DNA from: Cordylochernes scorpioides
Lineage: Eukaryota; Arthropoda; Arachnida; Pseudoscorpiones; Chernetidae
Assembly: GCA_030710605.1 (NCBI GenBank)
Contig: CP092864.1
Span: 142,931,361-142,995,360 of the forward strand
Direction: 5' to 3'
DNA: 64,000 nt
Positions 1 to 64,000 of the stretch are shown here, piece after piece (position 1 is the first letter of the stretch; each line of letters opens with the position of its first letter). The notes below the pieces were generated by a model. It was given only the letters and a program-made list of their open reading frames with translations, did not search any database and was not told the DNA's origin. A program made the translations under genes and the position numbers.

Positions 1-86
1 CCATTACATATAACTTACTTATTTGCCTTTGTGAAAAAATAGTACAAATATAATATTGTACTAGGATAAGATGCATAAATTATGAA

Positions 87-579
87 AAAGAAAAAGACAT
101 CTTCTCATCGTGCAACTGAAATTTTCTGATGGCTGGCGTCATCTATCGGAATAAATATCAACTATTCATTGATGATAAAGCACAATTTGGATTATAGATT
201 ATAATAAAGGAAATAAGACCTAATCCAAATAATTTAATAGTGTGTGACGGCAACAACATTGTCACCATCATCAGACAAATGAATAAATGAGAAAAAATAT
301 TACAGCAAGTTCTTATATAGTACTGTTATCAAGTGTTTATACAAGATAACAGATAAGGAAAAATAGTTTTTTTTAAGTCAACTTGAAATCTTCTTCTAAG
401 AAAGAACCGTCACACACTAATAAATTATTTGGATTAGGTCTTATTTCCTTTAACTATTCGTTGATTTTTAATTATTCATTAAATTAAAATAATTAAAAAT
501 CAATGAATAGTTGATATTTATTCCGATAGATGGCGCCTCAGCAACTTTCCGTTTCACGATAAGGAGATGTGCCTTTTTC
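87..579. repeat. Nested foldback MITEs (FB1 carrying FB2)
   Basis: The outer arms (AAAAAGACATCTTCTCATCG on the left, its diverged complement ending at 579) match the intact FB1 foldback at 43054-43247. Inside lies an FB2 foldback whose arms GGAAATAAGACCTAATCC and complement span about 206-451, with CACAATTTGGATTATAG flank typical of FB2. Both carry only inverted arms, no coding sequence. Confidence 0.75.
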
Positions 580-763
580 ATTATTTGCCTTATGTTGTTA
601 TCTCTTTTGGTATCTGAAGAGTTAGAAGAATTCTCTGAGGATTAAATGGACAGGTAGGGGACATTGAAATATGGAGAAGACTTGATGGATGGTCTTCTGA
701 ATAAAGTAATCAAAGGCAAATCTTTTTGAAGAGCATCACTTGGAGATTGGCCATACTTAATTA

Positions 764-1127
764 ACTTCTTCTTCTTCTTTCTTATCTCCACTCTTATCAT
801 ATTAGGGTATCAAGCTTGTAAAGCTTGAAACCATCATTATTGGGTGTAGTAAAATGCGTCTGCCTTTGTCATTAAGACTGGGAGCACTACTCAGTGGCAG
901 GCCGACTTAGCTCCAAATGAAATGGCCGCCTCTGACATGAAGAACAGACGCCATGTGCAGCCGCTCCTAACATGGAGTACAAACGCTGCTCATCCTGTAT
1001 CCCTGGATTAGGAGCCCTTACAGGGTAGTATCAGCCGGGCCAGCTGAGCCCAGGTTTTTTAGTGAACTTGTTACTGCTCCCCCTCCTCCTTTTTCATCCG
1101 GGCTTGGAACGACAAAGGCGGAGTTCT
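764..1127 (-). mobile_element. sLA: short element with LINE-A tail
   Basis: On the minus strand it runs from CTCCGCC and a head with CCAGGGATACAGGATGAGCAG to the tail GAGATAAGAAAGAAGAAG, which is also the 3' end of LINE-A (19650-19690, 51370-51423). Similar copies lie at 11625, 20000, 41133, 48164 and 49697. I infer mobilisation by LINE-A machinery. Confidence 0.8.
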
Positions 1128-1273
1128 TAATTAATTAACTACTAAGAATGAAAGGAAAGTTTTTAAAAAATTATTATCCCCCCCCCCCCTAATACAAGTT
1201 GTACAAGCCATGGTAAGTGGTAGTTGATTTACTGTAAGTGCACCACCAGTCTACACAAGTAGTTTGACTTTTA

Positions 1274-1583
1274 GGGGGTCGGTGGAAGGCTGGTTAAACC
1301 GTTTGGTTTACGACCACTACGACCCGGGTTCGATCCCCGCATTGGACACTTTTTTCTGTTTAAAAAAAAAAAAATGCTCCAATGGCCCCCCGATTCTTGC
1401 AAAAGTCCAACCCCACCAGCGAGTGCAAGTAACCAAACGGGGCTCTGGCACATTTGTAAGTGCAAAGTCGAACTGCTTTCACATGTGTAGACATGTGGTG
1501 CGCTTACAGTAAAAAGCAGTCGCTAACTACCCACCATGATTATCATGGCCTGTACCACGTGTACTAGGGATAAGCAAAAAAAA
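1274..1583 (+). mobile_element. SINE-T copy (tRNA-like head)
   Basis: The head GGGGGTCGGTGGAAGGCTGG contains an A-box-like TGGAAGGCTGG, followed about 40 bp later by B box GGTTCGATCCC. The body has conserved GCAAAGTCGAACTGCTTT, the palindrome CCATGATTATCATGG and tail TAGGGATAAGCAAAAAA. The head would not fold as a working tRNA, so it is a SINE rather than a tRNA gene. Confidence 0.88.
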
Positions 1584-1735
1584 CTGATGGGTTAAACTTT
1601 TGCAAGAATTGGGGGGGGGGGGGGGGTCATTGGAGTATTTTTATTCAGAAAAAAAGTGGATTTTGATCCCAGGTCGTGGCTGTTGGAAATTGACGGTATA
1701 TACCACTCATCCACTGACCTTTTAGAAGGGGAAGG
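1584..1735 (-). repeat. Diverged SINE-T fragment
   Basis: TTTTGCAAGAATTG, a G run, TCATTGGAG, and the decayed head complement ATCCCAGGTCGTGG through CCACTGACC match the SINE-T body and head in the opposite orientation. Confidence 0.55.
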
Positions 1736-1857
1736 ATTGTTTCACACATCAAATAGAATGATCTGGAATTAGACAATAGGAAGATAATTGCTCAGAACAG
1801 GGTGAAATGGAATTCCATGGTGGCCATGGCTGTGTTACATAATGATGTGGATACACT

Positions 1858-2010
1858 TTGAATTACAAAACTATTTTAGAGGCGTAATATTCTTTTTAAA
1901 ATAAAATAATTTCTACTGTCCTTACTGCAATGGAAAAATTAAAGGGAGGGCCTGGCTCATCAGTGGTGAACCCTCCCAGCAGTTTTGCCAGTTTAATCTA
2001 CCATACCGCT
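1858..2010. repeat. Half of foldback FB3
   Basis: AAAACTATTTTAGAGGCGTA, then TTTCTACTGTCCTTACTGCA, then GGCCTGGCTCATCAGTGGTG match one arm and the centre of the intact FB3 at 18475-18680. The second arm is missing. Confidence 0.65.
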
Positions 2011-2263
2011 GTTATATTGCATTTTTGGAACTTCCTTTTATAGTGATACTGATGCTTGACTCTTCGAATGGGTATTTTAGATAAACTATGGACATAAGCT
2101 TTTAGGACAGTAGAATTACATATATAATTATAAATATATAATTTTATACCCTTTGAATTAAGACAACAATTTATTTATGCTTATGAGGTGATACAGCAGC
2201 GTATTTACAATTAGAGAGGAGACAAAATGAATTAAATCTAGAAAAAAGAAGTGAGGACTAGAC

Positions 2264-2435
2264 AACAATAAAAGAGGCCTTCCTCCTCTTCTAAAAATGC
2301 TACTGTTGGTCTGTGACTGCTTATTTGTCAGAGTTATTCTGCTTGTTTCGCAGTTGGCCTTCATATCTGAAGATCGTTTCCCTATCTGCCACCTGGGGAT
2401 GCGCCCTGTTGCAGTCAGCTCTGCCAAGGGTCTTA
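2264..2435 (-). repeat. LINE-B 5'-end fragment
   Basis: Closely matches 36815-36967, the 5' end of the full LINE-B (shared TTTGTCAGAGTTATTCTGCT and GCAGTCAGCTCTGCCAAGGG). It holds no coding part. Confidence 0.7.
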
Positions 2436-2670
2436 AATAGTGCTGTTATCATGTGTGTAAACAAGCTAGCAGTTAAGAAGAAAATAGCTTTCTAAGAAAA
2501 CCTAAAATATTATTCTTAGAAGTGGAAAAAAAACCCTCTTCTTGTTTTTTTTTTTTTTTTATATATAGAGGGTTTTTCCACTTCTAAATCCAAGAATAAT
2601 ATTTTAGGTTGTCTTAGAAAACTTTTTTTAATCTGCTATCTTGTATACACACTTGATAACAGCACTATAT
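2436..2670. repeat. Foldback element of about 235 bp
   Basis: Outer arms ATAGTGCTGTTATCA and TGATAACAGCACTAT, inner arms CTAAAATATTATTCTTAG and complement, around a T-rich centre. A half copy lies inside the 206-451 foldback. Confidence 0.75.
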
Positions 2671-2712
2671 AAGAACATGTTGCGATATTTTTTCTCATTC
2701 ATTTGTCTTTTA

Positions 2713-3080
2713 GACGATAAAAAACATGGCGAAGGAAGATGAGTTTCTTTTATTGATTGCATTAGAGCAAGCTTTCGGGCAAAAGCCCTTCAACAGGTGC
2801 GATAAAAACGACACTATGAACGATACCGATGGCTGTAGTCAATATATAAATACACATATTAATTTACATAGAAGAAATAGAAGATAGAAGAAAGCATGCA
2901 AATGAGCAATTTACCTATTTGTAAAAATAAAAATCATAGAGGATAATTCAAGATATGCAAAACCATAGCTGAAGGAAAGAGATATTAATGAAGCATAAAA
3001 TATTTTGCCCGAAAGCTTGCTCTAATGCATCAATAAAAGAAACTCGTCTTCCTTCGCCATGTTTTTATCGTCTAAATTCA
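2713..3080. mobile_element. Inverted pair of Penelope-type terminal fragments (unit 1)
   Basis: About 85 bp at 2713-2800 recur inverted at 2999-3080 (CCCGAAAGCTTGCTCTAATG ... AAGAAACTCGTCTTCC). The segment resembles the GAAAGCTTG, TAATAAA, AAGAAGCTC terminus of the Penelope copy at 56627-56711. A hammerhead-like core is degenerate: CTGTTGA replaces CTGATGA on the left arm. Copied again at 3698-4063. Confidence 0.6.
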
Positions 3081-3355
3081 ATCCAGGAAGAATTCTTTAT
3101 CTATATTTGTAAATTCATTTGTCTGATGATGGTAACAACGCTGTTACCAAAACATCACATAATATTTATTTGGATTTATTACCTTGTAGTTAAGCGAAAC
3201 TTTGTAAATATATTATCATCATTTTGTTCTTCATTTATATCCTATAACGCGATATCCCAAACTCAGGGATTGGCTATATACAAGGAGAAAAAAGACAAAC
3301 ATACAAAATCAATTCCCTCAAAATTTCCTTCCCTCTCTTTCGCAGTTCTAAAGTT

Positions 3356-3651
3356 TTTTTTTTTGCTTATTCCTAGTACCGGGGTACAGACCATGATAAT
3401 CATGGTGGGTAGTTAGCGACTGCTTTTACTGTAAGCGCACCACATGTCTACACATGTTAAAAGCAGTTCGACTTTGCACTTACAAATTTGCCAGAGCCCC
3501 GTTTGGGTTGGACTTTTGCAAGAATCGGGGCCCTTTGGAGCATTTTTTTTTTTTTTTTTTTTTTAACAGAAAAAAGTGTCCAATGTGGGAATCGAACTCG
3601 GGTCGTAGTGGTCGAAAACCAAACGGTTTAACCAGCCTTCCACCGACCCCC
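3356..3651 (-). mobile_element. SINE-T copy with 12-bp target duplication
   Basis: Flanked by AGTTCTAAAGTT at 3344-3355 and 3652-3663. The minus-strand head ends at 3651 with B box GGTTCGATTCC; the A tail shows as a T run at the left end. Confidence 0.9.
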
Positions 3652-3697
3652 AGTTCTAAAGTTAATTGTATATATTCTCATTCATTTGTCTTTTAGA

Positions 3698-4063
3698 CGA
3701 TAAAAAACATGGCGAAGGAAGATGAGTTTCTTTTATTGATTGCATTAGAGCAAGCTTTCGGGCAAAAGCCCTTCAACAGGCACGATAAAAAACGACACTA
3801 TGAACGATACCGATGGCTGTAGTCAATATATAAATACACATATTAATTTACATAGAAGAAATAGAAGATAGAAGAAAGCATGCAAATGAGCAATTTACCT
3901 ATTTGTAAAAATAAAAATCATAGAGGATAATTCAAGATATGCAAAACCATAGCTGAAGGAAAGAGATATTAATGAAGCATAAAATATTTTGCCCGAAAGC
4001 TTGCTCTAATGCATCAATAAAAGAAACTCGTCTTCCTTCGCCATGTTTTTATCGTCTAAATTC
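3698..4063. mobile_element. Inverted pair of Penelope-type terminal fragments (unit 2)
   Basis: Second copy of the 2713-3080 structure, carried by the 983-bp tandem duplication. Sequence nearly identical to unit 1. Confidence 0.58.
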
Positions 4064-4339
4064 AATCCAGGAAGAATTCTTTATCTATATTTGTAAATTC
4101 ATTTGTCTGATGATGGTAACAACGCTGTTACCAAAACATCACATAATATTTATTTGGATTTATTACCTTGTAGTTAAGCGAAACTTTGTAAATATATTAT
4201 CATCATTTTGTTCTTCATTTATATCCTATAACGCGATATCCCAAACTCAGGGATTGGCTATATACAAGGAGAAAAAAGACAAACATACAAAATCAATTCC
4301 CTCAAAATTTCCTTCCCTCTCTTTCGCAGTTGTAAAGTT

Positions 4340-4636
4340 TTTTTTTTTTTTTTGCTTATTCCTAGTACCGGGGTACAGACCATGATAATCATGGTGGGTA
4401 GTTAGCGACTGCTTTTACTGTAAGCGCACCAGATGTCTACACATGTTAAAAGCAGTTCGACTTTGCACTTACAAATTTGCCAGAGCCCCGTTTGGGTTGG
4501 ACTTTTGCAAGAATCGGGGCCCTTTGGAGCATTTTTTTTTTTTTTTTAACAGAAAAAAAGTGTCCAATGTGGGAATCGAACTCGGGTCGTAGTGGTCGAA
4601 AACCAAACGGTTTTAACCAGCCTTCCACCGACCCCC
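4340..4636 (-). mobile_element. SINE-T copy (duplicate of 3356-3651)
   Basis: Target repeats AGTTGTAAAGTT (4328-4339) and AGTTCTAAAGTT (4637-4648) show one substitution since duplication. Head and B box as in the first copy. Confidence 0.88.
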
Positions 4637-4849
4637 AGTTCTAAAGTTAATTGTATATATATATATCTACAAAATTGATTAAAATTTTTATATGTTCTTT
4701 TCTCATCTATGAATTCATGTAGCTGTCCGAAGCCACCAAGTTTTCTTTCCCTATAATCCCGTTTGTTCTTATTTTTTAAAGACTAATTTCTTCAAAGTAG
4801 AACCTACCAGCGGTTTTAATCTACCACTGCTTGTAATGACCACAGGGTT

Positions 4850-5267
4850 GGTGGCCTCCCATGCCTACCCCTCTGTACCTGGCCTGTGGTACAGTGGACA
4901 TTGTTGGGAGGTACAGTAAACCCTCTACACAATCAAGTCTTGTTCTGGTAGACTTGATGCTGTAACCAGGAGGGACACTTCCTCTTTAAAAATCCTGAGT
5001 TCAACTGACCCGGTTGATGGACCTCAGCAATGGTTCCACTCCAGGGATACAGAGGAGCTGTGTCTGTACTCATGTTAGAGTCAGCAGCAAAGGCTTCCAT
5101 GTTAGGAACAGTCTCAAATTACAGGCAAAGTCAGACTTTCACCAAAGTGTGCCTGGATCATGGTGCCATGATCAACGAAAGCTGCACCCCTACACCCCAT
5201 TCCATCAGATCATGAACTCATGGAATTCGTGTAATGTTTACACAAGGGGATAAGAAACAACAACAGC
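4850..5267 (+). mobile_element. sLB: short LINE-B-tailed element with 14-bp target duplication
   Basis: Perfect direct repeats ATGACCACAGGGTT at 4836-4849 and 5268-5281 bound 418 bp. The inside carries LINE-B 5' region sequence (CCAGGGATACAGAGGAGC, GATCATGGTGCCATGATCAA) joined directly to the LINE-B 3' tail ACACAAGGGGATAAGAAACA. It is a LINE copy lacking EN and RT, moved by target-primed reverse transcription. Confidence 0.85.
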
Positions 5268-5471
5268 ATGACCACAGGGTTTGCCACTGATATGCCATGT
5301 CCACTCAAAATATTCTTCAACTTCTATTTAGTGGGGAAAATAATACATAAGTGTGAAGTTGTACTGGGATCACAGGTTAATAAATTAAGAAAAAAAAAGC
5401 ATTTCTTGATCATGCAACTGAAAACTACTGATGGCTTGCTTGTGCCATCTGTTGGAATAAATATTAATTTT

Positions 5472-5549
5472 AAAAAAAGCATAAGGCTCCATAGATGGCA
5501 TCAGGTTTTGATGTTTAATTTGACGGGAGAGGAGCCTTATGCTTTTTTT
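5472..5549. repeat. Small foldback (78 bp)
   Basis: Arms AAAAAAAGCATAAGGCTCC and GGAGCCTTATGCTTTTTTT surround a 40-bp centre containing ATAGATGGCATCAGG, a phrase also found in FB1. Confidence 0.7.
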
Positions 5550-5752
5550 CGATCAATTTCCTCTCAGCAAATTTTTCATCTATAATTATTAACTAATCAT
5601 GATTTTTTTTTATTATTCCAGAATGTTGGCTAAATACCCTTTCTTGATTAATTAATAAAAGACAGCCAAATATGCGTTTTAAGATGTTGGCCCTTACAGT
5701 ATGGTGTGTGTGGGCTTATTCTGATGCAAGCCAACTTTCACTTGCATGATCA

Positions 5753-6058
5753 ATGGGGGTCGGTGGAAGGCTGGTTAAACCATTTGGTTTTCGACCACTT
5801 TGACCCGGGTTCGATTCCCGCATTGGACACTTTTTTTCTGTTAAAAAAAAAAAAATGCTCCAATGGCCCCCGATTCTTGCAAAAGTCCAACCCCACCAGC
5901 GAGTGCAAGTAACCAAACGGGGCTCTGGTAAATTTGTAAGTGCAAAGTCGAACTGCTTTTCACATCTGTAGACATGTGGTGCGCTTACAGTAAAAGCAGT
6001 CGCCAACTTCTACCCACCATGATTATCATGGCCTGTACCACTTGCAGTAAGGATATTA
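5753..6058 (+). mobile_element. SINE-T copy
   Basis: Head GGGGGTCGGTGGAAGGCTGG, B box GGTTCGATTCC, body and CCATGATTATCATGG palindrome as in the other copies. Confidence 0.88.
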
Positions 6059-6125
6059 AAAACAATAAAGACATATCCTGACCAAAAGCCCATGTGCTTT
6101 TTAGGTGGCAGAGCACCATCTAGTG

Positions 6126-8558
6126 CAAGCATGTCAAACTCAAATCCTAACACGGGCCAAATAAAAAAAGTAATAAGATTATGTGGGCCGCAAAAAAAGA
6201 AAACAAGTAATTAAATTTTTATAGAAACATTTATGTAGGTTTATTTTAAAAAATACTAATAAGAAAAAAGAAAGTAAAGTTAATATTTTCTTCCTGATAT
6301 TTGGCATCTCTTTTCTGCTACCATCTTTCCTACTTTGGGGGAAATCTTGTTCGCAGTGATTAATTTTAAAACTGACCCAAGGTGAACGTCAGTAATTCTC
6401 GATCTGATTGGAGACTTATTTCCTTTCATAAGTGAAAATAACTGCTCGCACCGATAAGTACTTCCAAACAGGGACATAATTTCATATGCTAATTTTCGAG
6501 TGTTTTCAAATCTGGCTGGCAAATATTTGTAAAATTCAGAAACGCCAACTTCAATGAATTTTGCCTTTAAATTTGAATCGCACTGGATATCTATTACCTC
6601 CATTTGCATATGATTAGGTACTGATTCTATATTTATCGAGAAAATTGAAGAAAACAAAGTAAACTTGCCTTCCAAAGATTTGAAATCCGAAAACCTTGTT
6701 TCAAATTCATTTCTAAGACTTAAAATTTTTTCTGCATATTTTTGATAAGATGCAGTTTCACCAAAATTGATTTGTGCATGTTGCATGTCGGAAAGTGCAT
6801 TAAATCTTCGTTTTTGAACTGCTTTTCCCAAAGAACTAGCTTACATTTGAATGCATTAACTTGGTCACACATGTTGGTAATGATCTGATCCTTTCCTTGC
6901 AGTTTCAAATTTAAATCCGACAAGTGTTTTGTTATGTCAACCATGAAGGAAAAATCTTGCAACCATACTTGATCAGAAAACAAAGTGATGTCTTGATTCT
7001 TGGTTATTAAAAACTGACATATTTCTTCTTTCAAGTCCCAAAATTGTTTGAGAACCTTGGAGCATGATAGCCAACGTACCTCGGTATAGTATGATAAACC
7101 TGAATATTCGCTTTCTAATTCAGTTAAGAACAGAGAGAACTGTCGCTGATTTAAACCTCGAGATCTTAGGAAATTGATGAATTTTTTTATAGGTGTCAAC
7201 ACATTTTCCATTTTTATTACCTTCGTACATAATACTTCCTGATGTATAATGCAATGCGTATGATGAATATTGGAACCATCAGAAATTTCACTTAGTTTTT
7301 TTCGCAGTAATGCTACGAAACCGTTGGTTTTTCCAGTCATTGAAGGAGCTCCATCTGTTGCTACAGAAGTCAATTTTGATTGAGGTAAATTGTATTTTTG
7401 CAGAAGATCATAAACGCAATTAAATATATCTTCTCCTGTAGTAGTGCCATGCATCGGTACTAGTTCCAATAATTCCTCAAAAATGTTGAAATCCGTGTCA
7501 CAAGCTCGAAAAAAAAACAGCTAACAGAGCTACGCCCCCAATGTTCGTACTCTCATCACAGGCAATGGAAAATGCTTCGAAACAAGATGATTTTTCTTTT
7601 ATCTGATCATTCAAATTTCTGGCCATATCAGTAACTCTTTCCACAACGGTATTTCAAGATAAAGATATTGCTTGAAACGTCTTCACACTTCCAGGACAAA
7701 CAATTTCTGCAGCTTTAATTAAACATTCCTTGATGAAATCACCTTCAGTAAAAGGTTTTGAGTGTTTAGCTATCATCTCCGATAAAACGTAGCTTGCATG
7801 CACCGCCGCTTCACTCTCTTGTGATACTTTAGTAAACATAAACTGTTGTCTTTTCATTCCCAACTTGAACTCTTTTAACTTTTCTTGTCTCATTAAACCT
7901 TCGTAGGTATCATATTTTGATTTATGTTGTTCATAATGACGTTTAATGTTATATAATTTTGGTACACTAATAGCATTATTACATATCAAGCAGATGATTT
8001 TATCTTTTACTTCAGAGCAAAAATACTCTAATTCCCACTTTTCTTGAAAATTCCTATGTTCGTCAGCAATTTTCCGTTTAGTTTTACTGCCACTTGGTTT
8101 TGATGAAGACATATTGAATACAAAGGTCTGAAAAAAAATTAGTAATCGCTAACACAAAATAATAAAACGTTTTAATTAATATTTTAAAATTTTTTAAAAA
8201 TTAATATTTTTTAACTTACCAGACACAGAATAACTGCACAAATTATTGAACGTAACTTGAAAAAAAAATTTTTTTTTCTAGTACTCCGAAGGAATATTTT
8301 CTTTAAACTTTAAGGCACACAATACTTATGGCGATGTACATACGTTATGTATGTAGGTATAATATTATCAAAACTTACGACTTATGTATGGCGACCAGTG
8401 GTTCGTTATTAATAAATAAATTATGTATAATTACAATTTTTAAAAATTAGGATACAAATTTTTATTATATATTTTTTTAATTTATAAAAAAAATTTTATT
8501 AAAATATATTGTCTGGTGGGCCGCATGAGGCCCGCGGGCCGCGAGTTTGACATGCTTG
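6126..8558 (-). mobile_element. hAT transposon, 2.43 kb, 8-bp target duplication
   Basis: Terminal inverted repeats CAAGCATGTCAAACTC and GAGTTTGACATGCTTG. Target duplication ATCTAGTG at 6118-6125 and 8559-8566. The subterminal CGGGCC and GGGCCGC motifs are shared with a deletion derivative at 38560-38883. It carries a decayed transposase gene on the minus strand. Confidence 0.95.
6280..8112 (-). pseudogene. hAT transposase (GTF2IRD2/ZBED-like), broken
   Basis: Translated from 8112 downward. The N-terminus has a BED-type finger (CLICNNAISVPKLYNIKRHY, C2-H2 spacing, residues about 40-65). A middle segment has CDESTN and VATDGAPSMTGK, matching the first two acidic positions of the hAT RNase H-like core. 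The C-terminal hATC dimerisation segment has SLFGSTYRCEQLFSLMKG and SRITDVHLGSVLKL. Damage: an in-frame stop near 7655, a frameshift in an A run near 7510 and another near 6825. The ends look intact, so the element could still be moved by a related transposase. Product role: DNA cut-and-paste at the terminal repeats in the nucleus. Confidence 0.9.
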
Positions 8559-8877
8559 ATCTAGTGGAACAGAAATCAACTAAACATTGATTTAGCCTGT
8601 TCTCTGATATTTGGCCAACCCATTTTCTTGATAAATCAAGAAAAGCCATCCACGAACACGTTTCACGCTGTTGGCGCTCGTCAGCATGGAGCCGGCTGTA
8701 CCACTCCGACCAAAAATATTTTTGTCCCAGTGGTTTCTTGAGAAACCAAGAAATGGGTATTTAAGGCCCAACTTATGTAAACACGCTTAACACATGAAAA
8801 AAACAATAGAAAAAATAAAATGGTCAGGTGTTAGGAGAAGCTTTCCTCTTAATTCTATTTATAGTCTGTAGAATCTT

Positions 8878-9277
8878 GTACAGTAGAATCTGTAAAGGAC
8901 ACCTACTTGCAGAGCAAAGTCTCCTTTAGGGAGATGTGTAATCTTATTGGAGAGCTGCTTCTTCTTCTTTCTTATCTCCACTCAATCACACTAAGGTATC
9001 AAGCTTGTAAAGCTTGAGATTTTTGATGGTGTCTGCCAGGGAAGAGTAGAGCTCATCAATGGATGAGTCAATACAGTCAATAATATGTCTTGGGGTTGCA
9101 GGTTGACACTTAGTACATAGTGGGAAAACCTTGCAACCATTCTCGAAAGTCATTGTCCGTAGATGACCAGACTTAAGTCTGGAAATCAAAGGGAGAGTTG
9201 CTAAATAGTGAAAATGGTAATTTTGGCAATGAAAACTGTCCTTTGTAGAGAGGTATCCTCTCATGGAGGTTCTATTG
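8878..9277. repeat. Foldback FB4 split by a LINE-A 3' end
   Basis: The left part ACAGTAGAATCTGTAAAGGA and the right part TTGCTAAATAGTGAAAATGG ... GGAGGTTCTATTGTA belong to the family with terminal repeat CAGTAGAACCTCC (compare 9659-9840). Confidence 0.6.
8961..9184 (-). mobile_element. LINE-A 3' end, 5'-truncated
   Basis: The minus strand encodes the LINE-A C-terminus ISRLKSGHLRTMTF ... CTKCQPATPRHIIDCIDSS and ends in the GGAGATAAGAAAGAAGAAG tail. Flanks GGAGAGCTGC and GGAGAGTTGC look like a 10-bp target duplication with one change. Confidence 0.75.
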
Positions 9278-9422
9278 TAAATATATATAAAAAGGACAAA
9301 ATAATTTAATAATGTTTTAATCCCAGCTAGATGATGCAATGTGTGTTGTTGTCCATTCCAACCTCTGATAACCAACCACCTCTGTGAGAGCCCAAATGGT
9401 CTTTCCACTCTGCATGTTTAAC

Positions 9423-9882
9423 TTTCTACACTCATGGACAAAACTTAAAAGAAGAGGAAATTCTTTGATGCCACTGGTCGTGAAGGAGATAGAAGCAATT
9501 TTGTTCACACTTGGTCTTGTGTCCTCAATAAAGGTCACTGTGTATCGAATATCTTTCATAGTTGTTGTTGTTTCTTATCCCCTTGTGTAAAGATTACACT
9601 AATTCCATGAGTTCATGCTCCTTGAGCTATCTTTCATATTTATTGTCTGAATCCTGATATACAGTATAACATCCCTTTAGTGGACATCCCGCTAGCGGAC
9701 ACCTCTCTACAAAGGACAGTTTTCATTTGCAAAATTACCATTTTTACAATTTAGCAACTCTTCAGTATGAGGACACCTCTCCCTAAAGGACACTTTGGCT
9801 CTGCAATTAGGTGTCCTTTACAGGGAGGTTCTACTGTACATACTGAAAGCTATAACTCCCCAAAGTTTTGTCCATGAGTGTA
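9423..9882. mobile_element. Tc1-like non-autonomous element carrying two nested insertions
   Basis: Terminal inverted repeats TACACTCATGGACAAAACTT and AAGTTTTGTCCATGAGTGTA. Inside are a LINE-B tail stub (9560-9627, repeats TATCTTTCATA on both sides) and an FB4 foldback (9659-9840). Its right end lies about 40 bp before a SHOC2 acceptor site. Confidence 0.7.
9659..9840. repeat. Foldback FB4
   Basis: Ends ACAGTATAACATCCCTTTAG and GGGAGGTTCTACTGTA. Internal GGACACCTCTCTACAAAGGA. Other copies at 44955, 45851 and 50552. TA flanks suggest Tc1/mariner or pogo relatives. Confidence 0.78.
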
Positions 9883-9920
9883 ATTCTAGGGACCTCTGGT
9901 CACCAACCCAGTGTGTGTAG

Positions 9921-10016
9921 ATCCCTGAAGTGGTCTACTCCCTCAAGTCCCTGACGACTTTGTTCCTCCGCTTCAACAGAATTAAGGTGATCGGGGATGA
10001 GATAGGCAATCTCACA
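9921..10016 (+). CDS. SHOC2: SHOC2 exon a (LRR, 32 codons)
   Basis: Acceptor GTGTGTGTAG precedes ATCCCTGAAG and donor GTAAGT follows. It translates to [18 protein letters not shown] and on to IGNLT. It joins in phase 0 to the next exon's [12 protein letters not shown], reproducing the SHOC2 register. A Tc1-like terminal repeat ends only about 40 bp upstream of the acceptor. Confidence 0.92.
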
Positions 10017-13000
10017 GTAAGTACTGGCTGACTGAACAACCATCTTATCCCATGTTTTAACTACTGGGAGACTATTTGTGTGATTTAGAAATGTAATTGT
10101 TGTTGTTGTTGTGTCCTTACCTTCATTGGAAAATGGGTGCCTTTGCCACGTTAGTCACCTTGGACCAGAATTTGGTCAAAATAATGTGGTCCAGGGGGGA
10201 CCACAGGGCGGTGTGGTCAGACTTCTCCCCCCCCCCAATTATACAGTAAAACCCCTTTATAGCGAACCCTAATGAAACTGAACCTGTGGTTCACTATAGC
10301 CATGGTTGGTTATAGCCATAGTTCACCGTCTTATAAGATAAAAATGGGGATTATTTCAGGTTTAAAGGATTAAAGGAAGGTTCGCTCTACCTCAGGTTCG
10401 TTTTAGTGAGGCTTTACTGTATATAGTAATACCTATTAAAAATGGCATATCCTGACCGTTCGTGGATGGCTTTTCTTGATTTATCAAGAAATTGGGTTGG
10501 CCAAATATCAGGGAACAGGCTATATCAGTGATTAGTTGATTTCTGTTCCACCAGATGGCGCTCTGCCTTCTGTAAAGCACATGTGCTCCTGGTCAGGATA
10601 TGCCATTTTTAATATTGATTTCAACACCTGATCTTTTTATCTTTTATTTTTTTCTTTCGTTTTTCATAGTAATACCTTTTATGAACCTCAATGATATGGA
10701 TTTATCATGGATTCTGATTTATTCTATTGCTCCACTACTCTCATAACATCTAATGTAAAAATGCAATCAACTAAATAATTAGGGTTTACTTCCTTATTTT
10801 TCATTTATACAGATGTTATTTCTTTGGCTTTATTTACAGAGAGTAAATAGGGTTTCAACAAAGGAAAAGGGGGTAAATCTGATAATATTTAGCATTGTAC
10901 TTCTTTTCGATTTTTATTGTTATTTTTACAGAAGCTCTATGCTATCTGTCTTCTGATATGTACAGAATGGTCAATCCATCAGAAATACTAATTATCAAGT
11001 ATCTGTGTTCTTACTGTTAGTAGAAGTGCCATACAACACTTGAGTCACACAGAGGAACTTAGAGACAAAGTAAGCAGGAACATAATAGGTTATCTCCAAA
11101 AACTTTCAAAAACCTCAAAAATTCACCTTCAATGGATACCCTCACACGTTGGCACTGAGGCAATGAAGCTGCTGATGCCCAAGCGAAAAAAGGCACAAAA
11201 AACCCTTGATATGGAATAATAAACTTACTTTAAAAGAAAAAGGGACAGTAGCCAAAACAAAAATAAACAAGAACTAGAGGATCCCACCTAAGCATAGTTG
11301 GTACAGTGGAGTGAACCCAGGAGGAGCTCTGAACATCAAAAATAAACATCATCAAACAACACTAACAAGATTTAGAAGAGGCCATCTTAAGCAATTGAAG
11401 ATAGAAAATAATAACCAAAATCTATCCCACTTTCTCAAAATGTAGCTTGGAACCTACAGCTCCAGAACACATCTTGGCTTGCATTAGATGCTCTAAACAG
11501 GACCTTTGGGAGAGGCTACTGCTTATCATAATACAGCTTGTGGAGCATGAACTCCTGGAATTTGTGTAATCTTTACACAAGGGGATAAGAAACAACAACA
11601 ACAGGAAGGTCACAAATTAGTGCACTAAAGTTCTCTGTTCAATCCATTTAATTCATTACAATAGAATACTCCGCCTTTGCCGGTCCCAAGCCCTGATGAA
11701 AAAGGAGGAGGGGGAGCAGTAACAAGCTCGCTAAAAAAACCTGGGCTCAGCTGGCCCGGCTGATAGTACTCTGTAAGGGCTCCTAATCCAGGGATACAGG
11801 ATGAGCAGCGTTTGTACTCCCATGTTAGGAGCGGCTGCACATGGCGTCTGTTCCTCATGTCAGAGGCGGCCATTTCTTTTGGAGCTAAGTCGGCCTGCCA
11901 CCGAGTAGTGCTCCCAGTCTTAATGACAAAGACAGACACATTCTACTTCACCCAATCATGATGGTTGTCAAACAGACACCATCAAAAAGCTTTACAAGCT
12001 TGATACCCTAATATGATTGAGTGGAGATAAGAAGGAAGAAGAAGATTACAATAGAAAATGAAATAAATTATGAGAAATAGTGCTACCTCAGTGAAACAGA
12101 GAACACTGACACTACCGGTCACATACAATCTCTGATTAGTTGGCCTTCCCTATCAACAGTCTTTTCCATTACAGATCTTTCTCTTGACATTGCCAAAACA
12201 TTATCTTTTTTTTTTTTCAATAAAAATTTGAAAAATATTTATTGACACTTTGCAGAAACAAAATATTAGTGCCAATTGTCAATAGTCCTTATTATAGTTC
12301 TTTCAATTATCAATAGTCCTAATTAAAACAATAATCCCAATTCACAAGGTAATAAGACCAAATAAATAGTGTGTGACATTTTAATAACAGTGTTGTTACT
12401 ATCTTCAGATAAAAGTACTGAATGTTACTGAAATGTTACACACTATTCATTTATTTGGATTTGGTCTTATTACCTTGTGTTTGCAATCTATAATCCAAAT
12501 TGTGCCTTATCATTTTAATAGTCCTAATTATCAGTATTCCCAATTAACAAATCCTTATCCTTATATCTATAAAAATGAAATGCGAAATCGATGTTTGTTA
12601 TCGCTTCACGCAAAATCTACTGACTCAATCATTATGGAATTTCGCATGTAGGTAGCTGAAGATTTCGTTTAACATATAGGCTATTCAAAAAACTAAAAAA
12701 GTTAATGTGCTTTTTTTTTTAAATAAAAAACCAAAAAGCATTAGTTCCAGTCTTTTACCGCTTGGGCGCAGCACTGGTCACGACGATAAATGAATTTGAT
12801 TGGTTAATAATTAACACGTGGTTTGTTTACACGATGAATGTTAGTTTGTTCACACGATGAATGTTTTTAAAAGGTAAGATTATCCAATCGCCGTGAAACT
12901 TTAGGAAGTTATTTACTATACTACTGGGAAGATTTCTGGTTTGAATTTGATTTGAAATAGATATTATTTGCAAATTTTCTACTTTCACTCGCAAGCAGCG

Positions 13001-16000
13001 CCTCTAGCGGCGTCTGGTGAAATTATATTTAGAAATTTTAACAATGCTTAAAATGTTTTCAAAGTATAATAAATTTAATTTGAGAATTTAGTAATATAAT
13101 ATTCCAATGACGTAAAAAATACTTGGCATTTCAATATTAATATATACAGTAAAACCCCTCTATAGTGAACCCCAATGGGACGGGACTTTTGGTTCACTAT
13201 AGCCACAGTTCACTATAGCCACGGTTTGGGTATTTAAATTTTTTTTTGAGGATATAATTAAAGGGCATGCGCAAAAAAAAAAAAAAAGGCTACCTCTTAA
13301 TATTGGCTGCTTTTTTCCCCCTAAAAATTAACCTATTTCTATATATTAAAGCTGTATATTAAAATTGTTGGAATAGCGATCAAAATTGGCGTGGAGCATT
13401 GGGGGATCGACCAATCAACGGCCGCGGCGGCGCTGCGGTCGACGTCAATATATATAGTCCTTGTCTCTCGCCTTCCTACATATACTTGCCTTTAAAATTT
13501 TGCTACTTTAACATCTTGTTTTAAGTTACTTTGTTTAATAAATAATCCTTTTATTCCTTGATTCAATCTCAAACTTCAACAGGTTATGGGCCCAGCACGC
13601 TTCCACTGCGCCTAAAAGGATTAACCGCCAGCAGTGAGTAAGCCTTTGTTTTGCTTGAAGTTTAGGCGTCAACCGCCAACCATAACCCTAGTTTCTTTTT
13701 GTCGTTGGCCGATTCCAAGACAAAGAAGATGAGCGAAGATTGTCTTTCAAGGATTAAAGTTTTTAATGGTGAAAACTTTTCACTATGGAAATTCCAATTC
13801 AGGCTTCTTTTGGAACAACAAAAATTACTAGAATTATTGGAAGGCTTAGAAATAAAGCCGAATGTTGTTTCCTCCGACAGTAACTCTGAAAGTTCACTAC
13901 AGAATTGGAAATCAAAGGACGTTAAGGCAAGGATGTTGTTATCACAGGCAATCGAATTAAAGTTTCTTCAGCCCCTGATGAACTGTACTTCCGCTTCACA
14001 AATGTGGCAGAAATTACTTGCTATTCATGAACAAAAATCCGAATTTACTATTGGCCTACTTTGGCAACAATTCTTCGATGCACGATTGACATCGGAAACA
14101 ATAAGTGATTACATAGCAAAAATTGAAAATATTTCTGCACAAATTTCACAAATGGGCGGAACCATAACGGAAGATCAAAAGGTAGCAAAAATTTTAAATA
14201 CTTTGCCTTCGAGTATGCGCTACTTTGTTGCAGCGTGGGAATCGTTAGATCCGAAAGCTCAAACTCTTAACAATTTAACTGCAAGACTTTTGATTGAAGA
14301 AACAAGGTATCAACAAAGCGGTTCTTCTAAACAAGATGAGGCCTTATTACACAGGCAAGCACGAACGAAGCCTAAAGATACACAACGTTCTTTTCAAGAT
14401 GCCAAGAAGAACACTAAATGCCACTATTGTCACAAAATTGGACATTGGAGCCGCGAATGTAGAAAAAGATTAGCTAATGAGAAAAATAAATCCAAAAATC
14501 TTCATGATTCAAAAGGAAGTTCAAGTGATTATGGACTTATTTTGTGCGATAATCAAGTAGAGCCCAATGATATTTGGTATGCTGACAGCGGTGCAAGCTG
14601 CAGCATGACATTTCGACGAGAGTGGTTCAAGACCTACACGCCGTTCACCAGTGATCATCCAATCTACTTGGGAGACAACTCGACACTACTTGCAGAAGGC
14701 ATGGGAGACATCGAGATTCAAGCCTACGTCGACGGTGGATGGTACAATACGTACATAAGAAATGTGCTCTACTCGCCGCAACTAAAGAAAAATTTGTATA
14801 GCCTTTCTACGTCCACAAGAAGAGGATTCAACGTCATTATCAAACATGACAAGCTACAGATCTTCATGGATAATGACCTAAAAGCCGTAGGAGTGCGTCA
14901 TGACGGCCTCTACAGGATGCTCTTCAAGGTTACGTCATCATCATCACAAGGATACATCACCAGCGAGAACAAGCTTCAGTTGTGGCACGAGAGACTTGCG
15001 CATCTTCCAGTTGCTACACTTCGAGAGATGGCGACCAAAGGATTGGTGGATGGTCTGCAGCCTCAAGATTTAGAGGGAGAATTTTTCTTCTGTGAAGGAT
15101 GCCAACTTGGAAAAGCCCATAGAAAGTCGTGCTATCCCTCAGATGGCAAAAACTACCAGCTAGGTGAGTTTATTTATGCTGATATTTGTGGCCCAATGCA
15201 GACTCAATCATTAAGTAAATATCTGTATTTCTGCTTATTTAAAGATTACTTTAGTGGTTATCGCCATATTTATTTTATTAAAAACAAATCAGATGTGCTA
15301 GATATATTCAAAGAATATGCTACTCTAATCTATACTCAAACTGGAAATAAGATAAAAGTTCTTAGGACTGATAATGCGCTAGAATTCAAAAGCGATAATT
15401 TTGCAGATTTATGTAAAAGATTTGGGATAATTCACGAGTTCACTGCACCTTATGTGCACGAACAGATAGGACGTATAGAAAGAGACAATCGTACGATTGT
15501 GGAAGCAGCCAGGTCCATGCTAAATTCACGAAATCTTCCAGGATTTTTTTGGGCTGAGGCATGTAACACAGCAACTTATATTCTAAATAGAAGTGCGACT
15601 AAGCAAACCCCTGGAACGACACCTTATGAACTTTTCTTTGGCACAAAGCCTAATGTAGCTAACTATAAAATATTTGGCTGTAATGCTTATATGCATATTC
15701 CCAAAGAAAACCGTAAAAAGTGGGATAATAAATCGATAAAACTTATGTTTTTAGGTTATGAGAATACAAGCAAAAATTTTAGATTATGGGATTGGAAAAC
15801 TAGAAAAATAAGAATTTCTAAAGATGTCACATTCGATGAGAAAGCTACTCCACATTCAGATAGAGAATCTACCAAACCGAAAGAAATAATATTTCAGATT
15901 AACAGCGCTCCGGATGAATCACCAGTTGCAACAACAAACTTCCCAGTGCAGGAAATGCTGCCAGTATCCGATATCAGTTCGCATATCCAATGATAACACG

Positions 16001-19000
16001 CTCTAAAGTTTCGGATAGCCAATGTAACTTTGCGCTCGCTGATGAACCCAGTAACTATATAGATGCAATAACAAGTTCAGATTCAGAAAGATGGAAATTA
16101 GCCATGGATGAAGAGATTGATGCATTAAATAAAAATAAAACATGGACTTTAGAACGTCTGGCAGATGGTCATAAACCTATCAGTTGTAAATGGGTTTATA
16201 AAATTAAAACGGTGTCCGATGGTACAATTCAACGGTTCAAAGCCAGATTAGTTGCAAAAGGCTATTCTCAAATCAAAAATGTTGACTATTTCGATACGTT
16301 TAGCCCAGTAGTCAGGTATGATTCATTACGCATTCTTTTATCACACGCTGCTTCTGAAAGGATGTTTCTTAAGCAATTCGATGTAAAGACAGCTTTTCTC
16401 AATGGCGAATTAGAGGAACTTGTTTATCTTGAACAACCAGAAGGCTACAAGAGAGATGATAATAGCTGCTATAGATTACATAAAAGTCTGTATGGTCTGA
16501 GACAATCTTCTAGAAATTGGAATAAGAAATTTACCAATTTTTTGTATAGCCATAATTTCAAAACATCAGACGCCGACCCGTGCATTTTCATTGGAACACA
16601 CAATGATTCAAATGTTATCTTAGCTCTCTATGTTGATGATGGAATTATTCTATCTAAAGATAAAGAGGCAATAGCTATTATAATGGATGAGTTAGAACAC
16701 GCATTTGATATTACATCTGGAAGTGGTAACTTTTTTGTTGGGCTACAAATAGAGCAGTCAGAAGATAGGGCAAGTATTTTCATTCACCAGTCATCATATA
16801 TTGACAAAATTTTGAGTAAATTTAATATGGCTGACTGTATTCCTGCTTCGGTGCCTATGGATCCTTCTGTCATCTTAACAAAGCAGGACTGTCCTACTCC
16901 AGAACAAAAGGAAAAGATGCCTAAATTCCCTTTTCGAGAAGCTGTTGGATCCCTTATGTTTGCATCATGTGTTTCACGTCCAGATATCACTTATGCAGTT
17001 TCACAAGTGAGTAAATTCCTAGAATATCCAGGACCTGCACATTGTACAACAGTGAAGAATATTTTCCGTTATCTGAAAGGCACTCCACACATGGGAATTC
17101 TCTTCACTGGACAAGACCAACTTGTTGGCTACTCTGATAGTGATTTTGCTCGTGATGTTGACTCCAGAAAAAGTACGACTGGTTATGCCTTCATGATGAA
17201 CGGAGGAACTGTTTCTTGGGCAAGCCAACGACAACCAATTATCGCACTTTCAACCACCGAAAGTGAATACATCGCTGCCTGCAGTGCTGCCAAGGAATTG
17301 ATTTGGATCAGAAGACTTCTACAGGGCATCGGCTGTGATATTACTAAAGAAACTGAACTTTATATCGACAACCAAGCAGCAATAAAACTTGTTGAAAATC
17401 CAGTATTCCACAAACGAACGAAACATTGATGTTCGCTACCACTTCATTAGATCCAAACATGAAGAAGGTGAACTTAAAGTGCATCATGTTTGCAGCTCAG
17501 AACAGCTAGCTGATATAATGACTAAACCTCTTCCACGAAACAAATTCCACTACTTAAGAGGTCTACTGAACATTTTGGATCGAGAGGGAGTGTTGGAATA
17601 GCGATCAAAATTAGCGTGGAGCATTGGGGGATCGACCAATCAACGGCCGCGGCGGCGCTGCAGTCGACGTCAATATATATAGTCCTTTGTCTCTCGCCTT
17701 CCTACATGTACTTGCCTTTAAAATTTTGCTACTTTAACATCTTGTTTTAAGTTACTTTGTTTAATAAATAATCCTTTTATTCCTTGATTCAATCTCAAAC
17801 TTTAACAAAAATAAAAACAAAATCATGTGAAAATATTGCCTTTTTGATCAGTTCCTCTGATAATTTAATTAGTATAAATGCAACCTGCCCCCCATATGTC
17901 AAAAAAAATCCAAGAAAAGTATACCTTATATATAAAAATTAAATAAAAACTTTATTAAAAATATTTTAAAAGGTATAAAAATATATTTTATATAAATATT
18001 ATATTACAATATAGGATACAAAGGCTTACTTGAAGAAGTCTTATTTTTTTCTGCTTTAACATATTCCTAAAAAATTTGGTTTCATATCTAGCAAAGAAAT
18101 CTTCATTTTTTAAAATGAAGCCTAGCTTGTACTAACCACGTATACAAGGCTTCTAAAAGTGGATAATGACACCAACTGTTCTAAGTAGTGCTGTTTGCGG
18201 CAGAACCTGACCATCTTGAGCCTGCGGGAGAACAAGATCAGAGAGTTGCCGGCCACCATTGGCAACCTGACTGAGCTGGCCACTATTGATGCCTCCAACA
18301 ACCACTTGCAGCACCTGCCCCCCGAGATTGGCAACTGCACCCAGCTCACCACCCTGGATGTCCATTACAATGAGTTGTTGGACATTCCGGACTCCATCGG
18401 TAACCTTACCAACCTATCCAGGCTGGGACTCAGGTGAGCTCAGCTAGGTTCTACTGAAACCCTGTCATATCTTTAATATCAAAATTCAAAACTATTTTAA
18501 AGGCTTAAGATTCTTTTTGATATTAAACAATTTCTACTGCCCAACTGGCGAAACCGCTGAGAGGGTTCACCACTGATGAGCCAGGCCCTCTCATTAATTT
18601 TTCCATTGCAGTAAGGGCAGTAGAAATTGTTTAATATCGAAAAGAATCTTACGCCTTTAAAATAGTTTTGAATTTTTTTATAACAGATGGCGCGCTAGTG
18701 CATCATATTATAAATAGTCTGACATATCTTTAATATCAAAATGACTCTAAAGCTAAACACCTTCTATTAACACAAACTAGTGGAATTGAGGAAAATAGCT
18801 CCCTCTTCAACATTACAATTTACACTGACGGTAGCCAACTTGAAACTTCCCACCCTTAGACACCTTTCAGTTTATAAATTGAAACTCTCTGCAATAGATA
18901 CAGCTCTAAAAGACATCAACATCTTCTTCTTCTTTTTTCTTATCTCAAAGCCATGATAATCATGGTGGGTAGTTAGCGACTGCTTTTACCTTAAGCGCAC

Positions 19001-22000
19001 CCCATGTCTACACATGTGAAAAGCAGTTCGACTTTGCACTTACAAATGTGCCAGAGCCCCATTTGGTTACTTGCACTCGCTGGTGGGGTTGGACTTTTTC
19101 AAGAATCGGGGGCCATTGGAGCATTTTTTTTTTTAAACAGAAAAAAGTGTACAATGCGGGAATCGAACCCGGGTCGTAGTGGTCGAAACCAAACGGTTTA
19201 ACCAGCCTTCCACCGACCCCCAGACATCAACATAAACTCTCTAAGCAATATAATAATCTACTCCGACTCAAGAGCAGCCATTTATACCCTTCAAAGCTGC
19301 TTCTCCAGTCAAGAACCTCTTCTCAAGAGCATCGCTAAGTCTGTAAACCGACTCCCTGCCAACAGCTCTGTCACAGTGCAATGGCTTCCAGCTCATGTTG
19401 GAATTCCTGGAAATGAGCTGGCAGACACTCTGGCAAAGGCTGGAGCTCTTGGCCTACCTGAAGCCAGGGAATCTACCACCCGCCTAGACGAAAGAGACCT
19501 CCTTCATACCATCAAAACCCAATGCTTGCAGGAATGGAAATCTAATGCTGCACATGACTGGTACAGAGCAGGAGGGACAAGCACCAGTTCTGTCCTCCCA
19601 AGAGAACAACAGTCTATGCTTTCCCCAACAGACACCATCAAAAGTCTCAAGCTTTACAAGCTTGACACCCTAATGATTGAGTGGAGATAAGAAGAGAAGA
19701 TGACAAACTAGTGGACTCGGGTTGGTGACAAATTCAGAATGCCCACCTTCCATGCGGCTCTTTATATAGTTCCATAAGCAAATATTATTTATGCGAGTAC
19801 TATTTATTGTTGACAAAAAAAAAAATTGTGGCTCTTTAAAAAATTTGAAATTTTGTAAATTGTAATTTTTGACTCTTCAGACTCAAAAGTTTGCCGACAC
19901 CTGTCCTAGGCACTTTGCCATCTAAAACCTCTTTGGGAAATCTGAACATTTCATTTGATATCTTTCGGATCTCATGAAATCAGAACCTTCTTCTTCTTTC
20001 TTATCTCCACTCAATCATATTAGGGTATCAAGTTGTGACCCTTGATGGTGTCTGTTTGACAACCATCATGACTGGGTGAAGTAGAATGCCTTTGTCATTA
20101 AGACTGGAAGCACTACTCAGTGGCAGGCCGACTTAGCTCCAAAAGAAATGGCCGCCTCTGACATGAGGAACAGACGCCATGTGCAGCTGCTCCTAACATG
20201 GAATACAAACGCTGCTCATCCTGTATCCTTGGATTAGGAGCCCTTATAGGGTACTATCAGCCGGGCCAGCTGAACCCAGGTTTTTTAGTGAGCTTGTTAC
20301 TGCTCCCCCTCCTCCTTTTTCAACCGGGCTTGGGACCGGCAAAGGCAGAGTTACTTTGCCTGTGATTTGAGGCTATTCCTAACATGTTGCCGACTCTAAC
20401 ATGAGTACAGATGCAGCTCCTCCATATCCCTGGAGAGGGACCCTTGCTGAGGATTGTGGCTTTGTAATTGACCCGAGTCTGCTAAGATGGTCAATAGAGG
20501 GTGTTTAGTTTAAACATCTTTCACCAGAGAGATGATCTTTATTTTTATAGATCACATTTCCCAGAAAAATTTCCACCTTTATCAGTTTCTTATTCACAAT
20601 TGCATTAAAATCCCTCTATAGTGAACCCCAATGGAACCCAACTTTTGGTTCACTATAGCCCTGGTTTGGCTATATCTATATATATAAAAATGAATGTTTG
20701 TTTGTTTGTTTGTATATCCGGTATACAAATTCGCAGTAGTTCACTAATTCAAACCAAAATTTCCATACATAGGTAAAAAAATACAGGGAAGACGATAGGC
20801 TATTTTAAAAAATATATAAATCAATTATTAAAACTATATATTCAAATTATTCAACTTAGCTCACGAACAGCGCTCTCTATCAAAGATTAGATTAAATTAT
20901 GCTGATGCAGACAAATAGATAATGCTAATAACAAACAATTATTTAAAAAAATCTTATCTAAATATATATATGTGGGAACACGGGTGCAAAATCTGTTGAT
21001 GTGATTGATAATTGATTGAAGGTGTTGGCGCAGTCGTTGATGCTGAGTGGCAAGGTGTTCACAACAGGGGAAAATAACGAAAACACACGGGGTTGGATGA
21101 GTTGGAAAAGGCGAGTAATCTAGGGAGAGAAGGAGTTGAGGGGTTGAGCGAAGTGACTATCGGCTTTCTATTGCATGATTGAGAATTAACTTATCTGAGA
21201 TTTGAGGAGATGGGATATTGCTCCAAGCTGGTCTCTGGGCGGTCCAGGTGCTAACTCGATGGTATCACCGTCCTATCTCGATGTTGTCCAGCTCTCAACT
21301 TCAGGTGCTAACTCGATGGTGTCGCCGTCCTATCTGACAATTCTGTGTTCTCGATTTAAGAAGAAAACTCTTCTTCTTTTTCATTGGCTGACCGTTCGTG
21401 ACGTGTAATCTCGCTATAGGCTCGTGGCTAATGAGCTGCTATCTGATTGGTCTTTGCTAATTCTTTGTCTTTTGGACTTGTTTTAACCTGACCAGGAAGT
21501 GCTAGGTTCTTGAACTCAATTTTTATGAGTTCCGGGATAATAAACCCTGCTAATGATTATTTCCTCTTGTAAGCCTTCTCTCCCAGATTTCTTTAAGCCT
21601 TGTTTTTATTAAATCTTTTAGAACATACATTTCATACATATTGGGTCGGGTTTGCATCCAGTATGTACAAATTATGACATATATCACTCGGGTAGATATG
21701 CACACAGGTCAATCCCGGGGTGAAGCTCAGGTCACCCGTCTAGTATATTTATGATTTTACTCTTTTTCAAAATTTCTACTTCATATAGCTGACAGCTAAA
21801 CGGTACGTAGATGACATTCTATGGCCTGTTTTGTTCCCATTCCTCTCACATCACCCAAGGCTTACTCTTTTCAACAAGATAATATTCAGCCACACACTAT
21901 GGATTGTCTTCAATCTCGCCGAATTCTTCCGTGGCTAGCAAGGTCGCCTGATCTCTCATCCATAGAGCACATCTGGGATGTGAAGGTGATTGCAACCATC

Positions 22001-25000
22001 CCGGAATGTTTGTTATTTATCCCAACAGTTGGAGACAAAAATCCCACAGCACCCCATCCAGAATCTTTATCAGTCCATGCTGGGTGGCAGCTTGCATCCA
22101 GGCCAGTAGGGTTCCAATTCTCAATTTGTGATGATCAAACTCTGAATATAACAATTAACCCTTGAACGCGCGCGCTAAAAATGTAATGTACTTGCGCGCG
22201 CTGGGTGAAATATACCCGATATTATAATTATATATTTTGAACATAAATATTACATGAGGGAAAAAACAAAACCTTTTCTATTTCAAAGTAACAACATTTT
22301 AAATATAAAAAAAGGCCATTATTAATAAAATATTTATATTTTTTACACAGATTAAACATTTTAAAAATTATTCTTGAATAATGCGTAAAATTGGTAGTGG
22401 TGTATAAAATAGGAATCTATTGCTCCTTTCCAATATTGAAAATATAAAATTCCATGAGGAAAATTTAAACAAACTATATACTATTGTTGCAAACCGCAAT
22501 TGTATGTCTTTTACAACATGACTTTGCACATTTATGGCACAAAGTCGAGGTCTTCCTGTCCTTACTGGAAGGACACACTCTACATCTGGTAGGAAGCTTT
22601 ATTTTCCTCACCTTCTTGATGGCTTGAAGTGCCTTCTAAAAATGAATTTAAATAAATATTTAGAGTATACATTTATGATTTCAATTAACTTATCTGTAAA
22701 AAAAAGGATTTTTTTTTTTTACTTAGTCCTCTAGGCAGTGAAGAAATACTTTTCCTTTGATTTAGTTTTACGTAAATGCCATTTTTATTGGAAGTCTTGA
22801 ATTTGAAACATAAATTTGTATTTGTAACGACCAGTGCAGATGAACAGCGCAGAACGTCCAGAATATAGATTGTCTTTTTTTTTGGTAAAATTGACCGAAA
22901 TGTGAACTAAGTCAGTGATTGAGGACGCAGAAGAGAGCGACTCCTCTCTTGATCCAGTGGCGCTGAGGCATGTTGGATGGGATGACAGGACGTAGTTGGT
23001 GGAATGACCCGTGGTAGAGAGGGTTCCGACCCTGGCTAGGGTATTGTAGACAGGGCTGACGTAGATGTTGTTGGTGGGCGGCGGGACGTCAACTTGCGGT
23101 ATCATATGGTTCATTGCCGGTGTAGAGCTCCTTGGGCACGGACTCCAGGAGTGTCCCAGCGAGCTCCCTCCAGGAACAGTCCGTAGATGTAACAGCCCTC
23201 GGTCAGGATCTTGAAGCCAAAGGAGATCTTGTCGATGGAGACTTGATGCTTGCGGGCATAGTTCTGCAGGCTGCCAGTAAGGAAGGCCTGGGGGAAGTAG
23301 AAGCCGGAGATCCAGAAAGCAGGCGGAATGCCCCGGGCCACCCGCCGCGACACATAGTCCAGGCGGTCTATCAGGTTGGCTACCCAGGACGATAGCGGCT
23401 TCAGCGAGGGGTAGGCCTTGGCTGCCCAGAGTTTGGGTACTGCGTTAAGAAAGAGGCTGCCGGCCATATTCTCCAAGGCCTGGGACATGGCCACAATGCC
23501 TTTGAAGGCCTTCAGCAGGTCCTTGAGAGTGCCGTTGATGATGTTCAGGAGCTTGTTAAATCTGATCGTCTCCTGATTCAGCACGGTGTTCATGGACTGC
23601 TCATACAGCAGCAAGTAGCGCTCCGAGATCAGCTTGATGTTGAAGGGCTTAGGGATCTGGGCCGTGTGCGCGATCACCTCTTCTCGAGACTGCTTTGATT
23701 TAGTTGCTCTTTGATGAGTTCAAGGGCCAAGCATTTCAAGAATTTTCTTCTAAAGAGCTTCTAAAGGTGTATTTTAATTTTTTGCTTCTTCACCTTTCAT
23801 GCCTAGTAAATGTGTAATGACATTAGGCGTTCTCAGCTTTACTGTTTGTGAAGGACAATTTTTGTACCATTTGGTTTCGAGGCTCTCCCTATATAAAAAT
23901 GTGTTTTTGGGATAATTTCCTTATCCCCAAATTCCCATATCTGAATATATTCCAGTGTCACTTCCTGAAAAATGTTCACTTTGATTATCTTCTTCAATAT
24001 CGCTTTCTACAATAGTCTCTTCTTGATCTAATAAATATGACATGGAGGGAAGACTCCATTTTATATAGAATTATAGGCTGATAAATATATCAACCTATTA
24101 TAGTTATTTTTTAAATTATTAATTCGATTTATTTCTCTCTCTCAAAAAAAAATTATCAAAGAAAAATACAACAAAAAAATTACGTGAGTGTGCGCACCGA
24201 GTGATTTTTACCCGACAGTGACAATAGATGGAATTTCAGTGACAGCTGTCAAAATGTAAAACCAGAACTTTAGACTAAATGATGAGTCAGGAAGCTAAAC
24301 GAAACCACAACTCCGCCAACCGATTTTTTATTGGTTAATTCTCCATTCAAATGTTGCCATGGGTAATTTTCACCCGGCGCGCGCAATGCCGGGTTAATGG
24401 TTCTGAAATTTCATTCGTTTCTTCACATGTTCTTAACATACTCCAATTTTTTTGTTATAGAGTGTATATACATTGACTTGGGCAACTCTGTGCTTCACTT
24501 CCATCAATAATTGACAATATGACCCAGTATAAGTTTATTGCTGCGGCGTTTTATGGTTTCCACAAGTCCCTATCTCAGAAGAAGGCCAAGTGACACTCAC
24601 TCCTCACTTTCTTACTGCTACTCTTTTTGTGTTGTTTTTCTTCTGTCTATATCGTTGTTTCCTTTGTCTCACTGCTTTGTTCTTATGCATACCTCTGGTG
24701 AATCCTGTATAGGGTCAGTGACCCTAAATAAAGGTTTTTTGTTGTTGTTGTTGTTGTATATACATTGACTTTGTATAAATATAGGATGCTAAAAAGTGGC
24801 CACTTTTAGTAGTGACATTATTCCATCCCGAGACCTTCCTCAACATTTGATGTTATCAAGCTAGCTGGCCTGGGATGTGACACAAGAGAGGATGTGCAGG
24901 TACAACCAGCTGACCTCCATCCCCAGCACACTGTGCCAGTGCACCAACATGACAGAGTTCAACGTGGAGAGCAACTGCATCTCTGAACTACCAGTAGGTT

Positions 25001-28000
25001 CCTATGTCTATCTCTACACATTGGTGCATCTCTGAACTACCAGTAGGTTCCTTGCCTATCTCTACATATTGGTGCATCTCTGAACTACCAGTATGTTCCT
25101 AGTCTATCTCTACACGCTAGTGCATCTCTGAACTACCAGTATGTTCCTATGCCTATCTCTACTCGTTGGTGCATCTCTGAACTACCAGTATGTTCCTATG
25201 TCTATCTCTACACATTGGTGCATCTCTGAACTACCAGTAGGTTCCTATGTCTATCTCTACACATTGGTGCATCTCTGAACTACCAGTAGGTTCCTAGTCT
25301 ATCTCTACACATTGGTGCATCTCTGAACTACCAGTAGGTTCCTATGTCTATCTCTACACATTGGTGCATCTCTGAACTACCAGTATGTTCCTATGCCTAT
25401 CTCTACACATTGGTGCATCTCTGAACTACCAGTATGTTCCTAGTCTATCTCTACACGCTAGTGCATCTCTGAACTACCAGTATGTTCCTATGCCTATCTC
25501 TACACATTGGTGCATCTCTGAACTACCAGTATGTTCCTATGCCTATCTCTACTCGTTGGTGCATCTCTGAACTACCAGTATGTTCCTATGCCTATCTCTA
25601 CTCGTTGGTGCATCTCTGAACTACCAGTATGTTCCTATGCCTATCTCTACTCGTTTGTGCATCTCTGAACTACCAGTAGGTTCCTATGTCTATCTCTACA
25701 CATTGGTGCATCTCTGAACTACCAGTAGGTTCCTAGTCTATCTCTACACATTGGTGCATCTCTGAACTACCAGTATGTTCCTATGCCTATCTCTACACAT
25801 TGGTGCATTTCTGAACTACCAGTATGTTCCTATGCCTATCTCTACTCGTTGGTGCATCTCTGAACTACCAGTATGTTCCTATGCCTATCTCTACTCGTTG
25901 GTGCATCTCTGAACTACCAGTATGTTCCTATGTCTATCTCTACACGCTAGTGCATCTCTGAACTACCAGTATGTTCCTATGCCTATCTCTACTCGTTGGT
26001 GCATCTCTGAACTACCAGTATGTTCCTATGTCTATCTCTACACGCTAGTGCATCTCTGAACTACCAGTATGTTCCTATGCCTATCTCTACTCGTTGGTGC
26101 ATCTCTGAACTACCAGTATGTTCCTATGTCTATCTCTACACATTGGTGCATCTCTGAACTACCAGTAGGTTCCTATGTCTATCTCTACACATTGGTGCAT
26201 CTCTGAACTACCAGTAGGTTCCTAGTCTATCTCTACACATTGGTGCATCTCTGAACTACCAGTATGTTCCTATGCCTATCTCTACACATTGGTGCATCTC
26301 TGAACTACCAGTATGTTCCTAGTCTATCTCTACACGCTAGTGCATCTCTGAACTACCAGTATGTTCCTATGCCTATCTCTACTCGTTGGTGCATCTCTGA
26401 ACTACCAGTATGTTCCTATGCCTATCTCTACTCGTTTGTGCATCTCTGAACTACCAGTAGGTTCCTATGTCTATCTCTACACATTGGTGCATCTCTGAAC
26501 TACCAGTAGGTTCCTAGTCTATCTCTACACATTGGTGCATCTCTGAACTACCAGTATGTTCCTATGCCTATCTCTACACATTGGTGCATTTCTGAACTAC
26601 CAGTATGTTCCTATGCCTATCTCTACTCGTTGGTGCATCTCTGAACTACCAGTATGTTCCTATGCCTATCTCTACTCGTTGGTGCATCTCTGAACTACCA
26701 GTATGTTCCTATGTCTATCTCTACACATTGGTGCATCTCTGAACTACCAGTAGGTTCCTATGTCTATCTCTACACATTGGTGCATCTCTGAACTACCAGT
26801 AGGTTCCTAGTTTATCTCTACACGTTGGTGCATCTCTGAACTACCAGTAGGTTCCTAGTCTATCTCTACACGTTGGTGCATCTCTGAACTACCAGTAGGT
26901 TCCTAGTCTATCTCTACACGTTGGTGCATCTCTGAACTATCAGTAGGTTCCTATGTCTATCTCTAAACATTGGTGCATCTCTGAACTACCAGTAGGTTCC
27001 TATGTCTATCTCTACACATTGGTGCATCTCTGAACTACCAGTAGGTTCCTAGTCTATCTCTACACATTGGTGCATCTCTGAACTACCAGTAGGTTCCTAT
27101 GTCTATCTCTACACATTGGTGCATCTCTGAACTACCAGTAGGTTCCTAGTCTATCTCTACACGTTGGTGCATCTCTGAACTATCAGTAGGTTCCTATGTC
27201 TATCTCTACACATTGGTGCCTCTCTGAACTACCAGTAGGTTCCTATGTCTATATCTACACATTGGTGCCTCTCTGAACTACCAGTAGGTTCCTATGTCTA
27301 TCTCTACACGTTGGTGCATCTCTGAACTACCAGTAGGTTCCTATGTCTATCTCTACACGTTGGTGCATCTCTTAACTACCAGTAGGTTCCTATGTCTATC
27401 TCTACACATTGGTGCATCTCTGAACTACCAGTAGGTTCCTATGTCTATCTCTACACATTGGTGCCTCTCTGAACTACCAGTAGGTTCCTATGTCTATCTC
27501 TACACATTGGTGCCTCTCTGAACTACCAGTAGGTTCCTATGTCTATCTCTACACATTGGTGCATCTCTGAACTACCAGTAGGTTCCTATGTCTATCTCTA
27601 CACATTGGTGCATCTCTGAACTACCAGTAGGTTCCTATGTCTATCTCTACACATTGGTGCATCTCTGAACTACCAGTAGGTTCCTATGTCTATCTCTACA
27701 CATTGGTGCATCTCTTAACTACCAGTAGGTTCCTATGTCTATCTCTACACATTGGTGCATCTCTGAACTACCAGTAGGTTCCTATGTCTATCTCTACACA
27801 TTGGTGCATCTCTGAACTACCAGTAGGTTCCTATGTCTATCTCTACACATTGGTGCATCTCTGAACTACCAGTAGGTTCCTAGTCTATCTCTACACATTG
27901 GTGCATCTCTGAACTACCAGTAGGTTCCTATGTCTATCTCTACACATTGGTGCATCTCTTAACTACCAGTAGGTTCCTATGTCTATCTCTACACATTGGT

Positions 28001-31000
28001 GCATCTCTGAACTACCAGTAGGTTCCTAGTCTATCTCTACACATTGGTGCATCTCTGAACTACCAGTAGGTTCCTGGTGTATCTTTACACATTGGTGAAT
28101 CTCTGAACTATAAGGGTTACACCAATAAGGACAACACTAGAACTTTGCAGGAATAAAATTCACTACAATTATCTGTGGCTTCAATCAATTTTGATTCTGC
28201 ACCATTCTCATCTAAATCGGTTGCTGCCCTTTGGAGGAATATCATGTCACTGGATCTACCAATTCATCGAATCTGAACACCACCACCATTTGAATCCACG
28301 GTGATGTGCAGAAGGGGCTGCTGTCCAGTCTGCCCAACCTCACCATCATCAGCCTCTCCCGCAACCAGTTCACGGCCTATCCTGCTGGAGGCCCCTCCCA
28401 GTTCTGTAACACCACGGTGAGTCAGGCTGCTCTCATCCTTCATCCTCTCTCTCATCCCTGCTGCTGCTGTCTAGAGTCTCAACATGGACCACAACCAGAT
28501 TGACAAAATTCCTTTTGGCATCTTCTCCCGGGCTAACAACCTTGTCAAGCTCAACATGAAGGACAACCACCTGACTTCCCTGCCTCTAGGTGAGACCACC
28601 AGCAGTTTGGATTTAAGTTTTCTGGTACAAATTTAAGCAGTTTGGATATATATATATTTTTTTGCTTATCCCTAGTACACGTGGTACAGGCCATGATATC
28701 ATGGTGGGTAGTTAGCGACTGCTTTTACTCTAAGCGCACCACATGTCTACACATGTGAAAAGCAGTTCGACTTTGCACTTACAGATGTGCCAGAGCCCCG
28801 TTTGGTTACTTGCACTCGCTGGTGGGGTTGGACTTTTGCAAGAATCGGGGGCCATTGGAGCATTTTTTTTTTTTTTTTTTAAACAAAAAAATTGTCCAAT
28901 GCGGGAATCGAACCCGGGTCGTAGTGGTCGAAAACCAAACGGTTTAACCAGCCTTCCACCGACTCCCTAGTTTGGATATAAGATTTCTGGTACTATTATT
29001 AACCTGAAATAAGATTTAAGGCCAAAACTTTTTGGTCCCCTTTGCTTGGTCTTCAATCAAGGATTGCCTGTAGCCAACCAAAGTAAGAGTCTTCACAAGC
29101 TCAGCTCACTGAATGAAAGGATCACCTGAGAGGGTGTGGGCAGACTTTGGGACCTGGGGCGGCCTGGTGGAGCTCAACCTGGGCACCAACCACCTCACCA
29201 AGGTGCCTGATGACCTGCAGAACCTCCAGAGGCTAGAGGTACTCATCCTCTCCAACAACCAGCTACGGCGGCTGCCCTCCTCCATCGCCTCCCTCACCCA
29301 CCTCCGTGTGCTGGACCTAGAGGAGAACTTGCTGGAGGCCCTGCCCACTGAGATTGGTCAGTCACAATGTCTTCTTACATTTCTATTTATTGTACACCTC
29401 TTAACTTCAGTCCCTTCGCTAGTAAAATCACTCCTTTAATCATCTTCTATGTTTGTTGTTTCTTATTCCCTTGTGCAAAGATTACACAAATTCCTTTAGA
29501 ACATACTCCTCGAGCCGTTTGATGATAAGCACCAGCCTCTCCTAAAGGTCCTGTTTAGTGCATCTAATCCAGTGATTTTAGATTTGTTTCAGAGGCTGTA
29601 CCATAGATTTGATATCCATATTCCAGGATAGGTCTAATTAGGGATGTGTAAGTTAATTTTAGTGTGGTTGCATCGGCTCCCCACTCTCTTCCTGAAATAT
29701 ATTTCAGGATTTTTAGTCGGTCTCTTCCTTTACTGGAGTTAATTTCTGGATCCAGGGTGTAGCCAAGATATTTAGGATGTTTATTATATTGCAATTGTTG
29801 TTCTTTCAGAATAATTTTTGGTCCTATTTTGTATAGTTTCTTATCGGTAGTAAAAAGACAGGTTTAAGATTTTTGGGGGTTAAATTCTAATTTATGCTTA
29901 TTAGCAAATTTTTCTAGGTGGAAAAGAGTCTTGTTCAAATCTCTTTCAGCTTTTTTCCAGTTAGTATTGCTGCTCCATAGAATAATGTCATCAGCGAAAA
30001 GTCCAATATTGGTTTTATGTGAAATTTTTTCTTCTATGCCTGCAATAAATAGGGTGAAGAGAGTTGGGCTAAGGACTGATCCTTGTGGTAATCCTTGGTA
30101 CAATTTGAAGGTTTTAGATAGAGTGCCATTATATTTGACCCTGATGTATCTATTTTTAAGGAAATCATTTATCCAAGTGATAGCTTTTCCATCAATTTTG
30201 AAATGTTTGTATAATTTTGTAATTAACTTGTTTTTTATACCTTATCAAAAGCTTGTGTAAGGTCTAAAAAAGCAGCTATTGTGTGGTTAGTTGGTTTTCT
30301 GTTTTGTGCATCTTTTACCTTTTGTGTGAAAAATAAGAGTTGGTCTATTGTCCCATGTACTTTCCAAAATCCATATTGTTCTTCTGGTAAGAGTTTTCTT
30401 GTTTCGAGGTGGAAGGTGAGTCGTCTGAGTATAATTTTTTCCATTAATTTGCAGCAATTTGGGTCATCAGCAGATTTGTCAAGTTTTTTAATAGGAATTA
30501 TTGTTGCAGTTTTCCAATCTTGAGGCAATTTTCCAGTTTTCCAGGAGTTATTGAAAATTTCAAGAAATCTTTCTTTGCCATTTTTGCCCAAGTTTGATAT
30601 CATTTGGCCATGGATTCCATCTGGCCCAGGAGTCTTGTTCAGGTCAGTGTTTTCTAATGCATAATCTAGCTCTTTCATATTGATTTTTTCATGGAAAATA
30701 TTATGAGTGCTAGTGACATTTTTACAGTCATGGATAATCTTTCGGGCCTTTTTTTCAACTTTCTTATCTTTTATTTCAAATTTGATTTTACTACTTATTT
30801 GATATGAATTACCTAAAAGATTGGCAGCATTTTTGTCATTAGTTGCTGGGGTACCATCTGTATTCTTAATCATATTTGTGTTTTCAATTTGTGGCTGGGC
30901 TCTGTCAATTTGTTTTGCCAAATGCCAAAGTTTTGTATTTGGGTTTCTTGGGTTCAGGTTTTCACAAGTTTGTTTCCATTTTTCCCTTTTCATATTTACG

Positions 31001-34000
31001 TATAATCTTTTTATTTTTGCATTCACAATGTTCAGTTCAGTTCTACAATTTGTTTGGTTTTGGGTGCACTTTTTTTGTAGTTCATTTCTTTTAGTTATAA
31101 GTGTTTGAATATCTTTTGCCTGGTGTGTTTAATTTGGAATCCATTTCTTAATAGTACCTCTTGGCTGCTTTAATAATGGTGTTTTTGAAAGATATCCAAT
31201 TTTGTTCCAGATCTTTTATTCTAGTGGGTGCTATTCCAAAGTATTCATTGGTGTTTTGCTGGTAAAGATTCCAATTAGCCTTTTTGAAGTTTCAGAATTT
31301 TTCTTTAATTGAGCTGGTTTTGGTCTTGGTGCTAATTTCTATCAAAATAGGCAAATGATCACTTCCAATACTTTTTAATATTTGTGTAAGAATAAAACAG
31401 AGGTTGGATCTCAGAAATTATCGTTTAATTATCAAAAGATTATATTAAGATGACAAAAGGAACAAGAGAGTTAAAAAAAAAGGTAAGCGGTGGCAGTCAA
31501 CAAGCAAGCAAATCTGAAACCTATATTATACAGGTAATTGGCCGGCCGGAGGTGGCGCCAGGTCACGTGATGTCTGGGGGAAGCTGGCGTTGTTGCTATG
31601 GGTGCGTCGTTACTTTCCAACACTCCCACCTAACGTGCACTCCGTTGTTTCAAACAGTCCAAGTTGGCTTCTTAGTCTTCTAAACCTTTCTGGAGGTAGA
31701 GCTTTCGTAAATATGTCTGCAGCTTGATCATTGGAGCAGACATAAAGAAGGTCAATTGCATGGTTTTGAAAATGATCTCTGATAAAGTGATACGAAATAT
31801 CAATATGTTTAGTTCTTTTGTGGTATTCTGGGTTGTGAACAAGTCTTATGCAGCTTTGATTGTCACAAAAAATTGTTGTAGGCTTTACTTGTTCTTGATG
31901 TAGCTCGCGTAGAAGATGTCTCAGCCAAATTGCTTCTTTTGTTGCTTTGGAAGCCGCAATATATTCAGATTCTGTTGTTGACAGAGACACACAATTCTGT
32001 TTTTGACTGCACCAAGAAATAGGTCCATTATTCAACATGAACACATATCCGGTGGTTGATTTTCTTGTGTCTAGGTCTCCACCAAAATCAGCATCGGAAA
32101 AACCTATCAGAGATGTAGTGCAGGAACTCCCACCAAAACAAATACCGATGTTTTTCGTAGCTTTTAAGTATCCAAATATTTTCTTTACTGCGGTCCAATG
32201 TGAAGGTCCTGGTTGTTCATAAATTGGCTAACCCTGCTGACTGCGTAGGCAATATCAGGTCTAGTTCCAGTCATGAGGTACATTAAACTACCAATTGTCT
32301 GTCTGTATGGAATCTTGTTCATTTCTTCAATTTCCTGATCATCCTTTGGGCACATCTCTTTTGTTAGTTTTGAGTAAGGATCAGAAGGTACAGATTGTAA
32401 CTTAATATCAAGAAGGTTGTAATGTTCAAGTGTTCTTTCAATGTATGAGGCTTGATGCAGAAATAACATTTTAGTTGTTCTATCTCGATATATTTGTAGG
32501 CCAAGGAAATAATCGGCAGTAAAAGTTTTTTATTTCAAAATTGGAATTTAAGTACTGTACTATATCATCTAAATGTTGTTTATTTACACTGCAGATTAAG
32601 CAATCATCTACATATATTGCAAGTAATATGTAAGCCTGTTTACATTTCATTGTATAGACACATGAATCTGATATGCTAGGTTTGAGATCAAACTTAATTA
32701 AAAACTCATGAAATTTCTTGTTCCACATTCTGGGGGATTGCTCAAGACCATAGATGCTTTTCTGAAGAGAGCAAACATGATTTGGAAAATCTGGGTTTTC
32801 ATAACCTTGGGGTTGTTCCATGTAAAGTTCTTCTTCCAAATCACCATTCAAGAAGGCAGATTTTACATCTAACTGAATCATTTCCATATCAAGTGATGCA
32901 CAAAGTGATAAGATTGTTCTAATTGAATCGAATTTTACTACTGGAGAAAAAGTTTCACCATAATCAAGTCCTGGTTTTTGTGAATAACCTTTCGCAACTA
33001 GTCTAGCCTTAAACATTTTATTTGATCCATCTGCATTTTGCTTTATTTTGTATACCCACTTGCATGCAATAGCTTTTCTGTCTGATGGTAGTGTCACATA
33101 CGTCCATGTTTGATTTTTCATCAAGGAATTGAATTCATCGTCCATAGCTAGTTTCCACTGTTTTGAGTTTTGTCCTACAATTGCATCTTCATAGTTCAAT
33201 GGTTCTTGGTCATGGACATAACAAGCATATGAAATAGCTCTTGTACAGCTGGTTGATGTTTGTTCATTTTCTCTGATTCTATTCCTGAGAGGGTATCAAC
33301 ATGATTCTTCTGGTTTGGAACTGGTATTTGTGTTATCAACACTTTCTTCACTGTATATAGTTACCTGCTCTTGTTGGTTATCCTGAATATTTTCTGATGT
33401 ATTAGCTTCAGTAAATATTACATCTCTGCTTATGATAATTTTTCTAGCAATAGGATCCCACATTCTATAATTTTTGTTAGTTTCAGTATATCCAACAAAA
33501 AATGTACGAATACTCTTTTTGTCTAATTTCTTTCTGTTATCTTTTGGTATATGCACATAAGCGTTACATCCAAAAGTTTTCAAATGTAAGATGGAGGGTT
33601 TTCTCTTGTACCATATTTCATAAGGTGTAGAATTTCCCAATACTTTAGTAGTACATCTATTTAAGAGATAGACTGCTGTGTTTACGGCTTCAGCCCACAG
33701 TTCAAGCGGCATTTTTCTTCCATGTAACAAGCATCTAGCTGATTCAACTATTGTTCTGTTATCTCTTTCAGCAATTCCATTCTGTTCTGGGGTATATGGA
33801 GCAGTGAGTTCATGAACAATTCCTAGAGATTTTAGATAATCAGAAAAATTCTTATTTAAGAATTCTGTGCCATTATCTGTTCTGAATCTTTTTATTTTAT
33901 TTCCAGTTTCAGTCCTAACTCTTTTTACAAATTCTTTAAATTTCTCAAGAACATCTGATTTATGCCTAATGAAGTAGGCCACTCTACATCTTGAAAAATC

Positions 34001-37000
34001 ATCCTTGAATGATACAAAATATAATGATCCACCTGGTGATCTTTTACTCATTGGTCCACAAACATCTGAATAGATCAGCTCTCCTGGATAGGTCGAATTT
34101 GGACTTGTTGACGCGTGAAAAACCTTTCTATTTTGTTTTCCATAGATGCATGCTTCACATAGTAAAGAATCAGGCTTTTCTCTAATTTTAATGTCGTCTT
34201 CAAAAACATTATTTTCAAACATTTGGGTTAATTTTATAGGATTTACATGACCCATTCTTTGATGCCATATATCTAGACTTAACTGAGCAACATGAGTTTG
34301 TGAAGATTGCTTTGCTTTAATAAAAATTCTATAAAGATTTGAATTGTCCTTTATTCCAGTAACTAGCACTTTCGAATTTTTAGTCAATTTTATCTGATTT
34401 CCTTTACAAATGAGCGTCAAACCATGTTTTGTTGCAGTAGATATTGAGAAAAGATTAGTCTCCAATTCAGGTACATAGAGAACATCCAAAAGAGTTGCAT
34501 TAATTTTCTGACTATCAACATAAGAGAGAATATCAATATTTCCCTTACCTTTTGCATAGATCTTCTTTCCATCTCCAAGGCACACAGGATGAACACCTTC
34601 TGGTATTTCTTCGAACGTAGAGAACCATTCTCTTCTGAAAGTCATGTGATCCGTTGCTCCAGAATCTGCAATCCAGGAATCCTTTGTTTCAGCGAGGAAG
34701 GCACTTGTCTCAGCTGAAAAAGCACAGCTATCATCTCTGGATGAAGAACTTGGCTGTTGTCCTTTTTGTTCTTCCTTTCTTTTATAGCATTCTTTCCACC
34801 AATGTCCTTTCTTCTTGCAATATCCACAGTGTGTGTTCTTCTTTTTATCTTTAATGGATTGTTGATGCTGCTGTTGTTTGTTGGAAGCTGTTGAATTTCT
34901 GTTGAACTTTGAAAAAGTCATCAAGGCATTATCTGGTTTAGAATTTCCTGAAGAATCCCAATGATCCTGTAAGCTTTCTTCTTTCAGTAATCTTGCCGTC
35001 AAGTTTTCTAGTGTCTTTTCTTCTGATGAAACTGAATCCCACGCTGTTATGAAATTCTTGTATTTATCAGGCAAGCTGCAAATTATCTTTGTAATTAGGG
35101 CAACATCAGAGATTGGCTCACCTAGATCTTTCATTTGTTGTGCCAGAGTTTCAACTTTGGAAATGTGAGTAGCAATGTTATCATTTGGATTCATTTTATA
35201 TTCGAAAAATCTTTGTTGCAGCAAATATTTATTTGTTTCAGATTTCAGTTCATATATTGTTGATAATTTCTTCCACATTTCTGCTGAAGTTTGGCAATTA
35301 ACAATCTGTTGAAGATATTTAAACTCTAGAGCAGTAGTGATCAGCATTTTGGATTTTGCATCTTTCTTTTTCCAGTTAGAGAATTTTGCAATATCCTCTA
35401 TTTCAGGTTTTACCTCAGAGCCATCAGTTATACTGAGAAGATCTTTTGCTTCTAGAATAATCTTCATTTTAAATTTCCATAGATGAAAATTATCGCCGTT
35501 GAATTTTTGAATTTGTGGAAGTTCAGTTGTCATCTTGAGCAAGCAAACGAATTTCAGCTTAGATAAACAAAAATATTTGATACCAACCAAGCTCTGCTGC
35601 CATGTAAGAATAAAACAGAGGTTGGATCTCAGAAAGTATCGTTTAATTATCAAAAGATTATATTAAGATGACAAAAGGAACAAGAGAGTTAAAAAAAAAG
35701 GTAAGCGGTGGCAGTCAACAAGCAAGCAAATCTGAAACCTATATTATACAGGTAATTGGCCGGCCGGAGGTGGCGCCAGGTCACGTGATGTCTGGGGGAA
35801 GCTGGCATTGTTGCTATGGGTGCGTCGTTACTTTCCAACAATTTGCCATTTGCATTTGTGGAAAATGTCAGGACTGGAGAAACTTATATCAAGGGCTTGT
35901 GCGGTATTATAACTGTAGGAATGGTGGGTAGGATTCCCATCATTTAAGCACATGAAGGCATTGTCGTCAAATAAGTTTGAAAGTATTTTGCCTCTTGGGT
36001 TTGGTGTGGAACATCCCCATAGTTGATGTTTGGCATTAAGGTCACCTACAATAATAGTATTGTCTGTAAGAAATTGAGCCATTGTTCCATCGTCAATAAG
36101 TTTATTGTTTGGAGGGTGATACATATTGAATATGTTGATGGTTTTGTTTTGATTGAGGTCAACTTTGATACCTTGGGCTTCGAGGTCTGATGTGTTTGGA
36201 CAATTAATGGCTATGTCTTCATAGTACAAATTCTTGATTAAAAATGCAAGGCCACCCCCTTCTTCATTTCTGTCTTTTCTGAGGATATTGTTATTTTTAT
36301 ATTTGAGTTTGTACTTTTCATTTAATTTGTTTTCCTGTAGGGCTATAATTTGTATCTTTTGTTTTTCAGCTATTTCCATTATTTCTTCTAATTTTATTTT
36401 TGTTGCTGTTGAGCACAATCCATTTATGTTGCACTGCAGAATGCTCAATTGCTTGGAAGCTGCAAAGTTTGAAGTTTGTGGAGACTGTATTATACTTATT
36501 GGACAGAACCCTCTACCTAAGTCCTGAACGCGCCCCTGTTTATTCTGCGCGATGGGCGATGCAGCATGCAAATCAACATCTGATCTCATGGAATGGGGTG
36601 CAGCTTTCGTTGATCATGGCACCATGATCCAGGCACACTTTGGTGAAAGTCTGACTTTGCCTGTAGTTTGAGGCCGTTCCTAACATGGAAGCAGATGCCT
36701 TTGCTGCCGACTCTTAACATGAGTACAGACGCAGCTCCTCCGTATCCCTGGAGTGGAACCCTTGCTGAGGTCCATCAAGTGGGTCAGTTGAAGTCAGGAT
36801 TTTTAAAGAGTTCTACTCCTCTTCTAACAATGCTGCTGGTGATCCGTGACTGCTTATTTGTCAGAGTTATTCTGCTTGTTTCGCAGCTGGCCTTCATATC
36901 TGAAGGTCGTTCCCCTATCCGCCACCTGGGGACGCGCCCTATAGCAGTCAGCTCTGCCAAGGGCGGAACTTTGTACAATATGCGAGAAGCCACATCTAAA

Positions 37001-37477
37001 TGTTTACCAATGAAACCATATGTTCCAGGCTACCTTCGGGAGCTCCAGAAGCTGAACGTACAGGGCAACCAACTGACCTCTCTCCCTCGCACCATTGGAC
37101 ACCTGCTGAGTCTGACCCACCTCACTGCTGGGGAGAACAACCTGAGCTCCATCCCGGAAGAGATCGGTGAGTCCCCACTATTGGACAATCTGCAGCAGCC
37201 ACATGCACTCTTGTGCCCCAGGCACTCTGGAGAAACTGGAGTCTGTGTACTTCAATGACAACCCCCACCTCCAAAGCCTGCCGTATGAACTGGTGCTCTG
37301 CAACAACCTCCAGATCATGAGCATCGAGAACTGCCCGCTCTCTCAGATTCCCCCGGAGATAGTGTCAGGAGGCTCCTCGCTCATCATCCAGGTAGGCCCA
37401 GTCAGCCAGTGAAGTTCCCCAACAAATGGAGTGTGTGGCAGCACCTCAAGCTCAAAGGCCCCTACAGATCCATGTGA
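9921..37477 (+). CDS. SHOC2: SHOC2/Sur-8-like leucine-rich repeat scaffold, C-terminal 398 codons in nine exons (gene span)
   Basis: Nine exons with AG/GT borders join in phase into 398 codons and a TGA at 37475-37477. The translation follows animal SHOC2 from the middle LRRs to the end. Recognisable segments are [77 protein letters not shown] and a terminal GPYRSM. The length matches the family's C-terminal part (human protein about 582 aa). Family knowledge: SHOC2 is a cytoplasmic all-LRR scaffold that binds MRAS-GTP and the PP1 catalytic subunit, which dephosphorylates an inhibitory site on RAF. The N-terminal RVxF-bearing part and first LRRs are not in the window, so at least one intron runs off its left edge. 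Introns measure 8187, 6466, 3318, 58, 554, 7672, 55 and 50 bp; the long ones are filled with transposons. I see no in-frame stop or frameshift, so the gene looks functional. Confidence 0.93.
10246..10423. repeat. Tigger/pogo-like MITE
   Basis: Ends ACAGTAAAACCCCTTTATAG and GTGAGGCTTTACTGTA, with internal GGTTCACTATAGCC. Partial copies at 13147 and 20605. Confidence 0.7.
10437..10612. repeat. Foldback FB5, uninterrupted copy
   Basis: Arms AAAAATGGCATATCCTGACC and GGTCAGGATATGCCATTTTT, with central TTTCTTGATAAATCAAGAAA-type sequence. It shows what 6060-8700 looked like before the hAT insertion. Confidence 0.8.
11030..11605 (+). mobile_element. LINE-B 3' end, 5'-truncated
   Basis: A degraded frame gives an RNase H segment ([19 protein letters not shown]), then the C-terminal zinc-like region and the tail TTACACAAGGGGATAAGAAA plus CAA repeats. 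Several frame breaks; no full ORF. Confidence 0.75.
11625..12040 (+). mobile_element. sLA copy, tail on the right
   Basis: Runs from CTCCGCCTTTGCCGGTCCC to AAGCTTTACAAGCTTGATAC and GGAGATAAGAAGG. The only nearly full sLA copy in + orientation here. Confidence 0.8.
12345..12512. repeat. Foldback FB2
   Basis: Arms AAGGTAATAAGACCAAATAA and TTATTTGGATTTGGTCTTAT around a TAACAGTGTTGTTA centre. The right arm extends through ATAATCCAAATTGTGCCTTA. Confidence 0.72.
12513..13146. other. Intronic stretch without recognised gene or element
   Basis: AT-rich, no open frame of note. A TCTATAAAAATG phrase near 12566 recalls a Helitron 5' end, but no CTAG end was found. Confidence 0.4.
13147..13240. repeat. 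Tigger/pogo-like MITE, truncated
   Basis: Begins ACAGTAAAACCCCTCTATAG and carries GGTTCACTATAGCC twice. The right end is missing. Confidence 0.65.
13366..13581 (+). repeat. Copia-1 5' LTR
   Basis: 216 bp, TGTTGGAATAGCG to CTTCAACA. Contains GC-rich GGCCGCGGCGGCGCTGC followed by TATATATAG, a plausible promoter region. Confidence 0.93.
13582..13596 (+). promoter_or_regulatory. Copia-1 primer-binding site
   Basis: GGTTATGGGCCCAGC directly follows the LTR. It matches the copia-type site complementary to an internal (anticodon-arm) part of initiator tRNA-Met rather than its 3' end. Confidence 0.82.
13729..15993 (+). CDS. Copia-1 gag-protease-integrase ORF
   Basis: Start chosen at ATG 13729; the frame is open earlier but without ATG. 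Gag occupies about residues 1-220 with [22 protein letters not shown] knuckle [14 protein letters not shown] lies near 230-245. Protease active site WYADSGAS near 283. The integrase has an HHCC region about 418-465 and DDE core residues at [15 protein letters not shown] and [10 protein letters not shown]. The C-terminal GKPN-like segment [18 protein letters not shown] is present. The ORF ends with TGA overlapping the next start as ATGA (15990-15993). Copia proteins are usually one polyprotein, so this break is either damage or a -1 recoding site. Confidence 0.93.
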   Translation: MSEDCLSRIKVFNGENFSLWKFQFRLLLEQQKLLELLEGLEIKPNVVSSDSNSESSLQNWKSKDVKARMLLSQAIELKFLQPLMNCTSASQMWQKLLAIHEQKSEFTIGLLWQQFFDARLTSETISDYIAKIENISAQISQMGGTITEDQKVAKILNTLPSSMRYFVAAWESLDPKAQTLNNLTARLLIEETRYQQSGSSKQDEALLHRQARTKPKDTQRSFQDAKKNTKCHYCHKIGHWSRECRKRLANEKNKSKNLHDSKGSSSDYGLILCDNQVEPNDIWYADSGASCSMTFRREWFKTYTPFTSDHPIYLGDNSTLLAEGMGDIEIQAYVDGGWYNTYIRNVLYSPQLKKNLYSLSTSTRRGFNVIIKHDKLQIFMDNDLKAVGVRHDGLYRMLFKVTSSSSQGYITSENKLQLWHERLAHLPVATLREMATKGLVDGLQPQDLEGEFFFCEGCQLGKAHRKSCYPSDGKNYQLGEFIYADICGPMQTQSLSKYLYFCLFKDYFSGYRHIYFIKNKSDVLDIFKEYATLIYTQTGNKIKVLRTDNALEFKSDNFADLCKRFGIIHEFTAPYVHEQIGRIERDNRTIVEAARSMLNSRNLPGFFWAEACNTATYILNRSATKQTPGTTPYELFFGTKPNVANYKIFGCNAYMHIPKENRKKWDNKSIKLMFLGYENTSKNFRLWDWKTRKIRISKDVTFDEKATPHSDRESTKPKEIIFQINSAPDESPVATTNFPVQEMLPVSDISSHIQ
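15990..17429 (+). CDS. Copia-1 reverse transcriptase-RNase H ORF
   Basis: RT motifs in order: [40 protein letters not shown] and catalytic LYVDDGI. RNase H has [20 protein letters not shown] and [12 protein letters not shown]. The frame stops at TGA 17427-17429, where a likely 2-base loss shifts the remaining RNase H codons into another frame (to 17601). In family members these domains act in the virus-like particle to copy the element RNA into DNA. Confidence 0.92.
   Translation: MITRSKVSDSQCNFALADEPSNYIDAITSSDSERWKLAMDEEIDALNKNKTWTLERLADGHKPISCKWVYKIKTVSDGTIQRFKARLVAKGYSQIKNVDYFDTFSPVVRYDSLRILLSHAASERMFLKQFDVKTAFLNGELEELVYLEQPEGYKRDDNSCYRLHKSLYGLRQSSRNWNKKFTNFLYSHNFKTSDADPCIFIGTHNDSNVILALYVDDGIILSKDKEAIAIIMDELEHAFDITSGSGNFFVGLQIEQSEDRASIFIHQSSYIDKILSKFNMADCIPASVPMDPSVILTKQDCPTPEQKEKMPKFPFREAVGSLMFASCVSRPDITYAVSQVSKFLEYPGPAHCTTVKNIFRYLKGTPHMGILFTGQDQLVGYSDSDFARDVDSRKSTTGYAFMMNGGTVSWASQRQPIIALSTTESEYIAACSAAKELIWIRRLLQGIGCDITKETELYIDNQAAIKLVENPVFHKRTKH
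17422..17601 (+). pseudogene. Copia-1 RNase H C-terminal remainder after frameshift
   Basis: The open frame gives [20 protein letters not shown] and [15 protein letters not shown], the usual C-terminus of copia RNase H, ending inside the 3' LTR. Separated from the main ORF by the break near 17424. Confidence 0.85.
17591..17807 (+). repeat. Copia-1 3' LTR
   Basis: 217 bp. Differs from the 5' LTR by four substitutions and a one-base insertion (T run near 17684). AATAAATAATCC is a plausible polyadenylation region. Confidence 0.93.
17813..18203. other. Intronic DNA without recognised element
   Basis: AT-rich, no open frame of note; ends in the acceptor of SHOC2 exon b. Confidence 0.5.
18204..18433 (+). 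CDS. SHOC2: SHOC2 exon b (three LRRs)
   Basis: Acceptor TTTGCGGCAG, donor GTGAGCT. Encodes [16 protein letters not shown] through LSRLGLR and ends in phase 2 (Arg codon split AG/G). It is the best conserved stretch of the gene in the window. Confidence 0.95.
18475..18680. repeat. Foldback FB3, intact
   Basis: Arms TTCAAAACTATTTTAAAGGC and complement. Near the centre, TTTCTACTGCCC and its inverse flank GGGTTCACCACTGATGAGCC. Confidence 0.82.
18760..19695 (+). mobile_element. LINE-A 3' end (RNase H to tail), split by a SINE-T
   Basis: The frame gives RNase H starting [13 protein letters not shown], then after the [20 protein letters not shown] and [20 protein letters not shown], then the C-terminal [14 protein letters not shown] and tail GGAGATAAGAAG. 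A stop (CCCTTAG) in the first part and an internal deletion that removes the zinc-like CTKC region make it a pseudogene. The RNase H type is that of jockey/I-group LINEs. Confidence 0.82.
18923..19221 (-). mobile_element. SINE-T inserted in LINE-A, LINE-A-like tail, 12-bp target duplication
   Basis: AGACATCAACAT at 18911-18922 and 19222-19233. The minus-strand element begins with the usual tRNA-like head but ends GAGATAAGAAAAAAGAAGAA, the LINE-A tail, instead of the usual GGGATAAGCAAAAAA. Confidence 0.88.
20000..20350 (-). mobile_element. sLA copy
   Basis: Tail complement CTTATCTCCACTCAATCATA on the left, head CCGGTCCC... region on the right. Continues into an LINE-B 5' fragment. Confidence 0.78.
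20351..20500 (-). repeat. LINE-B/sLB 5' fragment
   Basis: TTTGCCTGTGATTTGAGGCT and GAGTACAGATGCAGCTCCTC match 36655-36770 of the full LINE-B. Confidence 0.65.
20605..20668. repeat. Tigger/pogo-like MITE fragment
   Basis: AAAATCCCTCTATAGTGAAC and GGTTCACTATAGCC match 10246 and 13147. Confidence 0.55.
20675..21743 (+). mobile_element. Non-autonomous Helitron, split by a solo LTR
   Basis: Begins TCTATATATATAAAAATG after an A and ends CTAG before a T, with a GGTGA/TCACC hairpin just before the end, the Helitron signature. Without the inserted LTR it is about 360 bp. A second copy is at 52126-60927. Confidence 0.85.
20971..21679. repeat. Solo LTR-like insertion (709 bp) in the Helitron
   Basis: Absent from the second Helitron copy, whose sequence is continuous across the site. 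Runs TGTGGGAACACGGG to ATTATGACA, with TATAT on both sides. No coding sequence. Internal repeat GGTGCTAACTCGATGGT occurs twice. Superfamily not assigned. Confidence 0.7.
21800..22154 (+). pseudogene. Tc1-like transposase C-terminal fragment
   Basis: The frame gives [24 protein letters not shown] and [18 protein letters not shown], the second D and final D/E region of Tc1 transposases. The N-terminal half is missing. The remnant continues past the piggyBac insertion to about 24470. Confidence 0.8.
22480..22640 (-). pseudogene. piggyBac transposase C-terminal cysteine-rich domain
   Basis: The minus strand reads [20 protein letters not shown] followed by AKSCCKRH, the C2-C2 / H-C ring of piggyBac transposases that binds the end repeats. 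Preceded by an intron-like GTAA...TTTTTAG stretch. Confidence 0.75.
22768..23692 (-). pseudogene. Processed retrocopy of an axonemal dynein heavy chain C-terminus
   Basis: Uninterrupted by introns. It reads [45 protein letters not shown]-type [68 protein letters not shown] and, in a third frame, [14 protein letters not shown] then a stop at 22912-22914. At least three frameshifts (near 23145, 23118 and 22990). 13-bp direct repeats CTTTGATTTAGTT at 22755-22767 and 23693-23705, and an AATAAA signal on the minus strand just before its 3' end, show LINE-type retrotransposition of an mRNA, 5'-truncated. GC-rich like the host exons. The parent gene is not in the window; which DNAH paralogue is unclear. 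Confidence 0.9.
23706..24043 (-). pseudogene. piggyBac transposase N-terminal part
   Basis: From ATG 24043: an acidic start ([20 protein letters not shown]), then after frame breaks [10 protein letters not shown] and [16 protein letters not shown], phrases at the start of the piggyBac catalytic region. A stop follows GIWG. Not functional. Confidence 0.78.
24398..24470 (+). repeat. Tc1-like remnant, right part after piggyBac
   Basis: Continues the Tc1 3' region beyond TTAA. No coding sequence remains. Confidence 0.45.
24478..24766 (+). mobile_element. LINE-C-type 3' element
   Basis: Same as 48956-49255 and 63853-64000. Begins TTGGGCAACTCTGTGC and carries an open stretch ending [24 protein letters not shown] and a TGA. 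Tail CCCTAAATAAAGG followed by TTG repeats. Confidence 0.8.
24900..24993 (+). CDS. SHOC2: SHOC2 exon c (LRR; its end is repeated in a minisatellite)
   Basis: Acceptor GATGTGCAG, then G completing the Arg codon and [12 protein letters not shown] through NCISELP. The donor is CCA/GTAGGTTCC. The last 18 exon bases plus this donor form the first unit of the 3.1-kb tandem array that follows. Confidence 0.92.
24976..28111 (+). repeat. 48/49-bp minisatellite, about 64 units, each with a copy of the SHOC2 exon c 5' splice site
   Basis: The unit reads as TGCATCTCTGAACTACCA (exon end), then GTAGGTTCCTATG or GTATGTTCCTATG, then TCTATCTCTACACATTGG. Units are 49 bp, or 48 bp where CCTATG is CCTAG. The first unit overlaps the last 18 bases of the exon, so the array grew out of the exon-intron border. 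Variant units (GTAGGT or GTATGT donors; ACACATT, ACTCGTT or ACACGCT spacers) recur in blocks. A rare GCATTTCTG variant appears at about 25805 and 26587, suggesting block duplication by unequal exchange. The array fills almost the whole 3.3-kb intron. Confidence 0.95.
28312..28416 (+). CDS. SHOC2: SHOC2 exon d
   Basis: Acceptor GTGATGTGCAG, donor GTGAGTCAGG. Encodes [20 protein letters not shown] through [10 protein letters not shown], 35 codons, phase 0 at both ends. Separated from the next exon by a 58-bp intron. Confidence 0.92.
28475..28589 (+). CDS. SHOC2: SHOC2 exon e
   Basis: Acceptor GCTGCTGTCTAG, donor GTGAGACC. Encodes [20 protein letters not shown] through HLTSLPL and leaves one base (G) of an Asp codon. 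Confidence 0.93.
28651..28968 (-). mobile_element. SINE-T copy with 12-bp target duplication
   Basis: AGTTTGGATATA at 28639-28650 and 28969-28980. Full head with GGTTCGATTCC B box, body and poly-A (T run on +). Lies in the 554-bp SHOC2 intron between exons e and f. Confidence 0.92.
29144..29356 (+). CDS. SHOC2: SHOC2 exon f (three LRRs)
   Basis: Acceptor GTGTGGGCAG, donor GTCAGTC. AC completes Asp, then [20 protein letters not shown] through [10 protein letters not shown]. Phase 1 exit. It is followed by a 7.7-kb intron holding a LINE with a nested copia. Confidence 0.93.
29564..31384 (-). pseudogene. LINE-B reverse transcriptase, frameshifted
   Basis: From 31384 leftward: an EN end (SDHLPI), a linker, then [61 protein letters not shown] and catalytic [11 protein letters not shown], and a thumb-like [12 protein letters not shown]. 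Breaks near 31130, 30235-30100 and 29830 disable it. Confidence 0.88.
31385..31622 (-). repeat. Copia-2 3' LTR
   Basis: 238 bp; on the minus strand TGTTGGAAAGTAACG to CTGTTTTATTCTTACA. A purine tract AGGTGGGAG precedes it on the minus strand. Confidence 0.93.
31610..33199 (-). pseudogene. Copia-2 reverse transcriptase-RNase H, broken by two frameshifts
   Basis: [52 protein letters not shown] and catalytic IYVDDCLI (33199-32480). A shift in a T run near 32525 moves to the frame 32469-32185, and another near 32205 to 32044-31610, with RNase [13 protein letters not shown] and [10 protein letters not shown]. In the original element one protein covered this and the gag-integrase ORF. Confidence 0.9.
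33296..35533 (-). CDS. Copia-2 gag-protease-integrase ORF
   Basis: Start chosen at ATG 35533 ([20 protein letters not shown]); upstream codons belong to the LTR. CCHC knuckle [14 protein letters not shown], protease [11 protein letters not shown], integrase zinc region with [12 protein letters not shown], core motifs [15 protein letters not shown] and [11 protein letters not shown], then [19 protein letters not shown]. Ends at a TGA that is in frame with the following RT region, so a nonsense mutation rather than a frameshift. Confidence 0.92.
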   Translation of the reverse strand: MTTELPQIQKFNGDNFHLWKFKMKIILEAKDLLSITDGSEVKPEIEDIAKFSNWKKKDAKSKMLITTALEFKYLQQIVNCQTSAEMWKKLSTIYELKSETNKYLLQQRFFEYKMNPNDNIATHISKVETLAQQMKDLGEPISDVALITKIICSLPDKYKNFITAWDSVSSEEKTLENLTARLLKEESLQDHWDSSGNSKPDNALMTFSKFNRNSTASNKQQQHQQSIKDKKKNTHCGYCKKKGHWWKECYKRKEEQKGQQPSSSSRDDSCAFSAETSAFLAETKDSWIADSGATDHMTFRREWFSTFEEIPEGVHPVCLGDGKKIYAKGKGNIDILSYVDSQKINATLLDVLYVPELETNLFSISTATKHGLTLICKGNQIKLTKNSKVLVTGIKDNSNLYRIFIKAKQSSQTHVAQLSLDIWHQRMGHVNPIKLTQMFENNVFEDDIKIREKPDSLLCEACIYGKQNRKVFHASTSPNSTYPGELIYSDVCGPMSKRSPGGSLYFVSFKDDFSRCRVAYFIRHKSDVLEKFKEFVKRVRTETGNKIKRFRTDNGTEFLNKNFSDYLKSLGIVHELTAPYTPEQNGIAERDNRTIVESARCLLHGRKMPLELWAEAVNTAVYLLNRCTTKVLGNSTPYEIWYKRKPSILHLKTFGCNAYVHIPKDNRKKLDKKSIRTFFVGYTETNKNYRMWDPIARKIIISRDVIFTEANTSENIQDNQQEQVTIYSEESVDNTNTSSKPEESC
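35588..35602 (-). promoter_or_regulatory. Copia-2 primer-binding site
   Basis: The minus strand next to the LTR reads TGGCAGCAGAGCTTGG, one base off the TGGTAGCAGAGC complement of the 3' end of initiator tRNA-Met. Copia-1 uses an internal part of the same tRNA instead. Confidence 0.65.
35603..35840 (-). repeat. Copia-2 5' LTR
   Basis: 238 bp, nearly identical to the other LTR. Contains CCGGCCGG and CACGTGAC blocks. Confidence 0.93.
35846..36530 (-). pseudogene. LINE-B apurinic-type endonuclease domain
   Basis: The minus frame contains [11 protein letters not shown] (catalytic N), LQENKL (E), FNMYHPPNN and [14 protein letters not shown] (the GDxN motif), and [20 protein letters not shown]. 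These are the APE-type endonuclease signatures of jockey-group LINEs. The frame is open until cut by the copia insertion. Role: nicks target DNA to prime reverse transcription. Confidence 0.87.
36590..36967 (-). repeat. LINE-B 5' region (shared with sLB elements)
   Basis: Minus strand from CCGCCCTTGGCAGAGC through ATGAAGGCCAGCTGCGAAAC to GATCATGGTGCCATGATCAA. The last 180 bp recur in sLB copies at 4850, 46218 and 50006, joined there directly to the LINE-B tail. Confidence 0.75.
37029..37166 (+). CDS. SHOC2: SHOC2 exon g
   Basis: Acceptor TATGTTCCAG, donor GTGAGTCC. Encodes (G)[19 protein letters not shown] through SIPEEI. Phase 1 exit into a 55-bp intron. Confidence 0.93.
37222..37391 (+). 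CDS. SHOC2: SHOC2 exon h
   Basis: Acceptor TTGTGCCCCAG, donor GTAGGCCC. Encodes (G)[19 protein letters not shown] through GGSSLIIQ. Reading past the donor gives a stop after six codons, VGPVSQ, which does not fit the family. Confidence 0.93.
37442..37477 (+). CDS. SHOC2: SHOC2 terminal exon (11 residues and stop)
   Basis: After a 50-bp intron ending [20 protein letters not shown] and TGA give the conserved SHOC2 C-terminus (the family ends QFLK.QGPYR.M). Too short for an ORF scan; found by continuing the phase-0 splice. Confidence 0.85.
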   Translation, partial: HLKLKGPYRSM

Positions 37478-38550
37478 CTAGCACAGAGCCCTGGGTTGGG
37501 GGCTCCATCTAGTCTGCGCACAGCCTTTCTGTATTGTTTCCTTGGGTGCATCCGGTGGCAATGCAACCCGCAGAAAAAGTTGCCATCCACATAAGCTGGC
37601 CTCCCTCTGCTAGCTTCTAAAGGCAAATCCCCCCGTCTTGTTCGATATATATTTTATATCTAACTATAATCTCTCACTATGTATATATACAGAAGGTTGT
37701 GTATGTACCCTTTTTCCATCTTCAGTGGCCCCACTCTCACTGACGATGAGGACAGAAATAGTTTCCCTCAGAAGTGCCGCAGTTGGGTGTTGGCCCAGTG
37801 GTAGCTATCGGAATGCCTTCTTCTTCCCAACCATCTGTTCTTCTTTCTTTTACTGTTTTATACTTTGTGTATGTCTCTTAGTGTTTTTATTTTACAAAGA
37901 GAGCTTCCCCCCCCACTTCCATCAATAAGTTCTAAATACATGTTTATATATTTATCATCAGACTTGTGTATAGGGTGATTTCTGTGCAATTTGATGCTAT
38001 TGGAACTGCTCAATGGTAGTATTTGGTGGTAGTTCTTCCCTGTCATAACACCCCTAACTAACCATAATCTATTTCAGATTATACTTATCCCTTATCTTTC
38101 TCTCTTTTTTTTTTTTAATTTCAAACCTAGAATCCAAATGATTTTCAGTTTAAAAAAACTTGAATGTTTTTGGAAAGCATGATGAAAGCTGTCTTAAAGT
38201 AGAGACAATTATGAACAAGGCCAAAATCCTGAAGTGTCTCATGGTTGCTTCTTAGTACACTACAGTATGCTAAGCCAGACTTTTGTCTTTGTTTCCTGAA
38301 GCTGGGCGCTGCTTAAGAAAACAGGATTTGTTTTACTACTCAAGATAAAAAAAAGAAATCTTCTTCTTCTTCTTTTTTATCTCCAAATCATCTTCTAATT
38401 GGCCTATGAGCAAAAGAGACAGATTTTGCTCTCTTTCTTTCTACCCCATATTCTAGTCTCTTTCCAAACACCGTCTTGTTGTTGTAGTGGGTGGGCAAAC
38501 ATCTGGTAACTCACCTAAATGGTGCTAACATTTCCATTCTATTCACTTTC
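37478..38550 (+). other. Probable 3' UTR and downstream flank of SHOC2
   Basis: The first 150 bp after the stop remain GC-rich and have no open frame. The sequence then becomes AT-rich with T runs and short TTC repeats. No clear cleavage site was identified, so the transcript end is unknown. Confidence 0.4.
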
Positions 38551-38559
38551 AGCGTAAAG

Positions 38560-38883
38560 CAAGCATGTCAAACTCAAATCCTAACACGGGCCAAATAAAA
38601 AAGTAATAAGATTATGTGGGCCGCAAAAAAAAAAGAAAACAAGTAATTAAATTTTTATAGTAACATTTATGTAGGTTTATTTTAAAAAATACTAATAAGA
38701 AAAAAGAAAGTAAAGTTAATATTTTCTCCCTGATATTTGGCATCTCTTTTCTGCTACCATCTTTCCTACTTTTTTTTTTTTTATTTATTAAAAAAAAAAT
38801 ATTAAAATATATTATCTGGTGGGCCGCAAATTTATTCGTTGTGGGCCGCATGAGGCCTGCGGGCCGCGAGTTTGACATGCTTG
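38560..38883 (-). mobile_element. hAT deletion derivative, 324 bp, 8-bp target duplication
   Basis: Same ends as the 6126-8558 hAT (CAAGCATGTCAAACTC / GAGTTTGACATGCTTG). Target duplication GCGTAAAG at 38552-38559 and 38884-38891. The coding centre is deleted at a T run near 38770. Confidence 0.93.
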
Positions 38884-38899
38884 GCGTAAAGTATGGTTT

Positions 38900-40154
38900 C
38901 TTGGTTCACAGCACTAGAACATTCATCTAGAGTCCTGGGTTGAATACAGTTCTTCCTTTATTAAAGACAAGATTGCTCTTGTCCACTGACTTTGCTATTC
39001 ATTGGGGAAAAAAAGGTCTTTATTTACTTAGAGATCTCTCAAACCTGGAAGATCAAATTTGCTCTAGGTTTTGTTAACCACAGTTCTCTGGAGAGACTAA
39101 GGAACTTCTTCCTGTTCATTTTGATGTTAAGGGAATGGTAAATACTTTTTAAAATATAAGTTCTCTATCTCTCATTTAGACGAAGCACAATTGACTCTCT
39201 CATTGTTTCATTCCTGGGATGTGCTCGATGCTCTTGTTGAGATAAAAGTGCCTGCTTCTACACCACTTGAATTACTTGCAGCTGTTTCTCTGGTCCGCTA
39301 CTACGGTGCAACTCCATTCTTTGTTTGTTTAACTGTCCATTTTACTACATATATATATATTGGAATCCTAAGGTAACAAGACTAATTGAATTTGGTCTTG
39401 GTACTTCATATTTCTAATCTATAATCCAAATTGTAGAATCTTGATGCCTCTCTTCATTTTTACAGTTGATTCTCTATTGGATTTTAGTCCCATTTGTCTT
39501 GTCTAGCCATAGTTATGTCCAAATCTGATTGGAGAACCAGAACATTCTCTTCATTTATCTTGTGGGTTCTGTCTCTATCTAGATCTGCACCATGTGAGGA
39601 AGTTGGTTATCAAACAGATAGAAATGTTTCTACTGCTGCTTTCTTTAAACCCCACTGCTGTGTAAGTGTTGTATAATAATGTATATATGCTGTGTTTTGT
39701 TCCTTCATGTATAAACAGCACTTCTTCTGTTAATGCACCAACTCAAATATTTACAGCATATATGCCAATGGCCCTCTCTCAAAATTAAAACCTCTCTAAG
39801 CTGATTCTAAAAATATTGTTTAGTGATGGGAGTGCTGATAAATTCCCCTTGGTTTTAAAGATCAATAGTTTGCATCATCTTAATGGAAGACTTCCCACCT
39901 CATATCCCATGGACAATATCAGCACTGTAATTGTGGGTCGTAGGTTTACAAGGCATTGTTGGGTGTCCTATGGGGAAGGTTTTTCAATTCTGTATTATGT
40001 GAGATAGTACGACACCAAGTAAAAGCAAATTGACATTTTGGTATCAGCATTGTTCCATTCTAAGGTTTTTGAGAAGAGGATGTGGCTTATTGTTCTTTAT
40101 CTAAAACTATAATGGAATGAGATGAATCAATGGATGTAAAATTTCATAATTGAG
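38900..40154. other. Intergenic DNA, no gene recognised
   Basis: Mixed sequence with short open frames and no family match that I can see. A decayed FB2 arm (ATCTATAATCCAAATTGTAG) lies near 39415. Confidence 0.45.
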
Positions 40155-40166
40155 AGAAATATAAGA

Positions 40167-40228
40167 GCTTGAGGAACATGAACTCATGGAATTTGTGTAA
40201 TATTTACAAAAGGGGATAAGACAACACA
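40167..40228 (+). mobile_element. LINE-B tail stub, 62 bp, with 12-bp target duplication
   Basis: AGAAATATAAGA at 40155-40166 and 40229-40240 bound CATGAACTCATGGAATTTGT and the GGGGATAAGACAAC tail: an extreme 5' truncation. Confidence 0.82.
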
Positions 40229-40524
40229 AGAAATATAAGAATTATATGACAATTTGATAATAGATTGATGTATAAAAATAACTGTTATTCAATCTTTAAA
40301 ATATTGTGTTTCTTGAATTATATAACACAGTTTGAGAAATAAACCCAATACTTCTCTTGGGGTTATAAACAGTCATTCAAGTCTCTCAACTCCTGACAAA
40401 ATCTTGTTTGGACACTCAGACTTCACTTCTTAATAGAGAAGAGGTGAATGATAAGATATAAAATATTAAAAAGATAGTGGCCCACAGATATGGAGTGAAT
40501 GGTGGGCTAAGTCATTCTGGATAT

Positions 40525-41040
40525 TTTATGGCAGAGTGTTGGTAGCCAAGCTGTTAGAAAACATTTGTTCTAAAGAGAATGATTCTATAGGTACCTTCAC
40601 TCTAAAGAATGGCCTACAGAGCGAACACTATGGAGTGTGATTAAGTCAGCCTGGATGTTGCTGATGCCAGCTGTCCCATGTTTTATGGCAGAGTGTTGGT
40701 AGCCAAGCTGTTAGAAAACATTTGTTCTAAAGAGAATGATTCTATAGGTACCTTCACTCTAAAGAATGGCCTACAGAGCGAACACTATGGAGTGTGATTA
40801 AGTGTTGCTGATGTCAGCTGTCCCATGTTTTATGGCAGAGTCTTGGTAGCCAAGCTGATAGAAAACATTTGTTCTAATGATTCTATAGTTCACTCTAAAG
40901 AATGTCCTACAGAGCGAACACTATGGAGTGTGACTGAGTGTTGCTGATGTCAGCTGTCCCATGTTTAATGGCAGAGTGTTGGTAGCCAAGCTGTTAGAAA
41001 ACATTTGTTCTAATGATTCTATAGTTCACTCTAAAGAAAG
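40525..41040. repeat. Tandem repeat, four units of 136-157 bp
   Basis: Unit starts at 40531, 40688, 40835 and 40971 with GCAGAGTGTTGGTAGCCAAG. Units contain ACAGAGCGAACACTATGGAG. Successive units are shorter through small internal deletions; the last is cut. Confidence 0.9.
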
Positions 41041-41132
41041 GTTATATTTGATCTCTATAACAAACATACAAATCAAGTCTATTGGAACCTATTGTTCTCT
41101 TGATATTGAAAATCTTTCATCATTGTTTCTTC

Positions 41133-41390
41133 TTCTTCTTCTTCTTTCTTATCTTCACACTGGGTGAAGTAGAATGCCTTTGTCATTAAGACTGGGAGCA
41201 CTACTCAGTGGCAGGCCGACTTAGCTCCAAGAGAAATGGCCGCCTCTGACATGAGGAACAGACGCCATGTGCAGCCGCTCCTAACATGGAGTACAAACGC
41301 TGCTCATCCTGTATCCCTGGATCAGGAGCCCTTACTGCTCCCCCTCCTCCTTTTTCATCCGGGCTTGGGACCGGCAAAGGCGGATTTCAT
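41133..41390 (-). mobile_element. sLA copy, shortened
   Basis: Tail complement TTCTTTCTTATC, body ATTAAGACTGGGAGCACTAC, head up to CCGGGCTTGGGACCGGCAAA, with an internal loss around the CCCGGC segment. Confidence 0.78.
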
Positions 41391-41873
41391 TATTGTTTAA
41401 AATGTTTATACGATTTCTTTCTTTTTTTTTTTATCTCCTTTTCAAAGAGCTAGTCATTGGCTGGGGATTTCATGACACATTTATAAATGAAGGAAAAATT
41501 ATTTTTTAATTTTCTGTTTTCCACTCTCTCAGTAATTTTATGAATATTTTATATTTTTGTGTTCCACCCCCTCTCTACTTAACTATTTCTTTGTTGTAAA
41601 TCTCTATTCAATGCATGTCTCTCTGAGTACCTCCTGTTTTATATCGCCACAGAGTGGATCAAACAAAGGTGGAGTATTTATCTGTGGTATCGACAATATT
41701 GAAGGAGGAACTTCAAATAAGATTTACTATGCTGTATTAACAACAATGTGAGAAATATTTCTATAGACACATTTAATTAATAAAAATATATATATTTATA
41801 TTTTTTATGTACTCTTTTTTTTTTTTTTTTTGTCTTTTGACTTTCTAAAATTACACTTTTGAAATGGATCGTT

Positions 41874-41962
41874 GGGAGAGGCCGCTGCTTATCATAAAAC
41901 AGCTTGAGAAGCATGAACTCTTGGAATTCGTGTAATATTTACACAAGGGGATAAGAAACATC
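41874..41962 (+). mobile_element. LINE-B tail fragment
   Basis: TTGGGAGAGGCCGCTGCTTA, GAATTCGTGTAATATTTACA and GGGGATAAGAAAC match the LINE-B 3' end. Confidence 0.72.
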
Positions 41963-42092
41963 AATAACACACTTTTTAAATTATAATTTTCCTAAAGAAA
42001 AATAATTGATGTTTTAATAATATCCTTTTTTTTTTTTTGAAGATCATTTTTTGTTTGGAAATTGATTTGGAAAAAATATAGCTACATCAACT

Positions 42093-42320
42093 GATCTTCT
42101 TTCTTATCTCCACTCAATCACACTAAGGTATCAAGCTTGTAAAGCTTGTTGATGGTGTCTGCTGGGGAAGAGTAGAGCTCATCAATGGATGAGTCAATAC
42201 AGTTAATAATATGTCTTGGGGTTGCAGGTTGAGAATTACACTTGGTACATAGTGGAAAAACCTTGCAACCATTCTGGAAAGTCATTGTCCTTAGATGACC
42301 AGACTTAAGTCTGGAAATCA
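42093..42320 (-). mobile_element. LINE-A 3' end, 5'-truncated
   Basis: The minus strand encodes ISRLKSGHLRTMTFQNGCKV and CTKCNSQPATPRHIINCIDS then the LINE-A tail. Lies next to a partial FB4 as at 8961. Confidence 0.75.
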
Positions 42321-42329
42321 ATTACAGAG

Positions 42330-42500
42330 CCAAAGTATCCTTTAGGGAGGGATTTCCTCTTACCGGAGAATTGCTAAATTGTAAAAATGGTTATTTTGAA
42401 AATGAAAACTGTCCTTTGTAGAGAGGTGTCCTCTAAAAGGAGGTTCTACTCTACTATTTATATATGGTGTGGGCTAGAAGGACAAATTATAAACAATGAA
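42330..42500 (-). repeat. FB4 part with unique flank, inverted copy of 44920-45095
   Basis: GGAGGTTCTACTCTACTATT and the flank TATATGGTGTGGGCTAGAAG GACAAATTATA occur inverted at 44920-44975, so the repeat unit is longer than the MITE itself. Confidence 0.7.
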
Positions 42501-42588
42501 ATCGACCATATTCCATTGGGCAACACAACATGGTCGTATTCTGAACAAGAAGTGCGGGAAGAAGAGCCAGTTCAAGATAATAACGATG

Positions 42589-42690
42589 ATTGCTCCCAGT
42601 CTTAATGACAAAGGCAGACGCATTCTCCTTCACCCAGTCATGATCTCAAGCTTTACAAGACTTGATATGATTGAGTGGAGATAAGAAAGA
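42589..42690 (+). repeat. sLA 3' fragment
   Basis: TGCTCCCAGTCTTAATGACA, CAAGCTTTACAAGACTTGAT and tail GGAGATAAGAAAG. Confidence 0.65.
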
Positions 42691-43053
42691 CGATGATCTT
42701 GTAACCTGCTCAACCACTATGGGAGCCCTTTCAGCTTCAGCCAATGAATTCAAAATTGTGAAAAAATCGATACTAGAACGTTTCAAAAAGAAGTAGAAAG
42801 TTCCGAGGAAGAACAAGATGAACAAGAACAATCTACATCAACTGATAATTCATTCAATTCTTGACGCTTAGTCACTCGATGTCACTCTACCCCTGAGGAG
42901 ATAGTCACTGAATCATTGGTTGGTCTATTTAAAGGGTGTTTTTATAAAAATAAATATTGTTGACCATTTGTTCTGAAATATAGAAAACTTCCTTCTTTCA
43001 GATGTGAAAAAATAGTATAAATGTAATATTGTACTGGGATAAGGTACATAAAT

Positions 43054-43247
43054 TAATAAAAAGGCATCTCCTTATCATGTAACTGAAAGTTGCTGATGGC
43101 TTGCGCCATCTATCGGAATAAATATCAACTATTCTCGTTGATTTTTAATTATTCCAATTAAAAATCAATGAGAATAGTTGATATTTATTCCGATAGATGG
43201 CGCAAGCCATCAGCAACTTTCATTTTGCACGATAAGGAGATGCCTTT
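43054..43247. repeat. Foldback FB1, intact
   Basis: Near-perfect arms: AAAAAGGCATCTCCTTATCA and complement, including ATAGATGGCGCAAGCCATCA, meeting at ATTTTTAATTATTCCAATTA. Confidence 0.88.
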
Positions 43248-43299
43248 TTCTTAAAATAATTCCTTCTTTCAGATTCATTATAGATGAAGCCTTTTTTTT

Positions 43300-43508
43300 T
43301 TTGTTTTTTTGTTTATCCCTAGTACACCTGGTACAGGCCATGATAATCATGGTGGGTAGTTAGCGACTGCTTTTTACTGTAAGTACACCACATGTCTACA
43401 CATGTGAAAAACAGTTCGACTTTGCACTTACAAATGTGCCAGAGCCCCGTTGGTTACTTGCACTCTCTGGTGGGGTTGGACTTTTACAAGAATCGGGAGG
43501 TCATTGGA

Positions 43509-43540
<32 letters not shown>

Positions 43541-43632
43541 TAAAGGAAAGAGTACCCAATGCAGGAATTGAAACTGGGTTGTAGCGGTTGAGAACCAACG
43601 GTTTAAACCACCTTTCCAACTGACTCCCCCCA
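43300..43632 (-). mobile_element. SINE-T copy
   Basis: AGATGAAGC repeats on both sides (43281 region and 43634 region). The head is diverged (B box reads AGTTTCAATTCC); the A tail and CCATGATAATCATGG are intact. Confidence 0.8.
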
Positions 43633-44613
43633 AGATGAAGCTTAGCTGAATCAAGGTATAAATTGCTCTAAGTGGATGAACAGTCAATTAATTTAGGCCA
43701 AATGTTGATATTTGAGGAACCCCATCAATTGTCTATCAAAAAGACTCGAACAATTATGTAATTTTTGGAATAAATTATATTGTAACGTTTCCTATTTAGA
43801 AATAAGGGATATAGTCACAATACTTTGTATTTTTAATATTTAATTTAATTACAACATGGTTAACCTTAATATATAAACAAAAAAATTAACTTATGTAAAA
43901 TTATAAAAAGAAAGTACAGTATTGCCGACTGCCTAACTATGAAGAAAAATCAAAGAATTATTAAATATTTTACATAAATAAATAAATAAATACAAAGCAT
44001 GTTACTACATATATATATACATGTCATAATATATACTCTTCCTGGAATAATAAAACAAACCTACAGTCAACCCAGAGAGAGACGGGCAGCTAAAGTCCGG
44101 TCATTTAAGACACCAGCGACATTCCAAGGGGCGACCACAGGGGCCCATGAGTTCTCGGGACTATTAAGACAGTTGGTGGGTTGTGTGCGATCCGAACGGA
44201 CGCCCGGTTTTGCCGGGCTCGGCTCTCTCCCTCTCTCTCTCTCTGGTTGCCTGGGTTCCTCTACCAAATTGTGGTGTGATTATTTCTCTTTCCCCACCTT
44301 ATTATTATACCACATATATATATATATTCTAATAAATTTAATTAACCCTACATATTTTTAACCTGTTTTGTTCCCTTTTTAAAAAAACTTTCACACACAG
44401 GTTCTTTTTACCATCTCAGATACTAAAAGCTATGATTTTTTTATTCTTGAAAAGACAAAGTTTCACTATTTAGAAACCTAAGGCGACACGATCAATAAAT
44501 TGTGTCTGATGCTTTGGTGCTGTACTGAATCATTAGACCAAATCTATTGATTGAAATGTTGCCACCTTACATTTTTAATCCAAATTGTACCTTAGCATTT
44601 GCTTGTTTTGAAA

Positions 44614-44906
44614 TACACCTATCCCCCGATTTACACAGTACTTGTTTTACACGTTTTCGCTTTTACACGGTTTTCCAAATAAGTTTTTTTTTTGTTTTTT
44701 ATCACACTATACTAAATGCTACTGTGATTGAACACATGTGCTGTGTACACATCTCACGAGGAATCCCAAGCTTATGTTCTGACTTGCTGCACACGCACTC
44801 TGTGTCTGTATTTCTTCGCATAAAAATTTTTCAAAAATTTTTAATTTTCGATTTACACGTTTTTTCTCAGGAACGTATCTACCGTGTAAATCGGGGGATA
44901 GGTGTA
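44614..44906. repeat. Tigger/pogo-like MITE with 23-bp terminal repeats
   Basis: TACACCTATCCCCCGATTTA and its complement at the right end, TA at each border, 293 bp, no coding sequence. Confidence 0.82.
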
Positions 44907-44919
44907 ATTTCAAACTTTT

Positions 44920-45123
44920 ATATAATTTGTCCTTCTAGCCCACACCATATATAAATAGTAGAGTAGAACCTCCTTTTAGAGGACACCTCTCTACAAAGGA
45001 CAGTTTTCATTTGCAAAATTACCATTTTTACAATTTAGCAACTCTCCGGTAAGAGGAAATCTCTCCCTAAAGGACACTTTGGCTCTGCAATTAGGTGTCC
45101 TTTACAGGGAGGTTCTACTTTAG
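44920..45123. repeat. FB4 foldback with flank
   Basis: GTAGAACCTCCTTTTAGAGG to GGGAGGTTCTACTTTA. Shares flank with 42330-42500 in inverse orientation. Confidence 0.72.
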
Positions 45124-45513
45124 TATCTGTTTTAACCATCTCTCTTAATAACTGTGGTTTTCATTGAATCTTTTTTTTTTCCTATGGTCCAATACCAAAT
45201 TATTATTTTGATCGAAAAATTAATAGCCTGAAATAAAAGCTTAAAATTAAATATATATATATATATATTTTTTTAAGGTTATCCAGTGGTTTTCATTAAA
45301 TCATTTTTTCTCCTATGGTCCCACATAAAATTACTAGAATACTAGAATTGATCAAAAGCACAAAATTTTGAAAATGTTTTATTCATTATTTTTTTAAAGG
45401 CAATCCACATTTAATAAAAAAAAAATCTATCTTAAATTTAAAATTCAGAGTAATTTTTCAAATTGTTAGTTAAATTTAAAAAAAAAATCATTTTTATAGA
45501 GGTGGTATTGAAT

Positions 45514-45709
45514 GGTGGTGGTATCGTGTCCATCTATGGAAAGGAGGGGTGCCATTGCCCTGTGAGTCAGCCACATTTCAGAGTTCCCTGTTCACGGTTA
45601 CTGTAGCGGCTCGGTGCTCATGACACCGTACTTCGCCCTACAGGGCAGTCCTTTACTTGTGCTGCTTCTCCCGCCTGCCACGTAGAGGAGAGGTTAGACT
45701 TCTGGCCAG
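45514..45709. mobile_element. Unclassified 196-bp insertion with 13-bp target duplication
   Basis: Perfect GGTGGTATTGAAT at 45501-45513 and 45710-45722. The inside is GC-rich (GTGCCATTGCCCTGTGAGTC, CTGTAGCGGCTCGGTGCTCA, TGCTTCTCCCGCCTGCC) in an AT-rich setting. No A tail or pol III B box that I can see, and no open frame. Confidence 0.75.
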
Positions 45710-45850
45710 GGTGGTATTGAATAAAAAATATATAATATTTTAAATACCCATTTCTCTTATTTCGCTTTTTTTTAATGCCATTAATGGAAGGCTAAAATAA
45801 TTAGTAAATTGGAATGTTTTTCATCTGTAAAATTAACTGTTTAATATAAA

Positions 45851-46028
45851 CAGTAGAACCTCCCTTTAGCGGACACCCCGCTAGTGGACACCTCTCTACA
45901 AAGGACAGTTTTCATTTGTAAAATTATCATTTTTACTGTTTAGCAACTCTCTGGTAAAAGGACACCTCTCTCTAAAGGACACTTTACCTCTGCAATTAGG
46001 TGTCTTTTACAGCAAGGTTCTACTGTAT
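45851..46028. repeat. Foldback FB4
   Basis: ACAGTAGAACCTCCCTTTAG to GCAAGGTTCTACTGTA. Confidence 0.8.
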
Positions 46029-46036
46029 TTGTATGT

Positions 46037-46183
46037 GATAAGGCACAATTTGGATTATAGATTATAAACACAAGGTAATAAGACCAAATCCAAATAAATA
46101 AATAGTGTGTGACGCTTCGGTAACAGCGTTGTTACCGAAAAGTCACACACTTTTATTTATTTGGATTTGGTCTTATTACCTTA
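46037..46183. repeat. Foldback FB2
   Basis: GATAAGGCACAATTTGGATT, arms CAAGGTAATAAGACCAAATC and complement, centre GGTAACAGCGTTGTTACC. Confidence 0.82.
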
Positions 46184-46217
46184 TGTGTATTTGTATGTGT
46201 TTGCTGTATAATATATT

Positions 46218-46478
46218 TGTGTTGTTGTTGTTTCTTATCCCCTTGTGTAAAGATTACACGAATTCCATGAGTTCATGATCTCATGGAATGGGGTATAGGG
46301 GTGCAGCTTTTGTTGATCATGGCACCATGATCCAGGCACACTTTGGTCAAAGTCTGACTTTGCCTGTAATTTGAGGCTGTTCCTAACATGGAAGCCTTTG
46401 CTGCCGACTCTAATATGAGTACAGACACAACTCCTCCGTATTCCTGGAGTAACGGGTCAGTTGAGCTCTGGATTTTTA
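46218..46478 (-). mobile_element. sLB copy
   Basis: Tail complement TTTCTTATCCCCTTGTGTAA on the left, then GATCATGGCACCATGATCCA and ACTCCTCCGTATTCCTGGAG, ending near the GTCAGTTGAGCTC segment. Confidence 0.8.
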
Positions 46479-47137
46479 GAGTGTTTTTCTATTGAATGGG
46501 TGAATGAATTGGCAGGTTTATTGTTTTGTTTTTACTTCTCTCAGACAACCTATGTAATGCTGCCACTAAAAAATGACACCTTATTTATGCAAGCTAGTCT
46601 TGTCACATTATTTTTATTATCTTTGACACATTTTATTATTCAAACACGTTTCTTTCAAATCTACCCATTTACAATTCAATATTTGACAAATACAATTCAA
46701 TTATTGGCAACTTTTGACATGTTAGGAATCATCAGAGAGCTCTATTTGCATATATTGTTGACAGGACATATGTAAATAAAGTACCTTTACACTATCTATC
46801 CCTTGTTAGCTACGCTAAGTGATGATGTTGATTTTATTTCAGTATGGAGATCTTGTAAATATAATCTTTTTTTTTTCTTCTTCCTCTCCCCTAGTGACGC
46901 AAACTCTTCCCGTTATGGTCTAAGGTGTGGTTTGCTAATGGGGTGGAATATACCTATATATATATATATATATCTTTTAAAAGAAAAGAGTATTTCTCTA
47001 TGGAATTTTGGGAAAGTGTGGAGGGACACTCCACTGAGCTTTTGTTAACACATCTTATTTAAAAAAAAATATATTGAAAGAAAAGACCCTATTACTATGT
47101 CTCTCACATTGTGCCTGGTTAATGTTTTTTTTTTTTT
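46479..47137. other. Intergenic AT-rich DNA
   Basis: A 104-codon open frame (46461-46775) is low-complexity and hydrophobic without family features. A TATATA run and T runs follow. No gene supported. Confidence 0.45.
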
Positions 47138-47258
47138 TTGCTTATACCTAGTACACGTGGTACAAGCCATGATAATCATGGTGAGTAGAAGTAGGCGACT
47201 GCTTTTACTGTAAGTACACCACATGTCTACACATGTGAAAAGCAGTTTGACTTGGTGG
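47138..47258 (-). repeat. SINE-T, 3' part only
   Basis: CTTATACCTAGTACACGTGG, CCATGATAATCATGG and CACATGTCTACACATGTG, cut before the head. Confidence 0.75.
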
Positions 47259-47886
47259 TTAATGTATTTAATTGATTTACATCAAAATACCAAAAGTAAT
47301 GTATTGTAATAAAATGTAATAAACATGTATATGTAATAGTTATTGTAGTACCATTTTTTTTAGGTAAAGTAAGATATAATTGGAAGTTTATTATCTTCTT
47401 TCCCATTTTACTTTTTGACAAGATCGTTGAAGAGCTTCAACTTGAAAGCTGGCCTGCGCTGATATCAACTCCTTGCTAATCTTAAGGCATTGTTTGGGCA
47501 GTTTCATGAAAAAGCTGAACAGAACCTATGCTGCACACACTGCTTGGCTAGTTGCCTTTGTAGATTTTGTTCATAGTGTTTAATGCCTCGTGTATAAATT
47601 GAGACCTTGTGATTCTTTTATCTCTTAATCCAAATTGTATTTCATTGTCAAACCTAGTTTTTATAATGAAATGACTTATTGCCAACTGATCATTCCTCCT
47701 TTTTTTTGTTTGAAAAGAGCATCTAATCAAGGGTAATTCTCAAGATATTTTTCTTTTCATTCAAATGATCAACAGGTTATAACAATGGAAACATTGGTCA
47801 AACTTTGAGTTTGGTTTTGTCAAATTTGATAGGATAGCTACCTTTCTGCCTCTTTTTTAAAAAAATTACCTATTCTAAGTATACAT
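47259..47886. other. Intergenic DNA without recognised element
   Basis: No coding or repeat signature found. Confidence 0.4.
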
Positions 47887-47887
47887 G

Positions 47888-48143
47888 GCCATGATAATCA
47901 TGGTGTGTTGTTAGTTTTTACTATAGTTGTACCACACTTTAAAGCAGTTTAATTTTTGCCTTCAAAGAGGTACCAAGCTTCATTTGGTTTCTTGCACTCA
48001 CTGATGGGTTGGATTTTTGCTAGGTATCCATTGGCACAATATTTTCTTAAAAAAAAAAAAAAATTGTCCTATGCGGGATTCAAACCTGGGTTGTGATTGT
48101 CAAAAGTATATGATATGCACCATTCATCCACCAATCCCTTTCT
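47888..48143 (-). repeat. Diverged SINE-T copy
   Basis: CCATGATAATCATGG, TTGCACTCACTGATGGGTTG and a decayed head (GGGATTCAAACCTGGGTTG) are still recognisable. Confidence 0.65.
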
Positions 48144-48163
48144 TAGCCACTTCTCTTCTCTAT

Positions 48164-48535
48164 ATCTTCTTCTTCTTTCTTATCTCCACTCAATCATTAG
48201 GGTATCAAGTTGTGACCCTTGATGGTGTCTGTTTGACAACCATCATGACTAGGCGAAGTAGAATGCGTCTGCCTTTATCATTAAGACTGGGAGCACTACT
48301 CAGTGGCAGGCCGACTTAACTCCAAAAGAAATGGCCACCTCTGACATGAGGAACAGACGCCATGTGCAGCCACTCCTAACATGGAGTACAAACGCTGCTC
48401 ATCCTGTATCCCTGGATTAGGAGCCCTTACAGGGTACTATCAGCCGGGCCAGCTGAGCCCAGGTTTTTTAGTGAGCTTGTTACTGCTCCCCCTCCTCCTT
48501 TTTCATCCGGGGTTGGGACCGGCAAAGGCGGAGTT
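48164..48535 (-). mobile_element. sLA copy
   Basis: Full-length: CTTCTTCTTTCTTATCTCCA on the left, CCGGCAAAGGCGGAGTT on the right. Confidence 0.85.
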
Positions 48536-48955
48536 ACTGTATACAAGAGAGAACAGAACACTCTGAAGTGGTGCTCAGCTACTGTACAGTTGGATTGGCT
48601 CATTTTCCTTCTTCACATGTGTGAGAGACATAGTTATGGTCTTTTGTTTCACGTGTACATAAGAGAGATGTCACCACCCTGAAGGGTGACAGATTGTTGG
48701 TGATGTAAATAGCCTTGCTGGATGTTGTTGTAGATGTCCCTCCTGCTTGCCTTATGTCATCCTCTCTGCTATTGATAGATTTCTATTGATGTTTTGTATA
48801 AAAATTATAAAGGAATTTAAAAAAAATGAAATAAAAAAGCTATGTAGTTTTATGTGTGGATTCTCTTTCTTTCCTTACTTCATTCACATGTGTTACTTGT
48901 ATATATGGTGTCACCTCTTCTCTATTATCACATGACCTCAACCAACCATCTAATA

Positions 48956-49255
48956 CAACAACAAAAAGTCTTTATTTAGGGTCACTGACCCTATACAGGA
49001 TTCACCAGAGGTATGCATAAGAACAAAGCAGTGAGACAAAGGAAATAACGATATAGACAGAAGAAAAAAATAAGAAAGAGGGAAGCAAGAAAAACAACAC
49101 AAAAAGAGTAGCAGTAAGAAAGTGAGGAGTGAGTGTCACTTGGCCTTCTTCTGAGATATGGACTTGTGGAAACCATAAAACGCCGTAGCAATATACTTAT
49201 TCTGGGTCATATTGTCAATTATTGATGGAAGTAAAGCACAGAGTTGCCCAGTTTT
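48956..49255 (-). mobile_element. LINE-C-type 3' element with 15-bp target duplication
   Basis: ACCAACCATCTAATA at 48941-48955 and 49256-49270. The minus strand opens AAAACTGGGCAACTCTGTGC, with an open frame ending [24 protein letters not shown] then TGA, about 190 bp of untranslated sequence and tail AATAAAGA plus TTG repeats. Either a 5'-truncated LINE C-terminus with 3' UTR or a SINE-like unit: two copies start at nearly the same base. Confidence 0.85.
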
Positions 49256-49379
49256 ACCAACCATCTAATAAAGTGAGCATGATTTCTTAGCTCAATGGTT
49301 ATATCAATTCATTAAATTAAGGTGTAAAGTAAATAACTGGGTTATATGTATCTTAGAATTTCCTTTTTTTGTTGTTATT

Positions 49380-49660
49380 TTTAATATCCGTCAAGTCGAG
49401 TTTGACTTTTAGTGACTATATGGACAAATCCTTTCCAATTTGATCGGTTAGTGTGACCATCACTCACAACTCATCTATTGACCTTCTGGTAACTTCCTTG
49501 ACCCTTTCTGGCCGGCCACCTCATTGGAGGTCTTCCTCTCTTTCATTAACATCTTTTCTAATCCATTTGGTCTTGTTATAGGTTTAAAGAAGGCCAGTCT
49601 GTTTCCATATTTGGTATTCTCAGTATCTACTAGGATTAATGAAGATTGAAATATTTGTCT
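49380..49660 (-). repeat. Old LINE C-terminal fragment (tentative)
   Basis: On the minus strand a broken frame resembles the GRPxxRW...D...W..LA.DR..W end of some LINE ORF2 proteins. Diverged; weak. Confidence 0.3.
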
Positions 49661-49696
49661 TTTTCTCTCTCCATGGCACTCTAAGTTGTTGTTCCT

Positions 49697-50005
49697 TCTT
49701 CTTCTTTCTTATCTCCACACTGGGTGAAGTAGAATGCGTCTGCCTTTGTCATTAAGACTGGGAGCACTACTCGGTGGCAGGCCCACTTAGCTCCAAAATA
49801 AATGGCCGCCTCTGACATGAGGAACAGACGCCATGTGCAGCCACTCCTAACATGGAGTACAAACGCTGCTCATCCTGTATCCCTGGATTAGGAGCCCTTC
49901 CAGGGTACTATCAGCCGGGCCAGCTGAGCCTAGGTTTTTTAGTGAGCTTGTTACTGCTCCCCCTCCTCCTTTTTCATCCGGGCTTGGGACCGGCAAAGGC
50001 GGAGT
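49697..50005 (-). mobile_element. sLA copy
   Basis: As other copies; its head (GGCGGAGTTG) abuts an sLB tail. Confidence 0.82.
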
Positions 50006-50270
50006 TGTTGTTGTTCCTTATCCCCTTGTGTAAAGATTACCCAAATTCCATGAGTTTATGATCTAATGTAATGGGGTGTAGGGATGCAGCTTTCGTTGAT
50101 CATGGCACCATGATCCAGGCACACTTTGGTGAAAGTCTGACTTTGCCTGTGTTTTGAGGCTTTTCCTAACATGGAAGCAGACACCTTTACTGTCGATTCT
50201 AACATGAGTACAGACGTAGCTCCTCCGTATCCCTGGAGAGGGATAATTGTTGAACTCAGGATTTTTAAAG
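50006..50270 (-). mobile_element. sLB copy, adjoining sLA
   Basis: GTTGTTGTTCCTTATCCCCT tail complement, GATCATGGCACCATGATCCA, GTATCCCTGGAGAGGGA. The two short elements sit head to tail. Confidence 0.8.
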
Positions 50271-50551
50271 AAAACTTTCGTTAAGCAATCTTATCAATCT
50301 GGAATCTTAAAAATACAAAGTGATAAACTTTTTCAATTGTTGCATTCTCAAAAAATATATATATATTTGTGTAATTTAAAAAAATGATTTTAACATTGTA
50401 TATATTAATCATATTTATTTGCATTATAGATATCTGAAGCTTGATCTCCTCATTCTGGTATTATAAATTTTAGAGATGTAAAAATAGATTGATTTATTAC
50501 ATTTTTAGGTTTAATTATTCCTGAAAAATCCCATTCTTTATGCAATAAGCT

Positions 50552-50718
50552 AATACAGTAGAACCTCCATGAGAGGACACTCACACTAGAAGACACCTCT
50601 CTACAAAGGACAGTTTTCATTTGAAAAATGACAATTTTTACCATTTAGCAACTCTTCGGTAAGAGGACACCTTTTGGCTCTGCAATTAGGTGCCCTTTAC
50701 AGGGAGGTTATACTGTAT
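50552..50718. repeat. Foldback FB4, shortened
   Basis: ACAGTAGAACCTCCATGAGA to AGGGAGGTTATACTGTA. Confidence 0.75.
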
Positions 50719-50844
50719 TATATAAGGGCATTTTACTGGGAGTAAATTGTTCTTTTGAAAAAAGACACCTTTGTCATGAAAATAAGACTAAAAAAACTAG
50801 CTACTTTGCCAGCTAAACACCTCAAATTCTAAGGTAATAACTTG

Positions 50845-51423
50845 TGTAAGTCTCAGACTCAAGAGCAGCCATTTATATCCTTCAAACCTGCTTCTCCAGT
50901 CAAGAACCTCTTCTCAAGAGCATCGCTAAATCTGTAAACCGACTCCCAGCCAACAGCTCTGTCACAGTGCAATGGCTTCCAGCTCACATTGGAATTCCTG
51001 AAAATTAGCTTGCAGACTCTCTGGCAAAGTCTGGAGCTCTTAGCCTCCCTGAGGTCAGAGAATCTACCACCCAACTAGATGAAAGAGACCTCCTCTGTAC
51101 CATAATGGCCCAATGCCTGCAGGAATGGAAATCTGATGCTGCACATGACTGGTACAGAGCAGGAGGGACAAGCACCGGTTCTGTCCTCCCAAGAGAACAA
51201 CAGCCTTTAATTTCTAGACTTAAGTTTGGTCACCTACAGACAATGACTTTCCAGAATAGTTGCAACGTTTTCCCACTATGTACTAAGTGCAATTCTCAAC
51301 CTGCATTGACTCATCCATTGATGAGCTCTACTCATCCCCAGCAGACACCATCAAAAGTCTCAAGCTTTACAAGCTTGATACCTTAATATGATTGAGTGGA
51401 GATAAGAAAGAAGAAGAAGATGA
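50845..51423 (+). mobile_element. LINE-A 3' end (RNase H to tail), frameshifted
   Basis: Starts GACTCAAGAGCAGCCATTTA. Degraded RNase H (VQWLPAHIGIPEN), then [20 protein letters not shown] and CNVFPLCTKCNSQPA, then LKLYKLDTL and tail GGAGATAAGAAAGAAGAAG. Confidence 0.82.
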
Positions 51424-51930
51424 AATCAAAGCTAGCCCTAGACCGATGAGGTCCATTAGCCCGAAACCATGAACAGGTGAACATTCTGAATTTTTCAAAA
51501 CTGATTTTGTAGCTTTGTCATCAACCTTAGTTTGCAGAGATGGTCATTAGTTATTGTGTGAACTTAGCCCACTTGAGATTTAGGCTTAGATCCTTTCACG
51601 AAACGTTATCTTTCACAAATGACCCCTCACACACTGCCTGTCGCTTTATACTTGTATAATATTTACATAGCAAATTAAAAAATTTTCACCAAAATGTAAC
51701 GTAGAAAATTAGGAAAGGCAAACTTCAGGATTACGCAGCAATTTTTTAAGGCATAAACAAAATCAACATTTATAAAATATAAGATAAGCAATGAGGGAAA
51801 TTTCAAGAGTAGCAAAATATAAATAATCAAATAAAGTAAAGCTCGAAGGAAGATTTTTTCCCTATATTTGCATATCTTAATTGTAATCATAGTTATATTT
51901 TGTTTCACCGTCTATAAGAAAAATGTAAAT
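51424..51930. other. Intergenic AT-rich DNA
   Basis: No gene or repeat family recognised. Confidence 0.4.
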
Positions 51931-51934
51931 ATGC

Positions 51935-52100
51935 TAAAATATTGCGCACCATAGTATAAATAAGCTTGTATCTCTTTGAATCTCTTAGCTTTTTTACCAG
52001 TAGAAGGGCGTGTGGCCCGAAAGCTCGCTCGCGTTTATTAAAAAGAAACTCATCTTCCTTCGTGCTTTACTTTATTTGATTATCTAAACAGGAAGAGTTC
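51935..52100 (+). repeat. Penelope-type terminal fragment with degenerate hammerhead-like core
   Basis: CCAGTAGAAGGGCGTGTGGC, CCGAAAGCTCGCTCG, TTTATTAAAAAGAAACTC and AACAGGAAGAGTTCTATTGC follow the order of the 56610-56735 terminus. The first box is CAGTAGA, not CTGATGA. Confidence 0.55.
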
Positions 52101-52464
52101 TATTGCTTATTCAAAATATAAATAACTAGACGGGTGACCCGGGATTGACCCGTGTGCATATCTACCCGAGTGATATATATTTAGATAAAATTTTTTTATA
52201 TAATTGTTTGTTATTAGCATTATCTGTTTGTTTGCATCAGCATAATTTAATCTAATCTTTGATAGAGGGCGCTGTTCGTGAGCTAAGTAGAATAATTTGA
52301 ATATATAGTCTTAATAATTGATTTATATATTTTTTAAAATAGCCTATCGTCTTCCCCGTATTTTTTTACCTATGTATGGACATTTTTTGGTTTGAATTAG
52401 TGAACTACTGCGAATTTGTATACCGGACATACAAACAAACAAACATTGATTTTTATATATATAG

Positions 52465-53242
52465 TGTTAAAACTATTTTATAGATCCTTTACTTTTGTAC
52501 ATAGAATGAAGATCTTAGGTGAAGGGAGTATACGACCAAGACATCTATATCTATAGATAGCCCCAGCTTGGACCGACCGAGGGCAAAGGTCGGCGTGGGC
52601 GGAGACGACGGAGCGTCATGTTACATTCTTTTTTTGGTCAGTTGGCAGGATTCCCTTGTTAGAAGCGGAGGGGAAAGTTGAGTTCCCTTGACAGACGGAG
52701 AGACGTCTAAAAGCTATCCTGCAAGCAGCGTCTTGTGGAAGGAAAGACGTCAAGCTATCCTGCAAGCAGCGTCTTGTGGACGGAGAGAACGCATTGGAGT
52801 ATCCCTCAAGCAGCAACTTGAGAGCGGAAAAGACACTTAGACAACCAACGAGTCGCGACAATTGGACATCGCACAAGACAAGCCAAGCCAAGCCTGCGAC
52901 GGTGCTGCCACGAGGTACTGTGTAAACAAACGCTCGACACCCCCCCGCCATTTATTTTTATCTCCCTTCCCTGAGATTAGTTAATTTTTTTACTTTCTTT
53001 TTTGCTTAACCTTGTTTTTTTTTTTATACATAATTCTATAGATATAAGTATAATTTAGCTTAACCTTTTTTCTTGTTTTTTTAACCCTTAATTCTTTATA
53101 TAAGTATAATAGTTTTTATCCCTTTTGTTTTTTACTTTAAAATAAAACCTTTTGTTATACTGTGCAAGTGTGCATTTATTTCCCCCATTGTTTTTCCTTT
53201 CAGTCGATCACCATTTATTTTTTTTTTAAACGAACACGAACA
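52465..53242 (+). repeat. BEL 5' LTR
   Basis: 778 bp, TGTTAAAACTATTTTATAG to CGAACACGAACA. Contains a near-tandem 35-bp repeat (AGCTATCCTGCAAGCAGCGT twice) and a second ATAAAACC polyadenylation-like signal. Confidence 0.94.
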
Positions 53243-53262
53243 TTTTGGTGAGCCGGACGTGA
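53243..53262 (+). promoter_or_regulatory. BEL probable primer-binding site
   Basis: TTTTGGTGAGCCGGACGTGA directly follows the LTR, with TGG starting three bases in. The tRNA was not identified. Confidence 0.6.
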
Positions 53263-53278
53263 TCGATTTAAAGGAAAT

Positions 53279-55303
53279 ATGGAGGAAATGGATGCAATTA
53301 AAAAGCGCAGAAAAGCCATAAGAGGTACTTTCACTAGAATTATTAATGAAATAAATGGGGAATTTGAAAAGTCTCAAATTGATAGGAATGATATTTATTC
53401 TAAGTTTAATAGACTAGAGTCTTATTACACGAAACTTGTAGATCTAAACGAAAAATATCAGGCTTTATTGGTAGTGAAAGAAGGGATTACAGAGGAAAGT
53501 ATTGATAAGGAATGGCAAGAATGCGATAAATATGAAGAGGAAAAGTTTGATATTCAACAGAAAGTCAGTGTACTACGGAATCCCGATAAAGAAGAGACAA
53601 TCCCGATTGCTAGCGAGGACACTGTAATAAATGTGAAATTACCAGAGTTAGCCCTAAAAAGCTATGACGGCTCTCTGGAAGGTTGGTTGCCCTGGTGGGC
53701 GCAGTTTTCGAAAATTCACGAAAATAAGAATTTATCCGATAGCGACCGGTTTTTATATTTGCGTCAAGCAATTGTACCAAATTCAGAAGCCTATCGTGTT
53801 GTAGCAAGCTATCCCGTTACAGGCGCCAACTATGTTTTGGCAGTACAAGCCCTACAGGAGCGATTCGGTGACCCGAATATACTGACAGAACTATATGTCA
53901 GACGTCTATTGAATTCGATTATATCTAATGTAAAGAAAGAAAATAGAAATTTAAGCAGTCTGTACGACGAACTGAGCAGTCACCTCCGGTCGTTAGAGAC
54001 ATTGGGCATTGATCCCCAGTTGTCGGGTATTTTTTTATACCCTCTTGTCGAGTCTTCATTACCTTCGGATATTTTGAAAATATGGCACAGGCATCCTTCT
54101 TCGGGTTATGGTATGGAGTTAGCAGAACGGGAAGAGTCAGATAAAGGGATTGGAGGAGCTCAAGAAAGGCTCAGGTTATTATTGGACTTTCTAAAAGCCG
54201 AAGTAAGGAGTGCTCAACGGCTGAAATTTGTGGAAAAAGGCTTTAAGCAGGAGGAACCCTATAAAAGGTCTTACAATGATGGGACCAGAACAAGGAGCAA
54301 TTTCAGACCCGCCACTGTGTCTAGTCTGTTCGGAGGGCGAACTAATATAAAATGCTTCTTTTGTGAAAGAACAAATCATGCGAGTCATCAATGCCGTTCC
54401 ATAATGAAAATGTCTCCGGGAGAGAGAAATGATAAAATACGTAGTGCCCATCTATGTTTCAAATGCTTAAGAAAGGGACACATACAGAGTCAGTGCCGAG
54501 AACAATTGGAGTGCAAAAACTGTGGGAGAAACCACTTGGAAGTTTTATGTGAAGGAAATTCTTCTAACCGGTTAACGAAACCAGGAAGAGAAAATCTAAA
54601 GGAAAATGCAACTGAACCCATTGCATCGCTTTCTAGTCAAGCCTGCACAGGTCAGGTCTTGCTGATGACCACGGTAGCACTGTTAAGAGGCCCAAATGCC
54701 TCTAGAAGGGTTAGAATTCTCCTCGACAGTGGAAGTCAGTTTTCGTATATCAAACAGTCGTTAGTCTGGAGTATAGGAATAGAAAGAAAAGGCGAAATAA
54801 CTATAGCTAAAAGTCTTTTTGGAGGTAATAAGATTGGTGAAGAAAAGCACGGTAAATTTATGTTAGAATTGGAGAATTTAGGTAATAAAAGAGATGTGAT
54901 CCATATTGAGGCGCTGGATCAACGTAAAATTTGCGACGCCATACCACCTTTGCCAAAAGGAGACTGGTTAGAAAAATTGAAGATTAAGGGCATAATATTG
55001 TCTCAGGATAATTTTAAAGGACAAGAGATTGACATATTGATTGGCGCTAACTATCTAGGTATGATTTTGACAGGAAAAATAGTTCAAGTTGAAGCAGATT
55101 TAACTGCGGTGGAAACGAAATTAGGTTGGACACTAATGGGCAATTCGCCAATTACTGATAGCAATGACAATGTGCAGCAGACTTTGAATCTGCTAACAAT
55201 GCGATGCGATTTAAAGGATTTGTGGGATCTAGAAGTACTAGGCATTAGGGATCCTGTTGAAACTTGCTCCAAAGAGACCAGATATCAGGAAATAAAAGAA
55301 AAG
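53279..55303 (+). CDS. BEL gag-protease part of polyprotein (interrupted)
   Basis: ATG 53279 lies 36 bp after the LTR. A coiled, charged N-terminus (residues 1-115) is followed by a DUF1759-like gag region (about 120-270; YDGSLEGWLPWWAQF, LQERFGDPNILTE). Three CCHC-type knuckles lie near 358, 392 and 411 (CFFCERTNHASHQC, CFKCLRKGHIQSQC, CKNCGRNHLEVLC). The aspartic protease is near 480 (ILLDSGSQFSYIK) and GANYLGMILTGK follows. Element coding ends near residue 675; the open frame to 55450 runs on into inserted Penelope DNA. Confidence 0.93.
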
Positions 55304-55329
55304 TTAATAACGAGTTTACAAAGTGGGAA

Positions 55330-55405
55330 GAGGAGCTTCTTTTTATTAGCATGCACACAAGCTTTCGGACATATCGTCCTTCATCAGGTAAGAGTAATAA
55401 ACGCG
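55330..55405 (-). ncRNA. Hammerhead ribozyme-like motif, left Penelope arm
   Basis: Exact inverse of the right-arm motif: TCATCAG at 55381-55387, TTTC at 55363-55366 and the same stem II. Confidence 0.58.
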
Positions 55406-55588
55406 CTGAGGATCCATATATACACAAAGCTGAAAAGAAAATTTACATAACTGCAAAAGATAAAAGTATTTAAAAATAAGAACTAAATATGCTAAAAAGA
55501 TTATAGGGATTAAATGCTAATAAATCTGGACTAAGTACATATGCACTATGAATGGTGTTAATCAAGTGCAGGTAAATGCAACCTATGG

Positions 55589-56020
55589 CTATTCACATAA
55601 CATATGGTATTGTTCTGGTATATCTATATGCCTGTTGATGCTGTTTGTTTTTATCGACACAAATGCCTCTAGTAAAAGTCTTTGGTACTTATTATTGATA
55701 TTGTTGTATAGAATGGATGGCTTTGTTAGATTGAATGTATGACCGGTTTGCATAGAATGACTGTAAATAGGGGAATTTAGGTTTTTATTAGAGATGTTTC
55801 TGGAATGCTCAACCATTCTGATGGCGACGGATCTACCCGTCTCCCCGACATAAGTGGCATTGCATTGGTCGCAAGAGACGGAATAGACAGCACCACCAGA
55901 ACGGAGAGAACTCACATGAAGGGAAGATCTGGTAATGGGGTGTCGGATTAGTGTGGCGATGTTAGGTGGGTTCTGGAAGTATGTTGTAATGCCATGTTGC
56001 CTTAAAATGGCAATGGCCAT
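55589..56020 (-). pseudogene. Penelope GIY-YIG endonuclease end, left arm
   Basis: The frame contains SGGAVYSVSCDQC, NATYVGETGRSVAIRMVEHS and SHSMQTGH...KPSILY. The GIY and YIG positions read AVY and YVG, with the C-x2-C insert typical of Penelope. The N-terminal RT is absent. The frame has no internal stop. Confidence 0.85.
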
Positions 56021-56425
56021 GGCATTACAACATACTTCCAGAACCCACCTAACATCGCCACACTAATCCGACACCCCATTACCAGATCTTCCCTTCATGC
56101 GAGTTCTCTCCGTTCTGGTGGTGCTGTCTATTCCGTCTCTTGCGACCAATGCAATGCCACTTATGTCGGGGAGACGGGTAGATCCGTCGCCATCAGAATG
56201 GTTGAGCATTCCAGAAACATCTCTAATAAAAACCTAAATTCCCCTATTTACAGTCATTCTATGCAAACCGGTCATACATTCAATCTAACAAAGCCATCCA
56301 TTCTATACAACAATATCAATAATAAGTACCAAAGACTTTTACTAGAGGCATTTGTGTCAATAAAAACAAACAGCATCAACAGGCATATAGATATACCAGA
56401 ACAATACCATATGTTATGTGAATAG
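56020..56425 (+). pseudogene. Penelope GIY-YIG endonuclease end, right arm
   Basis: Mirror of the left arm with the same motifs; one His/Val-type difference near the start (GCGAG against TGTGAG). Ends at TGA after EQYHMLCE (stop 56423-56425). Confidence 0.83.
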
Positions 56426-56609
56426 CCATAGGTTGCATTTACCTGCCCTTGATTAACACCATTCATAGTGCATATGTACTTAGTCCAGATTTATTAGCAT
56501 TTAATCCCTATAATCTTTTTAGCATATTTAGTTCTTATTTTTAAATACTTTTATCTTTTGCAGTTATGTAAATTTTCTTTTCAGCTTTGTGTATATATGG
56601 ATCCTCAGC

Positions 56610-56685
56610 GCGTTTATTACTCTTACCTGATGAAGGACGATATGTCCGAAAGCTTGTGTGCATGCTAATAAAAAGAAGCTCCTCT
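56610..56685 (+). ncRNA. Hammerhead ribozyme-like motif, right Penelope arm
   Basis: CTGATGA at 56627-56633, then A and stem II GGAC/GUCC with loop GAUAU, GAAA at 56648-56651, then a short GC...GC stem III and UAAUAAA. The order fits the hammerheads reported from Penelope-like elements. Stem I pairing is weak by eye. Confidence 0.6.
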
Positions 56686-56744
56686 TCCCACTTTGTAAAC
56701 TCGTTATTAACCTTCAGTGAAGAGCAGTTCTACTTAAAGAAAAG

Positions 56745-59700
56745 TTTATAACAAAAATTCAAAGACAAAGTGATCAGAGATATTCTGTAGGTCTACCTTG
56801 GAAGGTAGAAAAGGAGTCAATCCCCAGCAATCTTGACATAGCGATAAAAAGGTTAGATATAAGCACTAAGAAAATGACCTCACAGAATAAGTTGACCGAA
56901 TATAGTCAGCTCTTTAGAGACTGGCTGACTGAAGAACTCATTGAAAGAGTCGAGGAAAATCCTCTCGAGAGAAGAGGCTACTATTTACCTCACCGCCCTG
57001 TGTACAAGATGGAATCTAAAACAACGCCCATACGTCCGGTTTTCGATGCTTCTTGTCTAGGCCATAATGGACTATCTTTGAATCAATGTTTAGAAAAGGG
57101 ACCGAATTTATTGGAAAGAATCCCTGAAATGAGGATAAGATTTCGGGAAAATAAATTTGGAGTCACGGCAGATATAAGAAAAGCATTCCAGATGGTGGCG
57201 ATTGAAGAATCTGAACGGAACTATCTTAGATTCCTTTGGTGGGAAAAGGAGAGCGATAGAGAACTAATAGCTTACAGGCATAAGAGACTTGTATTTGGCT
57301 TAAACTGCAGTCCTTTTGTGCTGAACGCCGTAATAGAATACCATCTTCAATCAATAAGAGGCCCACTTGTTCAATGGGCAAATATTTTAGCTCAATCCTT
57401 CTACATGGACAATTGTATTACCTCGCTGGAAACAAAGCAGGAAGTGCAGGAATTTCAAAAGGCCGCAATTGAAATTATGGACAGGGCTAAAATGGACTTA
57501 CGAGAGTGGGAATATTCTCTGGAGGAAAACCCTGAAAAGGGGACTTGTACAAAAATATTGGGTGTTGTTTGGAATAAAATGGAAGACTCATTAAAATGCG
57601 AACTCCCTGACAATTTGAGTATTCAACCCAAATTAACGAAAAGGTTGGTACTGTCCATGGTTCAGCGGATATTTGATCCACTTGGATTTTGCGCTCCAGT
57701 ATTCTTGCCACCAAAGTTGTTACTGCAGCGATCATGGGGACTGAAACTAGGTTGGGATACACCTCTACCCGAAAGTATGGCCCAGGAATTTCGAACCTGG
57801 TTGGATCAAATAAAATTAATAGAGTTAATAAAGATACCGAGATATATGTGGAATGATCTCATTTTCCCTACAGAAGTTCATATCTTTTGTGACGCTAGTC
57901 AAATAGGCTATGGAGCTGTAGCCTATTTAAGGAGCGAAACGGGACGAGAAAATACTCTAACTTTGATTTGGAGCAAAGTCAGATTAGCTCCTATGAAGAG
58001 TATTACGATCCCTCGCTTGGAATTAATGGCCATGGTACTAGGAGCTAGACTAGCCAATGCAATCCAAGCTGCCTTGAAGAGAAAATGTGAAACAACTCTT
58101 TGGTCTGACTCTACTACCGCGCTAAGTTGGATAAAGAAAGAAATTGAGTGGAGAGTTTTCGTGAGAAACCGAGTCAGAGAAATACAGGCCACTACCAATT
58201 TGAACGATTGGAGGTTCGTTCCTAGTCAGTTGAACCCGGCCGATCTTCTGTCTCGAGGTTGCCCTCCAAGCCAGTTTGTGCAAAGCAGATGGTGGGAGGG
58301 CCCCGAATGGTTGAAAAAACCTAAAGAATTCTGGCGCAATTCAGAGTTCTCGATAAATCCAAAAGAAATAAAGGTTGAAGAAAACATTATGAAAACCAAC
58401 ATTAATTTGAACATCGATTATAAAGACTGGATACTGACAAGGAGGTCTGATTACTCTCTCAACATCAGGGTAATGTCCTATGTTTTAAGATTTTTAGGGA
58501 AACTTAAAAAACAGTCAACTGAAACAGGACCTTTGAAAGTTTCAGAATTAGACTTGGCAGAAAAAAAGCTTATCCGAATGATTCAGGAGAAAGTCTCCAT
58601 AGAGAAATCGAATGCAACCAAGAGTTTTAAAATATTAAAAAACACTGACGGACTTTGGTGTGTAGAAAGCAAACTTTTACATGGACAGGTCCCAGAAGAA
58701 TTTAAAACTCCTATCATTCTACCAGGCGACCATCCCTTCGTAGAGCAACTTATATGGGAAGTGCACCTGAAGAATGGACATGTAGGCGTGCAATTCATTT
58801 TATCAAAGCTGAGAGAGAAATTTTGGATAATCAGGGGAAGGAAAACGATAAGGAAAATTATCAGTAAGTGCATTGCTTGCAAGAGACTTAAAGAAAAGTC
58901 TCTGCAAAGACCAATGGCAGCTTTGCCAGAAAACAGAATTGGACTGGGCAAACCCTTCCAAATTACAGGAGTTGATTTATTAGGCCCTCTTCATTTGAAA
59001 GAAGGTGGGAAAGTGTGGGTAGCCGCCTTTACTTGCGCCGTCTATCGCGCTATTCATCTGGAGTTGGTGAAGAGTTTAGAGACAGGAGTCTTCATGATGG
59101 CCCTCCATAGGTTTATTTGTCGGAGAGGGCGCCCTGAGAAAATATATAGCGACAATGGCACCAATTTCGCAAAACTTAATAGAATATTCAAGAGATTGGA
59201 TTGGACTAGAATTGAAAGGGAAACCTCAATTAAAAGGATACAATGGATTTTTATCCCTCCTTCTGCTCCTTGGTGGGGAGGATTTTGGGAAAGAATGGTT
59301 AGGACAATAAAGAAAATGTTGATAAAGATGCTAGGTCACAGGAAGCTGAAATATGTACAACTGCAGACTGCCCTTTGTGAAATCGAATCTATCATTAATA
59401 ATCGACCCCTCACTTATGTCTCTGAAGACGACAATGATCTAAAACCGTTAACTCCTAATGAGTTTTTACAAAATGGTCCGGAGTCTAGCTTTCCTGAATT
59501 TGAAAATTTAAAGCCAGAAATGTTGCACACTAGATACAGAGAGTTAGGTCAACTGAAGAGAGAATTGAAGCAGAGATTCTTAAAGGAATATTTAGGCGCG
59601 CTGATTCAGAAATCCGAAAATATTGATAGGAGACAGTTGAAAGTAGGAGACGTTGTACTGATCGGGCAAGAAAATCTTAAGAGAATGTTTTGGCCTAAAG

Positions 59701-59969
59701 GGCGAATAGTAAATCTCATACCAGGAAAAGATGGAATAGTGAGAGTGGCCCATGTTAAAACATCCACAGGAACCTTGATCAGGGCTCTACAACGCTTACA
59801 CCCTCTTGAAATATCCTCGAATGTTGAGACGATTCAAATGGACAATTCAAATACCGAACCCCAATCTGAAGCATTTTTAGGAAATAGGCCCAATATTGAA
59901 TCCAGGGACTCTAGAAATAGATATGGTAGGGTAATCAGAAAGCCTGCAAGGTATGACTTGAAGGACTAG
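56745..59969 (+). CDS. BEL reverse transcriptase-RNase H-integrase part of polyprotein
   Basis: Coding resumes at about 56745; the first ATG, 56874, is internal to the original polyprotein. RT: FDASCLGHNGLSLNQCL, FGVTADIRKAFQMV, FGLNCSPFVL and SFYMDNCITS, so the usual YxDD reads YMDN. RNase H: IFCDASQIGYGAV, RLELMAMVLG and WSDSTTALSW. Integrase: H2C2 region HLKNGHVGVQ...CIACKRLK, core GVDLLGPL, YSDNGTNF and WERMVRTIK, then a C-terminal region with DVVLIGQENLKRMFWPKGRI. Ends VIRKPARYDLKD. Confidence 0.94.
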   Translation, partial: FITKIQRQSDQRYSVGLPWKVEKESIPSNLDIAIKRLDISTKKMTSQNKLTEYSQLFRDWLTEELIERVEENPLERRGYYLPHRPVYKMESKTTPIRPVFDASCLGHNGLSLNQCLEKGPNLLERIPEMRIRFRENKFGVTADIRKAFQMVAIEESERNYLRFLWWEKESDRELIAYRHKRLVFGLNCSPFVLNAVIEYHLQSIRGPLVQWANILAQSFYMDNCITSLETKQEVQEFQKAAIEIMDRAKMDLREWEYSLEENPEKGTCTKILGVVWNKMEDSLKCELPDNLSIQPKLTKRLVLSMVQRIFDPLGFCAPVFLPPKLLLQRSWGLKLGWDTPLPESMAQEFRTWLDQIKLIELIKIPRYMWNDLIFPTEVHIFCDASQIGYGAVAYLRSETGRENTLTLIWSKVRLAPMKSITIPRLELMAMVLGARLANAIQAALKRKCETTLWSDSTTALSWIKKEIEWRVFVRNRVREIQATTNLNDWRFVPSQLNPADLLSRGCPPSQFVQSRWWEGPEWLKKPKEFWRNSEFSINPKEIKVEENIMKTNINLNIDYKDWILTRRSDYSLNIRVMSYVLRFLGKLKKQSTETGPLKVSELDLAEKKLIRMIQEKVSIEKSNATKSFKILKNTDGLWCVESKLLHGQVPEEFKTPIILPGDHPFVEQLIWEVHLKNGHVGVQFILSKLREKFWIIRGRKTIRKIISKCIACKRLKEKSLQRPMAALPENRIGLGKPFQITGVDLLGPLHLKEGGKVWVAAFTCAVYRAIHLELVKSLETGVFMMALHRFICRRGRPEKIYSDNGTNFAKLNRIFKRLDWTRIERETSIKRIQWIFIPPSAPWWGGFWERMVRTIKKMLIKMLGHRKLKYVQLQTALCEIESIINNRPLTYVSEDDNDLKPLTPNEFLQNGPESSFPEFENLKPEMLHTRYRELGQLKRELKQRFLKEYLGALIQKSENIDRRQLKVGDVVLIGQENLKRMFWPKGRIVNLIPGKDGIVRVAHVKTSTGTLIRALQRLHPLEISSNVETIQMDNSNTEPQSEAFLGNRPNIESRDSRNRYGRVIRKPARYDLKD

Positions 59970-60138
59970 TGAAAGTACCTGTATAAAAAAAAAAGGGGGG
60001 GTGTAATATGTGTATTCTTTTATGTGTATTTTATGTAATGTAATAGGCATATCTACTCTTGTGTGTCTTGTGTATATATATGCTCTTTTGTCTTATACTT
60101 AATTTTGGCTTCTTTCAGAGCAAAATTTTGTGGGAGAA

Positions 60139-60921
60139 TGTTAAAACTATTTTATAGATCCTTTACTTTTGTACATAGAATGAAGATCTTAGGTGAAGAG
60201 AGACAACGAGCAAGACATCTATATCTATAGATAGCCCCAGCTTGGACCGACCGAGGGCAAAGGTCGGCGTGGGCGGAGACGACGGAGCGTCATGTTACAT
60301 TCTTTTTTTGGTCAGTTGGCAGGATTCCCTTGTTAGAAGCGGAGGGGAAAGTTGAGTTCCCTTGGCAGACGGAGAGACGTCTAAAAGCTATCCTGCAAGC
60401 AGCGTCTTGTGGAAGGAAAGACGTCAAGCTATCCTGCAAGCAGCGTCTTGTGGACGGAGAGAACGCATTGGAGTATCCCTCAAGCAGCAACTTGAGAGCG
60501 GAAAAGACATTTAGACAACCAACGAGTCGCGACAATTGGACATCGCACAAGACAAGCCAAGCCAAGCCAAGCCTGCGACGGTGCTGCCACGAGGTACTGT
60601 GTAAACAAACGCTCGACACCCTCCGCCATTTATTTTTATCTCCCTTCCCTGAGATTAGTTAATTTTTTTACTTTCTTTTTTGCTTAACCTTGTTTATTTT
60701 TTTTATACATAATTCTATAGATATAAGTATAATTTAGCTTAACCTTTTTTCTTGTTTTTTTAACCCTTAATTCTTTATATAAGTATAATAGTTTTTATCC
60801 CTTTTGTTTTTTACTTTAAAATAAAACCTTTTGTTATACTGTGCAAGTGTGCATTTATTTCCCCCATTGTTTTTCCTTTCAGTCGATCACCATTTATTTT
60901 TTTTTTAAACGAACACGAACA
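60139..60921 (+). repeat. BEL 3' LTR
   Basis: 783 bp. Differs from the 5' LTR by a handful of substitutions and small indels (an AAGCC repeat, a C run). GGGAGAA precedes it; a longer A/G tract at 59986-60002 lies further upstream. Confidence 0.94.
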
Positions 60922-60927
60922 TATAGA

Positions 60928-61439
60928 TATAAATATAAAAAAATAATAATAATCTGTACATAAAATAAATACTTTGCTACTTAGCTCCATCCCTATGGGA
61001 GCTGTGACCCACAGCTTGCAAATATTGTAGTTACTGACATGGATATATCGTGCTTCTGCCAAGGATTCCCTTAGTTTTAAAACTTTGCCCCTAGTATAGC
61101 TTCGCATCTTTCCTCTTGCTGCGTGAAGAGCGGCTTCAGCGTCGTATCATCAATAGGGACATTGTCTTCTTTTAGGGAAGCCCTGACTTTGACGGCGGGG
61201 GAATCCTGGAGTCAGTCTTGGAAAATGTAGATCACAACACCCAAAGCCTCGGGGTCTTCTCGGCGATCCTCAGTTTGTCTTCCCTAATCTACCCAGCATC
61301 TCCACCAAAAATTTCTAAAGATGGTCATATCTTGTGTAATAATATTTATTTATTAAAAATAAATATCCTCATGTGTATAGTACGATATATTAAATAGGAA
61401 GTATGATAGACCAATCAAATACGAGCCAATTATTACAAT
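60928..61439. other. Intergenic DNA, possible decayed coding sequence
   Basis: 61110-61310 is GC-richer and one + frame is open apart from a TAG (ERLQRRIINRDIVFF, then LESVLENVDHNTQSLGVFS). I cannot assign a family. Confidence 0.3.
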
Positions 61440-62100
61440 GAGCTTGATTTCCAAAATTTCATAGCAGCGACAGTGACAGCCTTCAGTACATTAACAGTGT
61501 TGTATCTATTGGTTTCATGTTCAAGCATGTCCCACACGTCCAGGGGATTGAGGTCAAATGGCAATGTTTGGTGTGACCTGATCCTACATATGATTAGTTG
61601 CCATTCAGTCTTGTGTTATGATGATTTTGTAGGCAGGTGCGGAATCCTGCAGAATAGTCTGCCATTTTTCACTCTGTCTATCCATGGCTTTACAGCACTC
61701 TGGCATTTACTTGAAGACTTAGAAAAAAAAAGGAGGGGTGGCATCATGACCCTCATTGCTTCACGACTCATGAACACACACAAAGTTTTGGTGGGAAACT
61801 GTGCATGACACGAGGGACATCAGCATGATCGGAACACAGCCAACCATCGTTTCTCCTTTTAAACATCTGATCCTGGGTGATTTTTTTCTCATCGGAGAAG
61901 AACCAAAGCTTGACACTTCTGAATGATTCACTCTTTTATGGAAGTGTGGTGGTTAACGACAATCCACAGAAGCATTGATTGTGGAGTAGCTGTTGTTCGG
62001 TTTATCCCAACATAAGCAGTACTTTTCTTTACTATGATTTGTACTTCAGGTTTTCATGAACCATATTTTCTGAATATTGGAGGCTATGACTCTCATAGAG
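61440..62100 (-). pseudogene. Mariner-like transposase remnant
   Basis: Minus-strand fragments in several frames: KTLCVFMSREAMRVMMPPLL, QDSAPAYK, TQDWMATN and a decayed NPLD...WDMLEH, the order of the second and third catalytic regions of mariner transposases. Many stops and shifts. Confidence 0.65.
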
Positions 62101-62839
62101 GTCCCAAGACTCTCATCGATCAAACTGGAGTGTTTGGGCTTTTTACGCAGGTGAGATCTTCCTGTCAGCTGCCTCCATCTCTTCCGCACTTTATACGTAA
62201 GTGATCTGGCGACCACGCGGAATCTTTATTTTCATATCTGCTAGACCGTGACGGCGGGCGGCTGGCTTCGGCAACACTGGAGCTGACGTCACTTCCTGTT
62301 GATGTAACCTGCAAGCGGCGTCGCCACGCTGACTTATTCTCTTTCTCCATGTTTACTATGTAATCTATATATAATCCTTTTACCTTGTAGTTAATTAAAT
62401 AATAATTAACGTTGAGCGCTGTGTGTAATCAAATTGGAATACAATAATATCGATGTGTTTTTCGCAAATCGCAACGACAACAGCGTTTCAGCTCTTTCGT
62501 TAGAAGGATGTCATCATTAAGTTAGCTGTAAAATATAGAAGCTGTGATTGGACACTTTGAGCTATTGGTGTACGAGCACAGGTCTTCAAATTACCCAATG
62601 CACCCCTTATAGACCTTTTCTCTTGCCCATTGAACAAAATAATAGAAAAGCTACATGCTTCTTATACGATTTCAGTGTTTATCACAAAATCATAAAACAA
62701 CACAATTGGAGAAGAATCAATCTTGCTGACAGACTGAGCTTCATATAAGCTGGCGTCAGATTTCATCAGGAAACTCTGTGAGTACCAATTAAATGCATAG
62801 AAGAATTGATATCAGAAACATTTAACGTCATTTTTAAAC

Positions 62840-63110
62840 CTCCAAGTACACGTGGTAATCATGGTGAGTAGTGGCTGGCGACTACTTTTATACTAAGTAC
62901 TACATGTCTTCACATATAGAAAGCAGTTCGGCTTTTTTAACTTACAAATATGCCCCAGAGCACTTTTTTTCTAGCATTCACTGGTGAATTTAGACTTTTG
63001 AAAAAGTCGGGCGCCATTGGAGCAATTTTTTAATTCAGAAAAATATTTTCAATTCGTTCTCGTGTTGTGACTCCTCCATATATCCAATACAACTCCTCCA
63101 CCGACCCTAA
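62840..63110 (-). repeat. Strongly diverged SINE-T copy
   Basis: ATCATGGTGAGTAGTGGCTG, AGCAGTTCGGCTTT, GGGCGCCATTGGAGCA and the CACCGACCCT head remnant. Confidence 0.55.
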
Positions 63111-63119
63111 ATGTTACTT

Positions 63120-63505
63120 GTTTAGATAAAAACTTTCAAACAGGGCCCTGGCACTTAAAAGTGCAAAGTCGAACGGCTTTTCACATGTTTAGACATGTGG
63201 TGCACTTACAGTAAAAGCAGTCGCCTACTTCTACCCACCATGATTACCATGGTCCACGTGTACTAGGTGTTGTGCCCGTTGTTTTGTCAATAATCCACTC
63301 TGATTCGTCGGAGCTCCCTTGGTACCGGTTTTATTTATAACCAGTGCCGGAATATAAGGAGAACACCACACACAGCCAGACGCGGAGTCTTCCGCTCGCA
63401 GCCAAAACCAAACTGCCAGGTTCCAGTCTCGGCCGGTTCCCGCCGCCAGGCGCGAAGTGGCGTGAGGATTCTCGCCTGAACCCTCAACACTAAGGATAAG
63501 CAAAA
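63120..63505 (+). repeat. SINE-T 3' part split by a solo LTR
   Basis: AAAGTGCAAAGTCGAACGGC, CACATGTTTAGACATGTGG and CCATGATTACCATGG, then GTGTACTAGG, and after the insertion CTAAGGATAAGCAAAA. Confidence 0.78.
63268..63489. repeat. Solo LTR (222 bp), copia-like ends
   Basis: TGTTGTGCCCG to CCCTCAACA. CTAGG before and CTAAG after fit a 5-bp target duplication with one change, judged against uninterrupted SINE-T copies (CTAGGGATAAGC). GC-rich, with GCCGCCAGGCGCGAAG. Confidence 0.75.
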
Positions 63506-63583
63506 ATATATGTAAACTTGGCGGCATGTGTGTGGACAAGATAAATGCTCCTATCAATGATTTTAGGAACGGAGAATATGTTG

Positions 63584-63603
63584 CACACACACACACACAC
63601 ACA
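63584..63603. repeat. CA microsatellite
   Basis: About ten CA units, uninterrupted. Confidence 0.9.
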
Positions 63604-63852
63604 GTGATAACATATAAAAGATAAATTTATCAACAAAAGCGAAGAAAAAAAGCAAACAATGATCAGAGTATCAGTAAATAGGTAATCAGCTATACGCAGT
63701 CTTGTGGTGAGATTTAACAATCACTGCGTATAGCAAAATTATTGCTTCATGACGTTTGAAGTTTCTTTATATTCAAATGATGAAAACAGAAAGGAATGAT
63801 CCCATGGTATTAGCGTGCCATCTATATTCACAATTATAAACTATTTATACAT

Positions 63853-64000
63853 CAACAAAAAGCCTTTATTTAGGGTTACTGACCCTATACAGGATTCACC
63901 AGAGGTATGCATAAGAACAAAGCAGTGAGACAAAGGAAATAACGATATAGACAGAAGAAAAAAAAAACAAGAAAGAGGGAAGCAAGAAAAACAACACAAA
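63853..64000 (-). mobile_element. LINE-C-type 3' element, cut by the window end
   Basis: AAAAAGCCTTTATTTAGGGT and CCCTATACAGGATTCACCAG match 48960 onward. Confidence 0.8.

Follow-up and report, generated by a model that had tools for sequence, protein, structure and literature searches.

How the spliceosome settles on one donor when dozens of similar copies lie in a row is a question posed as a natural experiment by the SHOC2 gene of the pseudoscorpion Cordylochernes scorpioides. There, a tandem repeat spans the boundary between an exon (exon c) and its intron (intron c), starting 18 bp inside the exon and extending 3.1 kb into the intron. We analyzed the window, a 64,000-nucleotide stretch of contig CP092864.1, for which a sequence-only reading had offered two proposals, one that the spliceosome can be relied on to choose the first site, the other that the array acts as a U1-binding tract or a length-dependent regulator of SHOC2 output.

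The SHOC2 gene and its array

Once joined, the exons of SHOC2 found in the window (Table 1) gave a gap-free alignment to SHOC-2 chains of the PDB (E 8e-172). Exon c is preceded by an intron of 6.5 kb and followed by one of 3.3 kb, and carries the acceptor GATGTGCAG and the donor CCA/GTAGGT. The array includes this donor as its first one, the only one that adjoins the full exon. Because the joined exons align to SHOC2 without a gap, donor 1 is the authentic donor of exon c, as the sequence-only reading had held. A third SHOC2 copy was rejected: of 22 protein matches, six lie in two copies of the gene (see below) and the other 16 lie elsewhere, at 26-32% identity.

Table 1. Features of the SHOC2 locus, in positions of the window
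Feature	Positions	Strand	Basis or remark
SHOC2 exon a, first SHOC2 exon found in the window (96 nt)	9921..10016	+	protein alignment
SHOC2 exon b (230 nt)	18204..18433	+	protein alignment
SHOC2 exon c (94 nt; phase 2 in, phase 0 out)	24900..24993	+	ungapped protein alignment
Minisatellite	24976..28110	+	64 complete 48/49-bp units and a 15-bp partial unit
Authentic donor GTAGGT, unit 1	24994..24999	+	phase-0 junction to exon d, ungapped protein alignment
Intron c (3318 nt; array share 3117 nt)	24994..28311	+	
TGA reached via any of donors 2-64	25033..25035	+	63/63 later donors
Supernumerary donors (n = 63), from unit 2 donor to unit 64 donor	25043..28071	+	unit table
SHOC2 exon d (105 nt)	28312..28416	+	
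SHOC2 exon e (115 nt)	28475..28589	+	protein alignment
SHOC2 exon f (213 nt)	29144..29356	+	protein alignment
SHOC2 exon g (138 nt)	37029..37166	+	protein alignment
SHOC2 exon h (170 nt)	37222..37391	+	end set by CAG/GTAGGC donor
SHOC2 exon i, last coding exon, with TGA stop	37442..37477	+	protein alignment

The 64-unit array described earlier at exon c was recovered both by Tandem Repeats Finder (period 49, 64.3 copies, 95% matches, score 5395) and by a unit-by-unit split, in which 48 of the 64 complete units measure 49 bp and 16 measure 48 bp. Every one of these units (64/64) repeats the layout that had been claimed, with the 18-bp exon end (TGCATCTCTGAACTACCA at 24976-24993, or a close variant of it) followed by a GT donor and the remainder of the intronic part; the 15-bp partial last unit has no donor. 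The exonic segment varies at 4 of its 18 positions across the 64 units of the window copy, and the GT is conserved in all complete units of that copy and of the second one (64/64 and 54/54). The donors of the window copy read CCA/GTAGGT in 37 units, CCA/GTATGT in 25 and TCA/GTAGGT in 2. There are thus 64 donors in a row, but to call them near-equal was too strong, given nearest-neighbour predictions of U1 pairing energy of -5.3 kcal/mol for GTAGGT and -2.9 kcal/mol for GTATGT. The 39/64 GTAGGT units also contain TAG/GTTCC, where GTTCCT looks poor as a donor. All 34 matches to the array among the best candidates scored fall in the two SHOC2 copies, and on this basis a dispersed satellite or transposon origin was rejected.

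A second copy of the locus

A near-identical second copy lies about 57 kb upstream, in the same orientation and on the same scaffold of the assembly, with an array of 54 units in an intron c of 2828 nt in total. It forms a 35,063-bp stretch, C2:142881549-142916611, bounded by runs of 100 and 14,749 Ns. Homology to positions 4813-42183 of the window covers this stretch from the first base to the final one, apart from two internal pieces, of roughly 130 and 314 bp, that have no match. Outside the array, 27,608 sites were counted, of which 107 (0.39%) distinguish the copies. The 64- and 54-unit arrays have the same two ends: they share unit types A, M and E close to the 5' end, the greater part of the final 19-20 units and a degenerate last unit, and the middle is rearranged.

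Tandem arrays are difficult to assemble, and the exact copy number is uncertain. Nevertheless, that the whole array should be an assembly artefact is hardly credible when two stretches split by N runs have the same array ends and different interiors. The array is not a one-off error, because a separate N-bounded stretch carries it as well.

Judging from the alignment, this second copy is probably the other allele, retained as an unpurged haplotig. The shared orientation and scaffold would also suit a true tandem duplication that left SHOC2 as two paralogues with 64- and 54-unit arrays, as would the reduced identity at the ends of the alignment, which contain repeats (at the right, 90-94% across the final 2 kb or so; at the left, 91-97%; the main left piece reaches 99%). 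We consider such a duplication fairly unlikely, since homology fills the entire N-bounded stretch, the pattern of an unpurged haplotig, divergence is low, and a scan of selected stretches found the N-terminal exon once. The N runs may instead be sequence that was withheld. Because the copies present 64 and 54 donors, counting splice junctions would be enough to reveal whether proximity to the exon determines which donor is used, and would also give the rate at which error declines along the array.

Donor choice and its consequences

Use of a later donor leads to a premature stop in every case, at differing places (63/63 in the window copy and 53/53 in the second). The sequence-only reading had placed this stop at the TGA of unit 2, and in the window copy that TGA is indeed the 14th codon after use of any later donor (63/63). 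The premature stop therefore stands for both copies and its position for the window copy only: TTA replaces the TGA in unit 2 of the second copy, so that the reading frame after donors 2 and 3 runs on into exons d/e before it meets a stop. Two copies of a single array can thus differ in the stop that condemns a mis-spliced mRNA.

The acceptor of exon c contains 4/17 pyrimidines, the fewest among the eight listed acceptors, and the predicted U1 pairing of donor 1 (-5.3 kcal/mol) is the second weakest of the eight SHOC2 donors scored. Since both signals are weak, strict exon definition is not guaranteed. Predicted local RNA folding at donor 1 is no different from that at the next 19 donors, and an RNA structure that hides the later ones was rejected on this ground. 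The purine-rich sequence GGAGA/GAGAG is found a single time in exon c and is absent from the array; it might mark donor 1, a single motif being weak evidence. A recursive (ratchet) splice site is an acceptor immediately followed by a donor, YAG/GT, a form that the array donors, reading CCA/GTAGGT, TCA/GTAGGT or CCA/GTATGT, do not take.

We consider it likely that the array is a mirage-type minisatellite (see below), variable in length and nearly neutral, and that exon definition selects the upstream-most donor. A segment across the exon c/intron c boundary would have been tandemly duplicated and then expanded to more than 50 copies by slippage or unequal exchange. Exon definition would pair the acceptor of exon c with the nearest donor, so that donor 1 is used and the remaining donors are excised with the intron as spare U1 sites. 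A small fraction of transcripts may use a later donor, run into the premature stop that the reading frame holds for them, and be degraded by nonsense-mediated decay. Choice of donor 1 and decay of mis-spliced transcripts would together make the array tolerated, length-variable and close to neutral, at a cost in SHOC2 output that would be at most small and length-dependent. The array probably lengthens intron c and leaves the protein unchanged.

Of the two original proposals, reliable choice of the first site is the better supported, through published tests of donors of equal strength and through the amphioxus mirages. Five minigenes, each with a pair of identical donors spliced by exon definition, used only the upstream one; when both donors were weakened, the upstream preference was retained in the two smaller constructs and larger exons were preferentially skipped (PMC9225289). 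The same source reports that 60% of 5' splice-site competitions of near-equal strength favored the upstream site. Against the choice of donor 1, about 60% of 4,171 human competitions not matched for strength favored the downstream site, and strength rather than position decides most of them (86%) (PMC9225289). An intron-centric proximity rule would favor the last donor and speak against donor 1. That the rules cited derive from human cells is a further point against this reading.

The other proposal, a U1-binding tract or length-dependent regulator, is not borne out by variation among units: the exon-plus-donor part has no significant deficit of variable sites relative to the remainder of the unit, either in the window copy (5/24 versus 11/25 variable, p 0.13) or in the second copy (7/24 versus 13/25, p 0.15), and there is no significant sign of selection on donors in either. 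Suppose the donors raised local U1 occupancy, helping to define exon c or blocking premature polyadenylation, with length tuning SHOC2 output. The weak signals of exon c, the GT kept in every complete unit and the single AATAAA just past the array, at 28152, would then be accounted for, and a downstream donor can raise U2AF/U2 recruitment to an upstream acceptor in vitro (PMC8724738). We nonetheless regard such a tract as improbable, because exons f and i are nearly as poor in acceptor pyrimidines (5/17), and the donor of exon f is weaker still (-5.0 kcal/mol), yet they have no array. Furthermore, 25/64 of the donors are the weaker GTATGT, and position +4, where the donor consensus has A, is always G or T. 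Quite improbable, too, is a natural rheostat, in which moderate U1 sites behind a poorly marked exon would set the recognition of exons c and d and array length would tune the SHOC2 scaffold; if true, the amount or form of SHOC2, and hence RAS-MAPK signalling, would vary between individuals. Array length changes faster than flanking sequence.

The array could also act without any selected function, as a length-dependent brake like that of ABCA7, a longer array giving more aberrant splicing (one-unit retention and skipping of the next exon) and less SHOC2. The anatomy is similar to that of ABCA7, in which greater length goes with lower expression and with skipping of a downstream in-frame exon (PMC5954066). 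Array length differs between the SHOC2 copies, and skipping exon d would preserve the frame, its length being 105 nt. We hold a brake to be unlikely, given that one-unit retention in ABCA7 is described as unchanged with array length and that the authors discuss protein-binding motifs of that particular unit as the cause (PMC5954066). It is very improbable that units are becoming new exons, with an in-frame microexon of 18 nt (CISELP) potentially added to the mRNA. Units ending in CGCTAG, which resembles an acceptor and precedes the 18-nt exon copy and donor of the following unit, number 5/64 in the window copy and 2/54 in the second. Those in the window have 11-12/17 pyrimidines, exceeding six of the gene's eight listed acceptors, and mirage units recruited as exons are the model proposed for amphioxus globins (PMC3087553). 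Yet an 18-nt exon would be very short, and the repeated segment would upset LRR spacing.

Relation to known repeats at splice sites

The array belongs to a rare but already known kind of repeat, which includes mirages and the ABCA7 VNTR. Like the SHOC2 array, the human ABCA7 intron-18 VNTR sits at the start of the intron and includes the exon's own donor (PMC5954066). Its units, 12 to about 427 in number, measure 25 bp, with the donor as their first two bases and no exonic part in the description available, whereas the SHOC2 units carry 18 exonic bases (PMC5954066). Expression of ABCA7 falls as length rises, and skipping of the next exon increases with length, one brain region reaching 45 +/- 10% (PMC5954066). 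Splicing sometimes moves to the donor of the following unit, which shifts the frame; retention of one unit is given as 2 +/- 1%, a figure that depends on how "respectively" is read in the source (PMC5954066). The closest human parallel is therefore not harmless and, by analogy, would count against a near-neutral array.

More distant are human segmental-duplication genes, in which minisatellite expansion likewise alters exon-intron boundaries and splicing, but with units averaging 30 bp x4, in recently duplicated genes and with a link to novel introns (PMC2812944). Intron gain via AGGT-bearing tandem duplication resembles our case in that the duplication crosses splice signals (PMC4974935); the SHOC2 array differs in having its normal acceptor outside the array and no sign of a new intron. 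A literature search found no paper on SHOC2 together with a minisatellite, and none of the arthropod, tandem-repeat and splice-donor papers, judged by title and abstract, was recognised as the same case.

The likeness to amphioxus mirages, described in Adh3, the globins BflGb6 and BflGb9, and TnC, with similar repeats in PGBD5 (PMC3087553, PMC3902484), extends to several features. Mirages carry splice signals in many units (PMC3087553), and the SHOC2 array, too, spans an exon-intron boundary with a splice signal in its units. Edge units of amphioxus mirages escape homogenisation (PMC3087553), and the SHOC2 array likewise has a diverged edge unit and a turned-over interior. Its 48/49-bp units lie within the 10-72 bp of Adh3 mirage units (PMC3087553, PMC3902484), whereas BflGb6 has 6 and 3 units of 150-160 bp against the 64 and 54 of SHOC2, and BflGb9 has one 157-bp duplicate, unlike the SHOC2 array (PMC3087553). 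BflGb6 copy number differs between haplotypes (PMC3087553); the 64 and 54 units of SHOC2 would be a difference of this kind if the two copies are alleles, as is probable. The mirages compared come from cephalochordate hosts. The SHOC2 array resides in a 2.6-Gb genome, in which a search for COX1 turned up one nuclear fragment. Regular splicing is reportedly undisturbed by the globin and Adh3 mirages (PMC3087553). As the SHOC2 locus shows, a conserved signalling gene can hold a mirage-like array of many copies.

Anatomy of the donor array

The nine SHOC2 coding exons of the window (a to i) extend from 9921 to 37477, and their joined translation of 398 residues matched SHOC-2 chains in the Protein Data Bank along its entire length (398/398 residues, E 8e-172). 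The junction of exons c and d (CCA/GTAGGT ... GTGATGTGCAG/AAGGGG) is in phase 0 and was ungapped in this alignment, establishing the first donor of the array (donor 1) as the authentic 5' splice site, as the sequence-only reading had held. An exon that by its appearance probably encodes part of the N-terminus is located near C2:142877768, farther upstream on this scaffold (C2 being our handle for the contig that holds the window); motif scans did not find the exon or exons, at least one, between it and exon a.

Tandem Repeats Finder delimited a minisatellite of period 49 (64.3 copies, 95% matches), the sole array with more than three copies in the window at the default score threshold, a T run excepted. 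Split by unit, it comprises 64 complete units (49 bp in 48 of them, 48 bp in the other 16) and closes with a partial unit lacking a donor. In every complete unit the final 18 bases of exon c, in exact or closely similar form, directly precede a donor in the context CCA/GTAGGT (37 units), CCA/GTATGT (25) or TCA/GTAGGT (2). Both the repeat finder and the unit split bear out the array of SHOC2 donors noticed earlier, an observation that is true and was well described.

Features in and around the SHOC2 array (window positions)
Feature	Position	Strand	Description
Two ORFs in different frames	22785-23719	-	Consecutive parts of dynein heavy chain C-terminal domain, PF18199
Insert of ~276 bp ending in (GTT)n	24464-24771		Flanked by 16-bp direct repeat GTATATACATTGACTT
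Exon c	24900-24993	+	Own donor at 24994
Minisatellite	24976-28110		Array of donors
Exon d	28312-28416	+	
Window-only piece	~5668-8624		~3 kb, absent from second copy
Tandem repeat	40656-41038		136 bp, 2.7 copies
Two 78-bp stretches	52711-52788 and 60385-60462		Common 41-bp consensus, equal score, 1.9 copies each

The dynein-like ORF pair is antisense within SHOC2 intron b, and represents either a broken copy or an assembly frame error. The (GTT)n-ended insert, just upstream of exon c, is possibly a truncated retroposon with a target-site duplication. The 78-bp stretches stand on either side of long ORFs at 53252-59969 and may be the termini of an LTR retrotransposon.

A second copy of the locus and turnover of the array

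A search of the genome (2.62 Gb in 24 contigs, the window at C2:142931361-142995360) with 191 bases around exon c revealed a second site ~57 kb upstream at 99% identity, and the 34 matches to the array sequence among the best candidates scored all fell within these two copies. The second copy lies in a 35,063-bp stretch (C2:142881549-142916611) bounded by runs of 100 and 14,749 Ns, the latter reaching up to the first base of the window. From its own first base to its own last base this stretch is homologous to window 4813-42183, with bases 1-589 matching 4813-5402 at 97.3%; ~130 bp near its left end and 314 bp near its right end are unmatched. The piece present only in the window contains transposon-like minus-strand ORFs (6280-8148), and the one ORF scanned there had no Pfam match. 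The main left piece, which stops ~1 kb short of exon c, is 99% identical; in roughly the final 2 kb at the right, a region with repeats, identity is 90-94%. With the array set aside, the copies differ at 107 of 27,608 aligned sites (0.39%). These sites come from the two main alignments and take in neither the ends of lower identity, nor the window past 40,500, nor ~1 kb directly preceding the array. Across the nine exons, compared with exon h one base short, a single third-codon-position base differs, leaving the residue unchanged, plus one N.

A young tandem duplication of SHOC2 would be consistent with the weaker match at either end of the second copy, but the stretch is nearly all contained in its neighbour and its outer ends hold no unshared sequence, the pattern of an unpurged haplotype, so that the copies read as alleles. 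Judged from sequence, the second copy is probably the other allele, retained as an unpurged second haplotype. If so, the gene counts of the assembly are doubled at the SHOC2 locus. Some N runs may not be true gaps. At the 136-bp tandem repeat, the alignment to the second copy (C2:142914028-142915373) shifts several times, and copy number seems to differ there also.

In the second copy, 38 units of 49 bp and 16 of 48 bp add up to 54 complete units, and the array closes with the same partial unit as in the window. When units were coded by type, both arrays had types A, M and E close to their 5' edge and agreed over most of their final 19 or 20 units, and in the middle they were unlike in both the types of units and their number; a run of seven unit types is present twice in the window array, 16 units apart. 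Shared edges, a differing middle and differing unit numbers indicate that the array has changed more than its flanks, a turnover typical of minisatellites. The donor GT is intact in 64/64 and 54/54 units, as are many other positions. Variable sites made up 5/24 of the exon-plus-donor positions against 11/25 of the rest in the window copy (p 0.13), and 7/24 against 13/25 in the second copy (p 0.15); across these 64 and 54 units both comparisons point in the direction of constraint and neither is significant. Homogenisation alone can explain the uniform donors.

Splice signals and reading frame

Donors were scored by ViennaRNA duplex energy against the U1 5' end (pseudouridine as U). Predicted pairing was -5.3 kcal/mol for GTAGGT and -2.9 for GTATGT; the eight SHOC2 donors range from -5.0 (f) to -11.1 (b), making exon c's own donor the second weakest. 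GT sites scoring as well as GTAGGT comprise 9.3% of 1,605 between 8 and 42 kb, array excluded, or ~5 per kb; the 39 GTAGGT donors spread over 3.1 kb of array amount to ~12 per kb. The exon c acceptor has the fewest pyrimidines of the eight acceptors (4/17), and predicted accessibility did not set donor 1 apart from the next 19 donors.

The weaker GTATGT donors are confined to units 3 to 36 (25073-26731), and GTAGGT occupies units 1, 2 and 37 to 64 throughout. Five units (25073-26340) end in CGCTAG, an acceptor-like sequence that is followed by the exon copy (18 nt) and donor of the succeeding unit, and could in principle yield 18-nt in-frame microexons.

It had been proposed that use of any later donor leads to TGA at 25033-25035. 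This holds for all 63 later donors (2 to 64) of the window copy, from which exon c runs into the array, and is particular to that copy: unit 2 of the second copy has TTA instead, so that products of donors 2 and 3 reach exons d/e before a stop. Donors 4 to 54 there meet a stop inside the array (51/51), and a premature stop follows from every later donor (53/53).

Donor choice and known parallels

The introns around exon c are long (6466 nt before, 3318 nt after), which makes exon definition likely and implies that donor 1 should win. Exon c would probably be recognised in this manner, donor 1 chosen, the remaining donors removed with the intron, and any mis-spliced minority degraded. In one study (PMC9225289), when minigenes spliced under exon definition offered two identical donors, only the upstream one was used; after donor weakening, smaller exons kept this preference and larger exons were preferentially skipped. 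In the natural competitions of that study the stronger site was dominant in 86%, and before strength matching ~60% favoured the downstream site.

Direct observations are the array's anatomy, its reading frames, the existence of two copies and the absence of a statistically significant signal of selection. The most likely reading, which we consider probable, is that of a nearly neutral, length-variable mirage minisatellite (the amphioxus term for repeats that multiply splice signals across an exon-intron boundary) whose first donor is used. A less likely alternative is that the array acts as a length-dependent brake on SHOC2, as in ABCA7, where PMC5954066 describes a 25-bp array beginning at the exon-18 donor, exon 19 skipping that rises with array length, and expression that declines with it. 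Isoforms there comprise the canonical, a minor frame-shifting one-unit retention, a cryptic-acceptor form and exon 19 skipping, and in brain the alternative isoforms summed often exceed the canonical one. The parallel suggests that the first donor is favoured over the next, yet that array length can matter; our analysis found no evidence of a regulatory role here. The array offers a natural setting in which to test how donors are chosen.

Boundary-spanning repeats that multiply splice sites are a known kind, named in amphioxus, where they reportedly leave splicing undisturbed (PMC3087553; PMC3902484, in the parts available), and with a medically studied example in man. Searches of open-licence papers showed no match for such numbers of donors with exonic sequence or for SHOC2 as host, and cases may be in print elsewhere. 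Relative to the amphioxus and ABCA7 cases, as far as the available portions describe them, the present arrays differ in having 64 and 54 donors, each accompanied by exonic sequence, and in the gene affected, SHOC2.
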